A stretch of DNA of 64,000 nucleotides, taken from NCBI GenBank assembly GCA_949156565.1, contig CASCZI010000005.1, positions 62,001-126,000 of the forward strand, written 5' to 3'. Positions 1 through 64,000 of the stretch are shown here, piece after piece. The notes under the pieces are model-generated. The model did not search any database. It had not been told where the DNA came from and worked only from the letters and a program-made list of their open reading frames with translations. Position numbers and translations under genes: made by a program. How positions within the stretch are numbered: position 1 is the first letter of the stretch; every line of letters starts with the position of its first letter. Source of the stretch: an uncultured Alphaproteobacteria bacterium (GTDB taxonomy: Bacteria; Pseudomonadota; Alphaproteobacteria; Rs-D84).

Positions 1-101
1 AATGGCACATTTCGCACAGCGATGTTTTCAAATTTGAAAAAACAAGGGATATAGTTTTTAAGCATTGCGGCATAGCGCAGCGCAGAGGCATGAAAACGGG
101 T

Positions 102-412
102 TTGGAGACACCCCGTCGGTATCACCCACAAAAATTTTCAATTTTTGTGGGGCCGATTGTGGCCACCCCAACCCCGGGGCCCGCGCGTGATCTTTAAAAA
201 GACCACCCCGTCCGCTACGCGGCCACCCCTCCACCGGAGGGGAACTTTTCTCTGTTCGTAAATTCAATACCCCGGGCTTCGCCCACCCCTCCGCAGAGGG
301 GAACTTATATTCAGGCTGGTTCGGTCCAGGTTCTCCCCCCCCCCCCACCGGGGGGGACCCCCAAAGGGGGAGGTTGTCTTTTATCTGAACTCTGCACACT
401 GGTTGGTGGGGC
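102..412. repeat. Dispersed GC-rich intergenic repeat, copy 1
   Basis: This non-coding stretch is full of short G- and C-rich hairpins (for example around 228-242 and 285-301). It shares a near-identical core, a cccac-aaaaattttcaattttt-gtgggg hairpin at about 129-153, and a matching right edge (ctgaactctgcacactggt, 388-406) with a second copy near 35.9-36.2 kb. I see no protein-like reading frame in it. The first 100 bases of the window hold nothing I can identify. Confidence 0.6.
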
Positions 413-463
413 GATAGTACAGAGGGTGGCCCGCAGCGGGTGTCATAGAGTATAAATCCAATT

Positions 464-490
464 AAAAAACCGCGGTGGACGCGGTTTTTT
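464..490 (-). terminator. Intrinsic terminator of rpmG
   Basis: A hairpin with stem ccgcg/cgcgg and a 5-nt loop is flanked by six A and six T, so it can work in either direction. It lies four bases past the rpmG stop on the minus strand. Confidence 0.8.
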
Positions 491-494
491 ATTT

Positions 495-674
495 TTAGTG
501 GGGCATTTTTGCCTCTGTAAAGGTGGTATGCTTGCGTAATTTGGGATCATACTTGCGGAATTTCATTTTACCCGCCGTATTTTCAGATTTTGTATTTTTT
601 GTTGTTGTATAGAAATAGCCGGTTTCTTTGTTTTCCAGCTTGACTACTTCTTTAGAACCTTTCTTTGATGCCAT
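495..674 (-). CDS. rpmG: 50S ribosomal protein L33
   Basis: A 59-residue basic protein of the large ribosomal subunit. The start chosen is the ATG of MASKKGSKEVV (672-674), which gives the usual L33 length; the frame stays open upstream but those codons are not family-like. Seen features are the Lys-rich N-terminus, the central GYFYTTTKNTK segment and the C-terminal KMKFRKYDPKLRKHTTF segment, all typical of the family. The Cys pairs of zinc-binding L33 are absent, so it is the zinc-independent form. It stands alone with its own terminator. Confidence 0.95.
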   Translation of the reverse strand: MASKKGSKEVVKLENKETGYFYTTTKNTKSENTAGKMKFRKYDPKLRKHTTFTEAKMPH

Positions 675-749
675 TTTAATTTGCCTTTTTATTATTCTGT
701 GGGGCAGTTTAGGGTAAATCCCCATAAAAATCAAGTGTTTTTTTATTCA

Positions 750-834
750 TGGTGGGCATACAGAGACTTGAACTCTGATGGGTTACCCCACTGGAACCTA
801 AATCCAGCGCGTCTACCAGTTTCGCCATATGCCC
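750..834 (-). tRNA. tRNA-Leu (UAG)
   Basis: An 85-nt leucine-type tRNA with a long variable arm. The acceptor stem GGGCATA pairs with TATGCCC, CCA is encoded (750-752), and the anticodon stem CTGGA/TCCAG encloses the loop TTTAGGT with anticodon TAG. Its first 13 nt and the DNA upstream of it are tandemly duplicated (see the repeat at 822-1025). Confidence 0.95.
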
Positions 835-1025
835 AACATAATAAGTATACAGCAATACGCCCGGTGTCGCACAGATAAAGTATCTGTCTTGGCGGCACTG
901 CGTAGTCGCCATATGCCCAACATAATAAGTATATAGCAATACGCCCCGTGTCGCACAGATAAAGTATCTGTCTTGGCGGCACTGCGTAGTCGCCATATGC
1001 CCAACATAATAAGTATACAGCAATC
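822..1025. repeat. 84-bp tandem repeat containing the tRNA-Leu 5' end
   Basis: Two full units (822-905 and 906-989) and a partial third (990-1025) repeat with an 84-bp period and only a few mismatches. Each unit holds the first 13 nt of tRNA-Leu (minus strand) and the upstream DNA with a TATACT box, so the array duplicates a tRNA promoter together with the start of the tRNA. Only the lowest copy continues into a complete tRNA. Confidence 0.9.
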
Positions 1026-1050
1026 CGCCGTATATCCCAAATACCATGCA

Positions 1051-1173
1051 TTAATAAACGGGGTAATTGCGGGGAAAATGATCCCCCGGGCGATCCAATT
1101 CGGATTTAACCCCACACGCGGCCAAGGCCAACGATAGCACCATTAAAACACCTATTAATGCACGTTGTATCAT
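1051..1173 (-). CDS. lptM: Small LptM/YifL-type lipoprotein
   Basis: A 40-residue protein starting at the ATG on 1171-1173. It has a hydrophobic signal (MIQRALIGVLMVLSLALA), a lipobox ending at Cys20 (ALAAC-G) and a short mature tail, GVKSELDRPGDHFPRNYPVY. The C-G-x-K-x-x-L-x-x-P pattern right after the lipidated Cys is the hallmark of the LptM family, which in Enterobacteria helps mature the LPS translocon LptDE. The role here is inferred from that motif. It is co-oriented with tRNA-Leu and lies just upstream of the tandem repeat. Confidence 0.7.
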   Translation of the reverse strand: MIQRALIGVLMVLSLALAACGVKSELDRPGDHFPRNYPVY

Positions 1174-1321
1174 GGGACACATTATAAATGGGGTGGGCCA
1201 CGATGTCAAGTGCGTGACGTCGGGAATGCATATTCGTGGATTGGGGCGGAAATCAAACCTGTACCATTGATGAGATTGAATGATTTATTGTTAAATTATG
1301 TCAATTTAATGGAGGTTAAAT

Positions 1322-3094
1322 ATGTATTACAGCAACGGTAATTACGAAGCATTTGCCAATCCGCAAAAGCCGGTGGGGGCGGATAAAAAGTCGGCCTATG
1401 TCGTGGGATCGGGGTTGGCCGGTTTGGCGGCGGCGGTATTTATGATTCGTGATGGCGGGATGAAAGGGTCCAAAATTCATGTGTTCGAAGAATTAAATCT
1501 GGCGGGGGGCAGTATGGATGGGATCTATAATCCCGAACGGGGATTTATCATCCGTGGTGGTCGCGAGATGGAGGCCCATTTTGAAACCCTGTGGGATTTG
1601 TTCCGGTCGATTCCATCACTGGAAAATGCGGATATATCGGTCTTGGACGAGTTTTATTGGCTGAACAAGGCGGATCCGTCGTATTCACATTGTCGTGTTA
1701 TTGAACGGCGCGGAAAACGTTTACCGACGGATGGCAAATTAACATTGACGCCGCGGGCCATCAAAGAATTAATTAATCTGGCATTGATGCAAGAATCGGA
1801 ATTACAAGATGTCACCATTGATCAAGTATTTGGCCAGGAATTCTTTGAATCTAATTTCTGGTTATATTGGGCGACAATGTTTGCATTTGAACCGTGGTCA
1901 TCGGCGATGGAAATGCGGCGATATATATTACGATTTATTCATCATGTGGGAACATTGGCCGATATGTCGGCATTAAAATTCACCAAATATAATCAATATG
2001 AATCATTGATTACACCATTGGTTCGGTATTTGGAATCGCACGGCGTTCAATTTCATTATGATACCCGGGTGACCAATATTATGATCGATGCGACGCCGAC
2101 CAAAAAAGTTGCCAAGAAAATTGAAATGGTGATGGCGGGACGCAAAAAGACAATTAATTTGACCGAAAACGATTTAGTTTTTGTGACAAACGGATCCATT
2201 ACCGAAAGCACGACGTACGGCACCAACACCACCCCGGCGCCAAAGCCGGAATCCATTGGGGGATCGTGGGAATTGTGGAAAAAAATCGCGGCACAATCGC
2301 GGGAATTTGGTCGGCCGGAAAAATTCTGTGAAAATATACCCGCGGCCAATTGGGTTATGTCGGCAACAATTACATTAAATGATGACAGCGTCACACCATA
2401 TATAGAAAAAATCTGTAAAAAAGATCCTCATAGTGGGTCGATTATTAGCAGTGGACCCGTTACGATCAAGGATTCCAATTGGCTTTATGGGTTCAGTATT
2501 TCCCGCCAACCGCATTTCAGAAAACAGAAAAAGAACCAGATTATTGTTTGGACATATGGATTGTTTTCGGATCGGCCCGGTAACTATATTAAAAAGAACA
2601 TTACCGAATGCAGTGGTGTCGAATTATGTGCAGAATGGTTATATCACATCGGTGTTCCCCCATCCCAGATTATGGAAATCGCAACGACATCGGCCAATAC
2701 CGTGCCATGTCATATGCCATTTATTTCTACATATTTTATGCCGCGGGCGTTGGGGGATCGGCCATTGGTTGTTCCGCGGGGGTCGGTGAATTTGGCATTT
2801 ATTGGCAATTATGCCGAAACCGTTCGGGATACGGTCTTTACAACCGAATATTCGGTTCGCACCGCGATGGAGGCCGTGTACACATTATTAAACATTGATC
2901 GCGGGGTGCCCGAAGTATTTGGATCATGTTTTGATGTGCGGGTGTTATTGGCATCAATGTATTATTTGACGGATAAAAAGAAAATACGTCAAATGGATTT
3001 GCCATGGATTGCCAAGGTGATGGAAAAAATTGCCAAAAAGAAAATATCCAAAACCTATATTGAAGAATTATTAAAAGAAGCGCATTTGATGTAA
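1322..3094 (+). CDS. ohyA: Oleate hydratase (MCRA family)
   Basis: A 590-residue FAD-dependent hydratase of the myosin-cross-reactive-antigen family, which adds water to the cis-9 double bond of oleate and similar fatty acids to give 10-hydroxy products. Seen: the N-terminal dinucleotide fold [12 protein letters not shown] (about residues 27-38), the [13 protein letters not shown] segment and the [11 protein letters not shown] segment around residue 86. Length is normal for the family. A good ribosome site (ggaggt) sits just before the ATG. No signal peptide is visible, so it is probably cytoplasmic or peripheral at the membrane. The gene stands alone. In gut bacteria the family is linked to detoxifying unsaturated fatty acids (family knowledge). 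Confidence 0.95.
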
Positions 3095-3123
3095 AAAAAA
3101 AAGCCCGCGGCCAAACCGCGGGC
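3093..3123 (-). terminator. Intrinsic terminator of ackA, possibly shared with ohyA
   Basis: Perfect 8-bp stem gcccgcgg/ccgcgggc with a ccaaa loop. On the minus strand it is followed by a ten-U run and lies just past the ackA stop. It overlaps the end of ohyA, so it may act in both directions. Confidence 0.85.
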
Positions 3124-3129
3124 AAATAA

Positions 3130-4371
3130 TTATTTCGTAAACGAATAATCCATTTTTAGATGATCAGGGTTATACGTGCCATTCATAATCGCCATTGTAT
3201 CTTCGACAATAACCAATTCTTCGTTGGTGGGAATCATGAGAATCTTGATCCGACTGTCGGGGGTGGACAAGACAGTTTCGCCCGCACCCATATAGGCCAG
3301 GGCCGTCTTGTTCTTTTCCAGATCTAATTTAATACCCAATTCTTCGAGGCCGCGACAGAATCTTTCGCGTTGGAACCATGCGTTTTCACCAACACCGGCG
3401 GTAAAGACCAATGCATCCACATGTCCCAATTCGGCCATAAAGGCACCGATATATTTTTTGACGTTGTGGGCTTCGACCTCTAGGGCAAGGCGACAGGCGT
3501 CGTTTTTATCTTCGTTTTCATGGACATCGCGACGATCAACATAACATTCGGTCAACCCCAGCAGTCCCGAATCCTTGTTCAAATGTTTTTGCATTTGATC
3601 CGGTGTCAACCCCAGGCGTTGCATGACGTACAACACCACGCCTGCGTCCACGTCACCGGGACGCGTTCCCATTGTCAATCCCGACAACGGTGTCATTCCC
3701 AATGATGTATCCACCGCAATACCCCCACGAATGGCCGTGGCCGATGCGCCCGATCCAATATGCAATGTAATCAGGTTGCATTGATCCACCGGTTTACCCA
3801 ACATTTTTGCCGCGCGTTTTGACACGTACAGATGCGATGTTCCGTGGAACCCATACCGGCGCACACCCAATTCCCGATACCATGCCGCCGGTACCGCATA
3901 ACGATAGGCGTAATCGGGCATCGTGTGAAAGAACGCGGTGTCAAAGACCGCCACCTGGGTGGCGTTGGGTAATAATTGCTTTGCTGCGACAATACCCATT
4001 AATGCGGCCGGGTTGTGCAACGGGGCGATGGCGGACAATTCGTCGATGGTACGGATAACTTCGTCTGTGATTTCCACAGAAGAGGCAAATTTTTCCCCAC
4101 CCAAAACCACGCGATGGCCAACGCCACGGATTTCATTTAAATCAACAGATGCCTCGCGCAACATGAACATAACGACATTTAATGCTTCGTTATGATTTTT
4201 CATTTCGGCATCTTTGCGAACCTTTGACCCGTCGGGATATTTCTGGGTAAGGAATGAATCCGCCAATCCAATTTTTTCGACGTTCCCGGTGACAATTGCC
4301 TGGCGGGTGGTGGCGTCAAAAACCTGATATTTTAATGATGATGAACCACAGTTAAGGGCCAATATGTACAT
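3130..4371 (-). CDS. ackA: Acetate kinase
   Basis: A 413-residue acetate kinase that interconverts acetyl phosphate plus ADP with acetate plus ATP, yielding ATP in fermentative metabolism. Seen: the N-terminal phosphate-binding strand ALNCGSSSLKYQ, FHGTSHLYVSKRA in mid-protein, LGMTPLSGLTMGTRPGDVD and the C-terminal FTAGVGENAWFQRE, all family signatures. Length is slightly above the common 400. No phosphotransacetylase gene is adjacent, so its partner must lie outside the window. It is convergent with oleate hydratase and sits in its own transcription unit. Confidence 0.96.
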   Translation of the reverse strand: MYILALNCGSSSLKYQVFDATTRQAIVTGNVEKIGLADSFLTQKYPDGSKVRKDAEMKNHNEALNVVMFMLREASVDLNEIRGVGHRVVLGGEKFASSVEITDEVIRTIDELSAIAPLHNPAALMGIVAAKQLLPNATQVAVFDTAFFHTMPDYAYRYAVPAAWYRELGVRRYGFHGTSHLYVSKRAAKMLGKPVDQCNLITLHIGSGASATAIRGGIAVDTSLGMTPLSGLTMGTRPGDVDAGVVLYVMQRLGLTPDQMQKHLNKDSGLLGLTECYVDRRDVHENEDKNDACRLALEVEAHNVKKYIGAFMAELGHVDALVFTAGVGENAWFQRERFCRGLEELGIKLDLEKNKTALAYMGAGETVLSTPDSRIKILMIPTNEELVIVEDTMAIMNGTYNPDHLKMDYSFTK

Positions 4372-4538
4372 TTTTCTTCCTTTGTTATTTTAACGTAGGG
4401 AACCATAGCAAAATTGTGGTGCGTATTCAATATTAAATAATTTTTTTATTTTGTGTCTTTTTTTGCCCATAAATCTTTAGATGAATAGGGATATCATTCC
4501 TGTGGTATATGGGGGTGCGGGTGCATAGAATAGGGGGC

Positions 4539-5210
4539 ATGAGTCTGCGTAACATTTTGTTAAAAACGGTACCATATCTGTTATCTGTGGCGGGTGGGGC
4601 GGTATTATTTTTGTTGTCCAAAGATAACATTCATGATGCCAGTGTAAACGACCTGGTGAATAATATTGCGGCGTCACTGTTATCGATTCCGTTGGTATTT
4701 TTGCTTTATGATTATTCAAACTATCGCATTTCGCGCCAAGTAAACAAGACATTGGCGGATGGATTAAATTTCAAAATCAATTCGGTTATGTTGGAATTGC
4801 TGATTCAATTACGTGCAATTATTGGGGCGCGGGGTAAATTTACATGGGGTGGGGCCGAAAAGATGTTTGGTTTATCCCCACGGGCCATTGAAAACAAAAT
4901 TAAAATTACCCCGCATGCCATGGATGGGTTACGACAAATGCGCGATAAAATTGATGATTTTGCATATCGGACAGATCGTAATAATGTATTGGATCGGGGG
5001 CAGTTATTGCTGTTAGGTCAATTGGCACGTGAATTGACCCATTTGATTAATGAATATCGATTTGGGCGCAATGTGCATATGGTCGCGAAATTTGTTTCGG
5101 CGGCGTTGGGGTATATGGGGGATTGGTTTGATGCCCAAGATGTCAATGAAATGTTAAAACAGCAAAATTTTCAATCGGCATTGGGGGCAATGCCTGGTAA
5201 TGCGGCATAA
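4539..5210 (+). CDS. Membrane protein of unknown function
   Basis: A 223-residue protein; I start it at the ATG of MSLRNILLK because taggggg lies just upstream, and the longer frame adds an unlikely N-terminus. Two membrane segments are visible at about residues 8-28 and 46-66, followed by a soluble, charged helical domain of about 150 residues. I do not recognise a family. It stands alone between ackA (divergent) and a 295-bp gap. Confidence 0.6.
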   Translation: MSLRNILLKTVPYLLSVAGGAVLFLLSKDNIHDASVNDLVNNIAASLLSIPLVFLLYDYSNYRISRQVNKTLADGLNFKINSVMLELLIQLRAIIGARGKFTWGGAEKMFGLSPRAIENKIKITPHAMDGLRQMRDKIDDFAYRTDRNNVLDRGQLLLLGQLARELTHLINEYRFGRNVHMVAKFVSAALGYMGDWFDAQDVNEMLKQQNFQSALGAMPGNAA

Positions 5211-5397
5211 AAAGCGTTTCTTTTTTCTGCAAATTAAAAAGAAAATAAAAGTGTCTTTGGGGGATCGGGTCGGGGTGAGCGAAGTCCGTTCCCAGATTAT
5301 TTAATTGATTTTTTGGGTAAAAAATACTTGTAAAATTTCCGTTTGCATGCCAAGATTTACAACGTTTTGATGTTTTTTTACTATGCCTAATCCAAAG

Positions 5398-5487
5398 GGT
5401 CAGTTTTTTTAGGCATGATTTGGGGTAAAAAATGTCGCAGAAAACAGGGATTTTTAAGATTAAAGAGTATGCCTAAAAAAACTGACC
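5398..5487. repeat. Perfect 19-bp inverted repeat, 52-nt spacer
   Basis: The arm ggtcagtttttttaggcat at 5398-5416 returns as its exact reverse complement at 5469-5487. A partial extra copy of the distal end (tatgccta) precedes the left arm at 5383-5390. The structure lies immediately upstream of the ribosome site of the sugar gene at 5506. It could be a two-site operator, a long RNA hairpin, or the ends of a tiny non-autonomous element. The rest of the 5211-5505 gap shows no gene. Confidence 0.85.
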
Positions 5488-5505
5488 GGTTTTTGTGGGG
5501 GAAAA

Positions 5506-6441
5506 ATGAAAAAATTTTTAATTAATTTGGTCTGTGCGTTTGTACCCAATGATGCGCGTCGTCGTAAATTGCGTCGTCGTCTGCGTGGCGAAAAACAGAT
5601 ATCAATTCAAAATATATGGGATTTGTGCCAAAACGAATTGGGCGAAATAAAAAATCATATCGGGCAAATCTATACGCATTTTGAACCCCGTTTTAACCAG
5701 ATATCGGGACAATTAAATAATCCGATTGCGACGCCCGAATGGATCAACAGAAATATTGAAAAAAAATTATCGACGGCATTGATGCATCAAAAAACTTTTT
5801 TGCCGTTCAAGGCCATTCATTCCGGCCAGGATATTGTCATGGTGGCAACGGGGCCATCATTGAATGATTTCCAATTAATTGATAATGCGATTTATATTGG
5901 GGTTAATACATCTTTCTTGATGGATAGAATTAAATTAGATTATTTGTTTGCCCAAGATTATTTGGCGGTGTCAAAGCATATTCGGGAAATGAATAAATAC
6001 CGGCCCGGAGAATGCAAGAAATTTTATGGTGTGACCACAGAATTTGATAACGAATTTCGGCGTGTTATTCCCGAAAGCCACGCCATCGCCGCCGGGGCGT
6101 TGCGTTATCGTACAGATTGGGAAGCAATACCAGGATTTTGTCCAAAATTTGCATATGATATCAGTGTTCAATCATTGGGGTGTTTTGGTTCGATTATCTT
6201 TCCGGCGATTCAATTTGCGTTATGGACAAATCCGCGCCGTATTTATTTGGTTGGATGTGATTGCAGTAATTTGGGCCATTATGATCAATCGAAAAGCGAA
6301 GATTTATCGCATCTGATTGAACCATGGCGTAAGTTAAAAGAGTTTGTTTCCATATATTATCCGGAAACAGAAATTATTTCGGTTAATCCCGTTGGATTGG
6401 CCGGGATATTTACAGATTTATATCAGACCCAGGGGAATTAA
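5506..6441 (+). CDS. DUF115/GT42-like surface-sugar protein
   Basis: A 311-residue protein. A basic N-terminus and a helical stretch (to about residue 95) precede a Rossmann-like core that opens with IVMVATGPSLND (about 109-120), the GPSL loop found in both MptE-like DUF115 proteins and GT42 sialyltransferases. A second core motif is IYLVGCDCSNLGHY near residue 246. It is followed two bases later by a CMP-sugar synthetase gene, which favours a glycosyl transfer role using a CMP-activated sugar. The exact sugar cannot be read from sequence. Ribosome site: tgggggaaaa before the ATG. Confidence 0.65.
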   Translation: MKKFLINLVCAFVPNDARRRKLRRRLRGEKQISIQNIWDLCQNELGEIKNHIGQIYTHFEPRFNQISGQLNNPIATPEWINRNIEKKLSTALMHQKTFLPFKAIHSGQDIVMVATGPSLNDFQLIDNAIYIGVNTSFLMDRIKLDYLFAQDYLAVSKHIREMNKYRPGECKKFYGVTTEFDNEFRRVIPESHAIAAGALRYRTDWEAIPGFCPKFAYDISVQSLGCFGSIIFPAIQFALWTNPRRIYLVGCDCSNLGHYDQSKSEDLSHLIEPWRKLKEFVSIYYPETEIISVNPVGLAGIFTDLYQTQGN

Positions 6442-6442
6442 A

Positions 6443-7135
6443 TTGAGTAATAAAAATTTTAATGAAGTTACCGCGTTGATTGTTGCACGCAAAGGCAGTG
6501 TTCGTATCCCATCAAAATCATTATTGGTGTTAGAGGGACAAAGTTTAATTGAACGGAAAATTAAACAATTGCAACAGTGTAAAAAAATTAATCGAATTGT
6601 TTTTGGTTCCGACAGTGATGAAATGTTGGCGGTTGCACGTAATGCCGGGGCAGAAACAGTGCGGCGTCCGGATTTCTTTTGTGATGAAACACGTGCATCG
6701 GCAAACGATATGATTGGCAATATGATGGATTTGGTCCAAACAGATGTTGTTGTTTGGGCGCATTGCACAAATCCATTGTTAAGCCCCCAGACATATGATG
6801 CCGCGGTGACGAAATTTTTGGATCTTTATCCAGAATTCGACAGTTTGTTAAGTGTTGTTGAAACCAAAGAACATCTCTGGAATGAAAACAAGCAACCGTT
6901 AAATTATAATCCGTATGCGGCGCGGCATGTACCGGCGCGGGAATTGCCCCCGTATTATATGCAAGATGGTGGTATTTTTATTCAGCCATATCGGCAAATG
7001 AAGGAAAATAGCTATTTCTTTGGCAAGAAACCATGTCTGTTTGAAATTCCAAAGGAAGAATTTCTGGACATAAACGATAGACGGGATTATTTGTTGGCAC
7101 GGGCCATATTACAAGACAAAGAAAAGCAATATTAG
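6443..7135 (+). CDS. CMP-sugar synthetase (acylneuraminate cytidylyltransferase family)
   Basis: A 230-residue nucleotidyltransferase that should use CTP to activate an acidic sugar (sialic acid, pseudaminic/legionaminic acid or KDO-like) for a surface polysaccharide. Seen: the N-terminal loop ALIVARKGSVRIPSKS and the downstream RRPDFFCDE segment, both family signatures. I start it at the TTG on 6443, one base past the stop of the upstream gene and behind aggggaa; the longer frame would run inside that gene. The tight spacing indicates one operon and a shared substrate. Confidence 0.75.
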   Translation: MSNKNFNEVTALIVARKGSVRIPSKSLLVLEGQSLIERKIKQLQQCKKINRIVFGSDSDEMLAVARNAGAETVRRPDFFCDETRASANDMIGNMMDLVQTDVVVWAHCTNPLLSPQTYDAAVTKFLDLYPEFDSLLSVVETKEHLWNENKQPLNYNPYAARHVPARELPPYYMQDGGIFIQPYRQMKENSYFFGKKPCLFEIPKEEFLDINDRRDYLLARAILQDKEKQY

Positions 7136-7280
7136 GTTTGGGGCAAAAACCAAATATGGCCGCATGAAAAAAATTTTTCTGTAGAGAGTATTTTTTCTTG
7201 CATTTTTGTTTTTGATGTGTCAAAATTGGCCCCGAACCATGGAAAGAAGATGGCAACATCTTTCTTTCCGGTTCCGTTTT

Positions 7281-7356
7281 GGGGACATAGCTCAGTTGGT
7301 AGAGCAAATGACTTTTAATCATTGGGTCCAGGGTTCGAGTCCCTGTGTCCCCACCA
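7281..7356 (+). tRNA. tRNA-Lys (UUU)
   Basis: A 76-nt tRNA with acceptor GGGGACA/TGTCCCC, encoded CCA and an anticodon loop CTTTTAA giving UUU. Its last ~19 nt plus the following ~40 bases are repeated at 7519-7575. Confidence 0.95.
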
Positions 7357-7575
7357 AAAATTGAACCGCCGGATGGCGGTTAAATTTTTTATGGGGTCCG
7401 GGACGAAGAACCCGTCCCCAGGGTTCGAACGCGAAGTTGCCGAGAACGAGCCAGCGGCAACGTTCGAGGTATACGTGCAGAAAGGGGCCCACCGCATTAA
7501 TTAAGCGGTGGGAATTACAGTCCCTGGGGCCACCTGAAATTGAACCGCCGGATGGCGGTTAAATTTTTTATGGGG
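7338..7575. repeat. Direct repeat of the tRNA-Lys 3' end flanking a 122-bp insert
   Basis: Copy 1 (7338-7396) runs from the T-arm side of tRNA-Lys through a small hairpin (accgccggatggcggt) to tatgggg. Copy 2 (7519-7575) repeats this with a few changes in the tRNA part, and its hairpin-to-end part is identical. The 122 bases between hold a cccaccgc/gcggtggg hairpin and further tRNA-arm-like words (gggttcgaa) but no convincing gene. The arrangement looks like attL/attR around a collapsed insertion, or a tandem duplication that has partly decayed. Confidence 0.7.
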
Positions 7576-7639
7576 CGGGCTTTTATTCTTGGGTATTTAT
7601 TTTTGATATGTTAAAGTGGTGTGAAATAAGGAATCGCAC

Positions 7640-9304
7640 ATGCTACGAACATTTATAACCGCCATGAAAATGATATGGGTTGGGGCCGAAACGCGCGGTT
7701 TACGGTTTCGGTTGGTGTTAAGTATTATATGCGGGTTTGCATCTGGGGCGGCCGCCTATTTTTCTGCATTTTATTTATCAGAACTGGTTCGGGTGGTGCA
7801 ATTGGGTGCGGTGGCGGACATTATGAAATATTGCGTTTATTTTATTACTTTGGCGGTCGGTCTGGTCGTGATACGGTTTATGTTTCGATATCATACAGAA
7901 TTTATTGGGGTGACGATTGCGAACAACCTGCGCCGCATTTATTACGAGCGGATTTTTTATAAAGACTATGCGTGGCACACACATAATTCGGTGGGCTTTT
8001 TCTCGTCCATGCTGGATCGGGTATGTGGTCGGATTCAAGGATGGGGATGGCAGATTCCATATGATTACGTCCCGGGTTTGGCGGTTATTGTTTTGTTTTT
8101 GGGATATACATATGCGGTGTCAAAGTGGATGTTTCTCTATTTCATTATCTGTACGGTGATTATGATTTTGGGGGTGCGGCTTAGTCTGGTATATCGCATG
8201 CGGATGGACAAGCAAAAGTTGATTTTAAACCGATCATATATCAAGGTGTTTTTAGATTTTCTTTATAATATTCGGACAATTAAAAAGATGAATTTATTAA
8301 AATTCACCACGGACAAGATCACTAATCGCGCCACCGCGTATCAAGATTTTAATGTCAAAGTGATGCGTTACAATGCGTATCAATGGGGATTTATGGAATT
8401 TTTCGTTCGGGCGCAATTTTTTGTTCCTTTGGTTTATTTTATTATACAACTGATCCAAACAGGACAGGGGTTGGATGTCATTGTGATGTTGGTTAGTGTT
8501 CAAGCCCAAATGGGGGAAATCGGGCGTCAGATCATGCATCTTTTGACGGATGTGGGGACGACGCAACAAGAATTTGCGTTATTAAGCGAACATTTAGGGG
8601 ATAATATCGCGGTGGATCGTCGATCATATGGCCGCCGGCCATGGCAAACCATTTGTATTGATCAAACGCAATTTGAATTTGAATCGGGTGATACGACATT
8701 TGTTCATCGGGTGGATAAATTTATGATAAATCGGGGGGACCACATTGCTGTTATGGGAAAGTCCGGTGAAGGCAAATCTACATTTTTAAATTTATTGACC
8801 AGACAATATTTGCCCCAACGTGGATGTATTTGTGTTGATGGGGTATCGTATGCCGATATGCCGCAATCATTCTTTGATGATCACATGACATATGTTTCCC
8901 AGGATATTGAATTGTTTGACATGTCACTTTATGACAATATTACAATGGGCCATCGGGTCAATCGCCGTGATATGAAAAAAATTATTGATGGATGCTGTCT
9001 AAACGAATTGGTGGCGCGGATGGGCGGAAACATCCATGCGGATATCGGTGAAAAAGGAATCAAGGTGTCGGGCGGGGAAAAGCAACGGATCAATTTGGCG
9101 CGGGGGTTATTATTGGGACGCGATATTTTGATCTTGGATGAAATTACGGCGAATCTGGATCCGGCAACGACGCGTAAAATTTGGTCCTTTATTTTTTCAT
9201 GTTATGCCGATCGGACAATTATTGCGATTTCGCATGAACCAGAATTGTTGCGCCATGTGAACAAGCGAATTGTGTTTCGGTGTGGTCATGGGCGATGTGA
9301 ATAA
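7640..9304 (+). CDS. ABC exporter, fused permease and ATPase
   Basis: A 554-residue half-transporter. The N-terminal half (about residues 20-300) holds the hydrophobic helices of a type I exporter membrane domain; the C-terminal half is the ATPase with Walker A MGKSGEGKST, signature VSGGEKQRINLARG, Walker B DILILDEIT and a switch His (AISHE). It is likely to work as a homodimer in the inner membrane. Substrate is unknown: neither a peptidase domain nor an adjacent periplasmic partner is present. Ribosome site aaggaa before the ATG; single-gene unit. Confidence 0.88.
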   Translation: MLRTFITAMKMIWVGAETRGLRFRLVLSIICGFASGAAAYFSAFYLSELVRVVQLGAVADIMKYCVYFITLAVGLVVIRFMFRYHTEFIGVTIANNLRRIYYERIFYKDYAWHTHNSVGFFSSMLDRVCGRIQGWGWQIPYDYVPGLAVIVLFLGYTYAVSKWMFLYFIICTVIMILGVRLSLVYRMRMDKQKLILNRSYIKVFLDFLYNIRTIKKMNLLKFTTDKITNRATAYQDFNVKVMRYNAYQWGFMEFFVRAQFFVPLVYFIIQLIQTGQGLDVIVMLVSVQAQMGEIGRQIMHLLTDVGTTQQEFALLSEHLGDNIAVDRRSYGRRPWQTICIDQTQFEFESGDTTFVHRVDKFMINRGDHIAVMGKSGEGKSTFLNLLTRQYLPQRGCICVDGVSYADMPQSFFDDHMTYVSQDIELFDMSLYDNITMGHRVNRRDMKKIIDGCCLNELVARMGGNIHADIGEKGIKVSGGEKQRINLARGLLLGRDILILDEITANLDPATTRKIWSFIFSCYADRTIIAISHEPELLRHVNKRIVFRCGHGRCE

Positions 9305-9363
9305 ATGTTGACGTAATATTCTTTTGGGTTATAATAAAATTATTATAATCAAGGATAATTTTT

Positions 9364-9810
9364 ATGACCAATAAAATTGATTTAACCCCCGCGCAACAGG
9401 AACGCGTGGCGCAATTGCGTCGGATGACACCCCGCGAATGGGATGCGATTTGTAAAAAATGTGGCATATGTTGTTTGATAAAATTTGACATGGGCGGCAA
9501 CCAAATTGTTTATATCAAACGGTCGTGTGTGCATTTGGATTGTAATTCGCGAGAATGTAAAATTTATAGCGAACGTTTGACATGCCGATTGGGTAAATGT
9601 CACAAGGTTGATATCGATCTTGTTCTGGCGGGGGGAATGGTCCCGGATTCATGTGGGTACAGGGAATATATTTTTGGGCCGGCGAAATATCCAGCGGTGG
9701 TGGATTTTTCAACAGTTCGTCCGATGGACGATTTAAAAATCAAGCGCATATCCCCGCAAGAATTCTTTGCATGTATTATCCCGGAATCCATTCGTTGGAA
9801 TAACCGATAA
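9364..9810 (+). CDS. YcgN-like cysteine-cluster protein (UPF0260)
   Basis: A 148-residue protein with the CKKCGICCLIKFD cluster at about residues 36-48, then further Cys residues spaced as in the UPF0260/YcgN family (CVHLD, REC, CRLGKC, CGYREY). The pattern suggests a metal or Fe-S binding site, though no biochemical role is established for the family. The start follows aaggataattttt. It precedes a TatD-like gene on the same strand by 44 bases. Confidence 0.8.
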   Translation: MTNKIDLTPAQQERVAQLRRMTPREWDAICKKCGICCLIKFDMGGNQIVYIKRSCVHLDCNSRECKIYSERLTCRLGKCHKVDIDLVLAGGMVPDSCGYREYIFGPAKYPAVVDFSTVRPMDDLKIKRISPQEFFACIIPESIRWNNR

Positions 9811-9854
9811 TTACCCGCTTGAAAACAAAAATGTGGGGCATATAATATGATTCA

Positions 9855-10532
9855 ATGAATACATATATTGATGTCCATTGTCATTTGTGTGATGGTGTCC
9901 CGCATGGGGCCCGGGATGCGTCGGGGTTTATTTGTAACACGACGTGTGAATCCCAATGGGATGCCATGATTGGGGCGCATACCAAATATTCATGCTTATA
10001 TCCGGCCATTGGTATTCATCCATGGTATATCGATGATGTGACACCGGGGTGGGATACGCGATTGATCGAAAAAATCCAAGTGTATTCGAATTTAATGATT
10101 GGCGAAATTGGTTTAGATCGGTCACGGCCCGGCATTGAAAATCAGCAAGATGTATTTGCGCGCCAAATGGAAATTGCGGTTCGGTTTCATCGCCCGGTAC
10201 ATATTCATTGTGTGCGGGCGTGGGATCTGATTTTGGGACAATTAAAACAAATGCCTTTGTTGCCGCCGGTCATTGTATTACACAGATTTAACGCAAATGC
10301 GGATATAATGCGAAAATTAATGAAATATGACAATATTTATTATTCGTTTGCCCAACATGAACCGGCGGCGACAATTGTTCCCAAAGATCGAATTTTGGTG
10401 GAATCGGATGGTGTGGCGGATATTTATCTTAAAAATATTATAGATAATATGGCCGCAGATCGGGGGGAAAACGGGGACACATGGGCAGATGTCATACACA
10501 ACAACACAATGCGGGTCATACAACATGGATAG
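9855..10532 (+). CDS. TatD-family metal-dependent hydrolase
   Basis: A 225-residue TIM-barrel hydrolase. Seen metal-ligand motifs in order: DVHCH at the N-terminus, GEIGLD (bridging Glu), VHIHC, LHRFN and ESDGV near the end. Length is a little short for TatD proteins (about 260), with an abbreviated C-terminal part. The family includes 3'-5' DNA/RNA exonucleases and D-aminoacyl hydrolases; which one this is cannot be told. It overlaps the next gene, tcdA, by 8 bases, so the two are co-translated. Confidence 0.8.
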   Translation: MNTYIDVHCHLCDGVPHGARDASGFICNTTCESQWDAMIGAHTKYSCLYPAIGIHPWYIDDVTPGWDTRLIEKIQVYSNLMIGEIGLDRSRPGIENQQDVFARQMEIAVRFHRPVHIHCVRAWDLILGQLKQMPLLPPVIVLHRFNANADIMRKLMKYDNIYYSFAQHEPAATIVPKDRILVESDGVADIYLKNIIDNMAADRGENGDTWADVIHNNTMRVIQHG

Positions 10533-11214
10533 ATTAAGCAGGATCAGATTTCTTTTGGGAGATCAGGCGGTTAAAAAACTGGGGCAGTCAAGTGTGATGA
10601 TTGTTGGGTGCGGCGCGGTTGGTTCTTTTGCCGTCGAAGCGTTGGCACGCAGTGGTATTGGTCACATTATTTTGGTGGATCATGATATTGTCGAAGAATC
10701 AAATATCAATCGGCAATTGTTTGCATTGGATTCAACCCATTGTCGGCCCAAGGTGGATGTTGCCGCCGCCCGTATTTATGATATCAATCCCGATATTAAT
10801 GTTGATGCGCGTCGGATATTTTTCGATGACCAATCTGATTTGGATGTTACCCCGGATGTGGTGATTGATGCGATTGATACGATTGAATCCAAAATTGCGT
10901 TATATAAATGGTGCGCCGCGCGGGGAATTCCATGCATGACCAGTATGGGGGCCGCCCGCAAACGGGACGTGACCGCCATTCGGGTGGCACCTTTGTCTAA
11001 AACAAGTGTATGCCCAATGGCATCAAAGATACGTCGGTTGGTGCGGGATGCGGGATTGCCAGAATTCATGGCGGTGTATTCATTGGAACCAGCCACCGAT
11101 GCCGTTGCGCCGGGGCGTGTTTTTGGATCGATTGTGACCGTAACCGGGGCATTTGGATTATATTTGGCAAATTTGGCGATTGATCATATTGTTTCAAAGG
11201 TGGATCATGTTTAA
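10525..11214 (+). CDS. tcdA: tRNA threonylcarbamoyladenosine dehydratase
   Basis: A 229-residue ThiF/E1-like enzyme that uses ATP to cyclise t6A at position 37 of ANN-reading tRNAs to ct6A. Seen: the nucleotide fold MIVGCGAVGSFAVEALARSG, then ILVDHDIVEESNINRQL and DAIDTIESK, all characteristic of the TcdA/YgdL branch. Start chosen at the ATG of MDRLSRIRFLLG, which lies inside the end of the upstream TatD-like gene; the longer frame has no family support. The C-terminal hydrophobic segment (about 205-220) is also usual for the family. Confidence 0.88.
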   Translation: MDRLSRIRFLLGDQAVKKLGQSSVMIVGCGAVGSFAVEALARSGIGHIILVDHDIVEESNINRQLFALDSTHCRPKVDVAAARIYDINPDINVDARRIFFDDQSDLDVTPDVVIDAIDTIESKIALYKWCAARGIPCMTSMGAARKRDVTAIRVAPLSKTSVCPMASKIRRLVRDAGLPEFMAVYSLEPATDAVAPGRVFGSIVTVTGAFGLYLANLAIDHIVSKVDHV

Positions 11215-11239
11215 AATTTAAAAAAAGGTTTCATAACAA

Positions 11240-11500
11240 AAAAATATATCCGCGGCGATTGCGGACAGCGTGTTATACGTATATATCCCGGGGCTATGAT
11301 CATTTGGTGTCGCATTAATATATTCATCCCCATTGGGATTATATTTGTTTTAGCAATGATCCGGAATTAATTAAACGTGGTCGTGTGGGGGGGGATGGGA
11401 TATTCGGCCGGGGGATATTGCGATAAATAACACGCGTGAGGTTAAGGATAATTTTGTGGTTAATTCGCATGTCGATTCACAGAGTCGATTTGTCTTTTAA
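11240..11500 (+). pseudogene. Decayed DUF616/glycosyltransferase-like fragment
   Basis: No intact frame exists here, but stitched frames read YDHLVSH, then a stop, then YIHPHWDYICFSNDPEL and IKRGRVG. After a frameshift in a G-rich run (about 11388-11400) the text reads DIRPGDIAINNTREV and VDSQSRFVF before a stop. The words DYICFSND, WDIRP and the spacing resemble DUF616-type glycosyltransferases. This looks like a rotted gene relic. The following bases to 11690 hold only the promoter region of the next gene. Confidence 0.4.
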
Positions 11501-11694
11501 CGGGTTAAAAAGTGTTTAAAAAAACTGCCCCATTTATAGATAAGATTTGTTGATGGGAAAAGGATAAAAATCCCAGGAAATCTGCGGGAAAGAACGTTTT
11601 CCTAAAACCGGTATTGGCATTGAAAGTGCGAAAAAAAACAGATATAATAAAAATGTCTGAATAGACATGTTAATCTTACAACAGGAGATAAAAG

Positions 11695-11910
11695 ATGAGA
11701 GAATTAACACGTTATATCTTAAAACCTTTGACCTTTATTGGGGCATTAAACTGGGGATTGATCGGATTGTTCGGTTTTGATTTGGTGGCGTTCTTGTTTG
11801 GACCCGCAACCGTGGCCAGCCGTATCGTCTATGCCATTATTGGTATTGCGGCGCTGATCTGGTTAATTTGGGCATTTATCGATCGTCCGGTTGTCCGCAC
11901 TGCGCGATAA
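11695..11910 (+). CDS. DUF378 small membrane protein
   Basis: A 71-residue protein with two membrane helices (about 12-32 and 42-62) and the family-typical LNWGLIGLFGFDLVAFLFG stretch between and within them. DUF378 (YuzA) proteins have no known role. A strong ribosome site (aggaga) precedes the ATG, and a terminator follows directly. Confidence 0.88.
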   Translation: MRELTRYILKPLTFIGALNWGLIGLFGFDLVAFLFGPATVASRIVYAIIGIAALIWLIWAFIDRPVVRTAR

Positions 11911-11931
11911 TTTCCCCCCACAGGGAAGAAT

Positions 11932-11962
11932 AAAAAAAGGGTGCCAAGCGGCCCCCTTTTTT
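11932..11962 (+). terminator. Terminator after the DUF378 gene
   Basis: An A-rich arm and gggtgcc pair through an aagc loop with ggccccc and six T. The U tract follows the stem directly on the plus strand. Confidence 0.75.
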
Positions 11963-11983
11963 ATACATTTTTTATAAAATTAG

Positions 11984-12012
11984 TTGACAATAAAAAAAAT
12001 TGTATTATATTA
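11984..12012 (+). promoter_or_regulatory. Probable sigma-70 promoter
   Basis: A perfect TTGACA at 11984-11989 is followed after 16-17 A/T-rich bases by TATATT/ATATTA around 12006-12012, 35 bases before the start of the secreted protein gene. Confidence 0.6.
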
Positions 12013-12046
12013 TCGGCATAAAGAACAGATCCAAAAAGGACAAAAA

Positions 12047-12937
12047 ATGATAATTAATGCAAAAAAACTGATTTTGACGACCGGTATTGCGGCATTATCT
12101 TTGGTGTCGCCGAAACAGGCATCTGCCCAATCAAATGATGATAACAAGATGCCGTTAACCGGGATTTTGGCATGGTACGAAGCCCAAGAAAAAACGCAAC
12201 AAAACGGACAAAAAAGTAATCAAAAGTCCGATCATGAATGGGGTAACCAAAACGTGCGTTATGCCCGTGGCAAGACGTATAATTCGGCATTTAGTGGCAA
12301 TAAATCAAACGATGCATTAATCAAATCGGCCAATCCGGGGAAAAAAGACTTGGCCCGTGTTTCCAGTACCATAAATATGAACAAAGAAGATATCAATTTT
12401 GGTTATAATAAAACCGAATATGATTTTTTCAAATACAAAATGTTATGCATCAGCAAGGGGGCCCAAATGACCCCGGGTGCAGAGCAAAGAATTGTGAACT
12501 ATTTGTCGACAGACACATTGACATATCAAAAATTGATGGATGAATTTTTCTTGGTCAATGAATTTGTATGGCGTCAAAGATTACGTGTGGGTGACACCGT
12601 TGATGTGTTAAGTCACAAAGATATGTTGCCGGGTACAATTAAATGGCGTCCCAATGTGAAGGGGCAAAATGCATTTCGTGTCATTATCACAGATGACAAC
12701 CGCATATTGATTGCCGAAGAAGTGCATGATGATATTCGTTATACGGGAATGGGGCCTATTAAATACGAGTGTTATTTCAGTAATTTAATGGGGTTCAAAT
12801 TAAATGGCGCAATTATATTCGCTATTTTGACGAAATCGGGACAAAAGTTGGCATATAAATTGCGGATGCTGGATTTGATACGGGAACAGCAAGGAATCAT
12901 GGGAAAGGCGATTCAATCAGACCCGAAAATGCGTTAA
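12047..12937 (+). CDS. Secreted protein of unknown function
   Basis: A 296-residue protein. The start is the ATG of MIINAKKLIL behind aaaagga; the longer frame would begin inside the promoter. A signal peptide is visible with cleavage likely after ASAQ or SAQS (about residues 24-26). The mature part has a low-complexity Gln/Asn/Ser/Lys-rich stretch (about 45-75) and then a folded region with RLRVGDTVDVLSHKDMLPG. I do not recognise a family. It is a single-gene unit with its own promoter and terminator. Confidence 0.6.
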   Translation: MIINAKKLILTTGIAALSLVSPKQASAQSNDDNKMPLTGILAWYEAQEKTQQNGQKSNQKSDHEWGNQNVRYARGKTYNSAFSGNKSNDALIKSANPGKKDLARVSSTINMNKEDINFGYNKTEYDFFKYKMLCISKGAQMTPGAEQRIVNYLSTDTLTYQKLMDEFFLVNEFVWRQRLRVGDTVDVLSHKDMLPGTIKWRPNVKGQNAFRVIITDDNRILIAEEVHDDIRYTGMGPIKYECYFSNLMGFKLNGAIIFAILTKSGQKLAYKLRMLDLIREQQGIMGKAIQSDPKMR

Positions 12938-12959
12938 TGCATCCATTGATAAATAAATT

Positions 12960-12982
12960 CCCCCATTAATTTGGGGGTTTTT
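12960..12982 (+). terminator. Terminator after the secreted protein gene
   Basis: Stem ccccc/ggggg with an A/T-rich loop and five T, 22 bases past the stop. Confidence 0.75.
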
Positions 12983-12999
12983 ATATTGTGTGTTGGTTA

Positions 13000-13974
13000 T
13001 TACCGTTCATAATGTTTTCGCGTAACCAACGTGGTCACGGGTTGTGGTTTTGTTTTTTCAATACGCAATTTCCCCATAATAAATCGCATTTTATTGGCGA
13101 TATCTTGGATCTTTTTAACAAATTCATCACGTAAATCGTCCGGCATCCCCAGGGGTGAATAATTGATTAATTCCCATGTCGCATCACTGAGCAGGTCGAT
13201 TAATTTCTTAATATTGTCATTATATGACCATATCAACAATGGATTTTTCGCCCGTGGTAATTTGTTGACGATATCCCATAACTGGGGGCTGGATGCGGGG
13301 CCAAAGAAATAGGTCGCATAAAATTTTGAAATATAACCGGCGCGTTCAAAATCAATAAATGAAACGGTGTTTGTTTTCGGATCGACCAAGATATTATCAG
13401 GATGCATATCGCAATGATGAAAAATCATTTGTCGATTTTCGGGTAAATTCATTAATGTGTCATACACGTCTTGGATTGTTTTGGCATCCGTGGTGGGGAT
13501 AACATCTGATGCCTCGATCAATGTATCTTTTAAAACCCGTCTGTTTTTAAACCATTGGGGGATGGGCATGGGTTGATCCGCGACATAGGTCGGATATAAT
13601 TCAGACATATCGTTAATCATTTCGGCCATTGCGTTTAAGATTATCGTTTCATTTTGGACCAAATAATCAGTTCCATATAATTTACGTAATGGCACACCTG
13701 GGACCCATTGATCGCGAAAACGATTAAATAACGAAAATGTTCGTGGCACATTGTATGCATGATTCCCACGTGCCCGCAGGGCATCAGAAACCGTTTTGGC
13801 GTATTTTGTTCGCTTTATCCATTTTTGGGGATCATTGGACATTTTCCCGTTGGGGTTAACCATCCGTTCCGCCATGTCCCATCCCGAACCCGTCGGGCGT
13901 CGTCGCACGGTCGTGATAGATCCATCAAAGGTTTGATCGGGCATATTTGGGGTATCGGTTCGTTTCTGTATCAT
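13000..13974 (-). CDS. Phosphotransferase-fold (APH/choline-kinase-like) protein
   Basis: A 324-residue protein when started at MIQKRTDTPN (ATG 13972-13974); 19 more in-frame residues are possible. It carries the kinase catalytic loop HCDMHPDNILV (His-x-Asp-x4-Asn) followed by the metal-binding FIDFE, the pair that defines aminoglycoside phosphotransferase and choline/fructosamine-kinase-like enzymes. The N-terminal lobe is not clear, so activity is uncertain. The substrate is unknown. A second protein of the same fold class lies at 57250-58017. It is convergent with the secreted protein gene. Confidence 0.65.
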   Translation of the reverse strand: MIQKRTDTPNMPDQTFDGSITTVRRRPTGSGWDMAERMVNPNGKMSNDPQKWIKRTKYAKTVSDALRARGNHAYNVPRTFSLFNRFRDQWVPGVPLRKLYGTDYLVQNETIILNAMAEMINDMSELYPTYVADQPMPIPQWFKNRRVLKDTLIEASDVIPTTDAKTIQDVYDTLMNLPENRQMIFHHCDMHPDNILVDPKTNTVSFIDFERAGYISKFYATYFFGPASSPQLWDIVNKLPRAKNPLLIWSYNDNIKKLIDLLSDATWELINYSPLGMPDDLRDEFVKKIQDIANKMRFIMGKLRIEKTKPQPVTTLVTRKHYER

Positions 13975-14052
13975 AGAGATTAGTTTAGCACACGATACCC
14001 CATAATTCAAGTTATTGTCCCATATTCCCATGCAACCTGTTTATGGGAAATT

Positions 14053-14481
14053 TTAACGTTGTCGCGGGATAATTTTCCAATTGTTTTGGATGTACCATAA
14101 ACTGTCGGTGGAGTTGGCCGCGCCGGGGGTAAACGGGAAATTACCACGTCCTGTGATGCGTTTTGGATCGACCGCGATGGCAGGTTCCAATACATTCTGG
14201 CGAAGATTATGGATTCCGATGGGTGATAACACATACCAAATATCCACCGGTACCAGATAAATGTTGGCCACATCCGGGCGGGCGGCGATGATACGTAATG
14301 TGTCGGGGGTGATGGCGTCAAATCCGTTTCTTAACAAACTGAATTCGATTTCGATATCTTTTGCGTCGACGGTATCGGGCCCATTATCATTGCCGCAACC
14401 ACCCATCATGGTGGTCCCACCGATCATAGCCATTGTGGCCAAGCGGGATAATTTATATGATATTTTTTGTTTCAAATGCAT
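14053..14481 (-). CDS. Lipoprotein of unknown function
   Basis: A 142-residue protein with a basic N-terminus, a Met/Ala/Gly-rich hydrophobic signal and a lipobox MMGG-C at about residue 29, so it should be anchored to a membrane on the periplasmic side. The mature part has no family I know. It may be expressed with the small frame 15 bases upstream and lies directly upstream of the kinase-like gene on the same strand. Confidence 0.55.
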   Translation of the reverse strand: MHLKQKISYKLSRLATMAMIGGTTMMGGCGNDNGPDTVDAKDIEIEFSLLRNGFDAITPDTLRIIAARPDVANIYLVPVDIWYVLSPIGIHNLRQNVLEPAIAVDPKRITGRGNFPFTPGAANSTDSLWYIQNNWKIIPRQR

Positions 14482-14496
14482 TTTTAATCCTTTTGT

Positions 14497-14601
14497 TTAT
14501 GATTCCAGTTTGACCTTTTTCTGTTCTGCTTTGCCCATTGTTTGGACGTCTGCGGATATGGTATACCCAAAGGTTAGACCCCCGATCACTGCAGCACCCA
14601 T
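14497..14601 (-). CDS. Possible small membrane or exported peptide
   Basis: A 34-residue frame, MGAAVIGGLTFGYTISADVQ then a Lys-rich tail, with one hydrophobic segment. In-frame Lys/Leu codons (KSKKLL) extend upstream but no ATG/GTG/TTG is available there, and no strong ribosome site precedes the ATG used. It ends 15 bases before the lipoprotein gene, whose ribosome site aaagga follows. It may be a genuine tiny gene or a remnant. Confidence 0.25.
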   Translation of the reverse strand: MGAAVIGGLTFGYTISADVQTMGKAEQKKVKLES

Positions 14602-14765
14602 AAGTAATTTTTTGCTTTTATCATGACATGAATTTTTTTCTATATTATATCAAAATATTTAGAAATTTAAATGTTTGTTGCGGATTTTGGGCATGGGGTT
14701 TCATACCTGTATCGTTTGGGTGATGTGTGCAATACAATATTTGCCGGAGAAGGAAAACGCACATC

Positions 14766-15230
14766 ATGGCCACCCGCGCGCGCAATAAAAAACATGACGA
14801 TGTCACCATTGTTCCGGTGGCGCGTCAAACGCATATTAAAATTCCGCGTGCCGGTGTATCGATTCAGGCCGGATTCCCCAGTCCGGCGGATGATTACATG
14901 GTTGGGTCCATTGATTTAAACCGGGAATTAATTACGCATCCGGCCGCAACTTTTTTGGGACGGGTGCGCGGCGAGAGCATGGTTGATGCCGGTATTTATG
15001 ATGGGGATTTTGTGGTCGTTGATAAATCTTTGGCCCCGCGCAGCGGCGATGTCGCGGTTTGTTTTATTGACGGGGAATTTACCATTAAATACGTACGTAT
15101 TCAACGTCATGTTATCTGGTTGGTGCCGGCAAATCCAGAATTTGAACCCATTCGTGTGACGCCGGACAATGATTTTATGATTTGGGGGGTGGTGACATAT
15201 TCTATACGACGGCATCGATCGGGGGCATGA
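14766..15230 (+). CDS. umuD: UmuD-like translesion polymerase subunit
   Basis: A 154-residue S24-family protein. Start chosen at the ATG on 14766 (gagaaggaaaa upstream). After a basic N-terminal arm, the self-cleavage site reads QAGFPSPADDY (Ala-Gly in place of Cys-Gly), followed by RVRGESMVDAGI with the catalytic Ser and FTIKYVR with the catalytic Lys. Cleavage, normally helped by RecA filaments, makes UmuD', the partner of UmuC in DNA polymerase V. It overlaps umuC by four bases (ATGA). I saw no clear LexA box upstream. Confidence 0.9.
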   Translation: MATRARNKKHDDVTIVPVARQTHIKIPRAGVSIQAGFPSPADDYMVGSIDLNRELITHPAATFLGRVRGESMVDAGIYDGDFVVVDKSLAPRSGDVAVCFIDGEFTIKYVRIQRHVIWLVPANPEFEPIRVTPDNDFMIWGVVTYSIRRHRSGA

Positions 15231-16495
15231 TTATGTTTGGGTTATTGGATTGTAATAATTTTTATGCATCATGCGAAACGGTTTTCAATCCGAATTTACG
15301 GGGGCGGGCCGTTGTTGTTCTAAGCAATAATGACGGTTGTGTTATTGCGCGGTCTTACGCGGCCAAGGAAATGGGGATTAAGATGGGGGTTCCCGCATTC
15401 CAGATCAAGGATTTGATTGATTCAGGGCGCGTGGTTGTCCGTTCATCAAATTATACATTATATGGCGATATGTCCCGGCGCGTAATGCAGATATTGTCAC
15501 AGATGGTGGATGATATCGAAATATATTCGATTGACGAAGCGTTCTTTGTCATACCGGATGGAATTGATTATGTGGATATGGGGCGGCGAATTGTGGACGC
15601 GATCGTGATGGCAACGGGGATTCCGGTATCCGTGGGCATCGCAGCGACCAAGACACTGGCCAAAATGGCCAATCATGCTGCCAAAAAATATTCGGGATTT
15701 CGGCATGTTTGTGTGATTGATAATGATGCGCGACGGGTGGCGGCATTGAAATTAACGCCCATTGACGATGTGTGGGGAATTGGACGGCGATATGCGTCGC
15801 GGTTACAATCACGTGATGTCATCAGTGCGTTTGATTTCACCCAATTGCCGCGTGATTTGGTTCGCCGCATAATGACGGTGGGTGGTGAAAAAACATGGTG
15901 TGAATTAAAAGGGATTTCATGTATTGATCTGGAACAGGTGGCACCCGATAAACAGCAGATATGCACATCACGCAGTTTTGGCGTGATGTTAGAAACGCTT
16001 GATGAATTAAACGGGCCCATTGCGACATTTGCTGCACGATGCGGGGCGAAATTGCGGCGGGATAAATTAGTGGCGGGGACAGTTATGCCATTTTTATACA
16101 CTAATCGGTTTCGGCCTGATTTACCCCAATGTGCGTTGCATCATGTTGTGGCATTACCGCATGCGACAAATGATACGCGCGTGATTGTGTCGGCGGCCCT
16201 GGACGGGTTAAAGGTCATTTATCGACCGGGGTTTTTATATAAAAAGGCGGGTGTGATCATGGGCGACATTTATCCGGCATCACGGCGTCCGATCGATCTG
16301 TTTTCAGAAACCATGGATCCATCAACGGATTGTTTTATGTCGGCCATAGATTCGATTAATCAGCGATTTGGGCCGGGTACCGTCAAATCAGCCGCCGAAT
16401 TAATTAATCAAAAATGGCGCCCCATGGCCCATTCGCGGTCACCCAATTATACCACCGATATAAACGATATTATCGATATATGGTGCAGGGATTAA
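15227..16495 (+). CDS. umuC: UmuC-like Y-family DNA polymerase
   Basis: A 422-residue Y-family polymerase, the catalytic part of polymerase V, which copies past DNA lesions with low fidelity. Seen: GLLDCNNFYASCE (first metal Asp), VVLSNNDGCVIARSYAAKE and IYSIDEAFF (second catalytic acidic pair), followed by helix-hairpin-helix and little-finger regions and a UmuC-type C-terminal tail. The start at 15227 overlaps the umuD stop as ATGA; the ATG six bases later is also possible. Confidence 0.93.
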   Translation: MIMFGLLDCNNFYASCETVFNPNLRGRAVVVLSNNDGCVIARSYAAKEMGIKMGVPAFQIKDLIDSGRVVVRSSNYTLYGDMSRRVMQILSQMVDDIEIYSIDEAFFVIPDGIDYVDMGRRIVDAIVMATGIPVSVGIAATKTLAKMANHAAKKYSGFRHVCVIDNDARRVAALKLTPIDDVWGIGRRYASRLQSRDVISAFDFTQLPRDLVRRIMTVGGEKTWCELKGISCIDLEQVAPDKQQICTSRSFGVMLETLDELNGPIATFAARCGAKLRRDKLVAGTVMPFLYTNRFRPDLPQCALHHVVALPHATNDTRVIVSAALDGLKVIYRPGFLYKKAGVIMGDIYPASRRPIDLFSETMDPSTDCFMSAIDSINQRFGPGTVKSAAELINQKWRPMAHSRSPNYTTDINDIIDIWCRD

Positions 16496-16636
16496 TTCGT
16501 ATTCTTTGTATTTTCTGAATCAATGTTTTATCCCAGGAATGATTTGGGATTATCCCATGAATGTTTCATGAGGAATTACAGAAAGTTTGCCCGTTTAAAA
16601 TAACTTGGTATAAAAAATGAAAGCTTTCTTATTTGA

Positions 16637-16664
16637 TTGACAAAATTAAATTTTAGTTTACTGT
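16637..16664 (+). promoter_or_regulatory. Probable sigma-70 promoter
   Basis: TTGACA at 16637-16642 with TACTGT 16 bases later, 23 bases ahead of the next start codon. Confidence 0.55.
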
Positions 16665-16686
16665 AGGCATATCAAAGGATAGATAG

Positions 16687-17325
16687 ATGAATAAAACAAT
16701 AAAATTTGATCCGGCGTATCGTCCACGTTATGTAGATAAGGCATTGAAAGGCAAGGGGTGTTTTTTCAACCAAGAACTGGATATGTTAAATGACACAGAA
16801 ATGGCGCGAATATTGAATATTCCAACCAATTTATATCGGCATGCGGTGGTTTATTCTTTTTATGATCTGGGGGTGCAACCGGCGGGATTTAACCGTTTGG
16901 TTGCCCCAGATGATGTTTTATGTGATACGGCGCGTAAGGCATTTCGTTTTAAAAATTCGATTGAAGCGGCGACAATTGGTCATAAAATAGTGGCGATTGT
17001 TGGCATTACCGCGGACCAAATGGGTGATGAAACATATGATATAAATGGGATATTATTTGAACCCACAGTGGCACCTTTGGCATCTGATGGGCGTGGGATG
17101 GTCAATATTATTACGTATCAGAAAACAACCCAGGGATTATCGTCCCATCCCTGTGGATGGACAGAGGCATATCGTTGCCCCCGTACAGTGGCGCCCGAAG
17201 AACGAATTCAGGTGGCCGAAGCGCAAATGATGAAACGGTTTTTTTCACGTTTTACGGGTGAAAAATTGCAGGCCTATATGAATTTATTAAGCAATCCAAA
17301 GATCTATGGTTTCAGACAAAGATAA
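16687..17325 (+). CDS. Hypothetical protein
   Basis: A 212-residue soluble protein with no signal peptide or membrane segment. It contains a Cys-bearing segment HPCGWTEAYRCPR near residue 157 and a helical C-terminus. I do not recognise a family. It has its own promoter and a terminator two bases past the stop, so it is a single-gene unit. Confidence 0.5.
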   Translation: MNKTIKFDPAYRPRYVDKALKGKGCFFNQELDMLNDTEMARILNIPTNLYRHAVVYSFYDLGVQPAGFNRLVAPDDVLCDTARKAFRFKNSIEAATIGHKIVAIVGITADQMGDETYDINGILFEPTVAPLASDGRGMVNIITYQKTTQGLSSHPCGWTEAYRCPRTVAPEERIQVAEAQMMKRFFSRFTGEKLQAYMNLLSNPKIYGFRQR

Positions 17326-17350
17326 AAAATCCCCGAAATAGGGGATTTTT
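17324..17350 (+). terminator. Terminator
   Basis: Stem aaaatcccc/ggggattttt with a gaaata loop, overlapping the stop codon of the preceding gene. Confidence 0.8.
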
Positions 17351-17374
17351 AGTTTTTGTAATTTTTAAAAAAAG

Positions 17375-17403
17375 TTGACAATGAAATTTATTTGTGTTAA
17401 TAA
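17375..17403 (+). promoter_or_regulatory. Probable sigma-70 promoter
   Basis: TTGACA (17375-17380), a 17-base spacer and TAATAA (17398-17403), 30 bases before the lipoprotein start. Confidence 0.65.
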
Positions 17404-17433
17404 TTGTGTCAACCAAAACAAAAAGGCGTTTCT

Positions 17434-18174
17434 ATGAATAAGCACTTTGACAAAGGTGGATTGCGGGCCATGGCGTTACGCGCAAAATCAGGTTTGCATC
17501 GTATGATATTTGGTGGGGCGATGGTTACGTTAATGCCGTTAATGTTGACCAGTTGTCATTCATCGACAAATGACGCAACCCTGCAAGAAATAAATAAATT
17601 GAAAACCGAAAACCGGAAAGATTTTGATGCATTTTTTGCCCGAATGGATCCCAAACTTATGAAGATTTATGAAGGTCTGTTGGCGATACAATTATCAAAA
17701 TTAGACGAGGATCAGATTAATGACAATTTTAAAGAATTTGAATCTCGGTTTTTCCAGGATATGTCCGATTTTGTGGTTCATAATGATATTAATCTGGATG
17801 TGAATGGGGTTTTAAACAAAACATCTATGCGGGATAGTAAAATCGCCATGTTGAGAGAAGATGGTATTACGAGAGATGGGAGAGATGTTGTGTTTTATAT
17901 TATCTGTATCTACATCACTGTAAATTGTCTCCTTAGGGCGCAGGAAGGTCCTGGTAAGTATGATGATTATATGTCTAAGCGGGATTTTTACACAACTTTA
18001 TTGATATACTGGGCACTTTGGGTCTCTCTATTTTATATCCCATCACGTTTTACGTCATATCAAAAGCTGATGCGTAAGACAAAAGAAATTATGTATGAAG
18101 AAAATTGTGAAAAATTGAAAAACGATGTTCAAACATACTATTTGCAATCAAAAAAGAATGATTTTCAACACTAA
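17434..18174 (+). CDS. Putative lipoprotein with membrane helices
   Basis: A 246-residue protein started at MNKHFDKGG (ATG 17434). A long basic N-terminus leads to a hydrophobic stretch ending LMLTSC, a credible lipobox near residue 41. A charged helical part follows, then two C-terminal hydrophobic segments (around VVFYIICIYITVNCLL and LLIYWALWVSLFYIP). The combination of lipobox and two later membrane helices is unusual. No family recognised. Single-gene unit with its own promoter and terminator. Confidence 0.5.
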   Translation: MNKHFDKGGLRAMALRAKSGLHRMIFGGAMVTLMPLMLTSCHSSTNDATLQEINKLKTENRKDFDAFFARMDPKLMKIYEGLLAIQLSKLDEDQINDNFKEFESRFFQDMSDFVVHNDINLDVNGVLNKTSMRDSKIAMLREDGITRDGRDVVFYIICIYITVNCLLRAQEGPGKYDDYMSKRDFYTTLLIYWALWVSLFYIPSRFTSYQKLMRKTKEIMYEENCEKLKNDVQTYYLQSKKNDFQH

Positions 18175-18207
18175 ATATATCGCCCCAAAATTGGGGCGAT
18201 ATATTTT
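18174..18207 (+). terminator. Terminator
   Basis: Long perfect stem aaatatatcgcccc/ggggcgatatatttt with a tetra-A/T loop immediately after the stop codon. Confidence 0.85.
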
Positions 18208-18271
18208 ATTCATCGGGGATAGATAAAGGGATCAGTGTTATGCAAAGATAGCGCAGCAAATTAGCGGTTGC

Positions 18272-18299
18272 TTGACAAATGAAAGTTTTGTTGTATAAT
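18272..18299 (+). promoter_or_regulatory. Strong sigma-70 promoter
   Basis: Perfect TTGACA (18272-18277), 16-base spacer and perfect TATAAT (18294-18299), 31 bases before the macro-domain gene. Confidence 0.8.
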
Positions 18300-18330
18300 T
18301 TGTACAAAATTTACGTTGAGAGGTTAAATT

Positions 18331-18972
18331 ATGTCAAATCATCAATTTAAAATAAAAAACGCAAAGGCGAGTATTGTTTTGGGCGATATAACAAAACAGA
18401 TAGTCGATGCTTATGTAGTACCACACTTTGATAACGAGGTGTCGTGGGGTGGTGTTGGCAACTCTGTCGCATGTGCCGGCGCAGAAAAAGGCATGTTGGA
18501 ATATCAAGATAAGTACTGTGATGGGCGTTTAAAATTTGGTGATGTTATATTGACTCAATCTTATGGTGGTAATTCAAAATATTTGCTGAACGCAACAAGT
18601 GTGGCGTCTGGCAGAGAGAAAGAACCCCGTACAGTTTATGACGCAACATCTAACGCGATTAAGGTTGCCGAAGCGAATAAATTATCATCTGTCGCGTTTC
18701 CTGCGCTGGGAACAGGTATTATCGGTAAATTAACACCGGAACAATCTGCATTGATTATGCTGGGGGCTGTGCACAACGCGATACAAACATTGCAAGATAT
18801 TAGATTTGTTATCTATGGTGACAGATTTGCGTATGATGAATTTGTAAAAATCGCAAATTCAAAAAAAGACATATTACAAATATCAGAATTGCTTAAAAAT
18901 ATGGTCGGAAAGGCAGAATTCAATCAGGCAAGATGGTTGTCTGAATTTGTGAAAGGCAGAGTATTTGGTTAA
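18331..18972 (+). CDS. Macro-domain protein
   Basis: A 213-residue protein whose first ~165 residues form a macro domain, a fold that binds ADP-ribose and often removes it from proteins or nucleic acids. Seen: VLGDITKQIVDAYVVP, a GGVGNSVACAG loop, LLNATSVASG, and the phosphate loop AFPALGTGIIGK. The C-terminal ~45 residues are helical and not part of the domain. Its base use (less G-rich) differs somewhat from neighbours, and it has a consensus promoter and a terminator of its own, which may hint at acquisition. Confidence 0.8.
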   Translation: MSNHQFKIKNAKASIVLGDITKQIVDAYVVPHFDNEVSWGGVGNSVACAGAEKGMLEYQDKYCDGRLKFGDVILTQSYGGNSKYLLNATSVASGREKEPRTVYDATSNAIKVAEANKLSSVAFPALGTGIIGKLTPEQSALIMLGAVHNAIQTLQDIRFVIYGDRFAYDEFVKIANSKKDILQISELLKNMVGKAEFNQARWLSEFVKGRVFG

Positions 18973-18991
18973 TATGTCCATATTAAAAACA

Positions 18992-19014
18992 AAGCCTGCG
19001 ATTTGCAGGCTTTT
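18992..19014 (+). terminator. Terminator of the macro-domain gene
   Basis: Stem aagcctgc/gcaggctt with a gattt loop and a short U run. Confidence 0.75.
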
Positions 19015-19094
19015 ATATTCGTTCGATAACTAGCACAAATCGACCATTTTAATTCACAAATTATCGAACCGGGCGCAGGTATAAGAAAACCAAC

Positions 19095-19116
19095 AAAAAA
19101 CCGCCCCAGTGGGGCG
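19095..19116 (-). terminator. Terminator for the histidine phosphatase gene
   Basis: On the minus strand a ccgcccc/ggggcgg hairpin is followed by six U. It lies about 90 bases past the phosphatase stop. Confidence 0.6.
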
Positions 19117-19204
19117 GGGTGGGGTGCTTAATTTGGTTCGGGTTGGTGTGCGAATATGGGGTTGAATATTGTAATGATTTTACATTTATCGGTGCACAAA
19201 TACA

Positions 19205-19795
19205 TTAACGTTGCAATTTATGGCCGTCAAAAGTTAATTTGATATAATCGCAATTGCCAAGCCGCGCGTTGGATCCACCAACAAGATCCAGTATGCACCC
19301 CATCACACCGCCGTGGGTAGATATGGCGATTGTATCAAACGGCGTTTTTTTAACAATGTTCATAATTGTTTGTTTGGCCCGACGAAAACAATCTGAACGA
19401 CTTTCGCCGCCATTGGGGCACCAATTCGGATTGTTTAATAATTCGGATGGCATGCATAGGTGTCGGCGTCTGAAATCGGTTTGATATTCCGCCGGGTTAT
19501 CAGTCATTGTTACGACATGCCCAGTCAAGCGACCGGTATTGCGTTCGATCAAGCCATTATCCAATATAATATTCACCGCCGTTTTATCTGCCACAATTTG
19601 TGCGGTTTGCCGTGCCCGCGACAAAGGGGATGAATATATTGCCTGGATTGATTTTGTGGCCAGGGCGTTTGCCAATTCATTCGCCTGGGCGATGCCCGTT
19701 TCATTTAAAGGAATATCAACGTGTCCCATAACACGTCGTTGGACGTTATAATCTGTTTGACCATGGCGGAAAATGTAAATTATTTTAGCTGGCAT
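19205..19795 (-). CDS. Histidine-phosphatase (phosphoglycerate-mutase-like) family protein
   Basis: A 196-residue protein with the catalytic FRHGQTDYN near the N-terminus, the second-strand IYSSPLSRARQTA, the acid ERNTGRLTGH and the second catalytic His in IAISTHGGVMG. These define histidine phosphatases; members include cofactor-dependent mutases, cobalamin-pathway CobC and general sugar phosphatases. No cobalamin genes are nearby, so the substrate is open. It appears to be a single-gene unit. Confidence 0.85.
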   Translation of the reverse strand: MPAKIIYIFRHGQTDYNVQRRVMGHVDIPLNETGIAQANELANALATKSIQAIYSSPLSRARQTAQIVADKTAVNIILDNGLIERNTGRLTGHVVTMTDNPAEYQTDFRRRHLCMPSELLNNPNWCPNGGESRSDCFRRAKQTIMNIVKKTPFDTIAISTHGGVMGCILDLVGGSNARLGNCDYIKLTFDGHKLQR

Positions 19796-20027
19796 TATTA
19801 AACTTGATTGGACATCGATAATAGGTTACTTTAAAGAATATGAAAGTCAAAGTACTTTTTTATCTGTTTTTTTATTCAGGTGCACCAGGATCTCTAAAAT
19901 GCAAAAATCCCATAAATTCAAAATTGCTCGATGACATATGAGAGCTCTATTTTATATACCTGATTATAACAGATTATCGATAAATAATATAGCAATTATT
20001 ATCCCATTCATCTGGCGAGATGTAAAA

Positions 20028-20923
20028 TTAAAACGCGCCCAATGTCATCATAATCCCAACACCAATCAAGGTAAAGCATATCATTTTTTTAATGACATAA
20101 CCCGTCCTGGATTGTTCATTAAATGGCACATGAAATATTCGTTGCAGGACCAGCCCGATAAGCAGCGTAAATATAGGGCCGGATGATGTAACGGCCCCCT
20201 GGGCCAGGACGGTCATTCGACCCAAAGAATAAAAATAACAGACATGCCCGGCCAGACAAACAATTTCGTCCAACAGTAAAATCTTGAAACTTTTTAAATA
20301 TTCCGGGAAGGCGGCGCGGATTTCCCGCCGATTATTAGGTAGTAAAAATAATGAAAATCCAGCCAGGGATGCAAATAGATTTGTATAAATCGTCATATTT
20401 ACCCAGTTTAAGTCAATGTTTAGGGCATATTTGGATACAATGACCGAGCATGCCCGAATAGAAGACCCGATTAAAATCAACCAAAAAGCCGGGTTAATCT
20501 TTAAGTCTTTGAAACTGTTTGTACCCAGAATAATGGATGTTATCATAATAAGGGTATAGCCCATATATTGGGTGATATTTAGTATTTCGCCCAGTACAAC
20601 GACCGACAAAACGGCCGATACCACCATTCCCAAACGTCCCAATCCGTTGGTGACCGATGTATCTGTTTTCTTGTATGCGGCATAGGTAAAAAATAATGTA
20701 AATGTATCAATGGCACCCCATATCATGCATGCCACCAAGACGCGCCATGGGGGAATTGTCGCCATGCCCGTCAGGAACAAAGACGAAGCCACCAACATAT
20801 TGGGCCATGAAATATAAAACAACATGACCGGAATTTTTTTTAGTCGTGATGTGGAAACATACCCCTCTAGAACACGAGCCAATGAAAAGAAAATGACGAC
20901 GCAAATGCAAACAGAACAGGCAT
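20028..20923 (-). pseudogene. EamA/DMT-family transporter with apparent N-terminal frameshift
   Basis: Ten-helix drug/metabolite-type transporter of about 300 residues. The long frame starts only at a TTG (20882) in the middle of the first helix. Upstream, a second frame starting at the ATG on 20921-20923 reads MPVLFAFASSFSF and then a stop, as the first half of that helix should. Adding one T in the T-rich run near 20886-20894 joins the two as SSFSFSLARVLEG. So the gene is either phase-variable, recently broken, or carries a one-base sequence error. The substrate cannot be predicted. It has no operon partners. Confidence 0.6.
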
Positions 20924-21212
20924 AATAAGCGTAATGTTAAGAAATTATTCTTTGTCGTGCAATCTAAAACAATGCATTATCTGGGCCTGGGATTATAATG
21001 CCGATTAAATATTGACTGAGCCAAAAAGTATTTTTTAGCGGGTTACTGACGTGTGTGATACTGGGAATAATAGATGACAGATTTACGTGCATGATGTGCT
21101 TGGCCGATTGATTAGATATCGACAGTATATGGTGCACGATGACATCTATGAAAAATGATTTGCATCTCTTTATCCTACACGGAAATATTTACCCCCCCCT
21201 CTCTCTCTCTTT

Positions 21213-21788
21213 TTATAACCCCAGCACGCGGTGGATGGCATGTTCAATTTCCGGCATACGTGTTTTTATGAATTCCGGATTGTCTTTGAACCACTTGACA
21301 TTTAATGGTGATGGATGCGGCAAAACATATGCGGGTTTACCATTAATCATATTGTCTGAAAAGACCAATGTTGTAAAATCGGTATCTGGGAAAAAGAACG
21401 ATGCCGCGCGGGCGCCGATGAGAATAAAAATCTGATTATCAACCAATTCAATTTCTTGTATTAGCCATTTTTTTGCACAGCATCGTGGTGGCAGCCGGTC
21501 CCCGCCATTGGGGGCCTTGCCCGGATAACAGTGGGCCATGGCGGCGATATAGAAATTGTCCGGGTTATAAAACACGTCGTCCGAGATATGGTACCATTCG
21601 TTGCGTAATTTGCGGCCACTGGCATCATTAAAAGGGCGCATGGTTTTATGCACGTTCTGGGATGGGGCCTGGCTGATTTGCATAATCTTGGACTTTGCAT
21701 TGCCGGTTAAAATCGGATGTGGTTCAAAACCGAATTTTTCAGCGCACATGCGGCAGGATAAAATTTCTTGTCTTAATTTATCGAACAT
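21213..21788 (-). CDS. Uracil-DNA glycosylase superfamily protein
   Basis: A 191-residue protein. Seen: a Cys pair CRMC at the N-terminus and a CC pair near residue 102 (RCCAKKW), the arrangement of the Fe-S-containing branches of the family; QISQAPSQNVHKTMRPFND for the uracil-binding loop; and LPHPSPLN at the C-terminus for the second active-site loop. It may remove damaged bases or be one of the inactive family members. The tRNA-Asn gene lies upstream on the same strand. Confidence 0.8.
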   Translation of the reverse strand: MFDKLRQEILSCRMCAEKFGFEPHPILTGNAKSKIMQISQAPSQNVHKTMRPFNDASGRKLRNEWYHISDDVFYNPDNFYIAAMAHCYPGKAPNGGDRLPPRCCAKKWLIQEIELVDNQIFILIGARAASFFFPDTDFTTLVFSDNMINGKPAYVLPHPSPLNVKWFKDNPEFIKTRMPEIEHAIHRVLGL

Positions 21789-21874
21789 GATATTTCATTT
21801 TTCGTGCATGGATTATATTGTAAATTATATTCTTTTCAAGATCATTTTCGCGTCGGGGATGTCGCCAGAATAAC

Positions 21875-21900
21875 AAAAAACCGCCCCGATGGGGCGGTTT
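21875..21900 (-). terminator. Terminator of tRNA-Asn
   Basis: Stem aaccgcccc/ggggcggtt with an A-rich left flank that makes a U tract on the minus strand, just past tRNA-Asn. Confidence 0.7.
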
Positions 21901-21908
21901 GTAAATCT

Positions 21909-21984
21909 TGGCTCGGGCAGCTGGACTCGAACCAGCGACATACGGATTAACAGTCCGTTGTTCTACCGACTGAACTATGCCCGA
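21909..21984 (-). tRNA. tRNA-Asn (GUU)
   Basis: A 76-nt tRNA with acceptor TCGGGCA/TGCCCGA, encoded CCA (21909-21911) and anticodon loop CTGTTAA giving GUU. Confidence 0.95.
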
Positions 21985-22179
21985 ACAGCCTGCATATAAT
22001 ACCTGTTTCAGATAATAATTCAAGTATTTTTTTCATAAAAGCAAAAAAAAAATGAACAAATGTGACACGGAGGCCTTTGTGCTTGATGTTTGTGGCAATT
22101 TTATAGCCTTTTAGAATCTATATGGTAATCCATTGTTCTATGCTTTGGACAAAGATAAAGGAAATCAAAGGAATAAATT

Positions 22180-22281
22180 ATGAGGATCAAAGCCATTGCT
22201 CTAATATTTGGAAATTACGGTTTCAACTTTGTTTTTACAATACCGTACGGATGGAACAGGTATACAATATATAAAACTTAA
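22180..22281 (+). CDS. Possible 33-residue peptide upstream of the TPS locus
   Basis: An ATG behind aaaggaataaatt opens a 33-codon frame (MRIKAIALIFGNYGFNFVF and on). It has no recognised relatives and could be a leader peptide, a relic, or chance. The rest of the 21985-22439 gap is A/T-rich and should hold the promoter of the giant exoprotein gene; no clear consensus stands out. Confidence 0.25.
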   Translation: MRIKAIALIFGNYGFNFVFTIPYGWNRYTIYKT

Positions 22282-22439
22282 ACGTTTTATTCGTTATTGT
22301 ATATATGATGTTGATATTGGATAGATTTCAAAATCTTTATAACATGAAAAATCACTGAGAATAGGATTATTTTCTTGATGGTATCTTATTGATTTCTGTT
22401 TAATCCTATTATACCCTGATATCAACAATGGACAGATAA

Positions 22440-25400
22440 ATGGGAAACAAAAAGCAGACCATTTGTAATAAGTCAGTATATTTGGTGGCGATTTCAAAGT
22501 ACTCAAAAAAAGTACTTACGTCATTGTTGGCGCAGTTGGTCGTTTTACAGCAATGTGCATGGGCATATAATGACATAATCCCACCCCAGAATGTACAAGA
22601 TAATCCCGTAAATCATATTGTTATTGACCCGGATCGCCAGGGTGATGCATTTATTGACCGCGCACAGAATGGAACACCCGTTGTAAATATAAACGCCGCC
22701 AGCAAAGGGGGCGTTTCTGCTAATTATTACCGTGATTTCAATATAAACGCCGAGAATCTGATTTGGAACAATTATCAGGGCGAAGCCGCTATTTCCAAAT
22801 TAGGTGGCGCTTTACACGGAAATCCAAATTTCAATAAACCTGGGGCGCGACCGGCTGATATTATTTTGAATGAGGTAACAAGTTCTCGCGTGTCCAATAT
22901 AAACGGTTATGCAGAGGTATTTGGTAAACAAGCCGAGGTTATTATTGCCAACCCTAATGGAATCATGGTTGGCGGCGCAGGATTTATAAACACGTCACGC
23001 CTGTCCCTGATAACCGGTTCGTCAAATGGTTTGGACGCAAATGGCAATTTAACGCCGTTTAGTATATCTGACAGCCCAAACGCAATTATCACAGTTATCA
23101 GTCGCGATGTTGTTGATGCTGACGGCAACCCAGTTGCATATAACTTGGGCATTGACATGTCCGGCGGAAATATCATGGATTTGATATCCCGTATTGTAAA
23201 AATCAATGGCAAACTGCTGGCTGGACAAGAAATCAATATTCTGACCGGCAACGACAAGGTCACACGTACGCCCGACGGATGGACAGTCACCAGCAAGGAC
23301 GGCGAAGACAAACCGGAATTTGCGATTGATTCCACGGCGTTGGGTGGTATTTATGCGGGGCGCATTAACCTGATTGCAAACGAAGACGGTGTCGGCGTTC
23401 GCACGCGCGGCGATGTTATTTCCACCATGGATGATGTACGATTTGATGTGCATGGTAATATAATAATTGATTACAGTGTACAGGCAGCTAAAAATGTAAA
23501 TATCAACGCCAAAGATAATGTAAAAGCCGTCTCTGATATCGTGTCCCAAAACGCCGACATCAATATATCTGGTCAAGGCGTAGATGTTTCCAGCAATGTT
23601 TCTGCCAAGAATAACATCGCCATAAATTCCGGCAAAGGGATTACATCCACAGGTACTATTTTTGCAGAATATGGGGATTTGAAACTGGGGGCGATAGATG
23701 AAATATACGCATCAGGTAAATTAGCGGCCGGTCATGACATCATATTGAACGGCAACAAGAATATAACATTAAATAACATTGACGTCATAAGTGGTAATGA
23801 TTTAATGTTATCCGCCAAAGATGCCATCAACGCATCTGGAAAATTGACGGCACAACGAAATGCACAGTTTACGGCCAACAACACCATTGTCATAGATGGT
23901 CAAGTAAATGTTGGCAATGATATGGGTGTGCATTCTGACAAATCCATAATTATTGGCAATGGTGGCGTTCAGGCGGGTCATAGTATTATTCTGGATACAT
24001 TTACAGCGTTATTGTCTGCTAATTTGTCGGCAAATAACGATATTATTTTACAAATTCCGAATTTGACCGTAAATGGTGGCGACATAACTGCCGGCAACAA
24101 CATTTCTATAAAATCTGATAAAATCACCAATCGCAATACGGTCAAGGCAAATAATGCCTTGAATATTACTGCAAACACACTGGACAACACAGATGGAAAA
24201 CTGGTTGCGATTGGTGATTTTGTGCTGGATTTATTAAACCATGACTGGGCAACCAGCGGCACTTTGCAGGCCGGTGGCACACTAAGCCTGATGGCAAAAG
24301 ACCTGACGAACGTAAATGGCGATATCAGTGCGGGCGATATTGTCATAAATGCAAGCGGCAGTTTTTCGAACGGCTCTGATACGGTTGCGACGATTTTGGG
24401 CGCAACAAACAGTCTGACCTTAAACATAGGCACAGATTTAATGAATTATGGCACATTGCGCGGTGGCCGTGACGTCAGCATAAATTCCATAAACGTTGTC
24501 AACGGTGCGGCGACGGGCAGCAATGCCATGATTCATGCCGGACGTGATATGGTTATCAAAGCGGCGCAACGTATATTAAATCGTGGATTTGTTCAAGCCT
24601 TGGGTAATTTGAGCCTGACGACCGATGCCGCGCAAAATGAAGACTATGTCCTGAATCCGAATGCCCAAAAGCTGGCAACAGATAACGATACGACACTGGC
24701 CCCTGAATATCAATCAATCTATGATGCGCTGGATACCATAACAGACACGGCGCAACTGTATGATTTATTGGCCAATGTCAAAACGTCTGAGCAATTTTAC
24801 AAGGTTCAAAAACGTCTGCAGATGTTGCGAATTGACGAAGTTTTAACAGAATACGGCGAAATGGCAGATGGTGCAGATATTGATAACCTGGTAAGCCTGC
24901 CCGAAGATGAAATGCAAGAATCATTGGCCGAATTACTGGGCGATGATTATGACGCGGCGGATTGGACAATTGATTTGTCCGGCGATATCGCGAATATAAA
25001 CACCCAGATATCCGACCAGCAACAGCGCACGGATGATTATAATGCGGCGACGCGTTTGGATGCGCTGGCGCAGTACGAGGAAGATAAAGAAAACGCCCGC
25101 CAAGAATATGCCGACCAGAACGGTGACGACGACACCGGATTTACATATCCCGACTTTGAATATACCCCCGTATCCCGCGAAGATTATGCCACCCTTTCCG
25201 GCGAAGACTACCTGGATTATGACACAATGGTTGCGGCCGCGGAAACTGCTGCAAAAACCGCACGTGCCAATAAAATCACTACATTTATTGGCGATACAAC
25301 CACAATTGTAAATGAATATCGTACATACGACTGGTCAACCATGACCGACAGTGATATTGCGGATAAAATGTCGCTACTGATGGGCGATGAATACAACCCG

Positions 25401-28400
25401 TCCGATTGGATTATTCCGCCGTTCAAAAAAGCCGATGCCCTGCAATTGGGTTATATCAATTCGTTGCGGATAAATTCTGTGAATCGCGATTTGGTGGAAC
25501 GGACTGGTATTCATAACGACGGTCGGATTTACAGCGGCGCGAACATGGATTTGACATCCAACAGCGTTCTGCACAATAACAGGGGCGCATTGATTTATTC
25601 CACCGGCGACATGGCGTTATCCGTAGAAAATTACCTATTCAACAATGCAAATGCGGCGGGACAAGGAATTTTATCCAAGGGTGCATTATCTATTATGGGC
25701 CGGAATAATGGCTGGCTGGACCACCTTATAAATTATGACGGCACGATTGGATCTGACTTGGATTTGAACCTGCATGCGACCGAGGTTGTAAATTACGGCA
25801 GCGACAGTATCGACCTGTCGGGGATAGACAATAACATTTACCCAGCGATGGAATACCGCTATCACTGGACGGAAACCAAGCGCGTTTTGGGTCGTAAAAA
25901 GAAAAAGCATAAGAGCCGTGTCATTTCCGAGGCAGAATACAACCAAATGAAAGCCGCCGGTCAAAACGTGACCGCGACATATTTAGGTTATAATTATGTA
26001 AAAGATTATCCAGAATTACAGGCCTCCTATTATCTGACCAAAAAGCACTTGGAAGACCAACGCCACAATGCCACCGTCAAGACAGATAAGGATGAAGCGC
26101 ACCTGACACTGGTATCCGAAACATCAAAAATCCGTAGCAATCGTGGCACTCTGACCATTTTGACGGATGATTTGGTAAATTATAACAGTCAGATATTTGG
26201 GGAAAATGCCGAAATCACGGCACAGAATATTTTAAATCAGAACCTGACCCTGAACATAAATATCAAAGAATATTATGTCCAGCGGTATCGCAAATGTAAA
26301 CGCGTGGCAGGCGTATGTGTTGACCATTACCAGGCGCGTAAAGAATGGACGCACAATATTGTTGAAGAATACAAGGGCTTGTCGCCGTCCAGCATCATTG
26401 CCGCCAAGAACTTGAAGATAAATGTTCAGACATTGGGCAACGGCACCAGTGCGGTTGACCCCACGGCCGGTGGCAACACAACGTTGCCATACGACCCAAC
26501 AAGTCTGCCGGAAACAGAACTGCAGGAAATTGTTCGTACCGGTACAATTGACCCACTGGCTGGGTTTAAGTTGCCGGATGGCGGATATGGCTTAATACGC
26601 GCGGGCGACATTTTGAACAGCCCTTATTTATATGAAACAGACCCAACTTTGATTGATTTGGAACATTATCTGGGGTCAAAATACCTGATGAACCGCATAG
26701 GTATGGATCCAGATGATGTTGACGCAAAATTCCTGGGCGATGCATACGTTGAGCATCAAATGATAAAGGATGCGCTGGATAAGACGCAGGGATTCCGCAA
26801 TAAAATCATGACGGACGCGGAAACAGAAGACTACATCAACGGACTTTATAATACCGTGACACCAGAACTGGTGGCCGATTTAGGCCTGGAATTTGGGCGC
26901 GCACCGACACCGGAACAAATCGCTAAACTTGACCATGACATTGTATGGTATGTAAAGCAGAATATTACACTGCCCAACGGCGAAACGGTAGAGGTTCTGG
27001 TGCCGCAGGTATTCCTGGCGCAATCCACGGTTGATGAATTATATGGGGCGGCCCTTGCACGGGATGACACCAAGGCAAGCATCCGCGGCGACAACGTCAC
27101 GATTACGTCATTGTCGGCCGAAGCCGAAAGCCGCCTGGATAACATGGGTGCGATTGTTGGTAACCGTCAATTGGTTATCACAACTGACCAAATCAATAAT
27201 TCTGCGCGTACAGTCGGATATCAAACACCTGTCCTGCGCGGTGGCGATGTGCTTGTACTGGATACAGGCGAAGGTGGTGCGGTCAACAACCGCGGCGGAC
27301 GCATTGAAACAACCAACGCAGACAGCATTCTGGCGATAAATACAGGCGAACTGAACAATATCACACTGACCCAGCGAGAGACACAAGACCGCGGTAATTA
27401 CAAACGCGTAGAAACCCATATTGGCGACACCGCCACAATCGGCAGTGCCGGCGATGCCGTGATTATCACATCGGGTGATTTGAATATGGCGGGGGCAAAG
27501 ATTGGCGCAAATAAAGACATCAAAATATCGGTTGGTGGCGATATAACGGCGGTATCAGTCCAAGATTATGAATATGAATACCAAAAACAGAAATATGGCA
27601 CATTCTTGGGCAAGGATATTAAAACGAAAATATCGGAATCTGTTACAAATGTGACAAGTTCTATATCTGCTGGGAATAATGCTAACATAAATGTAAAAAA
27701 TGACCTTCTGGGTGAAGGCTTGTCAATATCTGCAGAAAACCAATTAAATTTAAGCGCAGACAATATCTATCTGACAGATGTAATAGATTATGATTATAAA
27801 TACAGCAAGCACACCAAAAAACGGTTGGGGCTTGAAAATATCATTGGCGAAACACTGGCTGGGGCGGGTCTTGGATTTGTTGTCGGCACTATACCAGGAG
27901 CGGTTGTTGGTGGAATTGGTAGTTTCGCTGATTCCATACAAGAACCACAGGTTGGTAACACCAAAGTAAAGGTCAATATGGATGAAACTGTTAAAAAATC
28001 CGATATCTCAGGCAGCAATGTAGACATCAATGTTGTCAATGACTATACTTATGAAGAATTGAGTGAAAACGATTATTCAGATTCACATAAAAGTAAAATC
28101 GGCAGAAGTTTTATTGAATCTGTCGGGCGTGGCGGCGTGATTGGAATTGCGGCAGGATTAGCACGTAAAGACAAAGAAAAAGAAGAAATCTATAAACAAC
28201 AAGAAATAGAATCCTCAAATAACGCACAAGTTGAATATGCGCAAATCTATGCTGACTACGAAAAAGCTTACAGTGAATACTTAAAGACAAAAAAAGATGA
28301 TATACAAACTTTAAATATTAGCCAAATTGGAGAATTAAGTAGAAAAGAAGAGAGCCGTGGCAAGCCACAATCTATAGGCTATGATAAAACCGGTGGATGG

Positions 28401-28952
28401 AGCTATGGAAGTTATCAAATTTCTACAAGTTCCAAAGCAAATCCATCAGGTTACGGAACTATGAAAAGTTTCTTTAAAGTGCTACAGGATACCTATCCCG
28501 AATTTTATACAAGTTTGACACAAGCTGGTGGATTAGAAGCCGCGAAACAAGGAACTACAGAATTTAAAACTGCTTGGAAAGAAATTGCTTCAACAGGAGA
28601 ATTTGCGGCAGCGGAACAGCAATTTATTTATGAGACACATTATAAACCGGCTTTACAGGGGCTAGGAAAGTATGATAATTCTGCAGCAACGAGATCACTT
28701 GAAGTACAGCAAGCTATCTGGTCACAGGCCGTGCAATTAGGTCAAGGATTAAGTAATAATGTCTTTAAAAATTTATCCCAAAACATAGACTTATCTTCAT
28801 TAACAGATGCAGAATTTATTGAAAAACTATATGATTATAAAATCAATACTGTAAACACGTATTTTAAAAGTTCTAATGAATCTTATCGAGATTCTATTAA
28901 AAATAGATATAATCGAGAAAAAGAAGCTTTGCTCAATAAAATAAAAGGATAA
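22440..28952 (+). CDS. cdiA: CdiA/FHA-type two-partner-secretion exoprotein with C-terminal toxin
   Basis: A 2170-residue exoprotein. Residues 1-42 are an extended signal peptide ending QQCAWA. Residues ~45-300 form the TPS secretion domain with NYYRDFNINAENLIWNN, EVTSSRVS and the NPNGI motif. Long beta-helix repeats follow, broken by an acidic helical insert (~770-1000). A Gly-zipper-like pretoxin helix (ETLAGAGLGFVVGTIPGA) lies near 1806. The C-terminal ~210 residues read SRKEESRGKPQSIGYD, then GGWSYGSYQIS, like lysozyme-type or VgrG-associated peptidoglycan hydrolases: an acidic residue before a GxxSYGxYQ loop. It should be exported through the TpsB protein at the end of the locus. Codons are richer in AAC, GGC and CTG than in flanking genes, suggesting transfer. 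Confidence 0.88.
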   Translation: MGNKKQTICNKSVYLVAISKYSKKVLTSLLAQLVVLQQCAWAYNDIIPPQNVQDNPVNHIVIDPDRQGDAFIDRAQNGTPVVNINAASKGGVSANYYRDFNINAENLIWNNYQGEAAISKLGGALHGNPNFNKPGARPADIILNEVTSSRVSNINGYAEVFGKQAEVIIANPNGIMVGGAGFINTSRLSLITGSSNGLDANGNLTPFSISDSPNAIITVISRDVVDADGNPVAYNLGIDMSGGNIMDLISRIVKINGKLLAGQEINILTGNDKVTRTPDGWTVTSKDGEDKPEFAIDSTALGGIYAGRINLIANEDGVGVRTRGDVISTMDDVRFDVHGNIIIDYSVQAAKNVNINAKDNVKAVSDIVSQNADINISGQGVDVSSNVSAKNNIAINSGKGITSTGTIFAEYGDLKLGAIDEIYASGKLAAGHDIILNGNKNITLNNIDVISGNDLMLSAKDAINASGKLTAQRNAQFTANNTIVIDGQVNVGNDMGVHSDKSIIIGNGGVQAGHSIILDTFTALLSANLSANNDIILQIPNLTVNGGDITAGNNISIKSDKITNRNTVKANNALNITANTLDNTDGKLVAIGDFVLDLLNHDWATSGTLQAGGTLSLMAKDLTNVNGDISAGDIVINASGSFSNGSDTVATILGATNSLTLNIGTDLMNYGTLRGGRDVSINSINVVNGAATGSNAMIHAGRDMVIKAAQRILNRGFVQALGNLSLTTDAAQNEDYVLNPNAQKLATDNDTTLAPEYQSIYDALDTITDTAQLYDLLANVKTSEQFYKVQKRLQMLRIDEVLTEYGEMADGADIDNLVSLPEDEMQESLAELLGDDYDAADWTIDLSGDIANINTQISDQQQRTDDYNAATRLDALAQYEEDKENARQEYADQNGDDDTGFTYPDFEYTPVSREDYATLSGEDYLDYDTMVAAAETAAKTARANKITTFIGDTTTIVNEYRTYDWSTMTDSDIADKMSLLMGDEYNPSDWIIPPFKKADALQLGYINSLRINSVNRDLVERTGIHNDGRIYSGANMDLTSNSVLHNNRGALIYSTGDMALSVENYLFNNANAAGQGILSKGALSIMGRNNGWLDHLINYDGTIGSDLDLNLHATEVVNYGSDSIDLSGIDNNIYPAMEYRYHWTETKRVLGRKKKKHKSRVISEAEYNQMKAAGQNVTATYLGYNYVKDYPELQASYYLTKKHLEDQRHNATVKTDKDEAHLTLVSETSKIRSNRGTLTILTDDLVNYNSQIFGENAEITAQNILNQNLTLNINIKEYYVQRYRKCKRVAGVCVDHYQARKEWTHNIVEEYKGLSPSSIIAAKNLKINVQTLGNGTSAVDPTAGGNTTLPYDPTSLPETELQEIVRTGTIDPLAGFKLPDGGYGLIRAGDILNSPYLYETDPTLIDLEHYLGSKYLMNRIGMDPDDVDAKFLGDAYVEHQMIKDALDKTQGFRNKIMTDAETEDYINGLYNTVTPELVADLGLEFGRAPTPEQIAKLDHDIVWYVKQNITLPNGETVEVLVPQVFLAQSTVDELYGAALARDDTKASIRGDNVTITSLSAEAESRLDNMGAIVGNRQLVITTDQINNSARTVGYQTPVLRGGDVLVLDTGEGGAVNNRGGRIETTNADSILAINTGELNNITLTQRETQDRGNYKRVETHIGDTATIGSAGDAVIITSGDLNMAGAKIGANKDIKISVGGDITAVSVQDYEYEYQKQKYGTFLGKDIKTKISESVTNVTSSISAGNNANINVKNDLLGEGLSISAENQLNLSADNIYLTDVIDYDYKYSKHTKKRLGLENIIGETLAGAGLGFVVGTIPGAVVGGIGSFADSIQEPQVGNTKVKVNMDETVKKSDISGSNVDINVVNDYTYEELSENDYSDSHKSKIGRSFIESVGRGGVIGIAAGLARKDKEKEEIYKQQEIESSNNAQVEYAQIYADYEKAYSEYLKTKKDDIQTLNISQIGELSRKEESRGKPQSIGYDKTGGWSYGSYQISTSSKANPSGYGTMKSFFKVLQDTYPEFYTSLTQAGGLEAAKQGTTEFKTAWKEIASTGEFAAAEQQFIYETHYKPALQGLGKYDNSAATRSLEVQQAIWSQAVQLGQGLSNNVFKNLSQNIDLSSLTDAEFIEKLYDYKINTVNTYFKSSNESYRDSIKNRYNREKEALLNKIKG

Positions 28953-28955
28953 ATT

Positions 28956-29372
28956 ATGAAGTATATAGCTAGCGTTATGGCATTTATAATATGCTCTTTA
29001 ACTGCTTGTTCGGCATCAAACGATGAATTGTATAATTGTTATATGGTATCATATGTCAATGATTTTGAAACATTCATTACTGTACCAATTACAACGGCTA
29101 CCTCAAAAGAACAATCTATTAGACTTGTTGAACAAGAAATAAAAGAGACTATTCAAAACAATAACACTAATGATAAACAGAATGACATAAAAACCGTGCA
29201 AATTTCAAATAATGCAATTGAAAGGCTTGGCGACAATGTTATAAGATTCTTTTGTTTCCCAAGTATTCTAGACAATAAAAACGATGTTTCTATTTCTGAG
29301 TTTATAAATTCTTTAAATTCTGAACAAGTTCAGATTAGAAGAGATTCATTATTTCCATTAGATGAAATATAG
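28956..29372 (+). CDS. Candidate immunity lipoprotein 1
   Basis: A 138-residue protein starting three bases past the exoprotein stop. The signal peptide ends in lipobox SLTA-C (Cys at ~18), so it should sit lipid-anchored facing the periplasm. Its position directly after the toxin domain and its low G+C, unlike the exoprotein body, are the usual signs of a cognate immunity gene. A periplasmic lipoprotein would suit protection against a wall-cleaving toxin. No family recognised; the role is inferred. Confidence 0.65.
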   Translation: MKYIASVMAFIICSLTACSASNDELYNCYMVSYVNDFETFITVPITTATSKEQSIRLVEQEIKETIQNNNTNDKQNDIKTVQISNNAIERLGDNVIRFFCFPSILDNKNDVSISEFINSLNSEQVQIRRDSLFPLDEI

Positions 29373-29378
29373 GTTTAT

Positions 29379-30401
29379 ATGTTGCAACGAAATAGCCAAA
29401 CTTCAACACAGTATTACCATGTAATTTTACTTGACAGCGCATGGGTAAATGATGTGACCGAATTGACTGGTGGCAATGTTGATATTAACGTTGACGGTAA
29501 AACGACCGTAACCGGTGCGGTTATCGTGGCAAAGGACGATGGCAACCTGAACCTGACAACCAATAAATTGGAATACAATGACATCCATGACTTTAACACA
29601 GACCATAATAATGGCATTGGTCTGAATACTGGTGTGGGCATCGGCACTAATAAAGGGGAAAGCACGTTGCACCCAGAAAAAACAACTGATGTAACCATTG
29701 TGCATAAAGGACATGACACTGAACAAACCACACATGCGACCATTGGCGCGGGTAATATCACAGTCGGTGACGACACCAACCCCAACTTGGCAGGCTTGAA
29801 CCGTGACACGGATAAGGTCCAAGAAATAACCAAGGATGAAATCACGGGTAGCCTGGATGCCAGTGTGACGGTTGATAATAGTCAATTGGTCAATAATCCT
29901 CTGGATACATTGCGGAATCCATGGAATGCTTTGAACACCACAATTGGTCTAGGCAATGCATTAGCAAATATAGGCTATGGTGCTATTGTTAACGATCCTG
30001 TTGATATAAAATATGATAAACAGTCTGGTGTAATGTCTATAGAAAAAGGAAGATTGAATCTACCAGGAGGCGGAGCAATGTCTCTTGGAAATACAACTAT
30101 TTATTATAATTTATTAAAGCCTACAGACGAAGTTCCTACGTATGACTTCAAACAGAAACAGCTATCCGTATATAAGGAAACTGGTAATTGGATCCTTCCA
30201 ACTGCCAACGATATGATTATATTAGGCAGCCATGAAGGAGTACCAGGTCACATAGGGCAAAGTAGCTGGATGGGACCGTTATATTTGCCTATATACTTTA
30301 TAAGTGGCGGACCTTCTGCGAATAATTGGATGGAAAAACAAGCAGACAAAGCGGGAAATGATGCGTATAAACAAAAACATGGAATACCAAATGAAAAATA
30401 A
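29379..30401 (+). CDS. Orphan cdiA C-terminal module 2
   Basis: A 340-residue frame that is the displaced 3' part of an exoprotein: FHA-like repeat text (GGNVDINVDGKTTVTG), a pretoxin segment with NPNLAGLNRDTDKVQEITKD at about residue 134, then a variable C-terminal domain. That domain contains LGSHEGVPGHIGQ and MGPLYLPIYFISGGPSA, recalling polymorphic-toxin domains with a degenerate metallopeptidase-like HE...H...Q...LGPLYLP pattern. It has no signal peptide or TPS domain, so it may be silent until recombined into the main gene. It overlaps the next lipoprotein gene by 11 bases. Confidence 0.7.
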   Translation: MLQRNSQTSTQYYHVILLDSAWVNDVTELTGGNVDINVDGKTTVTGAVIVAKDDGNLNLTTNKLEYNDIHDFNTDHNNGIGLNTGVGIGTNKGESTLHPEKTTDVTIVHKGHDTEQTTHATIGAGNITVGDDTNPNLAGLNRDTDKVQEITKDEITGSLDASVTVDNSQLVNNPLDTLRNPWNALNTTIGLGNALANIGYGAIVNDPVDIKYDKQSGVMSIEKGRLNLPGGGAMSLGNTTIYYNLLKPTDEVPTYDFKQKQLSVYKETGNWILPTANDMIILGSHEGVPGHIGQSSWMGPLYLPIYFISGGPSANNWMEKQADKAGNDAYKQKHGIPNEK

Positions 30402-30825
30402 TTATATATTTTTACTTATAATATCGTTATTAACAGCCTGTTCTTTATTGCCGATGGATAAATATGATACGTGGTATAGTCCTACAAATTTTATCAATAT
30501 ATATTTTGACAATGTATATATTTCTAATATTCATGCACGATTTGCTGAGCAAAATACAGTATCAATTTGTCATGGAAAATGTTTGGAGTATGGAGAATCA
30601 GATCAAGTAAATTTTTACCAGGATAAAAATAGGAAATGCTTGCTTTTTAGCATATCCAACAACGATTTAATAAATATGGAACGTGAATTTGTTAAATCTA
30701 ATAAAAATCAACAGTCTGTATTTATTATTGAAGAAAATGGCATTCGTATAATATCACAAGCGGAATACGAGCAGATGAAACCGACATTGGCACCGCACAA
30801 GTTTGATTCATCCCTATGCAAATAA
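30391..30825 (+). CDS. Candidate immunity lipoprotein 2
   Basis: A 144-residue protein started at MKNNYIFLLI (ATG 30391), inside the end of orphan module 2. The signal ends in lipobox LLTA-C. It is A/T-rich and lacks recognised relatives. Its coupling to the toxin module and its lipoprotein signal mirror pair 1. A longer frame upstream exists but lacks a signal in the right place. Confidence 0.6.
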   Translation: MKNNYIFLLIISLLTACSLLPMDKYDTWYSPTNFINIYFDNVYISNIHARFAEQNTVSICHGKCLEYGESDQVNFYQDKNRKCLLFSISNNDLINMEREFVKSNKNQQSVFIIEENGIRIISQAEYEQMKPTLAPHKFDSSLCK

Positions 30826-30844
30826 ACAGTACAAGTTTTAACCA

Positions 30845-30907
30845 ATGAAACACTTAACCGCTATTTCCTTAATCGCCTTATTTGCAACACCTGCGCTGGT
30901 AATTTGA
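30845..30907 (+). pseudogene. Truncated copy of the tpsB leader
   Basis: Twenty codons (MKHLTAISLIALFATPALVI, then stop) that match the first 20 residues of TpsB at 32960 (MKRLSTISLISLLATPALAL) at about 14 positions. The stop abuts the ATG of the next orphan module. It marks where the transporter gene once began, or a duplicated junction left by cassette insertion. Confidence 0.75.
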
Positions 30908-32479
30908 ATGCTAAAAAAGATATTTGCATTTTTATTGATACTTTTTGCCTGTGTTGCATTGTCATGGGGTAATATCACGGTCGGTGGCGACAGCAATCCG
31001 GATTTGGCAGGTCTGAACCGCGACACGGATAAAGTCCAGGAAATAACCAAGGACGAAATCACGGGTAGCCTGGATTCCAGTGTGACAGTTGATAACCGCA
31101 TATTCTCAGAATCTGGGCGCGAACAAATCGCCAAACAGCATGAAGATTTCGTTGACAATGTTGAGCAAATTGGCGACGGTTTGCGGAATAATATCGTCAC
31201 AAAGTCCATTGAAAATGCTTATACGGACAAGACGAAAGATATAATCGACACCATCGGCGATTATATCGAACAAGATCGTCAAGTGACCGAATTGCAACAA
31301 AAACATCAAGATTTGGTACAAGCCTTGAACGGTTTGACGAATTATGAATCTGCGGAGGCACGAGATATCCTGCAACAAGTTGCAGATTTTGTCGCCGGAA
31401 CAGACGGATTCAGTGGTGATTTGAAATTGGCGAATATTGATGGCGATGTGATTGGATTTGCCTATCAGAGCAATGACGGCAGTGTGAAAAATATATCGCT
31501 GAATCTGGCGAATATTGATATGACAGACCCGAATGCATTGATGAATGCGTTGTATCACGAAACCACGAACTTTGACCAGCATACAAAGAATGAACAAACC
31601 GCCAAAAACCGTGGCGACACTGGTTCCGGCATCTTTGACCTGAAAAATTATGGGAATGAAAACACCAATGATACAAATAAGGATAACTGGGTATTTGATT
31701 ATAATGATTCAACCATTACAGAATCAGGCAATATGACATTTATAAAAGATGTTATATCTGGAGCAAATGGTACTGGTACAACAAATTATAGTACCTATGG
31801 TGATTTGGATATAGATGGAAAGAAACTTGTTATAACTGCTGTAGACCCAACAGATGGGAGTACAGCAATAATAGATAATGCAACAAAGAAGGTGATTGCA
31901 AATTCCAAACATGTGACAGAATTCATTATGTATGATCACGATGATAATATTGTTGCAACAAAAAGTGCAAATGGGGCAGCTGTTGGCAATATTATTCACT
32001 TGGACGTAGATATAAGCAATTATGTTAACTCCAAAGTAAAACAAGCTGACTCTGAAAGCTTAAAGACAGTTATTAGTAAGGTTAGCGATTATGGAGAATA
32101 TGATATAAAAAATAGAGTTCCAAAAGATTATGGTCTTGAAAGAAATGTACCTGGATATGATTATCATTATGATGGTTATATGCAAGATGGTAAAGTTGTT
32201 TCTGGAAGATCTGCCGGGAATGACACTTTCGGTAGAATTATACAAAATTTATCGTGGCCAAATGCAATATCTGTGTTGGGAGCGGATATTTATCAGAGTA
32301 TGGGGTATGCCAAACAATCTACAAAACAATTTATAAACGATGCGTCAAATATAAATACTTTTGAAGATTTGAAGAACATTCAGTTGCCAAGATTATGGTT
32401 TCCTGAAAGCCAAGAAGCAAAAAGTCGTATATATGAAGGTGCTCATACACAAGAACAAATAAACTCTAAAAATAAATAA
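30908..32479 (+). CDS. Orphan toxin module 3 with its own signal peptide
   Basis: A 523-residue protein. Residues 1-21 are a signal peptide (MLKKIFAFLLILFACVALSWG) joined directly to the same pretoxin segment as module 2 (NPDLAGLNRDTDKVQEITKD), followed by a helical stretch, a mixed repeat region and a distinct C-terminal domain containing NVPGYDYHYDGY and WPNAISVLGADIY. It lacks the TPS domain, so TpsB export is not expected, yet it could reach the periplasm on its own. The C-terminus is not recognised. It is followed by another lipoprotein gene. Confidence 0.65.
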   Translation: MLKKIFAFLLILFACVALSWGNITVGGDSNPDLAGLNRDTDKVQEITKDEITGSLDSSVTVDNRIFSESGREQIAKQHEDFVDNVEQIGDGLRNNIVTKSIENAYTDKTKDIIDTIGDYIEQDRQVTELQQKHQDLVQALNGLTNYESAEARDILQQVADFVAGTDGFSGDLKLANIDGDVIGFAYQSNDGSVKNISLNLANIDMTDPNALMNALYHETTNFDQHTKNEQTAKNRGDTGSGIFDLKNYGNENTNDTNKDNWVFDYNDSTITESGNMTFIKDVISGANGTGTTNYSTYGDLDIDGKKLVITAVDPTDGSTAIIDNATKKVIANSKHVTEFIMYDHDDNIVATKSANGAAVGNIIHLDVDISNYVNSKVKQADSESLKTVISKVSDYGEYDIKNRVPKDYGLERNVPGYDYHYDGYMQDGKVVSGRSAGNDTFGRIIQNLSWPNAISVLGADIYQSMGYAKQSTKQFINDASNINTFEDLKNIQLPRLWFPESQEAKSRIYEGAHTQEQINSKNK

Positions 32480-32488
32480 GGTTTGCAA

Positions 32489-32911
32489 ATGCGGTATATC
32501 ATACTATGTTTTATTCTAATAATACAAGTTAATATCTTAACTGGTTGTAATTATTATGTGCCTAAAACTATAAAAATAAAAGAAAATGCATATACATTAG
32601 ATAAACATCATTTTATGCATATTAAAAATAAATATTTAATTAGAGTTTGTGATTCTTATTATGATTTATGTACAGGTCAAAACTCTTCTCTTATACTGAA
32701 TAATACGAATAACATAATAGATATATATTCAGAAAACGAAGATTCTTTGGTCGTTGTTATAAAAGATGACATTTCTGCAATTGGAAATTTGCTTATACCT
32801 GATATAGAAAGACAAGAGCCTCTAATTGAAATAAAAAATGGTTATAAGAGATTAAATTATGGCTATAGTTCTATTTATAAGATCAATTTTATCATGGAAT
32901 ATAAGATCTAG
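32489..32911 (+). CDS. Candidate immunity lipoprotein 3
   Basis: A 140-residue protein from the ATG at 32489 (MRYIILCFIL), behind ggtttgcaa; a start two codons earlier is also possible. The signal ends ILTG-C, a clear lipobox. It is very A/T-rich and unlike its neighbours. By position it is the immunity partner of module 3, making three of three immunity candidates lipoproteins. Confidence 0.6.
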   Translation: MRYIILCFILIIQVNILTGCNYYVPKTIKIKENAYTLDKHHFMHIKNKYLIRVCDSYYDLCTGQNSSLILNNTNNIIDIYSENEDSLVVVIKDDISAIGNLLIPDIERQEPLIEIKNGYKRLNYGYSSIYKINFIMEYKI

Positions 32912-32959
32912 AAAGTTTTGTAATGACCCTTTCGAGTATAAATAATCAGGCACAAACAT

Positions 32960-34827
32960 ATGAAACGTTTATCAACCATTTCTCTAATTTCTTTACTCGC
33001 AACCCCTGCGCTGGCATTGACACCCGAACAAATCGCCCAACAACAGTTGGTCATTCAGCAACAGCAGGAACAGGCGTTGCAGAACGAACGTAACCAACAG
33101 CAGGTATTAGAGGCGCAACGCGTCCGCGAATCCCGTGACCAGACATCACAATCGGATAAATCCGAATTGGGAACCGGCACAGATACAGACGAATGCCCCC
33201 GATTTAATAAAGTCATGGTGTACGGGAACAAAAAGTTTTCCGACCGCCGCATCGCCAAAATCACAGATTCATACATCGGTCGGTGCGTGAACCGCGCCAA
33301 TATGGAAAACATCCAAAAAGAGCTGACCGACCTGTACATTGACCGTAAATATACCCTGGCACGTGTATATTTTGACCAACGTAACTCCAAATTGACCAAG
33401 ACCGACTGCGACATCATATTCATTATCGAAGAGGGATTGGTCAAATCAGTCCAACTACAGGACGTGTACGACGGCGAAACATACGAACCAGAATCCAAGT
33501 TTACAAAATTTCGCCAGTGGACCAAGGCACAGGTTGCCGTCCCAGGAACCGTCGGCAGAGTGTTTAAGATAAAGGATTTTGAGCAAGGGTTGGACCAAAT
33601 CAACCGTTTACAGTCCAATAACGCCACCATCGACCTGCGCCCCGTTGCCGATTTGGACATGGCCGGATACAGCGATGTTGTGTTTTTGAACAACCACGAC
33701 AGCCACCGCACGACATTTTGGGAATGGGATTTGATAACAGTGGCAACAAAAGTGTCGGCGAAAACAACCTGAACATCAGTTTGAATCAGGACAACCTGCT
33801 GGCATTACAGGATAACATTTACCTTAAATACACCCATGACAGCGATTTTGCGGGCCACCATCATCACAGCCAGTCGCTGTACAGCGCGATAACAATCCCG
33901 TATGGATACTGGACGTTGGGATACAACCTGTCATATTCCGATTATCGCACCACCGTGGACGGGTTATATACATCGTTTCAGACGCATGGCGACACCCTAA
34001 CGCAGGGGTTGTCGTTGGAACGCGTCGTTTATCGCAGCGCACGGTATCGCACCAACCTGGGGGCGGTATTACAGACGCGCAGCACCGAAAACTGGGTTCG
34101 TGATATGCGTAGTATCACAGGTTCACGCCGTTCCAGCAATGTGAACATATTCTGGAACAACACCATATACCACCCACTGGGAACGATTATTGTAAAGCCA
34201 TCGTATCAGCGCGGCCTAGACTGGTTATGGGCGCGACGCGATGCGAGGGACACTTTTGATACAGAACCGCATTTGCAATACGATATGCTGAAACTGTACC
34301 TGTATTCCAATATGAAATTCAATCTGGGACTGCCGTTTAACTGGATATTGACCGCGGACGGTCAGTACAGTTTCCAAAACCTGTACGGCAACGACCAATT
34401 CAGCATCGGTGGCGAATGGACGGTGCGTGGTTATCGTGACAATGTTATCAGCGGCGACAACGGGTTTTATGTACGCAACGAATTGCGAACCCCGATGGAC
34501 AGATTGGTTCCGGGCGTTTTGACGCGTCAATCGTTTATGAATGCCGGTGGCAAATGGTCGGTAAACAGTGCGCTGGGCCGCACCCAGTTGGGAATTTTCG
34601 GCGATTACGGATATGTTGAAAACGCACACAAGATAACACCCGATACGTATGATTCCAATTCCGGGGACATGGCCGGTATCGGCGCGGGACTGTATTATTA
34701 CGGCCGGTATTTGAATTGGTCGCTGGCATATTCACAAGGGCTCTCCGCACCAAAATACATCCAAACGCGCGACGGCATGCCCCGGGAAGAGCATGCGATA
34801 TATTGGCGCATTGGCGCGAATTATTAA
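32960..34827 (+). pseudogene. cdiB: TpsB/CdiB outer-membrane transporter, apparent frameshift
   Basis: The Omp85-superfamily pore that should secrete the exoprotein. Frame 1 (32960-33772) holds a signal peptide, a Gln-rich linker, POTRA-type text (VYGNKKFSDRRIAKIT, FIIEEGLVKSVQL) and the start of the barrel. Frame 2 (33718-34827) continues the barrel, with a VRGYRD motif near the end (TVRGYRDN) typical of TpsB, and finishes with an aromatic C-terminus. They join as TTFWGMGFDNSG if one G is added to the GGG run at 33719-33721. So the gene is off or phase-variable by one base, or this is a sequence error. Combined length is normal (about 620). Confidence 0.8.
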
Positions 34828-35034
34828 GCATTTACTGATTTACTAACCAAAATCATCTGCAATCTTGGAGAGCTATATATATTTAATGATTTTGCGGTCA
34901 TTGCGTAAATCGCCGGGATAATCACGGTATTGTCCAACTGGATACAAATTTAAGTATTTTTTTATTGATTGCTATCTTTGTTTTCGGGTGGTATATTCAA
35001 TTGTGTCCAAAATTATAACAAAAGGATATGGAAT

Positions 35035-35847
35035 ATGTTATTAAAAGGAAAAAAGATTTTAATTACTGGTGTGGCCAATGATTGGTCCATGGCATGGGCG
35101 ATTGCCAAGCGGGCCCATGAAATGGGGGCGGAAATTGCCATGCCGTATGCAATGGCGGCCCTGGAAAAGCGGGTGCGCCCATTGGCAGAATCGATCGGGG
35201 CGAAATTTGTGCGTGAATGCAATGTTCAAAACGATGAACAGATGGATGCATTATTTGCGGATATTGAAAAAGAATGGGGGCGATTGGATGGAATGTTGCA
35301 CGCAATCGCGTTTTCGGATAAAAACGAATTGACGGGTCGGTATGCCGACACATCGCGTGACAACTTTAAAAACACGATGGATATTTCGGTGTATTCGTTG
35401 GTTGATTTGACCCGACGGGCATCTAAATTAATGACCGATGGGGGCAGTATTGTTGCATTAACATATTTTGGCGGGGAAAAATCCGTGCCGAATTATAATG
35501 TCATGGGTGTCGCGAAATCTGCACTGGACAGCAGTGTTCGATATTTGGCGTCTGATTTAGGCAAAGACAATATTCGCGTTAATGCCATCAGTGCGGGTCC
35601 GATCATGACCCTGGCGTCGTCGGGGGTTGGTGGGTTCAAGGCGATGTTGCGTTTGAACGCGGACCAAACACCGTTGCGTCGCAATATGACGCTGGAAGAT
35701 GTGTCGGGTGCGGCCGTGTATTTGTTCAGTGATCTGTCGTCGGCCGTCACGGGCGAAGTGCACCACGTCGATTGTGGGTATTCCACGACGGGCATGATGC
35801 CGAATGAATTAAAAGACATCGTCTTGAAAGGATTGGAAGAAAAATAA
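35035..35847 (+). CDS. fabI: Enoyl-[acyl-carrier-protein] reductase (NADH)
   Basis: A 270-residue short-chain-dehydrogenase-like enzyme that carries out the last reduction of each fatty-acid elongation cycle. The start is MLLKGKK behind aaagga; the longer frame has no homology. Seen: the FabI-type nucleotide loop ITGVANDWSMAWAIA, the catalytic Tyr/Lys in YNVMGVAKSAL, and AGPIMTLASSG. Single-gene unit with a terminator directly after. Confidence 0.95.
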   Translation: MLLKGKKILITGVANDWSMAWAIAKRAHEMGAEIAMPYAMAALEKRVRPLAESIGAKFVRECNVQNDEQMDALFADIEKEWGRLDGMLHAIAFSDKNELTGRYADTSRDNFKNTMDISVYSLVDLTRRASKLMTDGGSIVALTYFGGEKSVPNYNVMGVAKSALDSSVRYLASDLGKDNIRVNAISAGPIMTLASSGVGGFKAMLRLNADQTPLRRNMTLEDVSGAAVYLFSDLSSAVTGEVHHVDCGYSTTGMMPNELKDIVLKGLEEK

Positions 35848-35848
35848 T

Positions 35849-35876
35849 AAAAGCCCCGGTGATTCCGGGGATTTTT
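35849..35876 (+). terminator. Terminator of fabI
   Basis: Stem agccccgg/ccggggat with a tgatt loop and five T, two bases past the stop. Confidence 0.85.
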
Positions 35877-35940
35877 GTTAAAGGGCAGAGTTCGATTACT
35901 CTCACTGGTGGCCTGAGGGATGTTCCCGAGCCTGGGGCCC

Positions 35941-36172
35941 TGTGTAGGATCTTTAAAAGAAAGGCCACCCCGTCGTTATCACCCACAAAAATTTTCAATT
36001 TTTGTGGGGCCCGATTGCGGTCACCCCGACCCCGGGCCTCGCGGAAATTGTTAAATTTCCGTGGGTGGATTCACGGAGGGGAACTTAAACTCAGCGTGGC
36101 ACGGTGCAAGTTCTCCTCCCTCGAGGGGAGTACCCCGAAGGGGGGCTTTACCTGAACTCTGAACACTGGTAT
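35941..36172. repeat. Dispersed GC-rich intergenic repeat, copy 2
   Basis: It shares with 102-412 the segment caccccgtcg...tatcacccac, the aaaaattttcaattttt hairpin, ggaggggaactt and the right edge ctgaactctgaacactggt. The words cagagttc near 35885 and gaactctg near 36152 are inverted relative to each other, so the repeat may have short terminal inverted ends. It fills the gap between fabI and lpxI. No coding potential seen. Confidence 0.6.
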
Positions 36173-36188
36173 TCCGGGTACGGAGTAA

Positions 36189-36995
36189 TTAGACGGCCAT
36201 AATAAAAATCTTGGCCTGGTTGGCGGCACGGATCACCGCCGGTTTATCCACGACAAAGCAAGTTTTGGCATTCACCACAATTCCACGCAGGTGTGCCGCC
36301 GCCACCGCACGTACGGTGTCGATTCCAATGGCGGGGATATCGATCCGTAAATCTTGACCTGGTTTGGTCATTTTGGCGAAAACACCACTGTTACGTTTTA
36401 TGTTTTTACGCATATCGACCACCCGTTCCAGCATTTTGGCGGTGCCTTCGGCCGCCTCTACGGCGATAACTTGTTTATCGACAACAACACTGGCACCAAT
36501 GTCGGCGGCACCGATGGTATGTGAAACGTCGATGGCGCGTTCGATGTCCCGCGTATCTGATTTTGTGGGATGGGTTTTTGTTTGAACACCGGGTGTTTCA
36601 AAGGTTAATTCGGGGGCCAAATCTTGGGCCGCGACGACGTTTAAACCACGGCGGGCCAATGCGCCCGTTAATGCAACAGCCATAGAGTCATATCCTTGTT
36701 GATGTTTCAAAATACTAAACAAAATCGACAATGACCAGAAATCTGGTCGAATATCGCGCAGATTGGGGTGCCCCAATGCCCCGACAAATGTCAATGTGTT
36801 AATTCCCCGACGGCGAAATTCCCGCACCGCACGGCCCCCCCCGCCCAAGCGGACGACCATATCGGGTTTCAGACGGGGATCATAAAAATTTTTCAGGCCA
36901 ACGACAAATACATCCCAGCCCGCACGTCGCAATGCGTCGCGCGTAAAAAATGGTAAATCCAGGGCACCTGCCACCAGGGCGATTTTTTTCGACAT
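36189..36995 (-). CDS. lpxI: UDP-2,3-diacylglucosamine diphosphatase, LpxI type
   Basis: A 268-residue LpxI-family (DUF1009) enzyme that hydrolyses UDP-2,3-diacylglucosamine to lipid X in lipid A synthesis, the alphaproteobacterial replacement for LpxH. Start chosen at MSKKIALVAGAL (ATG 36993-36995). Seen: the N-terminal ALVAGALDLPFF and the conserved IDIPAIGIDTVRAVAAAHLRGIVV near the C-terminus. It implies an LPS-bearing outer membrane. Other lpx genes are not in the window. Confidence 0.9.
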   Translation of the reverse strand: MSKKIALVAGALDLPFFTRDALRRAGWDVFVVGLKNFYDPRLKPDMVVRLGGGGRAVREFRRRGINTLTFVGALGHPNLRDIRPDFWSLSILFSILKHQQGYDSMAVALTGALARRGLNVVAAQDLAPELTFETPGVQTKTHPTKSDTRDIERAIDVSHTIGAADIGASVVVDKQVIAVEAAEGTAKMLERVVDMRKNIKRNSGVFAKMTKPGQDLRIDIPAIGIDTVRAVAAAHLRGIVVNAKTCFVVDKPAVIRAANQAKIFIMAV

Positions 36996-37085
36996 ATCTA
37001 TAGGATACGCATAAATCGGTGTGGAATCAAGTTGCAATTTATGTTAAACTCTTTATTAATAAAACATAATTAGGTGGATGTTCGA

Positions 37086-37856
37086 ATGAAAAATATATCG
37101 TATTTTTTCGTTGTGGCGGCATTAATCATGGGGTTGCCCATATCAGGTCATGCCAGATATAATAATCGTCAGTTTCAGGCCGAAGTTTTAGAAGGTGTTG
37201 ATGTTCGTGTGGGACGTACCATGGCCGATGTGGTTGATGATGCGCCGGCGGGGCATTTGGGCGGCGAAGTTTATGAAAGTCGTCATAGTGCCATAGATAC
37301 GGATGTTCAGGTTTATATTCCGACCAGTATGTATGTCCGTGCGGGTGCCGGATTCGCCATGGGATTTGCATCGGACAAGGCAACATATAATGATCAAAAG
37401 TTTGACATGTCCGACAGTTGGAACGTGCAATTGGGATTGGGGTGGAATTTTTCATCCTTTGTGCGTGGTGAAATAGATTTTCAAAATGCCACATTTAATT
37501 TCCAAGATTTAGATGATGCGGCATTATCACGTCAAGTGGGCGGAACGCTTTATTTTGATTTATTGCGCCGGTGGTATCGCACAGGTGATGTGACCCAGCG
37601 GAGAATACTGGTCCCATTTTTCGGCATAGGTGTTGGGGCCGGTACATATGAATTCCAAGGATCGGGTGGCGCGGATGGATTTTTTGTGGCGCCACGTGCC
37701 GCGGCGGGTATAAATGTTATGATTACCGATATGATTGGCATTGATTTAACATGGCAATACCAAATGCGGATTGGAAATGGATTTGGTTGGGATGTGCGCC
37801 GTGGTGGTGTTGATAATGTCAATCATGTGATTTTATCCATGCGGGCGAATTTCTGA
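37086..37856 (+). CDS. Outer-membrane beta-barrel protein
   Basis: A 256-residue protein with signal peptide MKNISYFFVVAALIMGLPISGHA and alternating amphipathic strands ending in Phe (SMRANF), the sorting signal of small outer-membrane barrels (Opa/OmpW-like fold class). I start it at the ATG on 37086, four codons into the longer frame. A related barrel gene follows after 13 bases, so the pair is probably an operon. Ligand or function unknown. Confidence 0.75.
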   Translation: MKNISYFFVVAALIMGLPISGHARYNNRQFQAEVLEGVDVRVGRTMADVVDDAPAGHLGGEVYESRHSAIDTDVQVYIPTSMYVRAGAGFAMGFASDKATYNDQKFDMSDSWNVQLGLGWNFSSFVRGEIDFQNATFNFQDLDDAALSRQVGGTLYFDLLRRWYRTGDVTQRRILVPFFGIGVGAGTYEFQGSGGADGFFVAPRAAAGINVMITDMIGIDLTWQYQMRIGNGFGWDVRRGGVDNVNHVILSMRANF

Positions 37857-37869
37857 TACAAAGGATAGG

Positions 37870-38526
37870 GTGATGATCAAAACAAAAATAATGGCATGTT
37901 TAATGGCGTTGATGCCGATTGCGGGTAACGCCGCCATTTTGTATCGGGTAGAACAGGTTAATATGCCGACAGATACGTCCGAGAATCAGTTTAACGATTC
38001 CCAGGCATTCGCCCGGCGGCATCGGTTCTATGTGGGTGGGATGTATAATTTTTCCATGTGGGCCGATGATGTCGATAATGATATTCGGGCCAAGGGTAAA
38101 CACACATCTTCGTATGAAGCGGTGGCGGGCATTCGATTGTTTGATGTGTTTAGGTTAGAAGCGAACTATATCCATACCGATGCAAAATGGGATTTATTTT
38201 CTTTGACGGGTGATGGGGCGATGATAAACGCCATTGTTGATGCCCGAATAGATAGTTTATATCGCGTTTTTTATACCCAACGCATTGTTCCCTATGTTGG
38301 GGGCGGAATGGGGATGTCGTGGAATACGGCCAAGAATGTTGATATCAAAGATAGTGTCAGTCCGATGATCGGTGCAATGGCCGGAATAGGAATTGAATTG
38401 GGGGAAAATTTCACCCTGGATTTTGGATATAGATATTTATATATGTTTGCCCCGAAATTTAGTGGGATGGATAATATGGCGCCGATTGCCCATCAATTGC
38501 GCGCGGGTGTGCGGGTAAATTTTTAA
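37870..38526 (+). CDS. Outer-membrane beta-barrel protein
   Basis: A 218-residue protein with signal peptide ending NA-A (about residue 21), beta-strand pattern including FTLDFGYRYLYMF and a terminal ...GVRVNF. It resembles P44/Msp or Opa-type surface barrels in layout. It is the second gene of the probable pair and ends four bases before the methyltransferase gene. Confidence 0.75.
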   Translation: MMIKTKIMACLMALMPIAGNAAILYRVEQVNMPTDTSENQFNDSQAFARRHRFYVGGMYNFSMWADDVDNDIRAKGKHTSSYEAVAGIRLFDVFRLEANYIHTDAKWDLFSLTGDGAMINAIVDARIDSLYRVFYTQRIVPYVGGGMGMSWNTAKNVDIKDSVSPMIGAMAGIGIELGENFTLDFGYRYLYMFAPKFSGMDNMAPIAHQLRAGVRVNF

Positions 38527-38530
38527 TATT

Positions 38531-39463
38531 ATGAAGACATGTCCATTTTTTGGTAAATGCGGCGGTTGCAAATATGATTTTGCGGCCGCCGATTATCGTC
38601 CGACCAAGGCGGGGGTTCTGCGCGGGATGGGGGTCACCGGTGGACCCATATGGGTGGCACCGGGCGAACGCCGGCGTGCAGAATTCTGTTTTGCGGGCGG
38701 GATGTTTGGTTTCTTTGCGCCCGGGTCCAAGGATATTGTACCGATTACCCATTGTCCCGGCATGGTGGATGGCATTAATGCGGTTTTGTCCGATATTGCG
38801 GCGTTGCCCATGGCGGGTGCGGGTGGGGCATTGGTGACCCAATGCGATAATGGAATTGATTTGGCCATTACGTCCGATGTATCGTATTTTCCGGCGGATT
38901 TTAAAAAAGCGGTGGAAAAATTGCCCTTGGTCCGGGTGACGTGGAATGGGTCTGTGGTGATTGAACGGGCGGTGCCCACGGTGACATTTGGCGACCGTGT
39001 GGTTCCGTATCCGGCGGGTGCATTTCTGCAACCGGGGGTATCGGGGGCGGATGCATTACGGGATTTGGTGGTGTCACGTGCCGCGGGTGCAAAAAAAGTT
39101 GCTGATTTATTTTGTGGGTTGGGAAATTTTACGTTCGCATTAAATGCCGATGGGTATGATGTTGTTGGAACAGGGACACGGCGTGATTTGTTTCGGCATC
39201 CGTTGATGGCGTGTCATTTGCGGCATTATGATTGTGTGGTTTTGGATCCACCGCGGGCCGGGGCCATGGCCCAATGTCGCGAATTATCGCGCAGTAATGT
39301 CGCCCGCGTGATTTATGTATCATGTAATCCGATTACATTTATGCGTGATCGTAAAATTTTAGAACATGGTGGATATCGCAAGGTGGAAATGATCCCGGTG
39401 GATCAATTTGTGGGCAGTGCACATTGGGAAATCTTTGCCGTTTTTGATAAAGATATTTCTTAA
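38531..39463 (+). CDS. RlmD/TrmA-family RNA uracil-C5 methyltransferase
   Basis: A 310-residue SAM-dependent methyltransferase of the TrmA/RlmCD class. Seen: the Fe-S Cys cluster CPFFGKCGGCKYDF at the N-terminus with a later HCPGM, the SAM loop VADLFCGLGNFTFAL, VLDPPRAGA and the catalytic Cys in YVSCNPITF. It lacks the N-terminal TRAM domain of RlmD and is about 100 residues shorter, as in reduced alphaproteobacterial forms. The target is likely a 23S rRNA uridine, but which one is uncertain. It follows the second barrel gene by four bases. Confidence 0.85.
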   Translation: MKTCPFFGKCGGCKYDFAAADYRPTKAGVLRGMGVTGGPIWVAPGERRRAEFCFAGGMFGFFAPGSKDIVPITHCPGMVDGINAVLSDIAALPMAGAGGALVTQCDNGIDLAITSDVSYFPADFKKAVEKLPLVRVTWNGSVVIERAVPTVTFGDRVVPYPAGAFLQPGVSGADALRDLVVSRAAGAKKVADLFCGLGNFTFALNADGYDVVGTGTRRDLFRHPLMACHLRHYDCVVLDPPRAGAMAQCRELSRSNVARVIYVSCNPITFMRDRKILEHGGYRKVEMIPVDQFVGSAHWEIFAVFDKDIS

Positions 39464-39593
39464 AAATACCTATTTCATACGTATGTGTACCAGTCACGGT
39501 CACATTGATTCCGGTATCTTTGCCGGGTGTCCGATTGACGTAATTGACGCCGTTTGGGGGGCAAATTCTGAATTATCAAAGGGGGGGGGATAA

Positions 39594-39620
39594 AAAACGC
39601 CGCCGGTTTCCCGGCGGTGT
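39594..39620 (+). terminator. Hairpin between the methyltransferase and the small gene
   Basis: Strong stem aacgccgccgg/ccggcggtgtt with a tttc loop but only a short T run; probably a terminator or RNA-stability hairpin. Upstream, 39484-39594 holds a 36-codon frame (MCTSHGHIDSGIF...) without a clear ribosome site, which I do not call a gene. Confidence 0.45.
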
Positions 39621-39660
39621 TTCCGAATGCCCGTGGAAAGGAAGGAAAGGAGAAAAAGAA

Positions 39661-39942
39661 ATGGGCATTCTAAACTTTTTTTATAAGGCCCAAAGTCCAG
39701 AGGAGAGAGAATGTAGGAGGGAGTCTGAATCTCTGGGCCTTAACAGATGCCGATGGCACCTGGTCGTGGGGAAGTTCGTTCCCTTTGACGAATCGAAATA
39801 TAATACATTAAAATTAATTTGTCAATATAAATTGTCAAAAAAAATTTTGGGTCAAATTAGGTTCGTGTTCCCATGGGGTAATATTGCCCAAAATTTAGGG
39901 GAAAATGGCGGATATGTAGCACTTTTAAGTCAAAATTCATAG
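39661..39942 (+). CDS. Small hypothetical protein
   Basis: A 93-residue frame started at the ATG on 39661 behind a very strong purine-rich ribosome site (ggaaaggagaaaaagaa). The sequence MGILNFFYKAQSPEERECR is charged and soluble; no family recognised. The next gene has a similar purine-rich leader (aaagaggagaagaaga), which suggests both came from the same source. Confidence 0.45.
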   Translation: MGILNFFYKAQSPEERECRRESESLGLNRCRWHLVVGKFVPFDESKYNTLKLICQYKLSKKILGQIRFVFPWGNIAQNLGENGGYVALLSQNS

Positions 39943-39999
39943 GAAATCGTACTTATGATTTCTGGTTGTATTTCATCCGGATTCCAATCATAATTAGAA

Positions 40000-40017
40000 C
40001 GCAGTCCTAGGACTGCG
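40000..40017. promoter_or_regulatory. Perfect 18-bp palindrome, candidate operator
   Basis: cgcagtcctaggactgcg reads the same on both strands and sits 22 bases before the start codon of an HTH regulator. That is the position expected for an autoregulatory operator. Confidence 0.55.
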
Positions 40018-40039
40018 GATAGAAAAAGAGGAGAAGAAG

Positions 40040-40288
40040 ATGACGCATGAAGATGTTTGGCGCGCGATAGAGCGCTTTGCCAAGGAACATAAGATGACAT
40101 GTTCTGGGTTGGCGAAGTGCAGCGGGCTGGATCCGACCACGTTTAACAGAAGTAAACGTTGGTCCAAAGAAGGGCAACCGCGATGGCCGTCGACAAACAG
40201 TATTTCAAAAATACTGTCATCGACAGGGGCCAAGATCGAGGACTTTACCAAGTATATCGATGAAGAAGATATGCAAGGTGGGGAATAA
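40040..40288 (+). CDS. HTH regulator lacking an S24 peptidase domain
   Basis: An 82-residue protein equal to the N-terminal DNA-binding domain of alphaproteobacterial S24-type (LexA/CI-like) repressors: an XRE-like helix-turn-helix (MTCSGLAKCSGLDPTTFNRS) followed by the conserved RWPSTNSISKILSSTGA. Full-length relatives run to 200 or more residues and end in a self-cleaving domain. Here a natural stop ends the protein after the HTH, so it could bind DNA but not be inactivated by RecA-dependent cleavage. A perfect palindrome lies just upstream. Confidence 0.75.
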   Translation: MTHEDVWRAIERFAKEHKMTCSGLAKCSGLDPTTFNRSKRWSKEGQPRWPSTNSISKILSSTGAKIEDFTKYIDEEDMQGGE

Positions 40289-40316
40289 GCCCATATGTCA
40301 TCCATGTCAACAACGC

Positions 40317-40350
40317 GCCGTTCCCAGTAAATTTAGGAACGGCGTTTTTG
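40317..40350 (+). terminator. Terminator of the HTH gene
   Basis: Nine-bp stem cgccgttcc/ggaacggcg with a 10-nt A/T-rich loop and five T. Confidence 0.8.
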
Positions 40351-40398
40351 TTTTAATATCTTGCGTGGGGGACAATTATAGGTCATAGTTATAATATT

Positions 40399-40815
40399 AT
40401 GTTGGATCATATTCGGGTTTTTAGTGCGGATGCAATTTGGCGTCAAATCTTGGGTGATTTGGGTGCGATCGTTTGTGATGAACAAACCGCGGATGTGAAT
40501 ATTGATACATTGGGATTGGTTTATCCCATAAATGCCATAGAATTAAAGGCGGCCATATTGGCCGCTATTGATGACGGGGCGTTGGTGCGTCAGATTTTTG
40601 GGCGGGATATTGTGTTATCAGATCTGCAAAAACGTATTGTTAAATTACTCTATAAATCTGGTGGGATGGGTGGTGCGGATTTGCGGCGGGCGATGGGTTA
40701 TGCGCCGGGGGCAGTGACGCATACGATTGACACGGCGATTTATCAAATGCGGCGTGTATATGGTCGTGATATCATTCAAAACAAAAACGGGGTGTACGTT
40801 ATTGGGCAATTATAA
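40399..40815 (+). CDS. Winged-helix (OmpR C-terminal-like) protein
   Basis: A 138-residue protein. The C-terminal ~75 residues look like an OmpR/PhoB effector domain, with the turn text TIDTAIYQMRRVYGRDIIQNKNGVYVIG typical of the recognition helix and wing. The N-terminal part may be a degenerate receiver but shows no phospho-acceptor motif that I can see. The birA start codon lies within its last codons, so the two are co-translated. Its targets are unknown. Confidence 0.55.
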   Translation: MLDHIRVFSADAIWRQILGDLGAIVCDEQTADVNIDTLGLVYPINAIELKAAILAAIDDGALVRQIFGRDIVLSDLQKRIVKLLYKSGGMGGADLRRAMGYAPGAVTHTIDTAIYQMRRVYGRDIIQNKNGVYVIGQL

Positions 40816-41467
40816 ATTAATTTCATTAAAACGTGTCAATAGCACCCAGACCCGCGCGCACGAGATGATTGCATCGGGAAACGCCACAGACGGCATGATT
40901 ATTATGGCCGATGTTCAGACCGCCGGGCATGGCCGACATTCACGTAAGTGGGTGTCCAATTCGGGGAATTTATATGTCAGTTTTATTTTTTCATCTTTGC
41001 GACGCGACCCGCGTTTGGCATATGTGGTGGCGGTGGCGGTTAAAGATGTTTTGAATTCATTTGGCATTCACGCAGGGATAAAATGGCCAAACGATATTTT
41101 AATTGATGGGGCCAAGGTATGCGGGATATTAATTGAATATATTGACCAATGGGTGGTTGTTGGCATTGGTATTAATATTCAATCGTGTCCCGATATTGCC
41201 AAGTATCAAACCACATATTTGGGGCGGTATGTGAATGTGACGCGCGCCGCATTGATGGGGCGATTGACCCAGGCACTGGATAAATGGCGTGGGTGCGATT
41301 TTGACACTGTTCGTGATGCATGGATGGCGTCTGCGGTTGGCATCGGGAAAAAAATTATGTATCATGATATCCCATCTGTTATATGTGGGATTGATGGGGA
41401 TGGGGCGTTAATTCTGGATCAGTCGGGTTCCCGGGTTCGCATTTATGGTGATGAAATAAGTTATTAA
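40802..41467 (+). CDS. birA: Biotin-[acetyl-CoA-carboxylase] ligase
   Basis: A 221-residue ligase that activates biotin to biotinyl-AMP and attaches it to the carboxylase carrier protein. Start taken as the TTG on 40802, overlapping the upstream gene by 14 bases; no nearer ATG fits the family. Seen: QTAGHGRHSRKW (biotin loop, a variant of GRGR), NLYVSF, KWPNDIL and VVGIGINI. It lacks the N-terminal HTH of the E. coli protein, so it is a ligase only. Confidence 0.88.
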   Translation: MGNYKLISLKRVNSTQTRAHEMIASGNATDGMIIMADVQTAGHGRHSRKWVSNSGNLYVSFIFSSLRRDPRLAYVVAVAVKDVLNSFGIHAGIKWPNDILIDGAKVCGILIEYIDQWVVVGIGINIQSCPDIAKYQTTYLGRYVNVTRAALMGRLTQALDKWRGCDFDTVRDAWMASAVGIGKKIMYHDIPSVICGIDGDGALILDQSGSRVRIYGDEISY

Positions 41468-41502
41468 ATATCATAGGATTTACGATATTAAGAAAAAAAG
41501 TA

Positions 41503-41531
41503 TTGACATTTATTTCAATTTATGGTATTAT
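41503..41531 (+). promoter_or_regulatory. Strong promoter ahead of the particle gene cluster
   Basis: Perfect TTGACA (41503-41508), a 17-base spacer and TATTAT (41526-41531), close to the sigma-70 consensus. The transcript would meet two intrinsic terminators within about 110 bases, before the first particle gene. Confidence 0.8.
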
Positions 41532-41561
41532 ACGTTTCAAGAAAAAGTAGAAATTTATGTG

Positions 41562-41587
41562 CGTCCGACCATGGGACGTTTTTTTTT
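41562..41587 (+). terminator. Leader terminator 1
   Basis: Stem cgtcc/ggacg (loop gaccatg) followed by nine T, about 30 bases after the promoter's -10 box. Confidence 0.75.
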
Positions 41588-41615
41588 ACTTTTTTTTAAA
41601 ATTAAGATCAAGATG

Positions 41616-41637
41616 ACGCGCCATGGGCGCGTTTTTT
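41616..41637 (+). terminator. Leader terminator 2
   Basis: Stem cgcgcc/ggcgcg with an atg loop and six T. It ends 24 bases before the hydrolase start codon. Confidence 0.8.
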
Positions 41638-41661
41638 ATTGCAACACAGGGATAATGCCAC

Positions 41662-42072
41662 ATGTCATTGAAATTAATATTGAACGACGATCCGTCGCGG
41701 GCCGTCATATATAAAATAGCACGTGTGATTTATGCCGAAACCGGTGGAGAATCGTTACGTGATGTCGAAGCGTTGGCATCAATGATTTTCAATATACACA
41801 CGGTTACGGGTCGTACATATGAAAATATTGTATCCGATCCGGATTTATTTGAATCTTTGAATAATGATTCTGAGCGTCATTCGTATTTAGATGTGGATGC
41901 GGGAACACGCGCGTTTGATATGTGTGTGCGTGTTACACAGACAATGATGCGGGGGCATTTACCCGACAGTGCAATGGGGGCCATGCGTTTTCATCGCACA
42001 GACCAATTGCCATCTTGGGCGGTTAGTCGCGGGTATATTTTGGAAACATCCCAATTAACATTTTATTTATAA
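41662..42072 (+). CDS. Phage-type cell-wall hydrolase (SleB/Hydrolase_2 family)
   Basis: A 136-residue protein with the family core IARVIYAETGGESLRDVEALASMIFN (catalytic Glu in YAETGGES) and a C-terminal segment FHRTDQLPSWA. The family includes spore-cortex lytic enzymes and phage endolysins. No signal peptide, so wall access would need the holin-like protein encoded 21 bases downstream. It is the first gene of the particle cluster, directly after two leader terminators. Confidence 0.75.
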   Translation: MSLKLILNDDPSRAVIYKIARVIYAETGGESLRDVEALASMIFNIHTVTGRTYENIVSDPDLFESLNNDSERHSYLDVDAGTRAFDMCVRVTQTMMRGHLPDSAMGAMRFHRTDQLPSWAVSRGYILETSQLTFYL

Positions 42073-42093
42073 AATAAGTTAAAAAGATAAAAG

Positions 42094-42315
42094 ATGAATA
42101 AAATTATACGTGGTGGCTGTCTGGCGGGACGACGTACCTATATTATTTCTGGGGTGGGAATTCTGTCGGCGGTGGGGGCATATCTGGTCGGAGATATTGA
42201 TATCTTTGGCATGCTGCAAACAATTTTTACGTTGGGTGGAATATATTTCTTGCGTAAATCAAGGGAACATAAAGGGGAAGATAATGGACAAGATTCCAGA
42301 AAAATTTCTGAATGA
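42094..42315 (+). CDS. Small membrane protein, possible holin
   Basis: A 73-residue protein with a basic N-terminus, two hydrophobic segments (about 17-34 and 38-54) separated by GDIDIFG and a charged tail, the general layout of a class II holin. It sits between the endolysin-like gene and the scaffold gene, overlapping the latter by 32 bases. Function is inferred from topology and position only. Confidence 0.5.
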   Translation: MNKIIRGGCLAGRRTYIISGVGILSAVGAYLVGDIDIFGMLQTIFTLGGIYFLRKSREHKGEDNGQDSRKISE

Positions 42316-42937
42316 AGATGGGACATTAAACACAGATGCATTAGTCAAATCGTATTCAGAACTTGAAAAGAAAATGGGTATGATGGTTTCTATACCACGC
42401 GATGATGATGCGGATGCGCGTGAAAAATTTAATCGGGCAATTGGTGTACCCAAAAGTGCCGATGAATATCCAACAAATCAGATGTTTGATGATGAAAATG
42501 TTCGTCAAAAATTTCTTGAAATCGGATTAACGTCACATCAAGTTGAGAAAATTTATCAAATTGCCGAAGAATTTTTAACACCGATATTGGGTGAAATTTT
42601 TCAAAAGCAAGACGAAGCCAGCGCGATGTCAGAATTAGAAAATTATTTCGGTGGTACAGATAAAATGCGTGATGCGTTGATGGCGATAAACACATTTGGT
42701 GAAAAGTTTTTACCCGCAGATGCATTTGATTCTTTGTGCACCACAGTCCAGGGAATCCAAAGCGTTTACAAAATGATGCAATCAATGGAACCACGTGTTA
42801 ATACAGATAAAAATGCAATTGAAAATTTATCAGATGCAGATTTACGTCGTATGATGCAAGATCCAAAATATTGGCGTGATCATGATCCCGAATACGTTCG
42901 AAAAATAGAAAACGGTTTTAAAAAATTGTATGCATAG
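42284..42937 (+). CDS. Capsid assembly scaffold protein
   Basis: A 217-residue acidic, helical protein started at MDKIPEKFLNEDG (ATG 42284, behind aagggg). The pattern IPEKFLNEDGTLNTDALVKS, then ELEKKMG, FNRAIGVPKSADEY and a C-terminal basic hook (YVRKIENGFKKLYA) matches scaffolds of T7-like and related short-tail phages, which guide procapsid assembly and then leave. The position two genes ahead of the capsid gene agrees. Confidence 0.75.
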   Translation: MDKIPEKFLNEDGTLNTDALVKSYSELEKKMGMMVSIPRDDDADAREKFNRAIGVPKSADEYPTNQMFDDENVRQKFLEIGLTSHQVEKIYQIAEEFLTPILGEIFQKQDEASAMSELENYFGGTDKMRDALMAINTFGEKFLPADAFDSLCTTVQGIQSVYKMMQSMEPRVNTDKNAIENLSDADLRRMMQDPKYWRDHDPEYVRKIENGFKKLYA

Positions 42938-43052
42938 AAAAAAATAATGTAAAAAAATATACTTTCTTCTTTACTAATTTTTGTGTTTTCGATAAAATAG
43001 AATCAAGAACAAAAAAATTTGTTCTAGGCATAAATGATAAAAGGAGAGAAGA

Positions 43053-43394
43053 ATGGCATTTACATTCTTGAAATCGTCCGCAAAGAAAGCAGCCGAAAAA
43101 TCGGCCGCAAAGCCAGCGGCGAAAAAGGCCCCTGCGGTAAAAAAACCGGCGGCAAAAAAAGTTACAGCGAAACCGGCCGCAAAAAAACCGGTTGCGAAAA
43201 AAGCAGCCGTAAAACCGGCGGCAAAAAAAGTTGCAGCGAAACCAGCCGCGAAAAAACCGGTTGCGAAAAAAGTAGCCGCAAAACCGGCCGCGAAAAAAGT
43301 TGCAGCCAAAAAGCCAGTTGCAAAGAAAGCACCGGCAAAAAAAACAGTTGCAAAAAAAGCACCGGCGAAAAAGCCGGCGGCAAAAAAGAAATAA
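43053..43394 (+). CDS. Lys/Ala/Pro-rich histone-H1-like protein
   Basis: A 113-residue protein made almost wholly of PAAKK, PVAKK and VAAK repeats after a short MAFTFLKSS start. Such tails bind DNA non-specifically (AlgP, Hc2 and H1-like proteins). A strong ribosome site (aaaggagagaag) and a terminator of its own frame it. It sits between the scaffold and capsid genes, an unusual place for a nucleoid protein, so it could condense packaged DNA, or be a host gene caught between them. The repeats are also visible at DNA level and may vary in number. Confidence 0.75.
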   Translation: MAFTFLKSSAKKAAEKSAAKPAAKKAPAVKKPAAKKVTAKPAAKKPVAKKAAVKPAAKKVAAKPAAKKPVAKKVAAKPAAKKVAAKKPVAKKAPAKKTVAKKAPAKKPAAKKK

Positions 43395-43398
43395 ATTA

Positions 43399-43422
43399 AT
43401 CCCGCGTATGCGGGATTTTTTA
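43399..43422 (+). terminator. Terminator of the histone-like gene
   Basis: Stem aatcccgc/gcgggatt with a gtat loop and six T, directly after the stop. Confidence 0.85.
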
Positions 43423-43485
43423 ATAGATTAATCACGATAGGGGGCATGTATATTTTTAATCCCCAGTGATTGTTTAGATTAATTT

Positions 43486-43548
43486 TTCAATCGCATATAA
43501 CGTTGTGGCGTCATATTTATTTCAGATGCACATTTTTATGCGATTGAA
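43486..43548 (+). promoter_or_regulatory. Structured leader of the capsid gene
   Basis: The 310-bp gap before the capsid gene holds an 11-bp perfect inverted repeat (ttcaatcgcat at 43486-43496, atgcgattgaa at 43538-43548) and, near 43660, the palindrome cgacatttgtcg. No gene is seen. A separate promoter or RNA control for the capsid gene is plausible. Confidence 0.4.
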
Positions 43549-43704
43549 TTTTTAATTAATACACATGATGGACAATCCGATATTCGGACCCATGAAATTA
43601 TTGATTTGACGGCGCAACGATAAATTGCATAACCGGCGAACAATTATGTTGTGCGGCGACATTTGTCGCATCGTTTATTTCATAAACAAATAAAGGAAGT
43701 TTAA

Positions 43705-44526
43705 ATGTCTGTTTCAATAGACCAAGTATTTGTAAAACAATTCGAAGCGGATGTTCATTTGGCATATCAACAGATGGGCACCAAATTGCGTTCGACAGTA
43801 CGCAGTAAATCAGGCGTCGTAGGTATGTCTACGACATTTCAAAAGGTTGGCCGCGGTACCGCCAGCACGAAATCGCGTCATGGTATTGTACCGGTTATGA
43901 ATTTGAATCACGAACCGGTGGAATGCGTCTTGCAAGATTATTATGCCGGTGATTGGGTTGATGCATTGGATGAATTAAAGACCAATGTTGATGAACGTCG
44001 TGTGGTTGCATCGGCCGGGGCATATGCATTGGGGCGCAAAACCGACGAATTGATTGTCGATGCAATGAATATGGCCACTGTATCCACCGGTGATTATACA
44101 ACAATCTTGAGCAAGGATTTGATTCTGGGGGCGGTTGAAAAGTTGAACGAAAAAGATGTTCCAGATGATGGACGTCGATTTGCCGTGGTTGGTGTTCAAC
44201 AATGGAATCAATTGCTGGGGATTGAAGAATTTGTATCTGCCGATTATGTCGGTGATGAAAAACCGTTCTTGAATGGGGCCGAAGCGCGTAAATGGTTGGG
44301 CATCACATGGGTGTTGTACAACGGTTTACCAGTAGATGGGACAGAACGTGATTGCTTTGTCTATCATACGTCGGCGATTGGTCATGCATGCGGTCAAGAA
44401 GTTAAATCGGATATCACATGGCATGGGGAACGTGCGGCACATTTTGTTAGCAACAGCATGTCCCAGGGTGCGGTTTTGATTGATGGTGATGGGATCGTAC
44501 GTTTGAAATGCAAAGAAAATGCATAA
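43705..44526 (+). CDS. Phage major capsid protein
   Basis: A 273-residue protein of the capsid class found with short-tail phages of Alphaproteobacteria; it begins MSVSIDQVFVKQFEADVHLAYQQ, a common opening for this family, and shows the even, domain-spanning pattern with no signal or membrane segment. A good ribosome site (aaaggaag) precedes it. Position after the scaffold and before a small capsid-linked gene supports the call. Length is short compared with T7 gp10 (about 345). Confidence 0.8.
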   Translation: MSVSIDQVFVKQFEADVHLAYQQMGTKLRSTVRSKSGVVGMSTTFQKVGRGTASTKSRHGIVPVMNLNHEPVECVLQDYYAGDWVDALDELKTNVDERRVVASAGAYALGRKTDELIVDAMNMATVSTGDYTTILSKDLILGAVEKLNEKDVPDDGRRFAVVGVQQWNQLLGIEEFVSADYVGDEKPFLNGAEARKWLGITWVLYNGLPVDGTERDCFVYHTSAIGHACGQEVKSDITWHGERAAHFVSNSMSQGAVLIDGDGIVRLKCKENA

Positions 44527-44553
44527 AATTAAAATAACCAAAGGAATAAATAA

Positions 44554-44808
44554 ATGGCTTTTCAGAACAAAAATTTGTCGGTCATCGCATACGCGAACGG
44601 GTTTACGCTGTGGCATTACAGTGCAAATGAAACGTTGGCAACGATTTCTGCGACGGGTTATTTTAATGATGTCAAAACACTGATGAATGTCGGTGATATT
44701 GTGATCATCAATGGATCAGACAATACAACCATTAAAAAGATCAATATTACAGAACCGGGTAATGTAACGGTACAGGCCTTGGCGGGGACAGCGTCTTCGG
44801 CATCATAA
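44554..44808 (+). CDS. Small capsid-associated phage protein
   Basis: An 84-residue beta-rich protein (MAFQNKNLSVIAYANGFTLW...) typically found directly after the capsid gene in alphaproteobacterial phage clusters; possibly a decoration or head-stabilising protein. The function is inferred from position. Ribosome site aaagga is 12 bases ahead. Confidence 0.6.
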   Translation: MAFQNKNLSVIAYANGFTLWHYSANETLATISATGYFNDVKTLMNVGDIVIINGSDNTTIKKINITEPGNVTVQALAGTASSAS

Positions 44809-44821
44809 GGTATCAATGCAA

Positions 44822-44855
44822 TATTGGGGAATAGACATGATGTCGTTCCCCAATA
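44822..44855 (+). promoter_or_regulatory. Perfect 9-bp hairpin between capsid and tail genes
   Basis: tattgggga (44822-44830) pairs with tccccaata (44847-44855). A second, shorter stem (aaggc/gcctt, 44869-44889) followed by eight T holds the ribosome site of the next gene in its loop. Together they could lower read-through or translation of the tail genes. Confidence 0.45.
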
Positions 44856-44894
44856 CACAAGTGATTTTAAGGCAAGGGGGGAGGCCTTTTTTTT

Positions 44895-45413
44895 ATGTTA
44901 ACGAAAATAGATTTATGTTCGATGGCGCTCTTAAAATTGGGCGAGGCACCGATTCAATCATTGACGGATGATACGGCTGCGGCCCAATTGGGGCGTACAA
45001 TGGCCGATCCGGTGATTGAAACGCTGTTAACGATGCATCCATGGCGGTTTGCATGCAAAATGTATGATTTAAAGAAAAACACCGAAGAATATCTGCAGTT
45101 GCCATCTGATATCTTACGTGTTTTGAAATGCGATGGTCAAATTGTGGGTGACAAAATTTATTCCAATGCAGATCACGTGACCATATGGGCAATTGCGCGC
45201 ATGCCGGTAGAAACGTTCCCCAGTTATTTTGTTACATTGGTGGTGACAAAATTAGCCATGGAATTTTGTATTCCCTTGTTGGGGGATCAGACGGTAATGA
45301 GGATGTTATTAGCCCTGTATGAATCAGAACTGCAGACGGCAAAATTTATTGACAGTACAATTTCATCATCAACGCCAATTGCGGATTTTTCATTGATCAG
45401 TTCGCGGTTTTGA
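44895..45413 (+). CDS. Tail tubular protein A (T7 gp11-like)
   Basis: A 172-residue protein with the family text MALLKLGEAPIQSL, DDTAAAQLGRTMADPVIETLL and HPWRFACK near the N-terminus, which identify the gatekeeper/adaptor ring between portal and nozzle in podoviruses. The gene starts directly after an eight-T run and precedes the tail tubular B gene by 25 bases. Confidence 0.8.
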   Translation: MLTKIDLCSMALLKLGEAPIQSLTDDTAAAQLGRTMADPVIETLLTMHPWRFACKMYDLKKNTEEYLQLPSDILRVLKCDGQIVGDKIYSNADHVTIWAIARMPVETFPSYFVTLVVTKLAMEFCIPLLGDQTVMRMLLALYESELQTAKFIDSTISSSTPIADFSLISSRF

Positions 45414-45438
45414 TAAAACACATGGGGGTATGTGAACA

Positions 45439-47151
45439 ATGGGAAATTTTATAAAAACACAAAATTCGTTTGCCAGTGGTGAGGTGTCGCCAGAATTTCT
45501 GGCCCGTGAAGATATCAATGGTTTATCACGATTAGAAAATATGGATGTATTGGGGGCCGGTGGATTACGTCGACGACGGGGATTGGCACCGGTGGCGGAC
45601 CTTTATGATGCGATGCGCCTTATTCCATTTATTGTGTCCGAAGACCAACGGTATATCTTGGTGCTAAGTGCGGGACATTTAGAGGTGTACAGTGGATCGA
45701 CCATGTATCAAGATCTATTGGTGCCGTGGAAGGATAAAGATTTACCACAACTGCAATACGCCCAACGATTTGGCACCATTATTTTTGTGCATCCAGATTA
45801 TCAACCCCATGTTTTATCCAAAGGGGAAACCCGGTTCGAGTTAAATGTGTTTAACTTTGCGATCAATGATAATATGACCAAAAATATTCCGTTTATGCGG
45901 TTTGATGATGCAGACGGAGTTAAAATCACCCTGACACCAAGCAACAGCGGCAGTAATTTTGCCACGTTAACAACAAATAAACCCTTTTGGCAAAAGAGCA
46001 ATGTTTATGGACGTTTATTTATGTTGGGGATGCAATGGGTTGTTACAGAATATGTTAGTCCAACTGTCGTTGTGGCGGGTGTGAATGGTGGTTTTAATAT
46101 GCCCAGTAATCCGATTAGTGACTGGAAAGAAGCGGCATTTAGTAATCGCCGTGGATGGCCATGCAGCATTACGTTTCACCAAAATCGCTTGGTCTTTGGT
46201 GGGTCAAAATCATGGCCCAGTGGGGTGTGGATGTCACAGGTGGGGCGCCACAATAATTTTAGTGTGGGGACCGGTTTAGATGACGAAGCAATATTTATCA
46301 CACTGATATCTGAACAGCGTCAACAGATTTGCACTGTGGTCAGCAGTGATAACTTGCAAATTCTAACATCGGTTGGTGAATGGGCCATTTCCAGCAAGCC
46401 ATTGACACCATCATCGGTAGACATAAAGCAGCACACAGATGTAGGCAGTGTTTCATCCCGTTATCTGCCGCCCCAAAAGATCGAAGGATCGACCGTATTT
46501 ATTTCTAAGAATGGCAAAGATATTCGCGAATTAATCTTGGATGAATTGGGGGAAAATTACAGCGCCACAGATTTATGCGCCCTGTCAAAGCATTTAATGC
46601 AAGATCCGATTGATTTGGCATATAACGATGATACGCATCAGTTGTTTGTCGTCATGGCCAATGGTGATATGGCGGTATTAAACAAGAATTCATCACTGGG
46701 GATTTCTGCATGGAGTGTATATAAAACCCAGGGAAAGTTTTTAAGTGTGACGGTTATGGATGGCGAAACATATGTTGCGGTAAAGCGCGAAGATGAATAC
46801 AAATTAGAAAAATTTTCAGATACATCAATGATTGATGGTGGGGAATTTGGATTTTCGTTCACGGTATCATCTTTGCCGTTACGGTCCGGGGGGCATGCCC
46901 CCAAAAAAGTTCGGGTACGTAAAATCGGCCTGCGGGTATTAAAAACAAAATCTGTTTTTATCAATGGGCGTCGTGTCGCATTACCCAATGAAGTATATGC
47001 ACCCGAACATCCAGGATATTCAGGAGACATTAGCGTCGATTTCTTAGGGACAAATCCCGATACGATGCAGCCCCTCTGGACGGTGCAGAGCAGTGACGCA
47101 TTACCCGTAACGATTTTATCAGTAACCACCAGTGGTTGGTATTTAATCTAA
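45439..47151 (+). CDS. Tail tubular protein B (T7 gp12-like nozzle)
   Basis: A 570-residue, beta-rich protein opening with QNSFASGEVSPEF and RLENMDVLGAGGLRRRRGL, the conserved start of podoviral nozzle proteins. Further family text is FHQNRLVFGGSKSWPSGVWMSQVG in mid-protein. It is shorter than T7 gp12 (about 794) but complete. Together with tail tubular A it forms the short tail through which DNA leaves the particle. Confidence 0.85.
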   Translation: MGNFIKTQNSFASGEVSPEFLAREDINGLSRLENMDVLGAGGLRRRRGLAPVADLYDAMRLIPFIVSEDQRYILVLSAGHLEVYSGSTMYQDLLVPWKDKDLPQLQYAQRFGTIIFVHPDYQPHVLSKGETRFELNVFNFAINDNMTKNIPFMRFDDADGVKITLTPSNSGSNFATLTTNKPFWQKSNVYGRLFMLGMQWVVTEYVSPTVVVAGVNGGFNMPSNPISDWKEAAFSNRRGWPCSITFHQNRLVFGGSKSWPSGVWMSQVGRHNNFSVGTGLDDEAIFITLISEQRQQICTVVSSDNLQILTSVGEWAISSKPLTPSSVDIKQHTDVGSVSSRYLPPQKIEGSTVFISKNGKDIRELILDELGENYSATDLCALSKHLMQDPIDLAYNDDTHQLFVVMANGDMAVLNKNSSLGISAWSVYKTQGKFLSVTVMDGETYVAVKREDEYKLEKFSDTSMIDGGEFGFSFTVSSLPLRSGGHAPKKVRVRKIGLRVLKTKSVFINGRRVALPNEVYAPEHPGYSGDISVDFLGTNPDTMQPLWTVQSSDALPVTILSVTTSGWYLI

Positions 47152-47173
47152 ATAAAACATAAAGGAGAAAAAA

Positions 47174-47521
47174 ATGGGACAGGTCGTATCCGATGTAACA
47201 GAAATTTTGGATTATAAAAAAGCCAAAAAAGAAGCCAAAAAAGAAAAAAATCAAATTATGCAACAGATTGCAGAAGATGAAAAAAATAAAACAAATCTAG
47301 TTAAAAAGACTTTGGCGGCCCAGCGTGCCAGATATGGTGCTGCCGGTATGAGTGGCAAAGGCATGACCGAAGAGGCGGTGTTAAAACGTCTGCGTGAAGA
47401 AACAGAAGAACCCTTTAACGAGAAAAAAAGAACAAATTTGAACAAATACAACAGTATCAATGTTAAAAAACCAAATCTGTTTAAAAAATTGGTATCGCGG
47501 TTTGAAGAATTGGTGGGATAA
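47174..47521 (+). CDS. Small Lys-rich phage protein, possible internal virion protein
   Basis: A 115-residue, highly charged helical protein with a conserved-looking RARYGAAGMSGKGMTEEAVLKRL centre. In related clusters a small protein of this kind follows the nozzle gene. The text suits an internal or ejection protein, but this is inferred. Ribosome site aaaggaga. Confidence 0.5.
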   Translation: MGQVVSDVTEILDYKKAKKEAKKEKNQIMQQIAEDEKNKTNLVKKTLAAQRARYGAAGMSGKGMTEEAVLKRLREETEEPFNEKKRTNLNKYNSINVKKPNLFKKLVSRFEELVG

Positions 47522-47553
47522 ATATGGGACATGTTTGTTAAATAAAATGTGCA

Positions 47554-48189
47554 ATGATGACAGATTACTTTGAATTTCTGGACGCGTGGAACGAATTGTT
47601 GGGGCATAAAACGCCGGTTCATCACCAAAAGATTATGGAATTTTTGGTCAATGTATTGGATCAGCCCCCACGCCGTGGGTTATTAACGGCATTTCGGCAT
47701 TCGGGAAAATCGACCGTTGTGGGGATTTTTGCCGCAGCAACATTGTATATGCGGCCACAAACCCGTATTATGATTTTGTCCGCAGAAAGTGTCTTGGCAT
47801 CACGTATGGTCACGCATGTGCGGCATATTCTGGAAAACCACCCCATGTGCACCCATATGGTGCCAGAGGTGAAAAAGGAATGGGGGACACATAAAATTAC
47901 GATTAATCGGCCCATTGGGATACGCGAACCATCGGTCATATGCCAGGGTATTCATGGTAATATCACCGGTGCACGGGCCGATTTAATTATTTGTGATGAT
48001 GTCGAAGTTCCCAATACCAGCAATACCGCCGCCAAGCGATCGGCCCTGCGCGAGAGGTTACGTGAATTGGATTTTATTTTGGGGCCGGGCGGGGCAATGA
48101 TCTATATTGGGACGCCACACACGATGGATACCATTTATCGCACGGATGATATCAAAGAAGATGGCACAGATATTGTGCCATCATTGTAA
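47554..48189 (+). CDS. Terminase large subunit, N-terminal ATPase fragment
   Basis: A 211-residue fragment holding the whole packaging ATPase: Walker A-like AFRHSGKSTVVG (about residues 46-57), Walker B LIICDDVE (about 146) and the coupling motif MIYIGTPHT (about 180). It ends at a stop soon after DTIYRTDDIKEDGTDIV. The nuclease half lies 3.3 kb downstream at 51518 on the same strand. The text TDIV at the end and SDMV at the start of the second half look like the same positions, so little or nothing is missing. Confidence 0.8.
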   Translation: MMTDYFEFLDAWNELLGHKTPVHHQKIMEFLVNVLDQPPRRGLLTAFRHSGKSTVVGIFAAATLYMRPQTRIMILSAESVLASRMVTHVRHILENHPMCTHMVPEVKKEWGTHKITINRPIGIREPSVICQGIHGNITGARADLIICDDVEVPNTSNTAAKRSALRERLRELDFILGPGGAMIYIGTPHTMDTIYRTDDIKEDGTDIVPSL

Positions 48190-48194
48190 ATAAA

Positions 48195-48878
48195 CTATTT
48201 TTTTGTGGCCACAGGCGGTCGGTTCGCGGGCGCATCTTTGATACTGCTGACAAAAATACGCAGGCGGGATAACAATTCTTCGCCCGCCGTTCCAAACATT
48301 GGCAGGTATGTTTCGTATTCGGGCATGTCCGCCTGAAGCTGGGCGCGGGATCGATCCGACAATGGGGCATCCAACAGGTCGGTTGCCACTTTCCATAAAA
48401 AATAGGCGCGGTATGTTTGGGACACCAAATCCCATTTTTCCAAAAGTTCTGGTTTTTTGGCCAACGCGGCGCGAATGCCAACCAACCATTCTTCGCCGAA
48501 TTTACGTACAACCTTTAATGATTGAATGCGTGTCAATCCAGATTGATCAGGTGTGAATTCATGAATACCGTTTTCCAATTCGCGCCATTCATCCGGGGTT
48601 AGGGGGATAGTTGCGGCGGTGTCGGCCATCATCCCGCCATAGGGTAATAAATCGCGGTTGATTGAATCCATCGGGGTTCGCCCCGATCGCAGGTTTTCAA
48701 TATGCAACGCCAATAATTTTCCCGTGGGTAATTTACGTAATTCATCCATGACGTCCGGTGTCGCTTCGGCCATAAAGACACGATTGACCGCGGCCCACCC
48801 GCCAAAAATGACATGTTGTTGACGGTACAGGTTTAATAACCGTTGCGCTGTTATAACTGTGTCTTGATTCATCCCCAT
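48195..48878 (-). CDS. Hypothetical protein within the terminase insert
   Basis: A 227-residue soluble, helical protein (MGMNQDTVITAQRLLNLYRQQH...; the Met at residue 3 is an alternative start). It ends in a Pro/Lys tail. No family recognised. It lies on the minus strand with the double-HTH gene and dnaB, between the two terminase halves, and its stop is five bases from the end of the first half. Confidence 0.55.
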   Translation of the reverse strand: MGMNQDTVITAQRLLNLYRQQHVIFGGWAAVNRVFMAEATPDVMDELRKLPTGKLLALHIENLRSGRTPMDSINRDLLPYGGMMADTAATIPLTPDEWRELENGIHEFTPDQSGLTRIQSLKVVRKFGEEWLVGIRAALAKKPELLEKWDLVSQTYRAYFLWKVATDLLDAPLSDRSRAQLQADMPEYETYLPMFGTAGEELLSRLRIFVSSIKDAPANRPPVATKK

Positions 48879-48895
48879 GTCCCCCCGTGTGTTCG

Positions 48896-49903
48896 TTATT
48901 CCATAACGATCATAACAACCCGGTGCATGGTCGGGGCGGTAATTTTTTCATCCGGGCCCATGACATGACCATAAACCTTGCCGCGGGTATCAACCCGAAC
49001 CATTGCCACATGGGCGGTGACGTCCGTATCTGTATCCAGTGTATCAAAATCGGTATCGATACAGACCGCCATATCCCCCGGTGTGGCCGGAATTTGGGCG
49101 TCTGCAAACATATAGCAGTTTTCAGGCATCATTGATCCCATGCGTTTGACATTGGGTACCACGGCATAGATGCCCGGGCGCCCTTCGAGTGACATGGGGG
49201 CCACAATCATGGTTTTGTCGGATTTTTTAAAGGCGATGGATTTGCCCGACGGGGTACCGAATACCGGGACCAATTTTTTACGTGCACTGTCATATAATTT
49301 TGCGCCGTATAAACTGCCGTGCATATCGATGCCGGACATCGGACTGCCGGGTTCAAGAACAGATTTAACGCGTTCTTTGACCTTGCTGATTTGTTTGTTT
49401 AATTCGCCCGATTTATAAAGTTTGACGATTTCTTCGAACATATCGCTGACGTTATAGCCAAAAGATGATGCCAAAGGTTCAATTTCGTTTTCATAGACTT
49501 CGCGTTGGCCCACCTCTATCTTATGATAAACGGACAGGGTCATCCCGGCATCTTTGGCGGCCTGGGCAATTGTTTTTCCGGATTTTTGCCGGATTTTACG
49601 CAAACCACTGCCAAATACTTTCAAACCACTGCCTTCGTTATCGGTCAGACGGCGGCGAATCTCGCTCTGCCAGGCGTCGGCAACGTCATCTGATTCTTTG
49701 ATAAAGATGTCTGATAATTTGCAGCCTAAAATTCTGCAGATATTAAGTAATTGTTTCTGATTCAGGCGGCGTACACCTTTTTCAATCTTGGACACCGCCG
49801 ATAACGACAGGTGCGTTTGGCGGGCCAATTCGGTCATTTTCATGCCGGCCGCCAGACGGATGTTTCGGATGTTATTTGGGAAAATTATTTCTTCTTGGGC
49901 CAT
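48896..49903 (-). CDS. Double helix-turn-helix regulator with S24-like C-terminus
   Basis: A 335-residue protein with two XRE-type HTH domains: NIRNIRLAAGMKMTELARQT with SAVSKIEKG (about residues 10-48), and LRKIRQKSGKTIAQAAKDAG with VYHKIEVGQRE (about 101-138). The C-terminal ~120 residues read like a LexA/S24 fold (RMGSMMPENCY, TPGDMAVCID), with a possible nucleophilic Ser but no clear catalytic Lys. Two DNA-binding domains in one chain are uncommon. An inverted repeat just upstream may be its operator. It is a good candidate controller of the surrounding particle genes. Confidence 0.7.
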   Translation of the reverse strand: MAQEEIIFPNNIRNIRLAAGMKMTELARQTHLSLSAVSKIEKGVRRLNQKQLLNICRILGCKLSDIFIKESDDVADAWQSEIRRRLTDNEGSGLKVFGSGLRKIRQKSGKTIAQAAKDAGMTLSVYHKIEVGQREVYENEIEPLASSFGYNVSDMFEEIVKLYKSGELNKQISKVKERVKSVLEPGSPMSGIDMHGSLYGAKLYDSARKKLVPVFGTPSGKSIAFKKSDKTMIVAPMSLEGRPGIYAVVPNVKRMGSMMPENCYMFADAQIPATPGDMAVCIDTDFDTLDTDTDVTAHVAMVRVDTRGKVYGHVMGPDEKITAPTMHRVVMIVME

Positions 49904-49924
49904 CGTCTGATCTCCTTGGTATTT

Positions 49925-49945
49925 ATTGACAAAAGAATAGTCAAT
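49925..49945. promoter_or_regulatory. Inverted repeat attgac-N9-gtcaat upstream of the double-HTH gene
   Basis: Perfect 6-bp arms at 49925-49930 and 49940-49945 lie about 25 bases ahead of the regulator's start codon (minus strand), overlapping the likely promoter (ttgact on the minus strand). Confidence 0.45.
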
Positions 49946-49971
49946 TTTTCAACCAATGGCAAGTGAAATAA

Positions 49972-51519
49972 TTATAAATCGTCGGGAACGGCATCCATGT
50001 CGGGCATATCCACGGGCGTGTCGTATGATGATGGCGGGGTGGATGCGGCCGGCGTGTCAAATGAATTGGCACCGCGGGCCTCAAATTCATCAAGATTATC
50101 GAATAAACTGTAATCGCCAAAGAATGCCATATGCACGGTTTCGGGACGTCCATGACGGTTTTTACCGATGATAACATCGGCCTTGCCACGGGCACGTTCC
50201 AGCCGTTTTTCCCACGATTCAACCATTGTGGTGTTGGTGGTGTTGGACAGACGCTGGGACGGATCACGATTTTCCAGGTAATATTCTTCGCGGTACGTAA
50301 ACATGACCAAGTCGGCGTCCTGTTCGATGGATCCCGATTCGCGCAGGTCGGCCAATTGGGGGCGTTTATCATCGCGGGATTCAACACTGCGCGATAACTG
50401 GGACAGGGCGATGACCGGCACATCCAATTCCTTGGCCAACATTTTAAGGCCCCGGGTAATTTCGGAAATTTCTTGGACCCGGTTATCGTTGCGTCGGCCC
50501 CCGGGTGATGTCATTAATTGCAGGTAATCGATAACAATTAATGCAATGCCGCCCGATTTCCGTGCCAGACGCCGCGCACGCGTACGCAGCATGGGAACCG
50601 ACATCCCGGGCGTATCATCGATATACAACGGAACCTTGCCGATGGCGGCACTATACTGGGACATTTTTAAGAAGTCTTCGTCCGTCAAGTTTCCTTCGCG
50701 CATGGCGGATGCCGGCACCTTGGATTGCGAAGACAAAACACGCGCAGCCAATTGGGATGCGGACATTTCAAGACTAAAAAATGCGACCGCCCCCTTGTAC
50801 TTTGGGTTGGCGCGACCATATAAAATGGCGTTGGCGGCGTTAAAGGCAATATTCATTGCCAATGTTGTTTTTCCCATCGCCGGGCGGCCCGCGATAATGA
50901 TCAAATCACTGTGGTGCAGGCCACTGATGGATTTATCCAATGCATCAAGTCCCGTTGTCAAACCCGATAGTTTGCCGTCGGCCTTGTATGCAATTTCCGC
51001 CTCTGCCAGGGCATCGCCCAACGCGGCGGCGATGGATGTAACCTCTCGCTCGGCGGCGCCGGCGGTCGATAGATCAAAGAGTTTTTGTTCCGCCACCTCT
51101 ATCTGGGATGTGACGGGATTGTCCAAATCTTCGACATAGGCGGCGTCTGTGATCGATTGACCGATATTAATTAATTCACGTCGCAGGGCGTTTTCATACA
51201 CGATACGGCCGTATTGATCAACGTTGACGACCGTTGCGCCGGCACCGGCCAATTGCGTTAGGTAATCCACCCCGCCCACAGTGTCCAGGGTACCTTGCTG
51301 TTCAAGGTAATTTTTGGCCGTAATGATGTCAAATGGAATACCGGCCGAAAATTGACGCAACGCCAGACGATAAATTTCTTGGTGGGCGGGATGTGAAAAG
51401 TGTTCGGCCGTTAAAAATTCCGATACCCGTTCCAGTGCCCGGTTATTCATTAAAACCGCGGCCAGAACCGCCTGTTCGGCGTCCAGGTTTGTCGGTAAAG
51501 TTTTGGGAGTAAAGTCCAT
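49972..51519 (-). CDS. dnaB: Replicative DNA helicase
   Basis: A 515-residue hexameric helicase that unwinds the replication fork. Start chosen at MDFTPKTLPTN (ATG 51517-51519); the open frame runs 40 codons further but without family text. Seen: the N-terminal DAEQAVLAAVLMN, Walker A AGRPAMGKTTLA, FFSLEMSA, Walker B LIVIDYLQLM and DLRESGSIEQDADLVMF with KNRHG near the end. It looks like a normal chromosomal DnaB with a long acidic tail, not a phage helicase. Its start codon overlaps, on the other strand, the start codon of the terminase nuclease half, so its promoter must lie inside that gene. Confidence 0.95.
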   Translation of the reverse strand: MDFTPKTLPTNLDAEQAVLAAVLMNNRALERVSEFLTAEHFSHPAHQEIYRLALRQFSAGIPFDIITAKNYLEQQGTLDTVGGVDYLTQLAGAGATVVNVDQYGRIVYENALRRELINIGQSITDAAYVEDLDNPVTSQIEVAEQKLFDLSTAGAAEREVTSIAAALGDALAEAEIAYKADGKLSGLTTGLDALDKSISGLHHSDLIIIAGRPAMGKTTLAMNIAFNAANAILYGRANPKYKGAVAFFSLEMSASQLAARVLSSQSKVPASAMREGNLTDEDFLKMSQYSAAIGKVPLYIDDTPGMSVPMLRTRARRLARKSGGIALIVIDYLQLMTSPGGRRNDNRVQEISEITRGLKMLAKELDVPVIALSQLSRSVESRDDKRPQLADLRESGSIEQDADLVMFTYREEYYLENRDPSQRLSNTTNTTMVESWEKRLERARGKADVIIGKNRHGRPETVHMAFFGDYSLFDNLDEFEARGANSFDTPAASTPPSSYDTPVDMPDMDAVPDDL

Positions 51520-52369
51520 GTCCGATATGGTATATAAAAAATTTACTTTTTCAACGCCTTTTTTACGGGGGTATAAACAATTACGCATTCCGATTGTCGA
51601 TAACGACGGAAATCCCGCGTGGCCCGATGTTTTCCCCATGGAAAAAATAGAAGAATTGCGTCAAACCGTGGGTGCACGTCATTTTTCGGCCCAGATGATG
51701 TTAAATTACGTGGCGGCGGACCGAACACGGTTGGATCCGGGGGCGTTGCATGTCTATGATCATGAATTTGATGTCCGCACGGGACGTATTGGCGATGTCA
51801 TCATAACCGGGGCGGCGGTTTATTGGGATCCCGCCGGGGGACGTGCCCGTGGCGATGCCAGTGTGTGCGTCTTGATTTATCGTGATGACAAGAACAGGCG
51901 TGTTTTTGTTCATGACATTATGTACATGATTGTTGACGATAACGATCTGCATCCGTTGGGTCATCAATGTGATCAGGTGTTGGATTTTCTGGGGCGTCAT
52001 GGATTGCGTCGGGTGGCGGTTGAAACAAATGGTATTGGCAATGCATTGCCGGAAATCATGCGTGACACCGCCAAGCGGCGTGGTATGGCCATTCATGTAA
52101 CCAAAGTGACGAATTCACAAAACAAAGAAACACGTATTTTGGATGCGATTGAACCCATTTTAAGCACGGGACGTCTGTACATGCACAATCGGGTCCGGAC
52201 CAGTTTGCTGTGTGCGGAAATGATGGAATGGACCCCGATTGGTGGGGCGGTGCATGATGATGGGTTGGATGCATTGGCGGGGGCGATACGGATAACGCCC
52301 GCCCCGGTGCATGCCGGTGGCATTGGGCCCCCGCGGGTTTATAACGCCACGACCAATTTCAAAATTTAA
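51518..52369 (+). CDS. Terminase large subunit, C-terminal nuclease fragment
   Basis: A 283-residue fragment with the RNase-H-like nuclease that cuts packaged DNA. The three acidic metal ligands are all visible: Asp in VYWDPAGG (about residue 104), Glu in VAVETNG (about 168) and Asp in HDDGLDALAGA (about 253). The text before them (TPFLRGYKQLRIPI, AWPDVFP) is what normally follows the ATPase in an unsplit terminase. The ATG on 51518 has its own ribosome site (gggag at 51505-51509) inside the dnaB gene, so separate translation is possible. Confidence 0.8.
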   Translation: MSDMVYKKFTFSTPFLRGYKQLRIPIVDNDGNPAWPDVFPMEKIEELRQTVGARHFSAQMMLNYVAADRTRLDPGALHVYDHEFDVRTGRIGDVIITGAAVYWDPAGGRARGDASVCVLIYRDDKNRRVFVHDIMYMIVDDNDLHPLGHQCDQVLDFLGRHGLRRVAVETNGIGNALPEIMRDTAKRRGMAIHVTKVTNSQNKETRILDAIEPILSTGRLYMHNRVRTSLLCAEMMEWTPIGGAVHDDGLDALAGAIRITPAPVHAGGIGPPRVYNATTNFKI

Positions 52370-52390
52370 TGAACCAAAGGAAAAATAAAA

Positions 52391-53614
52391 ATGCAAAACA
52401 ATCTGCAATATCTTTATAAAAAAGCCCTGGATATGCGGGCCCCGTGGATCAATCGGTGGGACGCGGCGATGCGTTACACCATGCCAACGGCGGATGATGA
52501 CGCGGCGATGCTGTTTGATGCGACGGCGGCGGACGCGGTGGATAATCTGGCGGCATCGATTTACACCCTGTTGACGCCGCCGGAATCGTTGTGGTTAAAT
52601 CTGGTCCCCGAAAGTCCGGATTCCCCCGATGCCGCCGCGGCCACCGATGCATTACGGGCGCATTTAAATGATTCAAATTTTTATACGACCATTCATCAAT
52701 GCTATCTGGATCTGGTGGTTTTGGGCACCGCATGTTTGTTTATGTCGGAAAATCCGATTGGGGCAGATTCGGCGTTTTCATTTACTGCCATTCCCATGTC
52801 AGATATTGCCATTTTACCCGGCGCAGTGTTTCACACCACGTCAATGCCGGCACGCGAAGTAATGGAACGTTATCCCACATGGACGCCGCCGGCCAATATT
52901 CGTGATGCCATGCGCGATAATCCAGACATGCCATTGCGTTTGGTCCAAAGTTTGGTGGGCACCGAATTTACCGCATGGTTGGATACAGGCGGGGATATAG
53001 AAAATAATATCGTATCGCGTGGGACATTTGAAACCAATCCGTATATTATCTTTCGTTGGTCTGTGGCCAGTGGTGAAATCTATGGGCGGGGACCGGTACT
53101 ACGTGCATTGCCCGATATTAAAACCGCGAACAAGGTTGTGGAACTGGTACTGAAAAATGCGACGATTGCGGTGTCTGGCATCTGGCAGGCCGACGATGAT
53201 GGTGTTATTAACCTGGCCAATATTAATTTGACGCCGGGTGCCATTATCCCAAAGGCAGTGGGGTCATCGGGATTGACGCCATTAACATCAGGCGCAGATT
53301 TTGACGTATCCCAGATTATATTAAAAGATCTGCGTGAACGGATTCGGCATGCGTTGTTGGCAGATCGGTTGGGATTGTTGAGTGAAAAAGAAATGACAGC
53401 AACCGAAATTATGGCGCGTAATGCCGATATGATGCGGATCTTGGGGGCAACATATGGGCGTTTGTTACATGAATTTATTCGGCCCATGGTAGATCGGGGA
53501 TTACAGATTTTGTCACGTCGTGGGTTGATTGAAAAAATATCCCTGCACAGCGATGCCGAATTAAAATACATTGCGCCGATTGCCCAAATGGTGCGCGAAG
53601 AAAGTTTAATTTAA
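52391..53614 (+). CDS. Portal (head-tail connector) protein
   Basis: A 407-residue podovirus-type connector, the 12-mer ring at the capsid vertex through which DNA enters and leaves. Seen: the N-terminal YLYKKALDMRAPWINRWDAAMRYTMP pattern, NLAASIYTLLTPPESLWLNL, then YGRGPVLRALPDIKTANKV and the C-terminal TATEIMARNADMMRILG. It is shorter than T7 gp8 (about 536). It starts 21 bases after the terminase fragment, behind aaagga. Confidence 0.85.
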   Translation: MQNNLQYLYKKALDMRAPWINRWDAAMRYTMPTADDDAAMLFDATAADAVDNLAASIYTLLTPPESLWLNLVPESPDSPDAAAATDALRAHLNDSNFYTTIHQCYLDLVVLGTACLFMSENPIGADSAFSFTAIPMSDIAILPGAVFHTTSMPAREVMERYPTWTPPANIRDAMRDNPDMPLRLVQSLVGTEFTAWLDTGGDIENNIVSRGTFETNPYIIFRWSVASGEIYGRGPVLRALPDIKTANKVVELVLKNATIAVSGIWQADDDGVINLANINLTPGAIIPKAVGSSGLTPLTSGADFDVSQIILKDLRERIRHALLADRLGLLSEKEMTATEIMARNADMMRILGATYGRLLHEFIRPMVDRGLQILSRRGLIEKISLHSDAELKYIAPIAQMVREESLI

Positions 53615-53637
53615 ATATAAAAACAAAAGGAATGATC

Positions 53638-53844
53638 ATGCCAGACAATAATAGTGTGGCGCACGAATATGCGCGCACATTTGCAAATCCATCGGGGCGG
53701 GCGGTCATCGCCCATTTGCGGACCATGACGGTTGAACGGTGGTTGGGCCCAGATGCCGGCGACGCCCAGTTACGCATGCTCGAAGGGCAACGTGCATTGG
53801 TTCATCATATTGAACAAATGATAACGCGGGGACAAACCACATGA
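53638..53844 (+). CDS. Bbp19-like small phage protein
   Basis: A 68-residue protein (MPDNNSVAHEYARTFANPSG...; ATG 53638) ending in the LEGQRALVHHIEQMI pattern seen in Bbp19-type proteins that follow portal genes in many phages. Role unknown. Its stop overlaps the start of the next gene. Confidence 0.6.
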   Translation: MPDNNSVAHEYARTFANPSGRAVIAHLRTMTVERWLGPDAGDAQLRMLEGQRALVHHIEQMITRGQTT

Positions 53845-54101
53845 ATACCAAAGAACAAACATTTATGGGATTTGTCGATATCCTGCGCGAGAGTTGGTTT
53901 TTGATCGCGTTTATTGCCGGTATGGTCTATTGGGTTGCACGCCAGGATTCGTCCCTGGGGGAAATCGAGCGCAATGAACATCGTATTACGTCACTGGAAA
54001 ACAGAACGACAATTTTAGAATCGGGCATCGGTCAGTTGCAGTTGAAAATCGATGGCATCAAAGAAGATGTGACATTAATCAAAAGTGCCGTGATTAAATA
54101 G
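53841..54101 (+). CDS. Small membrane-anchored coiled-coil phage protein
   Basis: An 86-residue protein with one membrane helix (about 16-33, SWFLIAFIAGMVYWVA) and a coiled-coil tail (ITSLENRTTILESGIGQLQLKIDGI), the layout of XhlA/holin-associated proteins. It overlaps the Bbp19-like gene by four bases. The frame continues open for 57 codons past its TAG stop. Confidence 0.55.
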   Translation: MNTKEQTFMGFVDILRESWFLIAFIAGMVYWVARQDSSLGEIERNEHRITSLENRTTILESGIGQLQLKIDGIKEDVTLIKSAVIK

Positions 54102-54272
54102 ATCGCGATTTTTTTACAAGGAGAAAATTGGTCGGCGACACTGGAACACTTTTTAAATGATTATTATAAAAATGGCGGCGAACCGTTGGAATTTATGATG
54201 CCGAATATGTTTTTGACCCAGGAATCGGCGAACCAGTGGATGGCCATGATTAACAATCAGCACATTTTATAG
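54102..54272 (+). pseudogene. Start-less coding remnant after the particle cluster
   Basis: In the same frame as the preceding gene, after its TAG, 56 codons read like protein (GENWSATLEHFLNDYYKNGG ... FLTQESANQWMAMINNQ) and end at 54272. No good start codon is linked to the aaggag at 54117-54122. It is probably the 3' part of a deleted gene; stop-codon read-through is a less likely alternative. Confidence 0.4.
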
Positions 54273-54277
54273 CCATA

Positions 54278-54307
54278 AAAAAACCGCCAAAAAAATCGGC
54301 GGTTTTA
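54278..54307 (+). terminator. Terminator closing the particle cluster
   Basis: Stem aaaaccgcc/ggcggtttt with an A/T loop, between the remnant and tRNA-Asp; flanking A and T runs could serve either strand, including tRNA-Asp. Confidence 0.65.
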
Positions 54308-54314
54308 AAATCTC

Positions 54315-54391
54315 TGGCGGGATTGACGGGGCTCGAACCCGCGACCTTCTGCGTGACAGGCAGACGCTCTAACCAGCTGAGCTACAACCCC
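54315..54391 (-). tRNA. tRNA-Asp (GUC)
   Basis: A 77-nt tRNA with acceptor GGGGTTG/CAATCCC, encoded CCA (54315-54317) and anticodon loop CTGTCAC giving GUC. It lies at the right edge of the particle cluster, but I found no second copy of its 3' end at the left edge. Confidence 0.95.
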
Positions 54392-54453
54392 AGAGCGATG
54401 TGTATATTATACTGTTGTGATATAAAATGCAAGCGCTTTTTTTCACAAAAATA

Positions 54454-54478
54454 AAAATCCCCCGATTTGGGGGATTTG
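54454..54478 (-). terminator. Terminator of gapA
   Basis: On the minus strand aaatccccc/gggggattt with a 5-nt loop is followed by U residues, 16 bases past the gapA stop. Confidence 0.8.
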
Positions 54479-54494
54479 TATAATGGGCGCATCA

Positions 54495-55496
54495 TTATTT
54501 GATTAATTTTCCCATCGCAACCGCGGTATCGCCCATGCGGTTCGAAAATCCCCATTCATTGTCGTACCATGCCGTCACATGGACCAGGCGGTCGCCCAAT
54601 ACCTTAGTTTGGGATGCGTCAAAAATAGAACTGTGGGCATCACCGGTAAAGTCAATAGATACCAACGGTTTGTCGTTATATGCAAACGTACGTGACGCCG
54701 CGGCGCGCATGGCGTCGTTAATGGCATCCACCGTCGCGTCACGTTCCAGGTTTACCACCAATTCAACAACCGATACATCGGGCGTCGGAACGCGAATGGC
54801 CATACCATCCAGTTTGCCGGCCAATTTCGGTAAAACCAATCCGATTGCCTTGGCGGCGCCGGTGCTGGTCGGGATCATGGATAACGCGGCCGCGCGGGCG
54901 CGACGGAAATCTTTGTGGTTTTTATCCAATAATTGTTGATCCCCGGTATAGGCATGAACCGTTGTCATCCATCCCGATACAATACCGAATGTGTTGTCCA
55001 ATACCTGGGCCACCGGGGCCAGGCAATTTGTCGTGCATGATGCATTCGACACGATCAGATCGGTCGGTTTCAATGTGTCTTGGTTCACGCCATAAACGAT
55101 GGTGGCGTCCGCACCGGCCGATGGGGCCGATACCAATACGCGTTTTGCCCCCGCATCCAGGTGGACGCGTGCCTTGTCCGCGGCGGTAAACAGACCCGTG
55201 CATTCCATCACGATATCAATATTCATTTCGCCCCACGGCAATTTCGCCGGATCGCGTTCGGCGATGCACTTAATTTTCTGATCTCCAACAATAATGTAAT
55301 CGCCATCCAATTTCACATCCATCGGTAATTTGCCGTGTACAGAATCATATTCCAACAGATATGCGTTTTGTTCGGCCGGTGCCAGATCGTTGACCGCAAC
55401 AAATTCAATGTCGTCACGTCCCGATTCCAACGCCGCGCGCAATACCAGACGGCCGATACGGCCAAATCCATTAATGGCAACTCTTACTTTTGACAT
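54495..55496 (-). CDS. gapA: Glyceraldehyde-3-phosphate dehydrogenase, type I
   Basis: A 333-residue glycolytic enzyme that oxidises and phosphorylates glyceraldehyde 3-phosphate with NAD+. Seen: the N-terminal nucleotide fold INGFGRIGRLVLRA, the catalytic SNASCTTNCLAP, TVHAYTGDQQLLD and the C-terminal WYDNEWGFSNRM. Length is normal. It is a single-gene unit, convergent with the particle cluster and divergent from miaA. Confidence 0.97.
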   Translation of the reverse strand: MSKVRVAINGFGRIGRLVLRAALESGRDDIEFVAVNDLAPAEQNAYLLEYDSVHGKLPMDVKLDGDYIIVGDQKIKCIAERDPAKLPWGEMNIDIVMECTGLFTAADKARVHLDAGAKRVLVSAPSAGADATIVYGVNQDTLKPTDLIVSNASCTTNCLAPVAQVLDNTFGIVSGWMTTVHAYTGDQQLLDKNHKDFRRARAAALSMIPTSTGAAKAIGLVLPKLAGKLDGMAIRVPTPDVSVVELVVNLERDATVDAINDAMRAAASRTFAYNDKPLVSIDFTGDAHSSIFDASQTKVLGDRLVHVTAWYDNEWGFSNRMGDTAVAMGKLIK

Positions 55497-55605
55497 AATT
55501 TTTTTCCTTTCGTTTCATATATCTTTTATTGGACCATGGTATCATAGCATTAAAAATCCCAACATTACAATTGAATTTTGCATGATGTAGTTTATAATAT
55601 TTAAC

Positions 55606-56490
55606 ATGACGAACACATCTTTTATTATTGCCGGACCAACGGCATCGGGAAAATCAGATTTGGCACATCAATTGGCCAAAAAATTGGGTGGGGTGATTAT
55701 TAATTGTGACAGTGTTCAGATTTATCGTGGTATCGAATCTGTATCCGCCAGTCCGTTTGCCGACGGGGTTGTGCATGATGACATCGATGGCGTACCATAT
55801 CGATTATTTTCTGTCTTGGATTTATCGACCCAGATCAGTGTTGCCGATTATTTATCCATGGCGCGTCGGGAATATAATTGGGCCATAAATGCCGGACGTC
55901 CGGCAATTTTCGTTGGGGGGACCGGGTTCTATATCGATGCCATTATTCGGGGAATATCCCCCATCCCAGATGTTGGGCCATATGAACGGTCGCGGGCCCG
56001 TGACATGGTTGCATCAGATATTTGTGCCGCGCGGGCAATGTTGGGTGAAAATGCACCATCTGATCCCCAACGGGTTTCCCGCGCATTAGAGGTTTTGTTT
56101 GCCACCGGCAAACCAATTGCCTATTGGCAAGATATGCCACGATCGGGGGCCATTACACCGACGCCGTATCGTGTTCTGATTGATCCGGCACCCGATGTAT
56201 TGCGTGAACGTATCGCCGCACGTGTGCCAAACATGGTGACGGCCGGGGCGTTGGACCATGCACGCGCTGTGTGTCATATACCCGATGCACGCCGGCGTGC
56301 CATTGGGATGGATGAATTATGTCGTTATTTGGATGGGGATATTGATTGGGACAAGGCATTGTCCAATTGGATTACCCGCACAAATCAATATGCCAAGCGT
56401 CAACGAACATGGTTCCGAACGCAATTTGTGCCCGATATAAAAATTGCGTCCGCAGAACCGAACGCAATCGAGAAAATTTTAGCGGCCTGA
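55606..56490 (+). CDS. miaA: tRNA dimethylallyltransferase
   Basis: A 294-residue enzyme that adds a dimethylallyl group to A37 of tRNAs reading U-starting codons. Seen: the P-loop IAGPTASGKSDLA, NCDSVQIYRG, VGGTGFYIDA and the C-terminal TNQYAKRQRTWFR. Length is normal. It ends 12 bases inside the next gene on the opposite strand, so the two 3' ends overlap. Confidence 0.95.
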   Translation: MTNTSFIIAGPTASGKSDLAHQLAKKLGGVIINCDSVQIYRGIESVSASPFADGVVHDDIDGVPYRLFSVLDLSTQISVADYLSMARREYNWAINAGRPAIFVGGTGFYIDAIIRGISPIPDVGPYERSRARDMVASDICAARAMLGENAPSDPQRVSRALEVLFATGKPIAYWQDMPRSGAITPTPYRVLIDPAPDVLRERIAARVPNMVTAGALDHARAVCHIPDARRRAIGMDELCRYLDGDIDWDKALSNWITRTNQYAKRQRTWFRTQFVPDIKIASAEPNAIEKILAA

Positions 56491-56913
56491 ACGCTGATTG
56501 GGGTGGGGAATTGGGTTTGATGCAACCTTTTGCGTCTGGATATCTTGTAAACGTTGTACATACGAAAATTCGTTATAAAGTTTTAATTCCAATGCCCGTC
56601 TGGCCTGGGCCCGGGATTTGAATTGGGGACTTTTTACAAAATACTTTGATAAATAATCCGCCATTAATTTACTGAGTGATTCTATAAACGACAGATTCAT
56701 TATTTTTTGTGAACGAATAAACGTGCGGCTTTTTAAAATTAAAAAATCTGCCACTTGTTCAGACCAATCCATTTCTTGGCGCCATGTATTGTCGTGATCA
56801 TTGGCGTATGATTTGCCGTGTTCACGAATGACCAGGGTCGTTATCTCTGGCACAAATTGTTTGTTAAATGCATTCAAGGCCGCAGATGCCCCACGAAAAT
56901 GATTGGATTTCAT
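56479..56913 (-). CDS. Hypothetical protein
   Basis: A 144-residue, helical, soluble protein with many charged residues and a His/Pro-rich tail. No family recognised. Its 3' end overlaps that of miaA by 12 bases. An A/T-rich 80-bp gap lies upstream. Confidence 0.5.
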   Translation of the reverse strand: MKSNHFRGASAALNAFNKQFVPEITTLVIREHGKSYANDHDNTWRQEMDWSEQVADFLILKSRTFIRSQKIMNLSFIESLSKLMADYLSKYFVKSPQFKSRAQARRALELKLYNEFSYVQRLQDIQTQKVASNPIPHPNQRSGR

Positions 56914-56994
56914 AATTCTGTTCCCTCGTATTTATTATTTGTAATAATATATGGCACATAATATAATATTTGTCAATATATTTTTATTTCAATT

Positions 56995-57243
56995 TTAATT
57001 CTTATGTGCGGTAATAACGGTATGGGATGTGGCATGAATGGTTAATACAAAACCATTTCCATAAACATAATAATTTTTGCCCCGGCGGACAATGGCGTTG
57101 GTTGGTGCGCGTTGCGTTACATCGCGGCACCATTGAACCACATCTTTTTGCCCCAGATTCAAATTTCGCATAATGCGTTGTGCACCCCCCGGGGTGGTAT
57201 GTATTCGTTGAATATCAATGCAATGGGATGGGGGAACGGTCAT
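56995..57243 (-). CDS. DUF3781-like protein
   Basis: An 82-residue protein. The pattern IHTTPGGAQRIMRNLNL, VVQWCRDV, VRRGKNYYVYGNG and the terminal HTVITAHK matches DUF3781, a small family of unknown role found mainly in gut bacteria. It lies six bases downstream of the kinase-like gene on the same strand, suggesting an operon. Confidence 0.7.
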   Translation of the reverse strand: MTVPPSHCIDIQRIHTTPGGAQRIMRNLNLGQKDVVQWCRDVTQRAPTNAIVRRGKNYYVYGNGFVLTIHATSHTVITAHKN

Positions 57244-57249
57244 TGATTT

Positions 57250-58017
57250 TTATTTGCCTTTGGTTTTGGTATTGTTTTGACGCATCCGACGGTAATATTC
57301 CCACATGGCTTCGGGGGCGATATCGGTCTGGCGCATTTTACGGCGCACACGAAAGATGCCGATAAAATCCCGTTTAACCGATGAATATCCGGCGTATTCC
57401 CAATCGATAATGCCCACCAGATCCATTGTTGCGGGGTTGACGATAATATTACTGCACATGTCGCCATGGGTTAATCCCACATCATCTTGGGCCAGATCTT
57501 GATCCTGAATTTGCTGTGCGCGTATATCGTTTAATTGCGGAAATTTTGTATTAAACAGGGTAAAAATAACATCCCCCAACTGTTTCCCGATTTTTTCGCG
57601 GTGTTCACGAATACGCTTTAGCGGTAAATCAACCAAAACCCGCCCCGGAATAAATGTTGTTGCATAGAATAAAAATTCACCCGCCGCGATGATGTCAATT
57701 TGCGGCACCTTTATATTTAAAACCGGCGCAATGGCATCCGTAATACGTTTTTCATACGCAAAACGCGTGGCCGAATTATCGCGGTCGCAATATTTGCGTA
57801 CCTTAAATACATATTGATTATCAAAGATAAACGCCAAACTGCCCCCGCCTTTGGCCAAACGCATACGATGCTTTTTTAAATCGGGGCGTGCCGTATAAAG
57901 GGCGCGCAACTTGGCCCGATAATCAAACAATTTCACGCGCCGAAAATAACGCCGCCACCGCGGTACCGGAATCAGGTATGATATCCCGTACATTATTTCG
58001 AAAAACGTGCGCCACAT
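57250..58017 (-). CDS. Kinase-fold (APH-like) protein
   Basis: A 255-residue protein started at MWRTFFEIMYG (ATG 58015-58017, behind aaagga). It shows the lobe segment VFKVRKYC, then the catalytic THGDMCSNIIV and the metal-binding IIDWEYAG, the aminoglycoside-phosphotransferase/choline-kinase pattern; LPS kinases such as WaaP/RfaY types are also possible. Substrate unknown. Divergent from priA. Confidence 0.65.
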   Translation of the reverse strand: MWRTFFEIMYGISYLIPVPRWRRYFRRVKLFDYRAKLRALYTARPDLKKHRMRLAKGGGSLAFIFDNQYVFKVRKYCDRDNSATRFAYEKRITDAIAPVLNIKVPQIDIIAAGEFLFYATTFIPGRVLVDLPLKRIREHREKIGKQLGDVIFTLFNTKFPQLNDIRAQQIQDQDLAQDDVGLTHGDMCSNIIVNPATMDLVGIIDWEYAGYSSVKRDFIGIFRVRRKMRQTDIAPEAMWEYYRRMRQNNTKTKGK

Positions 58018-58094
58018 GCTTTGTACATCCTTTTGAGATATTTTATAAATAAATGATATTGAAAAGAAACAAAAAAACAAGTACTTTATGGTCT

Positions 58095-60293
58095 ATGTTT
58101 CATGTTGGTGATATTGTCAAAGTATTAATTCCAAATGCTGTAAATGCGGGGTACGATTATCGTTTAAACGCGGCGGCAACCCGCGGCCAGATGGTGCGTG
58201 TAACGGTGATGAACCGTGCCTATGTCGGGATAATAATTGGGCCGGGTGATGGTGTAATTGATGTATCAAAGATCAAACCAGTAACCGAAGTTTTGAAATA
58301 TTCATTATCAAACGCCGATGTGGATTGGATATTAAAAATGGCGGAATGGACAATGATGGCACCGGGCGCGGTGTTGCGATTAATATTAAATGTCCCAGAC
58401 GCGTTTTTACCCCCACGCCAAGAAATAATGTATACCATGGGACCGATCGATGGGGTTCGTATGACCGATGCCCGCATGGCGGTGGCGGATGCATTTGCCG
58501 CCAATGACAACGATTCTATGACGGTATCCGATATTCAACATATTGCCCGGGTTAGTGGCGCCGTCGTTCGTACAATGATCAAGAATAATTTATTGGTCCC
58601 GGCGGCATCGCGTGTGGCCAATCCATTGAATATTTCCATCTATTGCGATATGGGAACGGTGACGTTAAATGCGGATCAATCCGCGGCGGCGGCGGAAATT
58701 GGTCGCCACATTGATGCGGGCGGTTTTTCCGTCCATGTATTAGATGGGGTGACCGGTTCGGGCAAGACCCAGGTTTATTTTGATGCCGCTTGGCGTGCAT
58801 ACGCCGCGGGCCATGGGGTTTTATTAATGATGCCTGAAATTGCATTGACTGCCCAATTTATGGATCGTTTTCGTGATCGATTTGGGGCGCCCCCCGTCGT
58901 ATGGCACAGTAATTTGACCGCGGCGCGGCGTCGTGACATATGGCGTGCCGTTGCATCGGGTGACGTGCGTATTGTGGTTGGTACGCGCAGTGCGTTGTTC
59001 TTGCCGTGGCAAAATTTGGGTCTGGTCGTGATTGACGAAGAACATGATGGATCATATAAACAAGAAGATATGGGAAATTATCACGCCCGGGACATGGCGA
59101 TTTTGCGTGCAAAAATTGGTGGTTTCCCCGTCGTCTTGGCCAGTGCCACCCCATCGGCCGAAACATTGGAAAATGTCGCGTGTGGACGGTTCCATTGTAT
59201 GAAATTAACATCGCGTTTTGGTGGGGCCCAAATGCCGACCATTGAAACCATTGATATGCGGGGAATAAAATGCCAAGATTATACCCCATCCGATGCCCCA
59301 GATACTTTGCGGGCGGGGACACTGTCGCCTGTGTTATGCGATGCAATGCGCGATACATTGGCGGCTGGACACCAAGTGATGTTATTTATTAACCGGCGTG
59401 GTTTTGCCCCCTTGGTTCAATGTCGGCATTGTGGATGGGTTGCATCATGTCCGGATTGCACGGTTTCAATGACATATCATAAACGCATGGGGCGTTTAAT
59501 GTGCCATATGTGCGGGCGAACCGCGCCAATGACGGATGTGTGTCCGGAATGTGGTCTGGGGGTGACAATGCGGGGCGCGGGATTGGAAAAAATCCAAGAA
59601 GAAGTGGCGGCAAAATTTCCCGGGGTGCGGACCGAATGTGTATCCAGTGATACAATGTTGTCGCGGGCCGCATTGGAACGATTGGTGGCCCGTATGGAAT
59701 CGGGCGCGATTGACGTCGTTATTGGTACACAAATTCTGGCCAAGGGTCACCATTTCCCCAATTTAACACTGGTGGGTGTGGTGGATGCGGACATGGGCCT
59801 GTTTGGGACCGATTTTCGTGCCGCAGAACACACCTTTCAACAATTATTTCAGGTCGCCGGTCGTGCCGGTCGTGGGGATACGCCAGGGCGCGTTTTAATG
59901 CAAACATATCAACCCACCCATCCGGTTATGACCGCCATTTGCGCCGGTGCACGTGATGAATTTATGACAACCGATATGAACGCGCGCCGAACGGCGGGAA
60001 TGCCCCCATATGGGCAATTAATCGCCATCATTGTCGAAGGTCAACGGGAAAGCGTTGTGCAAAAATTTTGTTCCGATCTGGCGGCGGCGGCACCCAATCT
60101 AAATGGGGGGAAAATTATGGGGCCCATTATGGCCGGCGTGTATCAAATTCGTCATTGGTACCGTATGCGCTTTTTAATTTCGGGCGCACGCACGGCCAAT
60201 TTGCAACCGGCGGTAAAACATTGGCTGGCCAAGGTGCGGGTCCCCGCAAATGTGCGTGTGAAAATCGACGTTAATCCCCAAAATTTTATGTAA
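58095..60293 (+). CDS. priA: Primosomal helicase PriA
   Basis: A 732-residue 3'-5' helicase that reloads DnaB at stalled forks. I start it at MFHVGDIVKVL (ATG 58095), 14 codons into the longer frame, because PriA proteins start near this motif. Seen: Walker A DGVTGSGKTQVYF, DEEHDGSYKQED, the zinc-binding Cys cluster CRHCGWVASCPDC ... CHMCG ... CPECG, and QVAGRAGRGDTPGRVLMQT. Length is normal. Confidence 0.95.
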   Translation: MFHVGDIVKVLIPNAVNAGYDYRLNAAATRGQMVRVTVMNRAYVGIIIGPGDGVIDVSKIKPVTEVLKYSLSNADVDWILKMAEWTMMAPGAVLRLILNVPDAFLPPRQEIMYTMGPIDGVRMTDARMAVADAFAANDNDSMTVSDIQHIARVSGAVVRTMIKNNLLVPAASRVANPLNISIYCDMGTVTLNADQSAAAAEIGRHIDAGGFSVHVLDGVTGSGKTQVYFDAAWRAYAAGHGVLLMMPEIALTAQFMDRFRDRFGAPPVVWHSNLTAARRRDIWRAVASGDVRIVVGTRSALFLPWQNLGLVVIDEEHDGSYKQEDMGNYHARDMAILRAKIGGFPVVLASATPSAETLENVACGRFHCMKLTSRFGGAQMPTIETIDMRGIKCQDYTPSDAPDTLRAGTLSPVLCDAMRDTLAAGHQVMLFINRRGFAPLVQCRHCGWVASCPDCTVSMTYHKRMGRLMCHMCGRTAPMTDVCPECGLGVTMRGAGLEKIQEEVAAKFPGVRTECVSSDTMLSRAALERLVARMESGAIDVVIGTQILAKGHHFPNLTLVGVVDADMGLFGTDFRAAEHTFQQLFQVAGRAGRGDTPGRVLMQTYQPTHPVMTAICAGARDEFMTTDMNARRTAGMPPYGQLIAIIVEGQRESVVQKFCSDLAAAAPNLNGGKIMGPIMAGVYQIRHWYRMRFLISGARTANLQPAVKHWLAKVRVPANVRVKIDVNPQNFM

Positions 60294-60311
60294 AATAAAT
60301 AAAAAAAAGGC

Positions 60312-60358
60312 GGGGGCGCGGATTTCGGTCTGGAGAGAGAAAAAAATACCGCGCCCCC
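60312..60358 (+). terminator. Long GC hairpin after priA
   Basis: Perfect 10-bp stem gggggcgcgg/ccgcgccccc with a 27-nt purine-rich loop; no T run follows, so it may be an RNA-stability or factor-dependent end rather than a true intrinsic terminator. The rest of the gap to 60594 holds no gene I can see. Confidence 0.45.
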
Positions 60359-60594
60359 ATAAAATGTCGGGCCAACACCAAAAAATCTGGGAAATTATAT
60401 AGAAGACAAATTCAAGAGATGATGGCATTTATTTTGCCGATGTGTCCATTGGGACATTCCTGGAAAGGCCTTCTAAAACCCTTGTGATGTACAATTTTTA
60501 GTCACCACGTTTGGCATTATAACGTATTTTTCAGGGATTGCAACAAAAATATGAAAATTTTCCAATGTGGGTAAAATAATGAAATATCAATTGA

Positions 60595-61554
60595 TTACAC
60601 GACGGCGGTAACGGCGCGTAATGCCCCGTCACGGGACAATTGCACCACCCGCAGCTTGGATTTCATTTCACTGATTAATTCGTTTCGGTTGTATGCCGGC
60701 TGGGTATGCAAAATACGATCTGCAAACGCCGCATAGGCGGCATCCGGACTTTCTGCATGAATGGTTGTGTAAAAATGATCATGCCCCGTTCCCAACATTT
60801 CCCACATCACGGCCGCATTATCGGTTGATATTTCGCCCCCGATAATGACATCCGGCGTCATACGCACCACCAAATCCAATAACCGGGCATAATTAAAATC
60901 ATTCGTCTGTTCGGTTCGTGACAAGACAAAGTGGACACGGTTTGCCTGGGGGACGCGAATTTCCCGTGCGTCTTCGACGGTGATGACACGACTGTTTTTA
61001 TCAATCAAGGTCAAGAGATGATTTAAAAATGTCGTTTTTCCGGTGGCGGTGGCACCGCTGATTAATATCGGACTGCCGTCATTGATGGCGGTGATCAACC
61101 GTTCATAGGGATCATCGGGGCGAATGTTTTTACGGGATTTCACCTCAAGCAATTTTTCCCCACGTTTTAAATGATAGTTCTCAAAACTGGTGTCGTGGGC
61201 GCCGCCGCCGCGAATATTCATGGCAACCCCACCGGTGACATCTCGATCATCATATTGAACATTGGGGCCGGCAATCGCACTAAACCGGTGATTGCCGGGC
61301 AATGTTGCATATACCACCGGCATGCCATGGGTTGGGTTAAATGGGCGATCGTAAATATTGGCCACGGTATGGATTAAATCCACCAGGTATTGTTTGGATA
61401 ACGTTGGCGCGTCATAGGCCACCCATGGCACACGCGCCCCGTGCAGACGCATCCACACCTGGCCGGCATGATTAATGGCAATTTCTTCAACAAAAGACGG
61501 GCGGTAAAATTCCGCCAGGGGTTTTAATAAAGATTCCAAGACGACGTTTGTCAT
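60595..61554 (-). CDS. VirB11-like secretion ATPase
   Basis: A 319-residue hexameric traffic ATPase. Seen: the N-terminal domain text VEEIAINHAGQVWMRL, Walker A ISGATATGKTTFLN, ITVEDAREI, Walker B DVIIGGEI and the His-rich HDHFYTTIHAESPDAA. This is the VirB11/TrwD type of type IV secretion systems rather than CpaF/PilT. No other vir genes lie beside it; the rest of any secretion system must be outside the window. Confidence 0.85.
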   Translation of the reverse strand: MTNVVLESLLKPLAEFYRPSFVEEIAINHAGQVWMRLHGARVPWVAYDAPTLSKQYLVDLIHTVANIYDRPFNPTHGMPVVYATLPGNHRFSAIAGPNVQYDDRDVTGGVAMNIRGGGAHDTSFENYHLKRGEKLLEVKSRKNIRPDDPYERLITAINDGSPILISGATATGKTTFLNHLLTLIDKNSRVITVEDAREIRVPQANRVHFVLSRTEQTNDFNYARLLDLVVRMTPDVIIGGEISTDNAAVMWEMLGTGHDHFYTTIHAESPDAAYAAFADRILHTQPAYNRNELISEMKSKLRVVQLSRDGALRAVTAVV

Positions 61555-61630
61555 TTATGATGATTTTATCATAATCGTCACTTGAATCAAAAATGTTTAT
61601 TTGTTAAAATTAAAAAAAAGAGAGATCAAG

Positions 61631-62197
61631 ATGAAATTATCAAAAATTTTTGGGATTTGCGCCTTGGCCGCATTAATGGGTTGTGCAAATGATACAGATA
61701 TGCCGTACAATGATGTTGATTTTGCCCAGGGTGGACCCGATGCACCGCTTTATAACGAACGGACCAGTGAATTTATGCAGGCGGATAACCAATATGCCAA
61801 CATTGATTCGTATCGCCCCAAAACGGGTGCCGAAAAAGAACAATCCAATGCCCGATGGAATACGGCCCGGATGGAAACCCGTTGGCAAGAATACAAGGGC
61901 GCCATGGTGCGGGTTCAGATTTTGCTGGGTAACAGTGACCTGCGCGAAATGCGGTTACGCTTAATGCAAAACGCCGATGGAATGGATGTTGACGGCGATG
62001 CACGTACCATATTGTCCAAGGTGGCAGATTATGAAATGAAACGCGTTTGTGGGCGCAACGTGGACAGTATTGTTATGGTCTTTGACCGACCTTCATTCGA
62101 TGTCATGCGGCCAACTCCGTATTTTGATTATAAGATAGAGGCCGAAGGTGCCACCATGCGTGAATATGGATTTCGGTGTGTGTATCGTGATAATTAA
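61631..62197 (+). CDS. Lipoprotein of unknown function
   Basis: A 188-residue protein started at MKLSKIFGIC (ATG 61631) with signal and lipobox ALMG-C (Cys about 18). The mature part has a helical middle and a C-terminal stretch with CGRNVDSIVMVFDRPSFD. No family recognised. It precedes the FKBP-type lipoprotein gene by 30 bases and is divergent from the VirB11-like gene. Confidence 0.6.
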   Translation: MKLSKIFGICALAALMGCANDTDMPYNDVDFAQGGPDAPLYNERTSEFMQADNQYANIDSYRPKTGAEKEQSNARWNTARMETRWQEYKGAMVRVQILLGNSDLREMRLRLMQNADGMDVDGDARTILSKVADYEMKRVCGRNVDSIVMVFDRPSFDVMRPTPYFDYKIEAEGATMREYGFRCVYRDN

Positions 62198-62227
62198 TTA
62201 TAAACCAGAAATAAGGGAATAAAACAA

Positions 62228-62554
62228 ATGAAAAAAATTATGACGGCTGCGGCGGTTGCATCAATGGCATTTTTGGGCGCGTGTGACGGTAATCCTGGTG
62301 CCAAAAATGGGGATACGGTTATTATTGATTTCGCAGGCTTTTTGGACGGGGTACAATTCCCCGGCGGAACCGCCAACGGATTTCCCTTAAAATTGGGCAG
62401 TGGTCGGTTCGTCCCCGGATTCGAAGAACAGTTAATTGGCGCCCACAAGGGCGACGTGCGCGATGTTAATATTACATTTCCCACGCAATATGTTCCAGAA
62501 TTGGCCGGCAAAGATGTCGTGTTTAAGGTCAAGGTTGTTGATATTATTCAATAA
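62228..62554 (+). CDS. FKBP-type peptidyl-prolyl isomerase lipoprotein
   Basis: A 108-residue protein: signal peptide with lipobox FLGA-C (about residue 19) and a compact FKBP domain with GDTVIIDFAGFLDG, RFVPGFEEQLIGAHKGD and VTITFP-like NITFPTQY. The active-site set (Tyr/Phe, Asp-like and FVPGFEEQ) is largely kept. The lipid anchor places it at a membrane facing the periplasm, where it may help fold exported proteins. It probably shares a transcript with the lipoprotein upstream. Confidence 0.85.
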   Translation: MKKIMTAAAVASMAFLGACDGNPGAKNGDTVIIDFAGFLDGVQFPGGTANGFPLKLGSGRFVPGFEEQLIGAHKGDVRDVNITFPTQYVPELAGKDVVFKVKVVDIIQ

Positions 62555-62579
62555 GAATCCCGCATTTGCGGGTTTTTTA
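62555..62579 (+). terminator. Terminator of the FKBP gene
   Basis: Stem aatcccgc/gcgggtt with an attt loop and six T, just past the stop. Confidence 0.8.
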
Positions 62580-62609
62580 TTGTAAGAGAAAACAAGCGAA
62601 CCAAATTTA

Positions 62610-62641
62610 ATAAAACAGGTGCCATGCGGCACCTGTTTTAT
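62610..62641 (-). terminator. Terminator of tRNA-Pro
   Basis: Perfect 13-bp stem taaaacaggtgcc/ggcacctgtttta with an atgc loop, eight bases beyond the 3' end of tRNA-Pro on the minus strand. Confidence 0.8.
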
Positions 62642-62648
62642 TAAACCC

Positions 62649-62725
62649 TGGTCGGGGCGACATGATTCGAACATGCGACATCTTGCTCCCAAAGCAAGCA
62701 CTCTACCAGACTGAGCTACGCCCCG
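62649..62725 (-). tRNA. tRNA-Pro (UGG)
   Basis: A 77-nt tRNA with acceptor CGGGGCG/CGCCCCG, encoded CCA (62649-62651) and anticodon loop TTTGGGA giving UGG. Confidence 0.95.
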
Positions 62726-62813
62726 AAACTGTTCCCAATTATATCAGGGATTTCTGAAATTGCAAATTTTTATGCTTGCCCATGGGGTGATTTATTTTCT
62801 ATCATAGAATCAA

Positions 62814-63881
62814 ATGATTAAGCGAATTATCGTGATCTTGGCGATTATTTCGGGCGCAACCGGCGCCGGGGCGGCAACGCGTATGGCGACGTCGACCGCG
62901 CGCGGGGCCAACAATTCTACCGCCGCCGCGGTTCGCAGTGTCAATGGCGCAACCAATGCGGGGACGGCGTCTGGATTTAATTATAATTATATGTACCCGT
63001 ATTTAAATAATCAGATGCGAACGGCATTAAATCCGGGTGTCACCCCGTCCCAGGCCGGCAATCCCATCAGTGTGATTACCCGCACCGCGCAATTATCATC
63101 ACCGCGTCGTGTTGTACCGCGTAAAACCACCACCGCACGCAGTGCCGCGGCCGCGCCTGCATTCATGGGGGCACGTGGTGGCACGCCGTCGAATAGAACG
63201 ACATCGGTGGCCCGGTCAGCAATGCCAACGTCCCCCGCCAATGCCACGGCGGCGCGTTCGGCGGTTGGGGCGGGGCGTCGTGTTGTGGCGCGTGGTGGTA
63301 CGTCCGGATCGGGCGCGCGGGCCGCGGCGACCAATCCGCGTGGCGATAATTCGACCGCCGGGGCGGTGTATTCCCAATCAACACCGATTGTTACCACAAG
63401 TCGGTGTTTGGCCGATTATACCAAATGTATGAATGATTATTGTGTTCGGGAAAATACCGAATATAACCGTTGCTATTGCAGTGCCCGTTTGGCCCAGATT
63501 GACGCCACATATCGCCCAGAGATTGATCGTCTGATTAAACAATTGTTGACATTAAAATCAGAAAATCGTTGGACCAACGCCGAAATGAATGAATACTGGA
63601 TGGATACGATTGGCAAATTCACCGGGACCAATTCTTGGGAAAATCTGGATAATGCATTAAATATCGATTGGACCGATATGGAAAGTCGGGTTCGTGGTCA
63701 AAATGCATTTAATGTGGGACATGATTATTGCGTTCAACATTTACGCAATTGCGCCCCGTCGGCGGGGAACCTGCGCGATGCGTATCGTTCTGAAATCACA
63801 CGTGATTGCGATGCGTATGAAAATTCACTGATGCGGATTAAAAATGTGGCCGAAAGTATTATCGGTAATTATAGTGAATAA
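62814..63881 (+). CDS. Secreted Ala/Arg/Thr-rich protein with Cys-rich C-terminal domain
   Basis: A 355-residue protein. Signal peptide ending GAGA-A (about residue 20), then a low-complexity Ala/Thr/Ser/Arg-rich region to about 195, then a domain with paired Cys (CLADYTKCMNDYC, RCYCS, DYCVQHLRNC, DCD) likely to form disulphides in the periplasm or outside. The layout suggests a flexible linker plus a small folded domain; function unknown. No family recognised. After its stop, the last 119 bases of the window hold hairpin-like text but nothing I can name. Confidence 0.6.
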   Translation: MIKRIIVILAIISGATGAGAATRMATSTARGANNSTAAAVRSVNGATNAGTASGFNYNYMYPYLNNQMRTALNPGVTPSQAGNPISVITRTAQLSSPRRVVPRKTTTARSAAAAPAFMGARGGTPSNRTTSVARSAMPTSPANATAARSAVGAGRRVVARGGTSGSGARAAATNPRGDNSTAGAVYSQSTPIVTTSRCLADYTKCMNDYCVRENTEYNRCYCSARLAQIDATYRPEIDRLIKQLLTLKSENRWTNAEMNEYWMDTIGKFTGTNSWENLDNALNIDWTDMESRVRGQNAFNVGHDYCVQHLRNCAPSAGNLRDAYRSEITRDCDAYENSLMRIKNVAESIIGNYSE

Positions 63882-64000
63882 GTAAATTTTCCATAAAATT
63901 TCTTATATACCCTAAAAAATATTTTATGATGCGTGACATTCTGCACGTCCTATCGACGGAATATGCCCGTGGGTGAAATGGGCAAAGCCTCCTATGCTCT

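Follow-up and report, generated by a model that had tools for sequence, protein, structure and literature searches.

The window, that is, the whole stretch of 64,000 nucleotides analysed here, contains a cluster of podovirus-like particle genes headed by a cell-wall hydrolase gene, with a compact leader directly in front of it (Table 1). The placement of the window in a genus rests on its relatives: the records of close ones are named “Candidatus Enterousia,” a taxon that the literature assigns to the order Rs-D84 and describes as having genomes of about 1 Mb (PMC12306168). The Lys/Ala-rich product encoded between the scaffold and capsid genes resembles the chlamydial histone HC2 and is possibly the DNA-condensing part of the particle. 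No recognised tail fibre is encoded in the cluster itself. The two halves of the terminase large subunit (47554–52369) are split by three opposite-strand genes, encoding a 227-aa protein, a regulator with two HTH motifs, and a DnaB helicase. This split arrangement is kept in the genus, and the halves are separate in the order relatives too.

Table 1. Features of the particle locus in the window and further copies of the leader in the same genome (contig:position).
Feature	Position	Strand	Remarks
XRE82, 82-aa Cro/C1-type HTH protein	40040..40288	+	candidate regulator
b138, 138-aa winged-helix protein	40399..40815	+	candidate dedicated regulator; genus-specific
Promoter, sigma-70-type, extended −10 (TG before −10)	41503..41531	+	direct reading: −35 TTGACA, 41503–41508; 17-base spacer; −10 TATTAT, 41526–41531
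Conserved initially transcribed region	41538..41563	+	genus consensus CATmAAnAGnAnAGATTnTGTCC, from comparison of leaders
Intrinsic terminator 1	41561..41587	+	6-bp stem, GCGTCC-GACCATG-GGACGT, 41561–41579; nine T, 41579–41587; varied base pairs in relatives
Intrinsic terminator 2	41615..41637	+	8-bp stem, GACGCGCC-ATG-GGCGCGTT, 41615–41633; six T, 41632–41637
Ribosome-binding region, purine-rich, 5' of the hydrolase ATG	41647..41655	+	direct reading
Cell-wall hydrolase / endolysin, first gene	41662..42072	+	start ATG at 41662; PF07486 weak; phrog_938
Particle operon	42094..47521	+	small membrane protein (holin-like), scaffold, HC2-like, capsid, tail tube, nozzle, others
T7-type scaffold	42284	+	in particle operon
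Lys/Ala-rich HC2-like protein	43053 (43053–43394)	+	between scaffold and capsid genes
Major capsid	43705	+	in particle operon
Tail tube	44895	+	in particle operon
Nozzle	45439	+	in particle operon
Terminase large subunit, ATPase half	47554..48189	+	
Terminase large subunit, nuclease half	51503..52369	+	
Portal (PF12236), Bbp19-like, coiled-coil protein	52391..54101	+	
Leader copy	C2:20764		heads MuF-like protein with Tlde1 domain
Leader copy	C4:114672		heads MuF-like gene with GH108
Leader copy	C7:33224		heads MuF-like gene with phage lysozyme, frame interrupted
Leader copy	C3:112741		heads lone T7-type tail-fibre gene

The capsid gene was found in 55 of the 59 genus genomes, the window's included, almost always as a single copy and at 78–85% identity in intact copies; it is also present in most genomes of the other families of the order. 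The order of the genes in the cluster is the same across the genus. Thus, the cluster has the single-copy, syntenic, and taxon-wide occurrence that characterises gene transfer agents (GTAs). Such clusters are catalogued in IMG/VR as short viral contigs of ~4–21 kb (loci L318–L368), which appear to be chromosomal and vertically inherited.

The earlier note on this DNA had described a near-consensus promoter followed by two T-tailed hairpins upstream of the hydrolase gene. All three lie where it had placed them, and the promoter is constitutive in appearance. The T-tract of terminator 1 is followed by AC and then by eight further T (41590–41597). The same note had pointed to the sequence catg in both hairpins, which is indeed present in the window; as a shared feature, however, it was found in only 2 of 71 leaders and is therefore a coincidence of the window's species. 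Kissing or shared catg loops were ruled out on the same count. In addition, the A-rich start of the RNA is able to pair with the T-tract and the bases beyond terminator 1, forming a long extended hairpin (41540–41597). Among the leaders, this pairing around hairpin 1 had a mean of −5.5, compared with −4.6 for swapped pairs (sd 0.25), and it is not put forward as a general feature, since it covaries and exceeds the swapped pairs in just one part of the genus.

The combination of elements exceeds what is expected by chance. Single promoter-like sites are not rare in the window DNA, as judged from dinucleotide shuffles; the promoter of the leader, with 11 of 12 matches, ties for the best among 25 such sites in positions 38000–46000. 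Terminator-like sites are over-represented in the same interval (27 versus 8.5 in shuffles), so one terminator alone is weak evidence. The 64-kb window has a single case of a promoter followed by two terminators, and a separate strict scan covering 156 kb of the window's genome found two. Scanning 879 kb on both strands gave 40 such sites; the particle leader accounts for 35 of them, and the remaining five include no clear leader. In addition, none of 200 shuffled sequences folds as well as the predicted leader RNA (z = −4.0).

Conservation of the leader in the genus and the order

The leader precedes the hydrolase gene in the window and in 40 relatives that have this gene. In a second collection, which contributed 38 new sequences, the promoter was present at 67 of 67 hydrolase-gene loci; TTGAC, the spacer, and the A and T of the −10 element were also search criteria there, yet no locus was lost by them. 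All 79 distinct genus leaders have TTGAC, a 17-base spacer, and TAnnnT, positions 2 (A) and 6 (T) of the −10 element being invariant. Two terminators were detected by the strict scan in 71 of the 79, compared with 0.15 of 79 in dinucleotide shuffles. The stems themselves are diverse, with 46 and 64 distinct sequences among the 71 leaders and with G-C, C-G, A-T, and T-A all occurring at identical stem positions; arms swapped between genomes pair at just 44–47%, whereas pairing within a genome is 100% by selection. Since the stems vary and still pair, structure is what is conserved. Conservation of sequence begins about 10 bases 5' of the −35 element and takes in the first ~25 transcribed bases; no conserved sequence was found in the 79 leaders more than ~10 bases upstream of the −35 hexamer. 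The initially transcribed region is a candidate loading site.

The end of stem 2 lies 16–48 nt from the hydrolase ATG, so that no other promoter fits in between and transcription can hardly reach the hydrolase gene except by read-through. An AGG, GGA, or GGG is located no more than 18 nt from this ATG in 76 of the 79 leaders. The terminators were rejected as the end of the transcript of the upstream gene birA, because the promoter lies between them and birA and because the leader keeps its place at the hydrolase gene in genomes with a displaced birA: in L065, L075, and L079, birA is 1.6–2.2 kb away. In the relatives, the promoter and terminators described by the earlier note are thus kept as a unit with the particle operon and not with birA. 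Attenuation by a leader peptide was also rejected, as an ATG or GTG frame running past T-tract 1 exists in only 30 of 79 leaders. No leader of this kind was detected by the strict scan at the capsid relatives in IMG/VR (~60% identity).

A homologous leader heads the particle operon in ten genomes of the order's other families. There the promoters are, e.g., TTGACA-17-TATAGT, and the initially transcribed region is of the CAACTAATGGGATAATTGTGTCC type. At least one clear terminator was found in nine of these ten leaders; several have only one, and one has none. In addition, GTTC-N7-GTTC, with one mismatch allowed, is found in seven of the ten at one exact place abutting the −35 element, where 1.2% would be expected. 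We take this motif to be the LexA site of alphaproteobacteria. In the genus leaders it was found once among 79, which is the chance level. None of the 59 genus genomes has the LexA DNA-binding domain, which most order relatives do have. The presence of box and LexA in the relatives, and the loss of both from the genus, suggest that SOS control of the promoter was probably ancestral and was later lost in the genus, while the promoter and terminators were retained. Having lost LexA and its box but not the terminators, the genus offers a natural experiment on which of the two layers of control is important.

The fixed LexA box and the distribution of LexA, together with the candidate regulators that adjoin the cluster, are what would be expected if a DNA-binding protein (b138 or XRE82, and LexA in the relatives) switched initiation, with the terminators insulating the operon from birA or mopping up leakage. 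However, the terminators lie downstream of the promoter and would block it as well as birA, and the genus leaders lack any conserved element well upstream of the −35 hexamer. We consider control at the promoter unlikely.

Among the candidate regulators, b138 was found in 42 of the 47 genus genomes searched. It is missing from the order relatives and therefore cannot be the ancestral antiterminator. It is also absent from G020 and G023, two near-complete genomes without the capsid gene, and from three capsid-bearing genomes that are fragmented or cut at this place. The AlphaFold2 model of b138 (pLDDT 85) has a C-terminal winged helix; its best match in the PDB is PrrA (E 4e-3), a weak likeness to the DNA-binding domains of response regulators. 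In G078 and G091, XRE82 has homologues of S24-repressor length close to the capsid gene; in G032, a leader and lysozyme gene are immediately preceded by a paralogue. The XRE82 family has 1–6 copies per genome in G000 and its relatives, some of them beside lysozyme or MuF loci.

Dispersed copies of the leader layout

Genomes were searched with a 64-position model of the promoter and first transcribed bases, for which the particle leader is the top match in ~49 genus genomes. According to this search and the available genome stretches, the window's genome contains four further leader copies, all at phage-type genes (Table 1). In other genomes, the layout likewise heads tail fibres, lysozymes, and MuF-like genes at unlinked sites. 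All 11 MuF-like genes with an assembled 5' end have it, two of them with one terminator only by the strict scan. Two of the sites in other genomes are MuF-like genes of the order relatives G061 and G065, with a transcribed motif similar to the one in the particle leader of those relatives.

The MuF-like proteins match the MuF domain PF04233 with E-values of 5e-4 to 1e-5, under the curated cut-off, and the phrog_115 minor head protein with 7e-9 to 7e-11. Their C-terminal domains are exchangeable: Tlde1, phage lysozyme, and GH108 occur in one genome, and separate C-terminal cassettes exist as well. Loose C-terminal cassettes and small membrane proteins lie near the fusions L219 (G000:C2:19559–20704), L261 (C4), and L258 (C7), surroundings that resemble polymorphic toxin loci with immunity genes.

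Model matches that lack terminators were found in front of host genes, among them rho and lipoprotein genes, which shows that the promoter itself is of an ordinary kind. The promoter of the rho gene (L223, L399) is very close to the core promoter of the leader. In G034, one model match with a terminator-like site precedes a gene without a recognisable link to the particle. A MuF gene with the leader is present in G020, a genome that has neither the particle nor b138; this counts against b138 being the general factor. The position of the layout in front of unlinked tail fibres, lysozymes, and MuF-like genes indicates that it marks a dispersed regulon, and the leader is probably a common switch that would hold particle-type genes off until the polymerase passes the stop signals.

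The leader could instead yield a product of its own, a trans-acting short RNA of ~50 nt formed by the conserved 5' part and the terminator hairpin, with read-through being incidental. A terminator preceded by ~25 unpaired, conserved bases is indeed typical of small RNAs. Nevertheless, a second terminator would then be superfluous, every leader closely adjoins the 5' end of a particle-type gene, and the first 25 transcribed bases of the particle leader are not common to the MuF and tail-fibre leaders. Furthermore, no Rfam family came near its gathering score in a search with the leader. We regard this explanation as highly improbable.

Proposed control of the particle genes

The earlier note had proposed that particle production is off by default and depends on an antiterminator in the manner of lambdoid late operons. 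The conservation of the leader with the operon, its recurrence at unlinked genes, and the lack of space for a later promoter are consistent with this proposal, which we retain as the best reading rather than as established. No recognisable Q or GafA/GafY-type antiterminator was found in the genomes. For Q, no protein exceeded the PF06530 cut-off in 40 genomes, Q families being diverse and PF06530 being the one family searched. DUF6456, which we take to mark GafA and GafY, was detected in 0 of 40 genomes of the genus and order, the Caulobacter control being positive. A second NusG, that is, a paralogue of the RfaH or LoaP type, was not found either: each of 37 genomes has one NusG, and none was found in three. 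The sigma-dependent pause element of the lambdoid type (−10-like, in the first transcribed bases) did not hold up, as it is not enriched in the genus leaders (48 of 79 versus a shuffled mean of 43) or in the order leaders (4 of 10 versus 5.9 in shuffles).

Constitutive attenuation, in which the terminators throttle a strong promoter to low, unregulated expression or to rare bursts confined to a small number of cells, would need no antiterminator. It would agree with the absence of the searched families and with a constitutive-looking promoter that has nothing conserved upstream, and low leaky expression would suit a lethal particle. For such an outcome, however, a weak promoter would suffice, without two terminators and a 25-nt transcribed motif being kept across the order, and the layout would not be expected to recur at unlinked genes that are expected to be made together. 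Hence, we give this explanation only a small chance.

From a strong ordinary promoter without an upstream site, and from terminators kept by compensatory changes at unlinked genes that would be needed together, we infer a trans factor that acts at termination. Judging from the conservation and geometry of the leader, the covarying stems, the dispersed copies, the homologous leaders in the order, and the precedent of GafZ in Caulobacter, we favour, at somewhat better than even chances, a conditional-termination switch in which a trans-acting factor relieves both terminators and turns on the operon and the unlinked genes. Points against this reading are that no member of the searched antiterminator families was found, that the MuF and tail-fibre leaders differ from the particle leader in the first 25 transcribed bases, that G020 carries a MuF leader in the absence of particle and b138, and that several order leaders have just one clear terminator and one has none. 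Transcription from the near-consensus, housekeeping-type promoter would start ~35 bases downstream of the start of the −35 element, and in the default state termination would be efficient, with nearly all RNA polymerase stopping at terminator 1 (~50 nt) or terminator 2 (~100 nt). The factor, presumably a protein, would be loaded at the conserved region formed by the promoter and the first 25 nt and would allow the polymerase to pass both terminators. Read-through would then activate the podovirus-like particle operon; at the unlinked tail-fibre and MuF-effector or lysozyme genes, leaders with this layout would have the same effect, so that all of them may be made together.

A wider and more tentative picture, which we think less probable than the switch itself, is that the small-genome gut alphaproteobacteria of the order Rs-D84 possess a podovirus-like particle that has been domesticated, and that its structural operon, its unlinked tail fibres, and the wall-degrading cargo fused to MuF belong to a single regulon under a new type of antitermination. 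This control would have outlived LexA in Enterousia, and the particle may deliver MuF cargo into competitors rather than, or besides, DNA. If the proposed switch is right, the leader would be a sequence tag for finding the parts of a dispersed phage-derived particle across an order of uncultured gut bacteria.

Comparison with known systems

No description of the present particle or leader was found in the literature searched. The particle most similar in content is the FpGTA of Faecalibacterium, which has been presented as the first GTA-like element of podovirus type (PMC12946183); it likewise has a podovirus-like gene set and is near-universal in a gut genus. Its tail-fibre and lysis genes are located in a second locus, whereas those described here are dispersed singly, each with its own leader. 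FpGTA also belongs to a different phylum, and no regulatory leader is described in the searched text of that paper. In the MuF polymorphic toxins, reported from temperate phages of Firmicutes, a MuF-like N-terminal part is similarly joined to C-terminal domains that are toxic or hydrolytic and can be exchanged (PMC5576092). In contrast, the genes identified here are alphaproteobacterial, lie outside recognisable head operons, encode wall-degrading C-terminal domains, and are preceded by a tandem-terminator leader.

With regard to control, the lambdoid late promoter pR', served by Q, is also a constitutive-looking sigma-70 promoter with a short leader and one or more terminators, followed by lysis and head genes. 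Those genes are read by read-through only, as the genes behind the present leader would be. The present leader differs in having two terminators directly 5' of the first gene, in lacking the sigma-pause element, and in being repeated at several unlinked sites; no protein above the PF06530 cut-off was found in the genomes here. In the Caulobacter GTA, which is controlled by GafY, GafZ, and IHF, antitermination by GafZ lets the polymerase pass a terminator and turns the cluster on (PMC11150451). That particle is likewise domesticated and alphaproteobacterial, with a terminator between the promoter and most of the cluster, and both systems have unlinked accessory genes; antitermination in trans, shown in Caulobacter, would operate here as well. 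Unlike that system, the 40 genomes of the genus and order have no DUF6456 protein, and the leaders have no conserved palindrome between −35 and −10: TTGAC...GTCAA occurs in some of them only, and most of the spacer is of low information. Moreover, intrinsic hairpins are present here instead of 150-bp repeats, and the genes are podovirus-like rather than siphovirus-like. If conditional antitermination resembling that by lambda Q or Caulobacter GafZ does keep the particle genes off by default, they would represent, beside Caulobacter, another domesticated particle controlled at termination and not at initiation.
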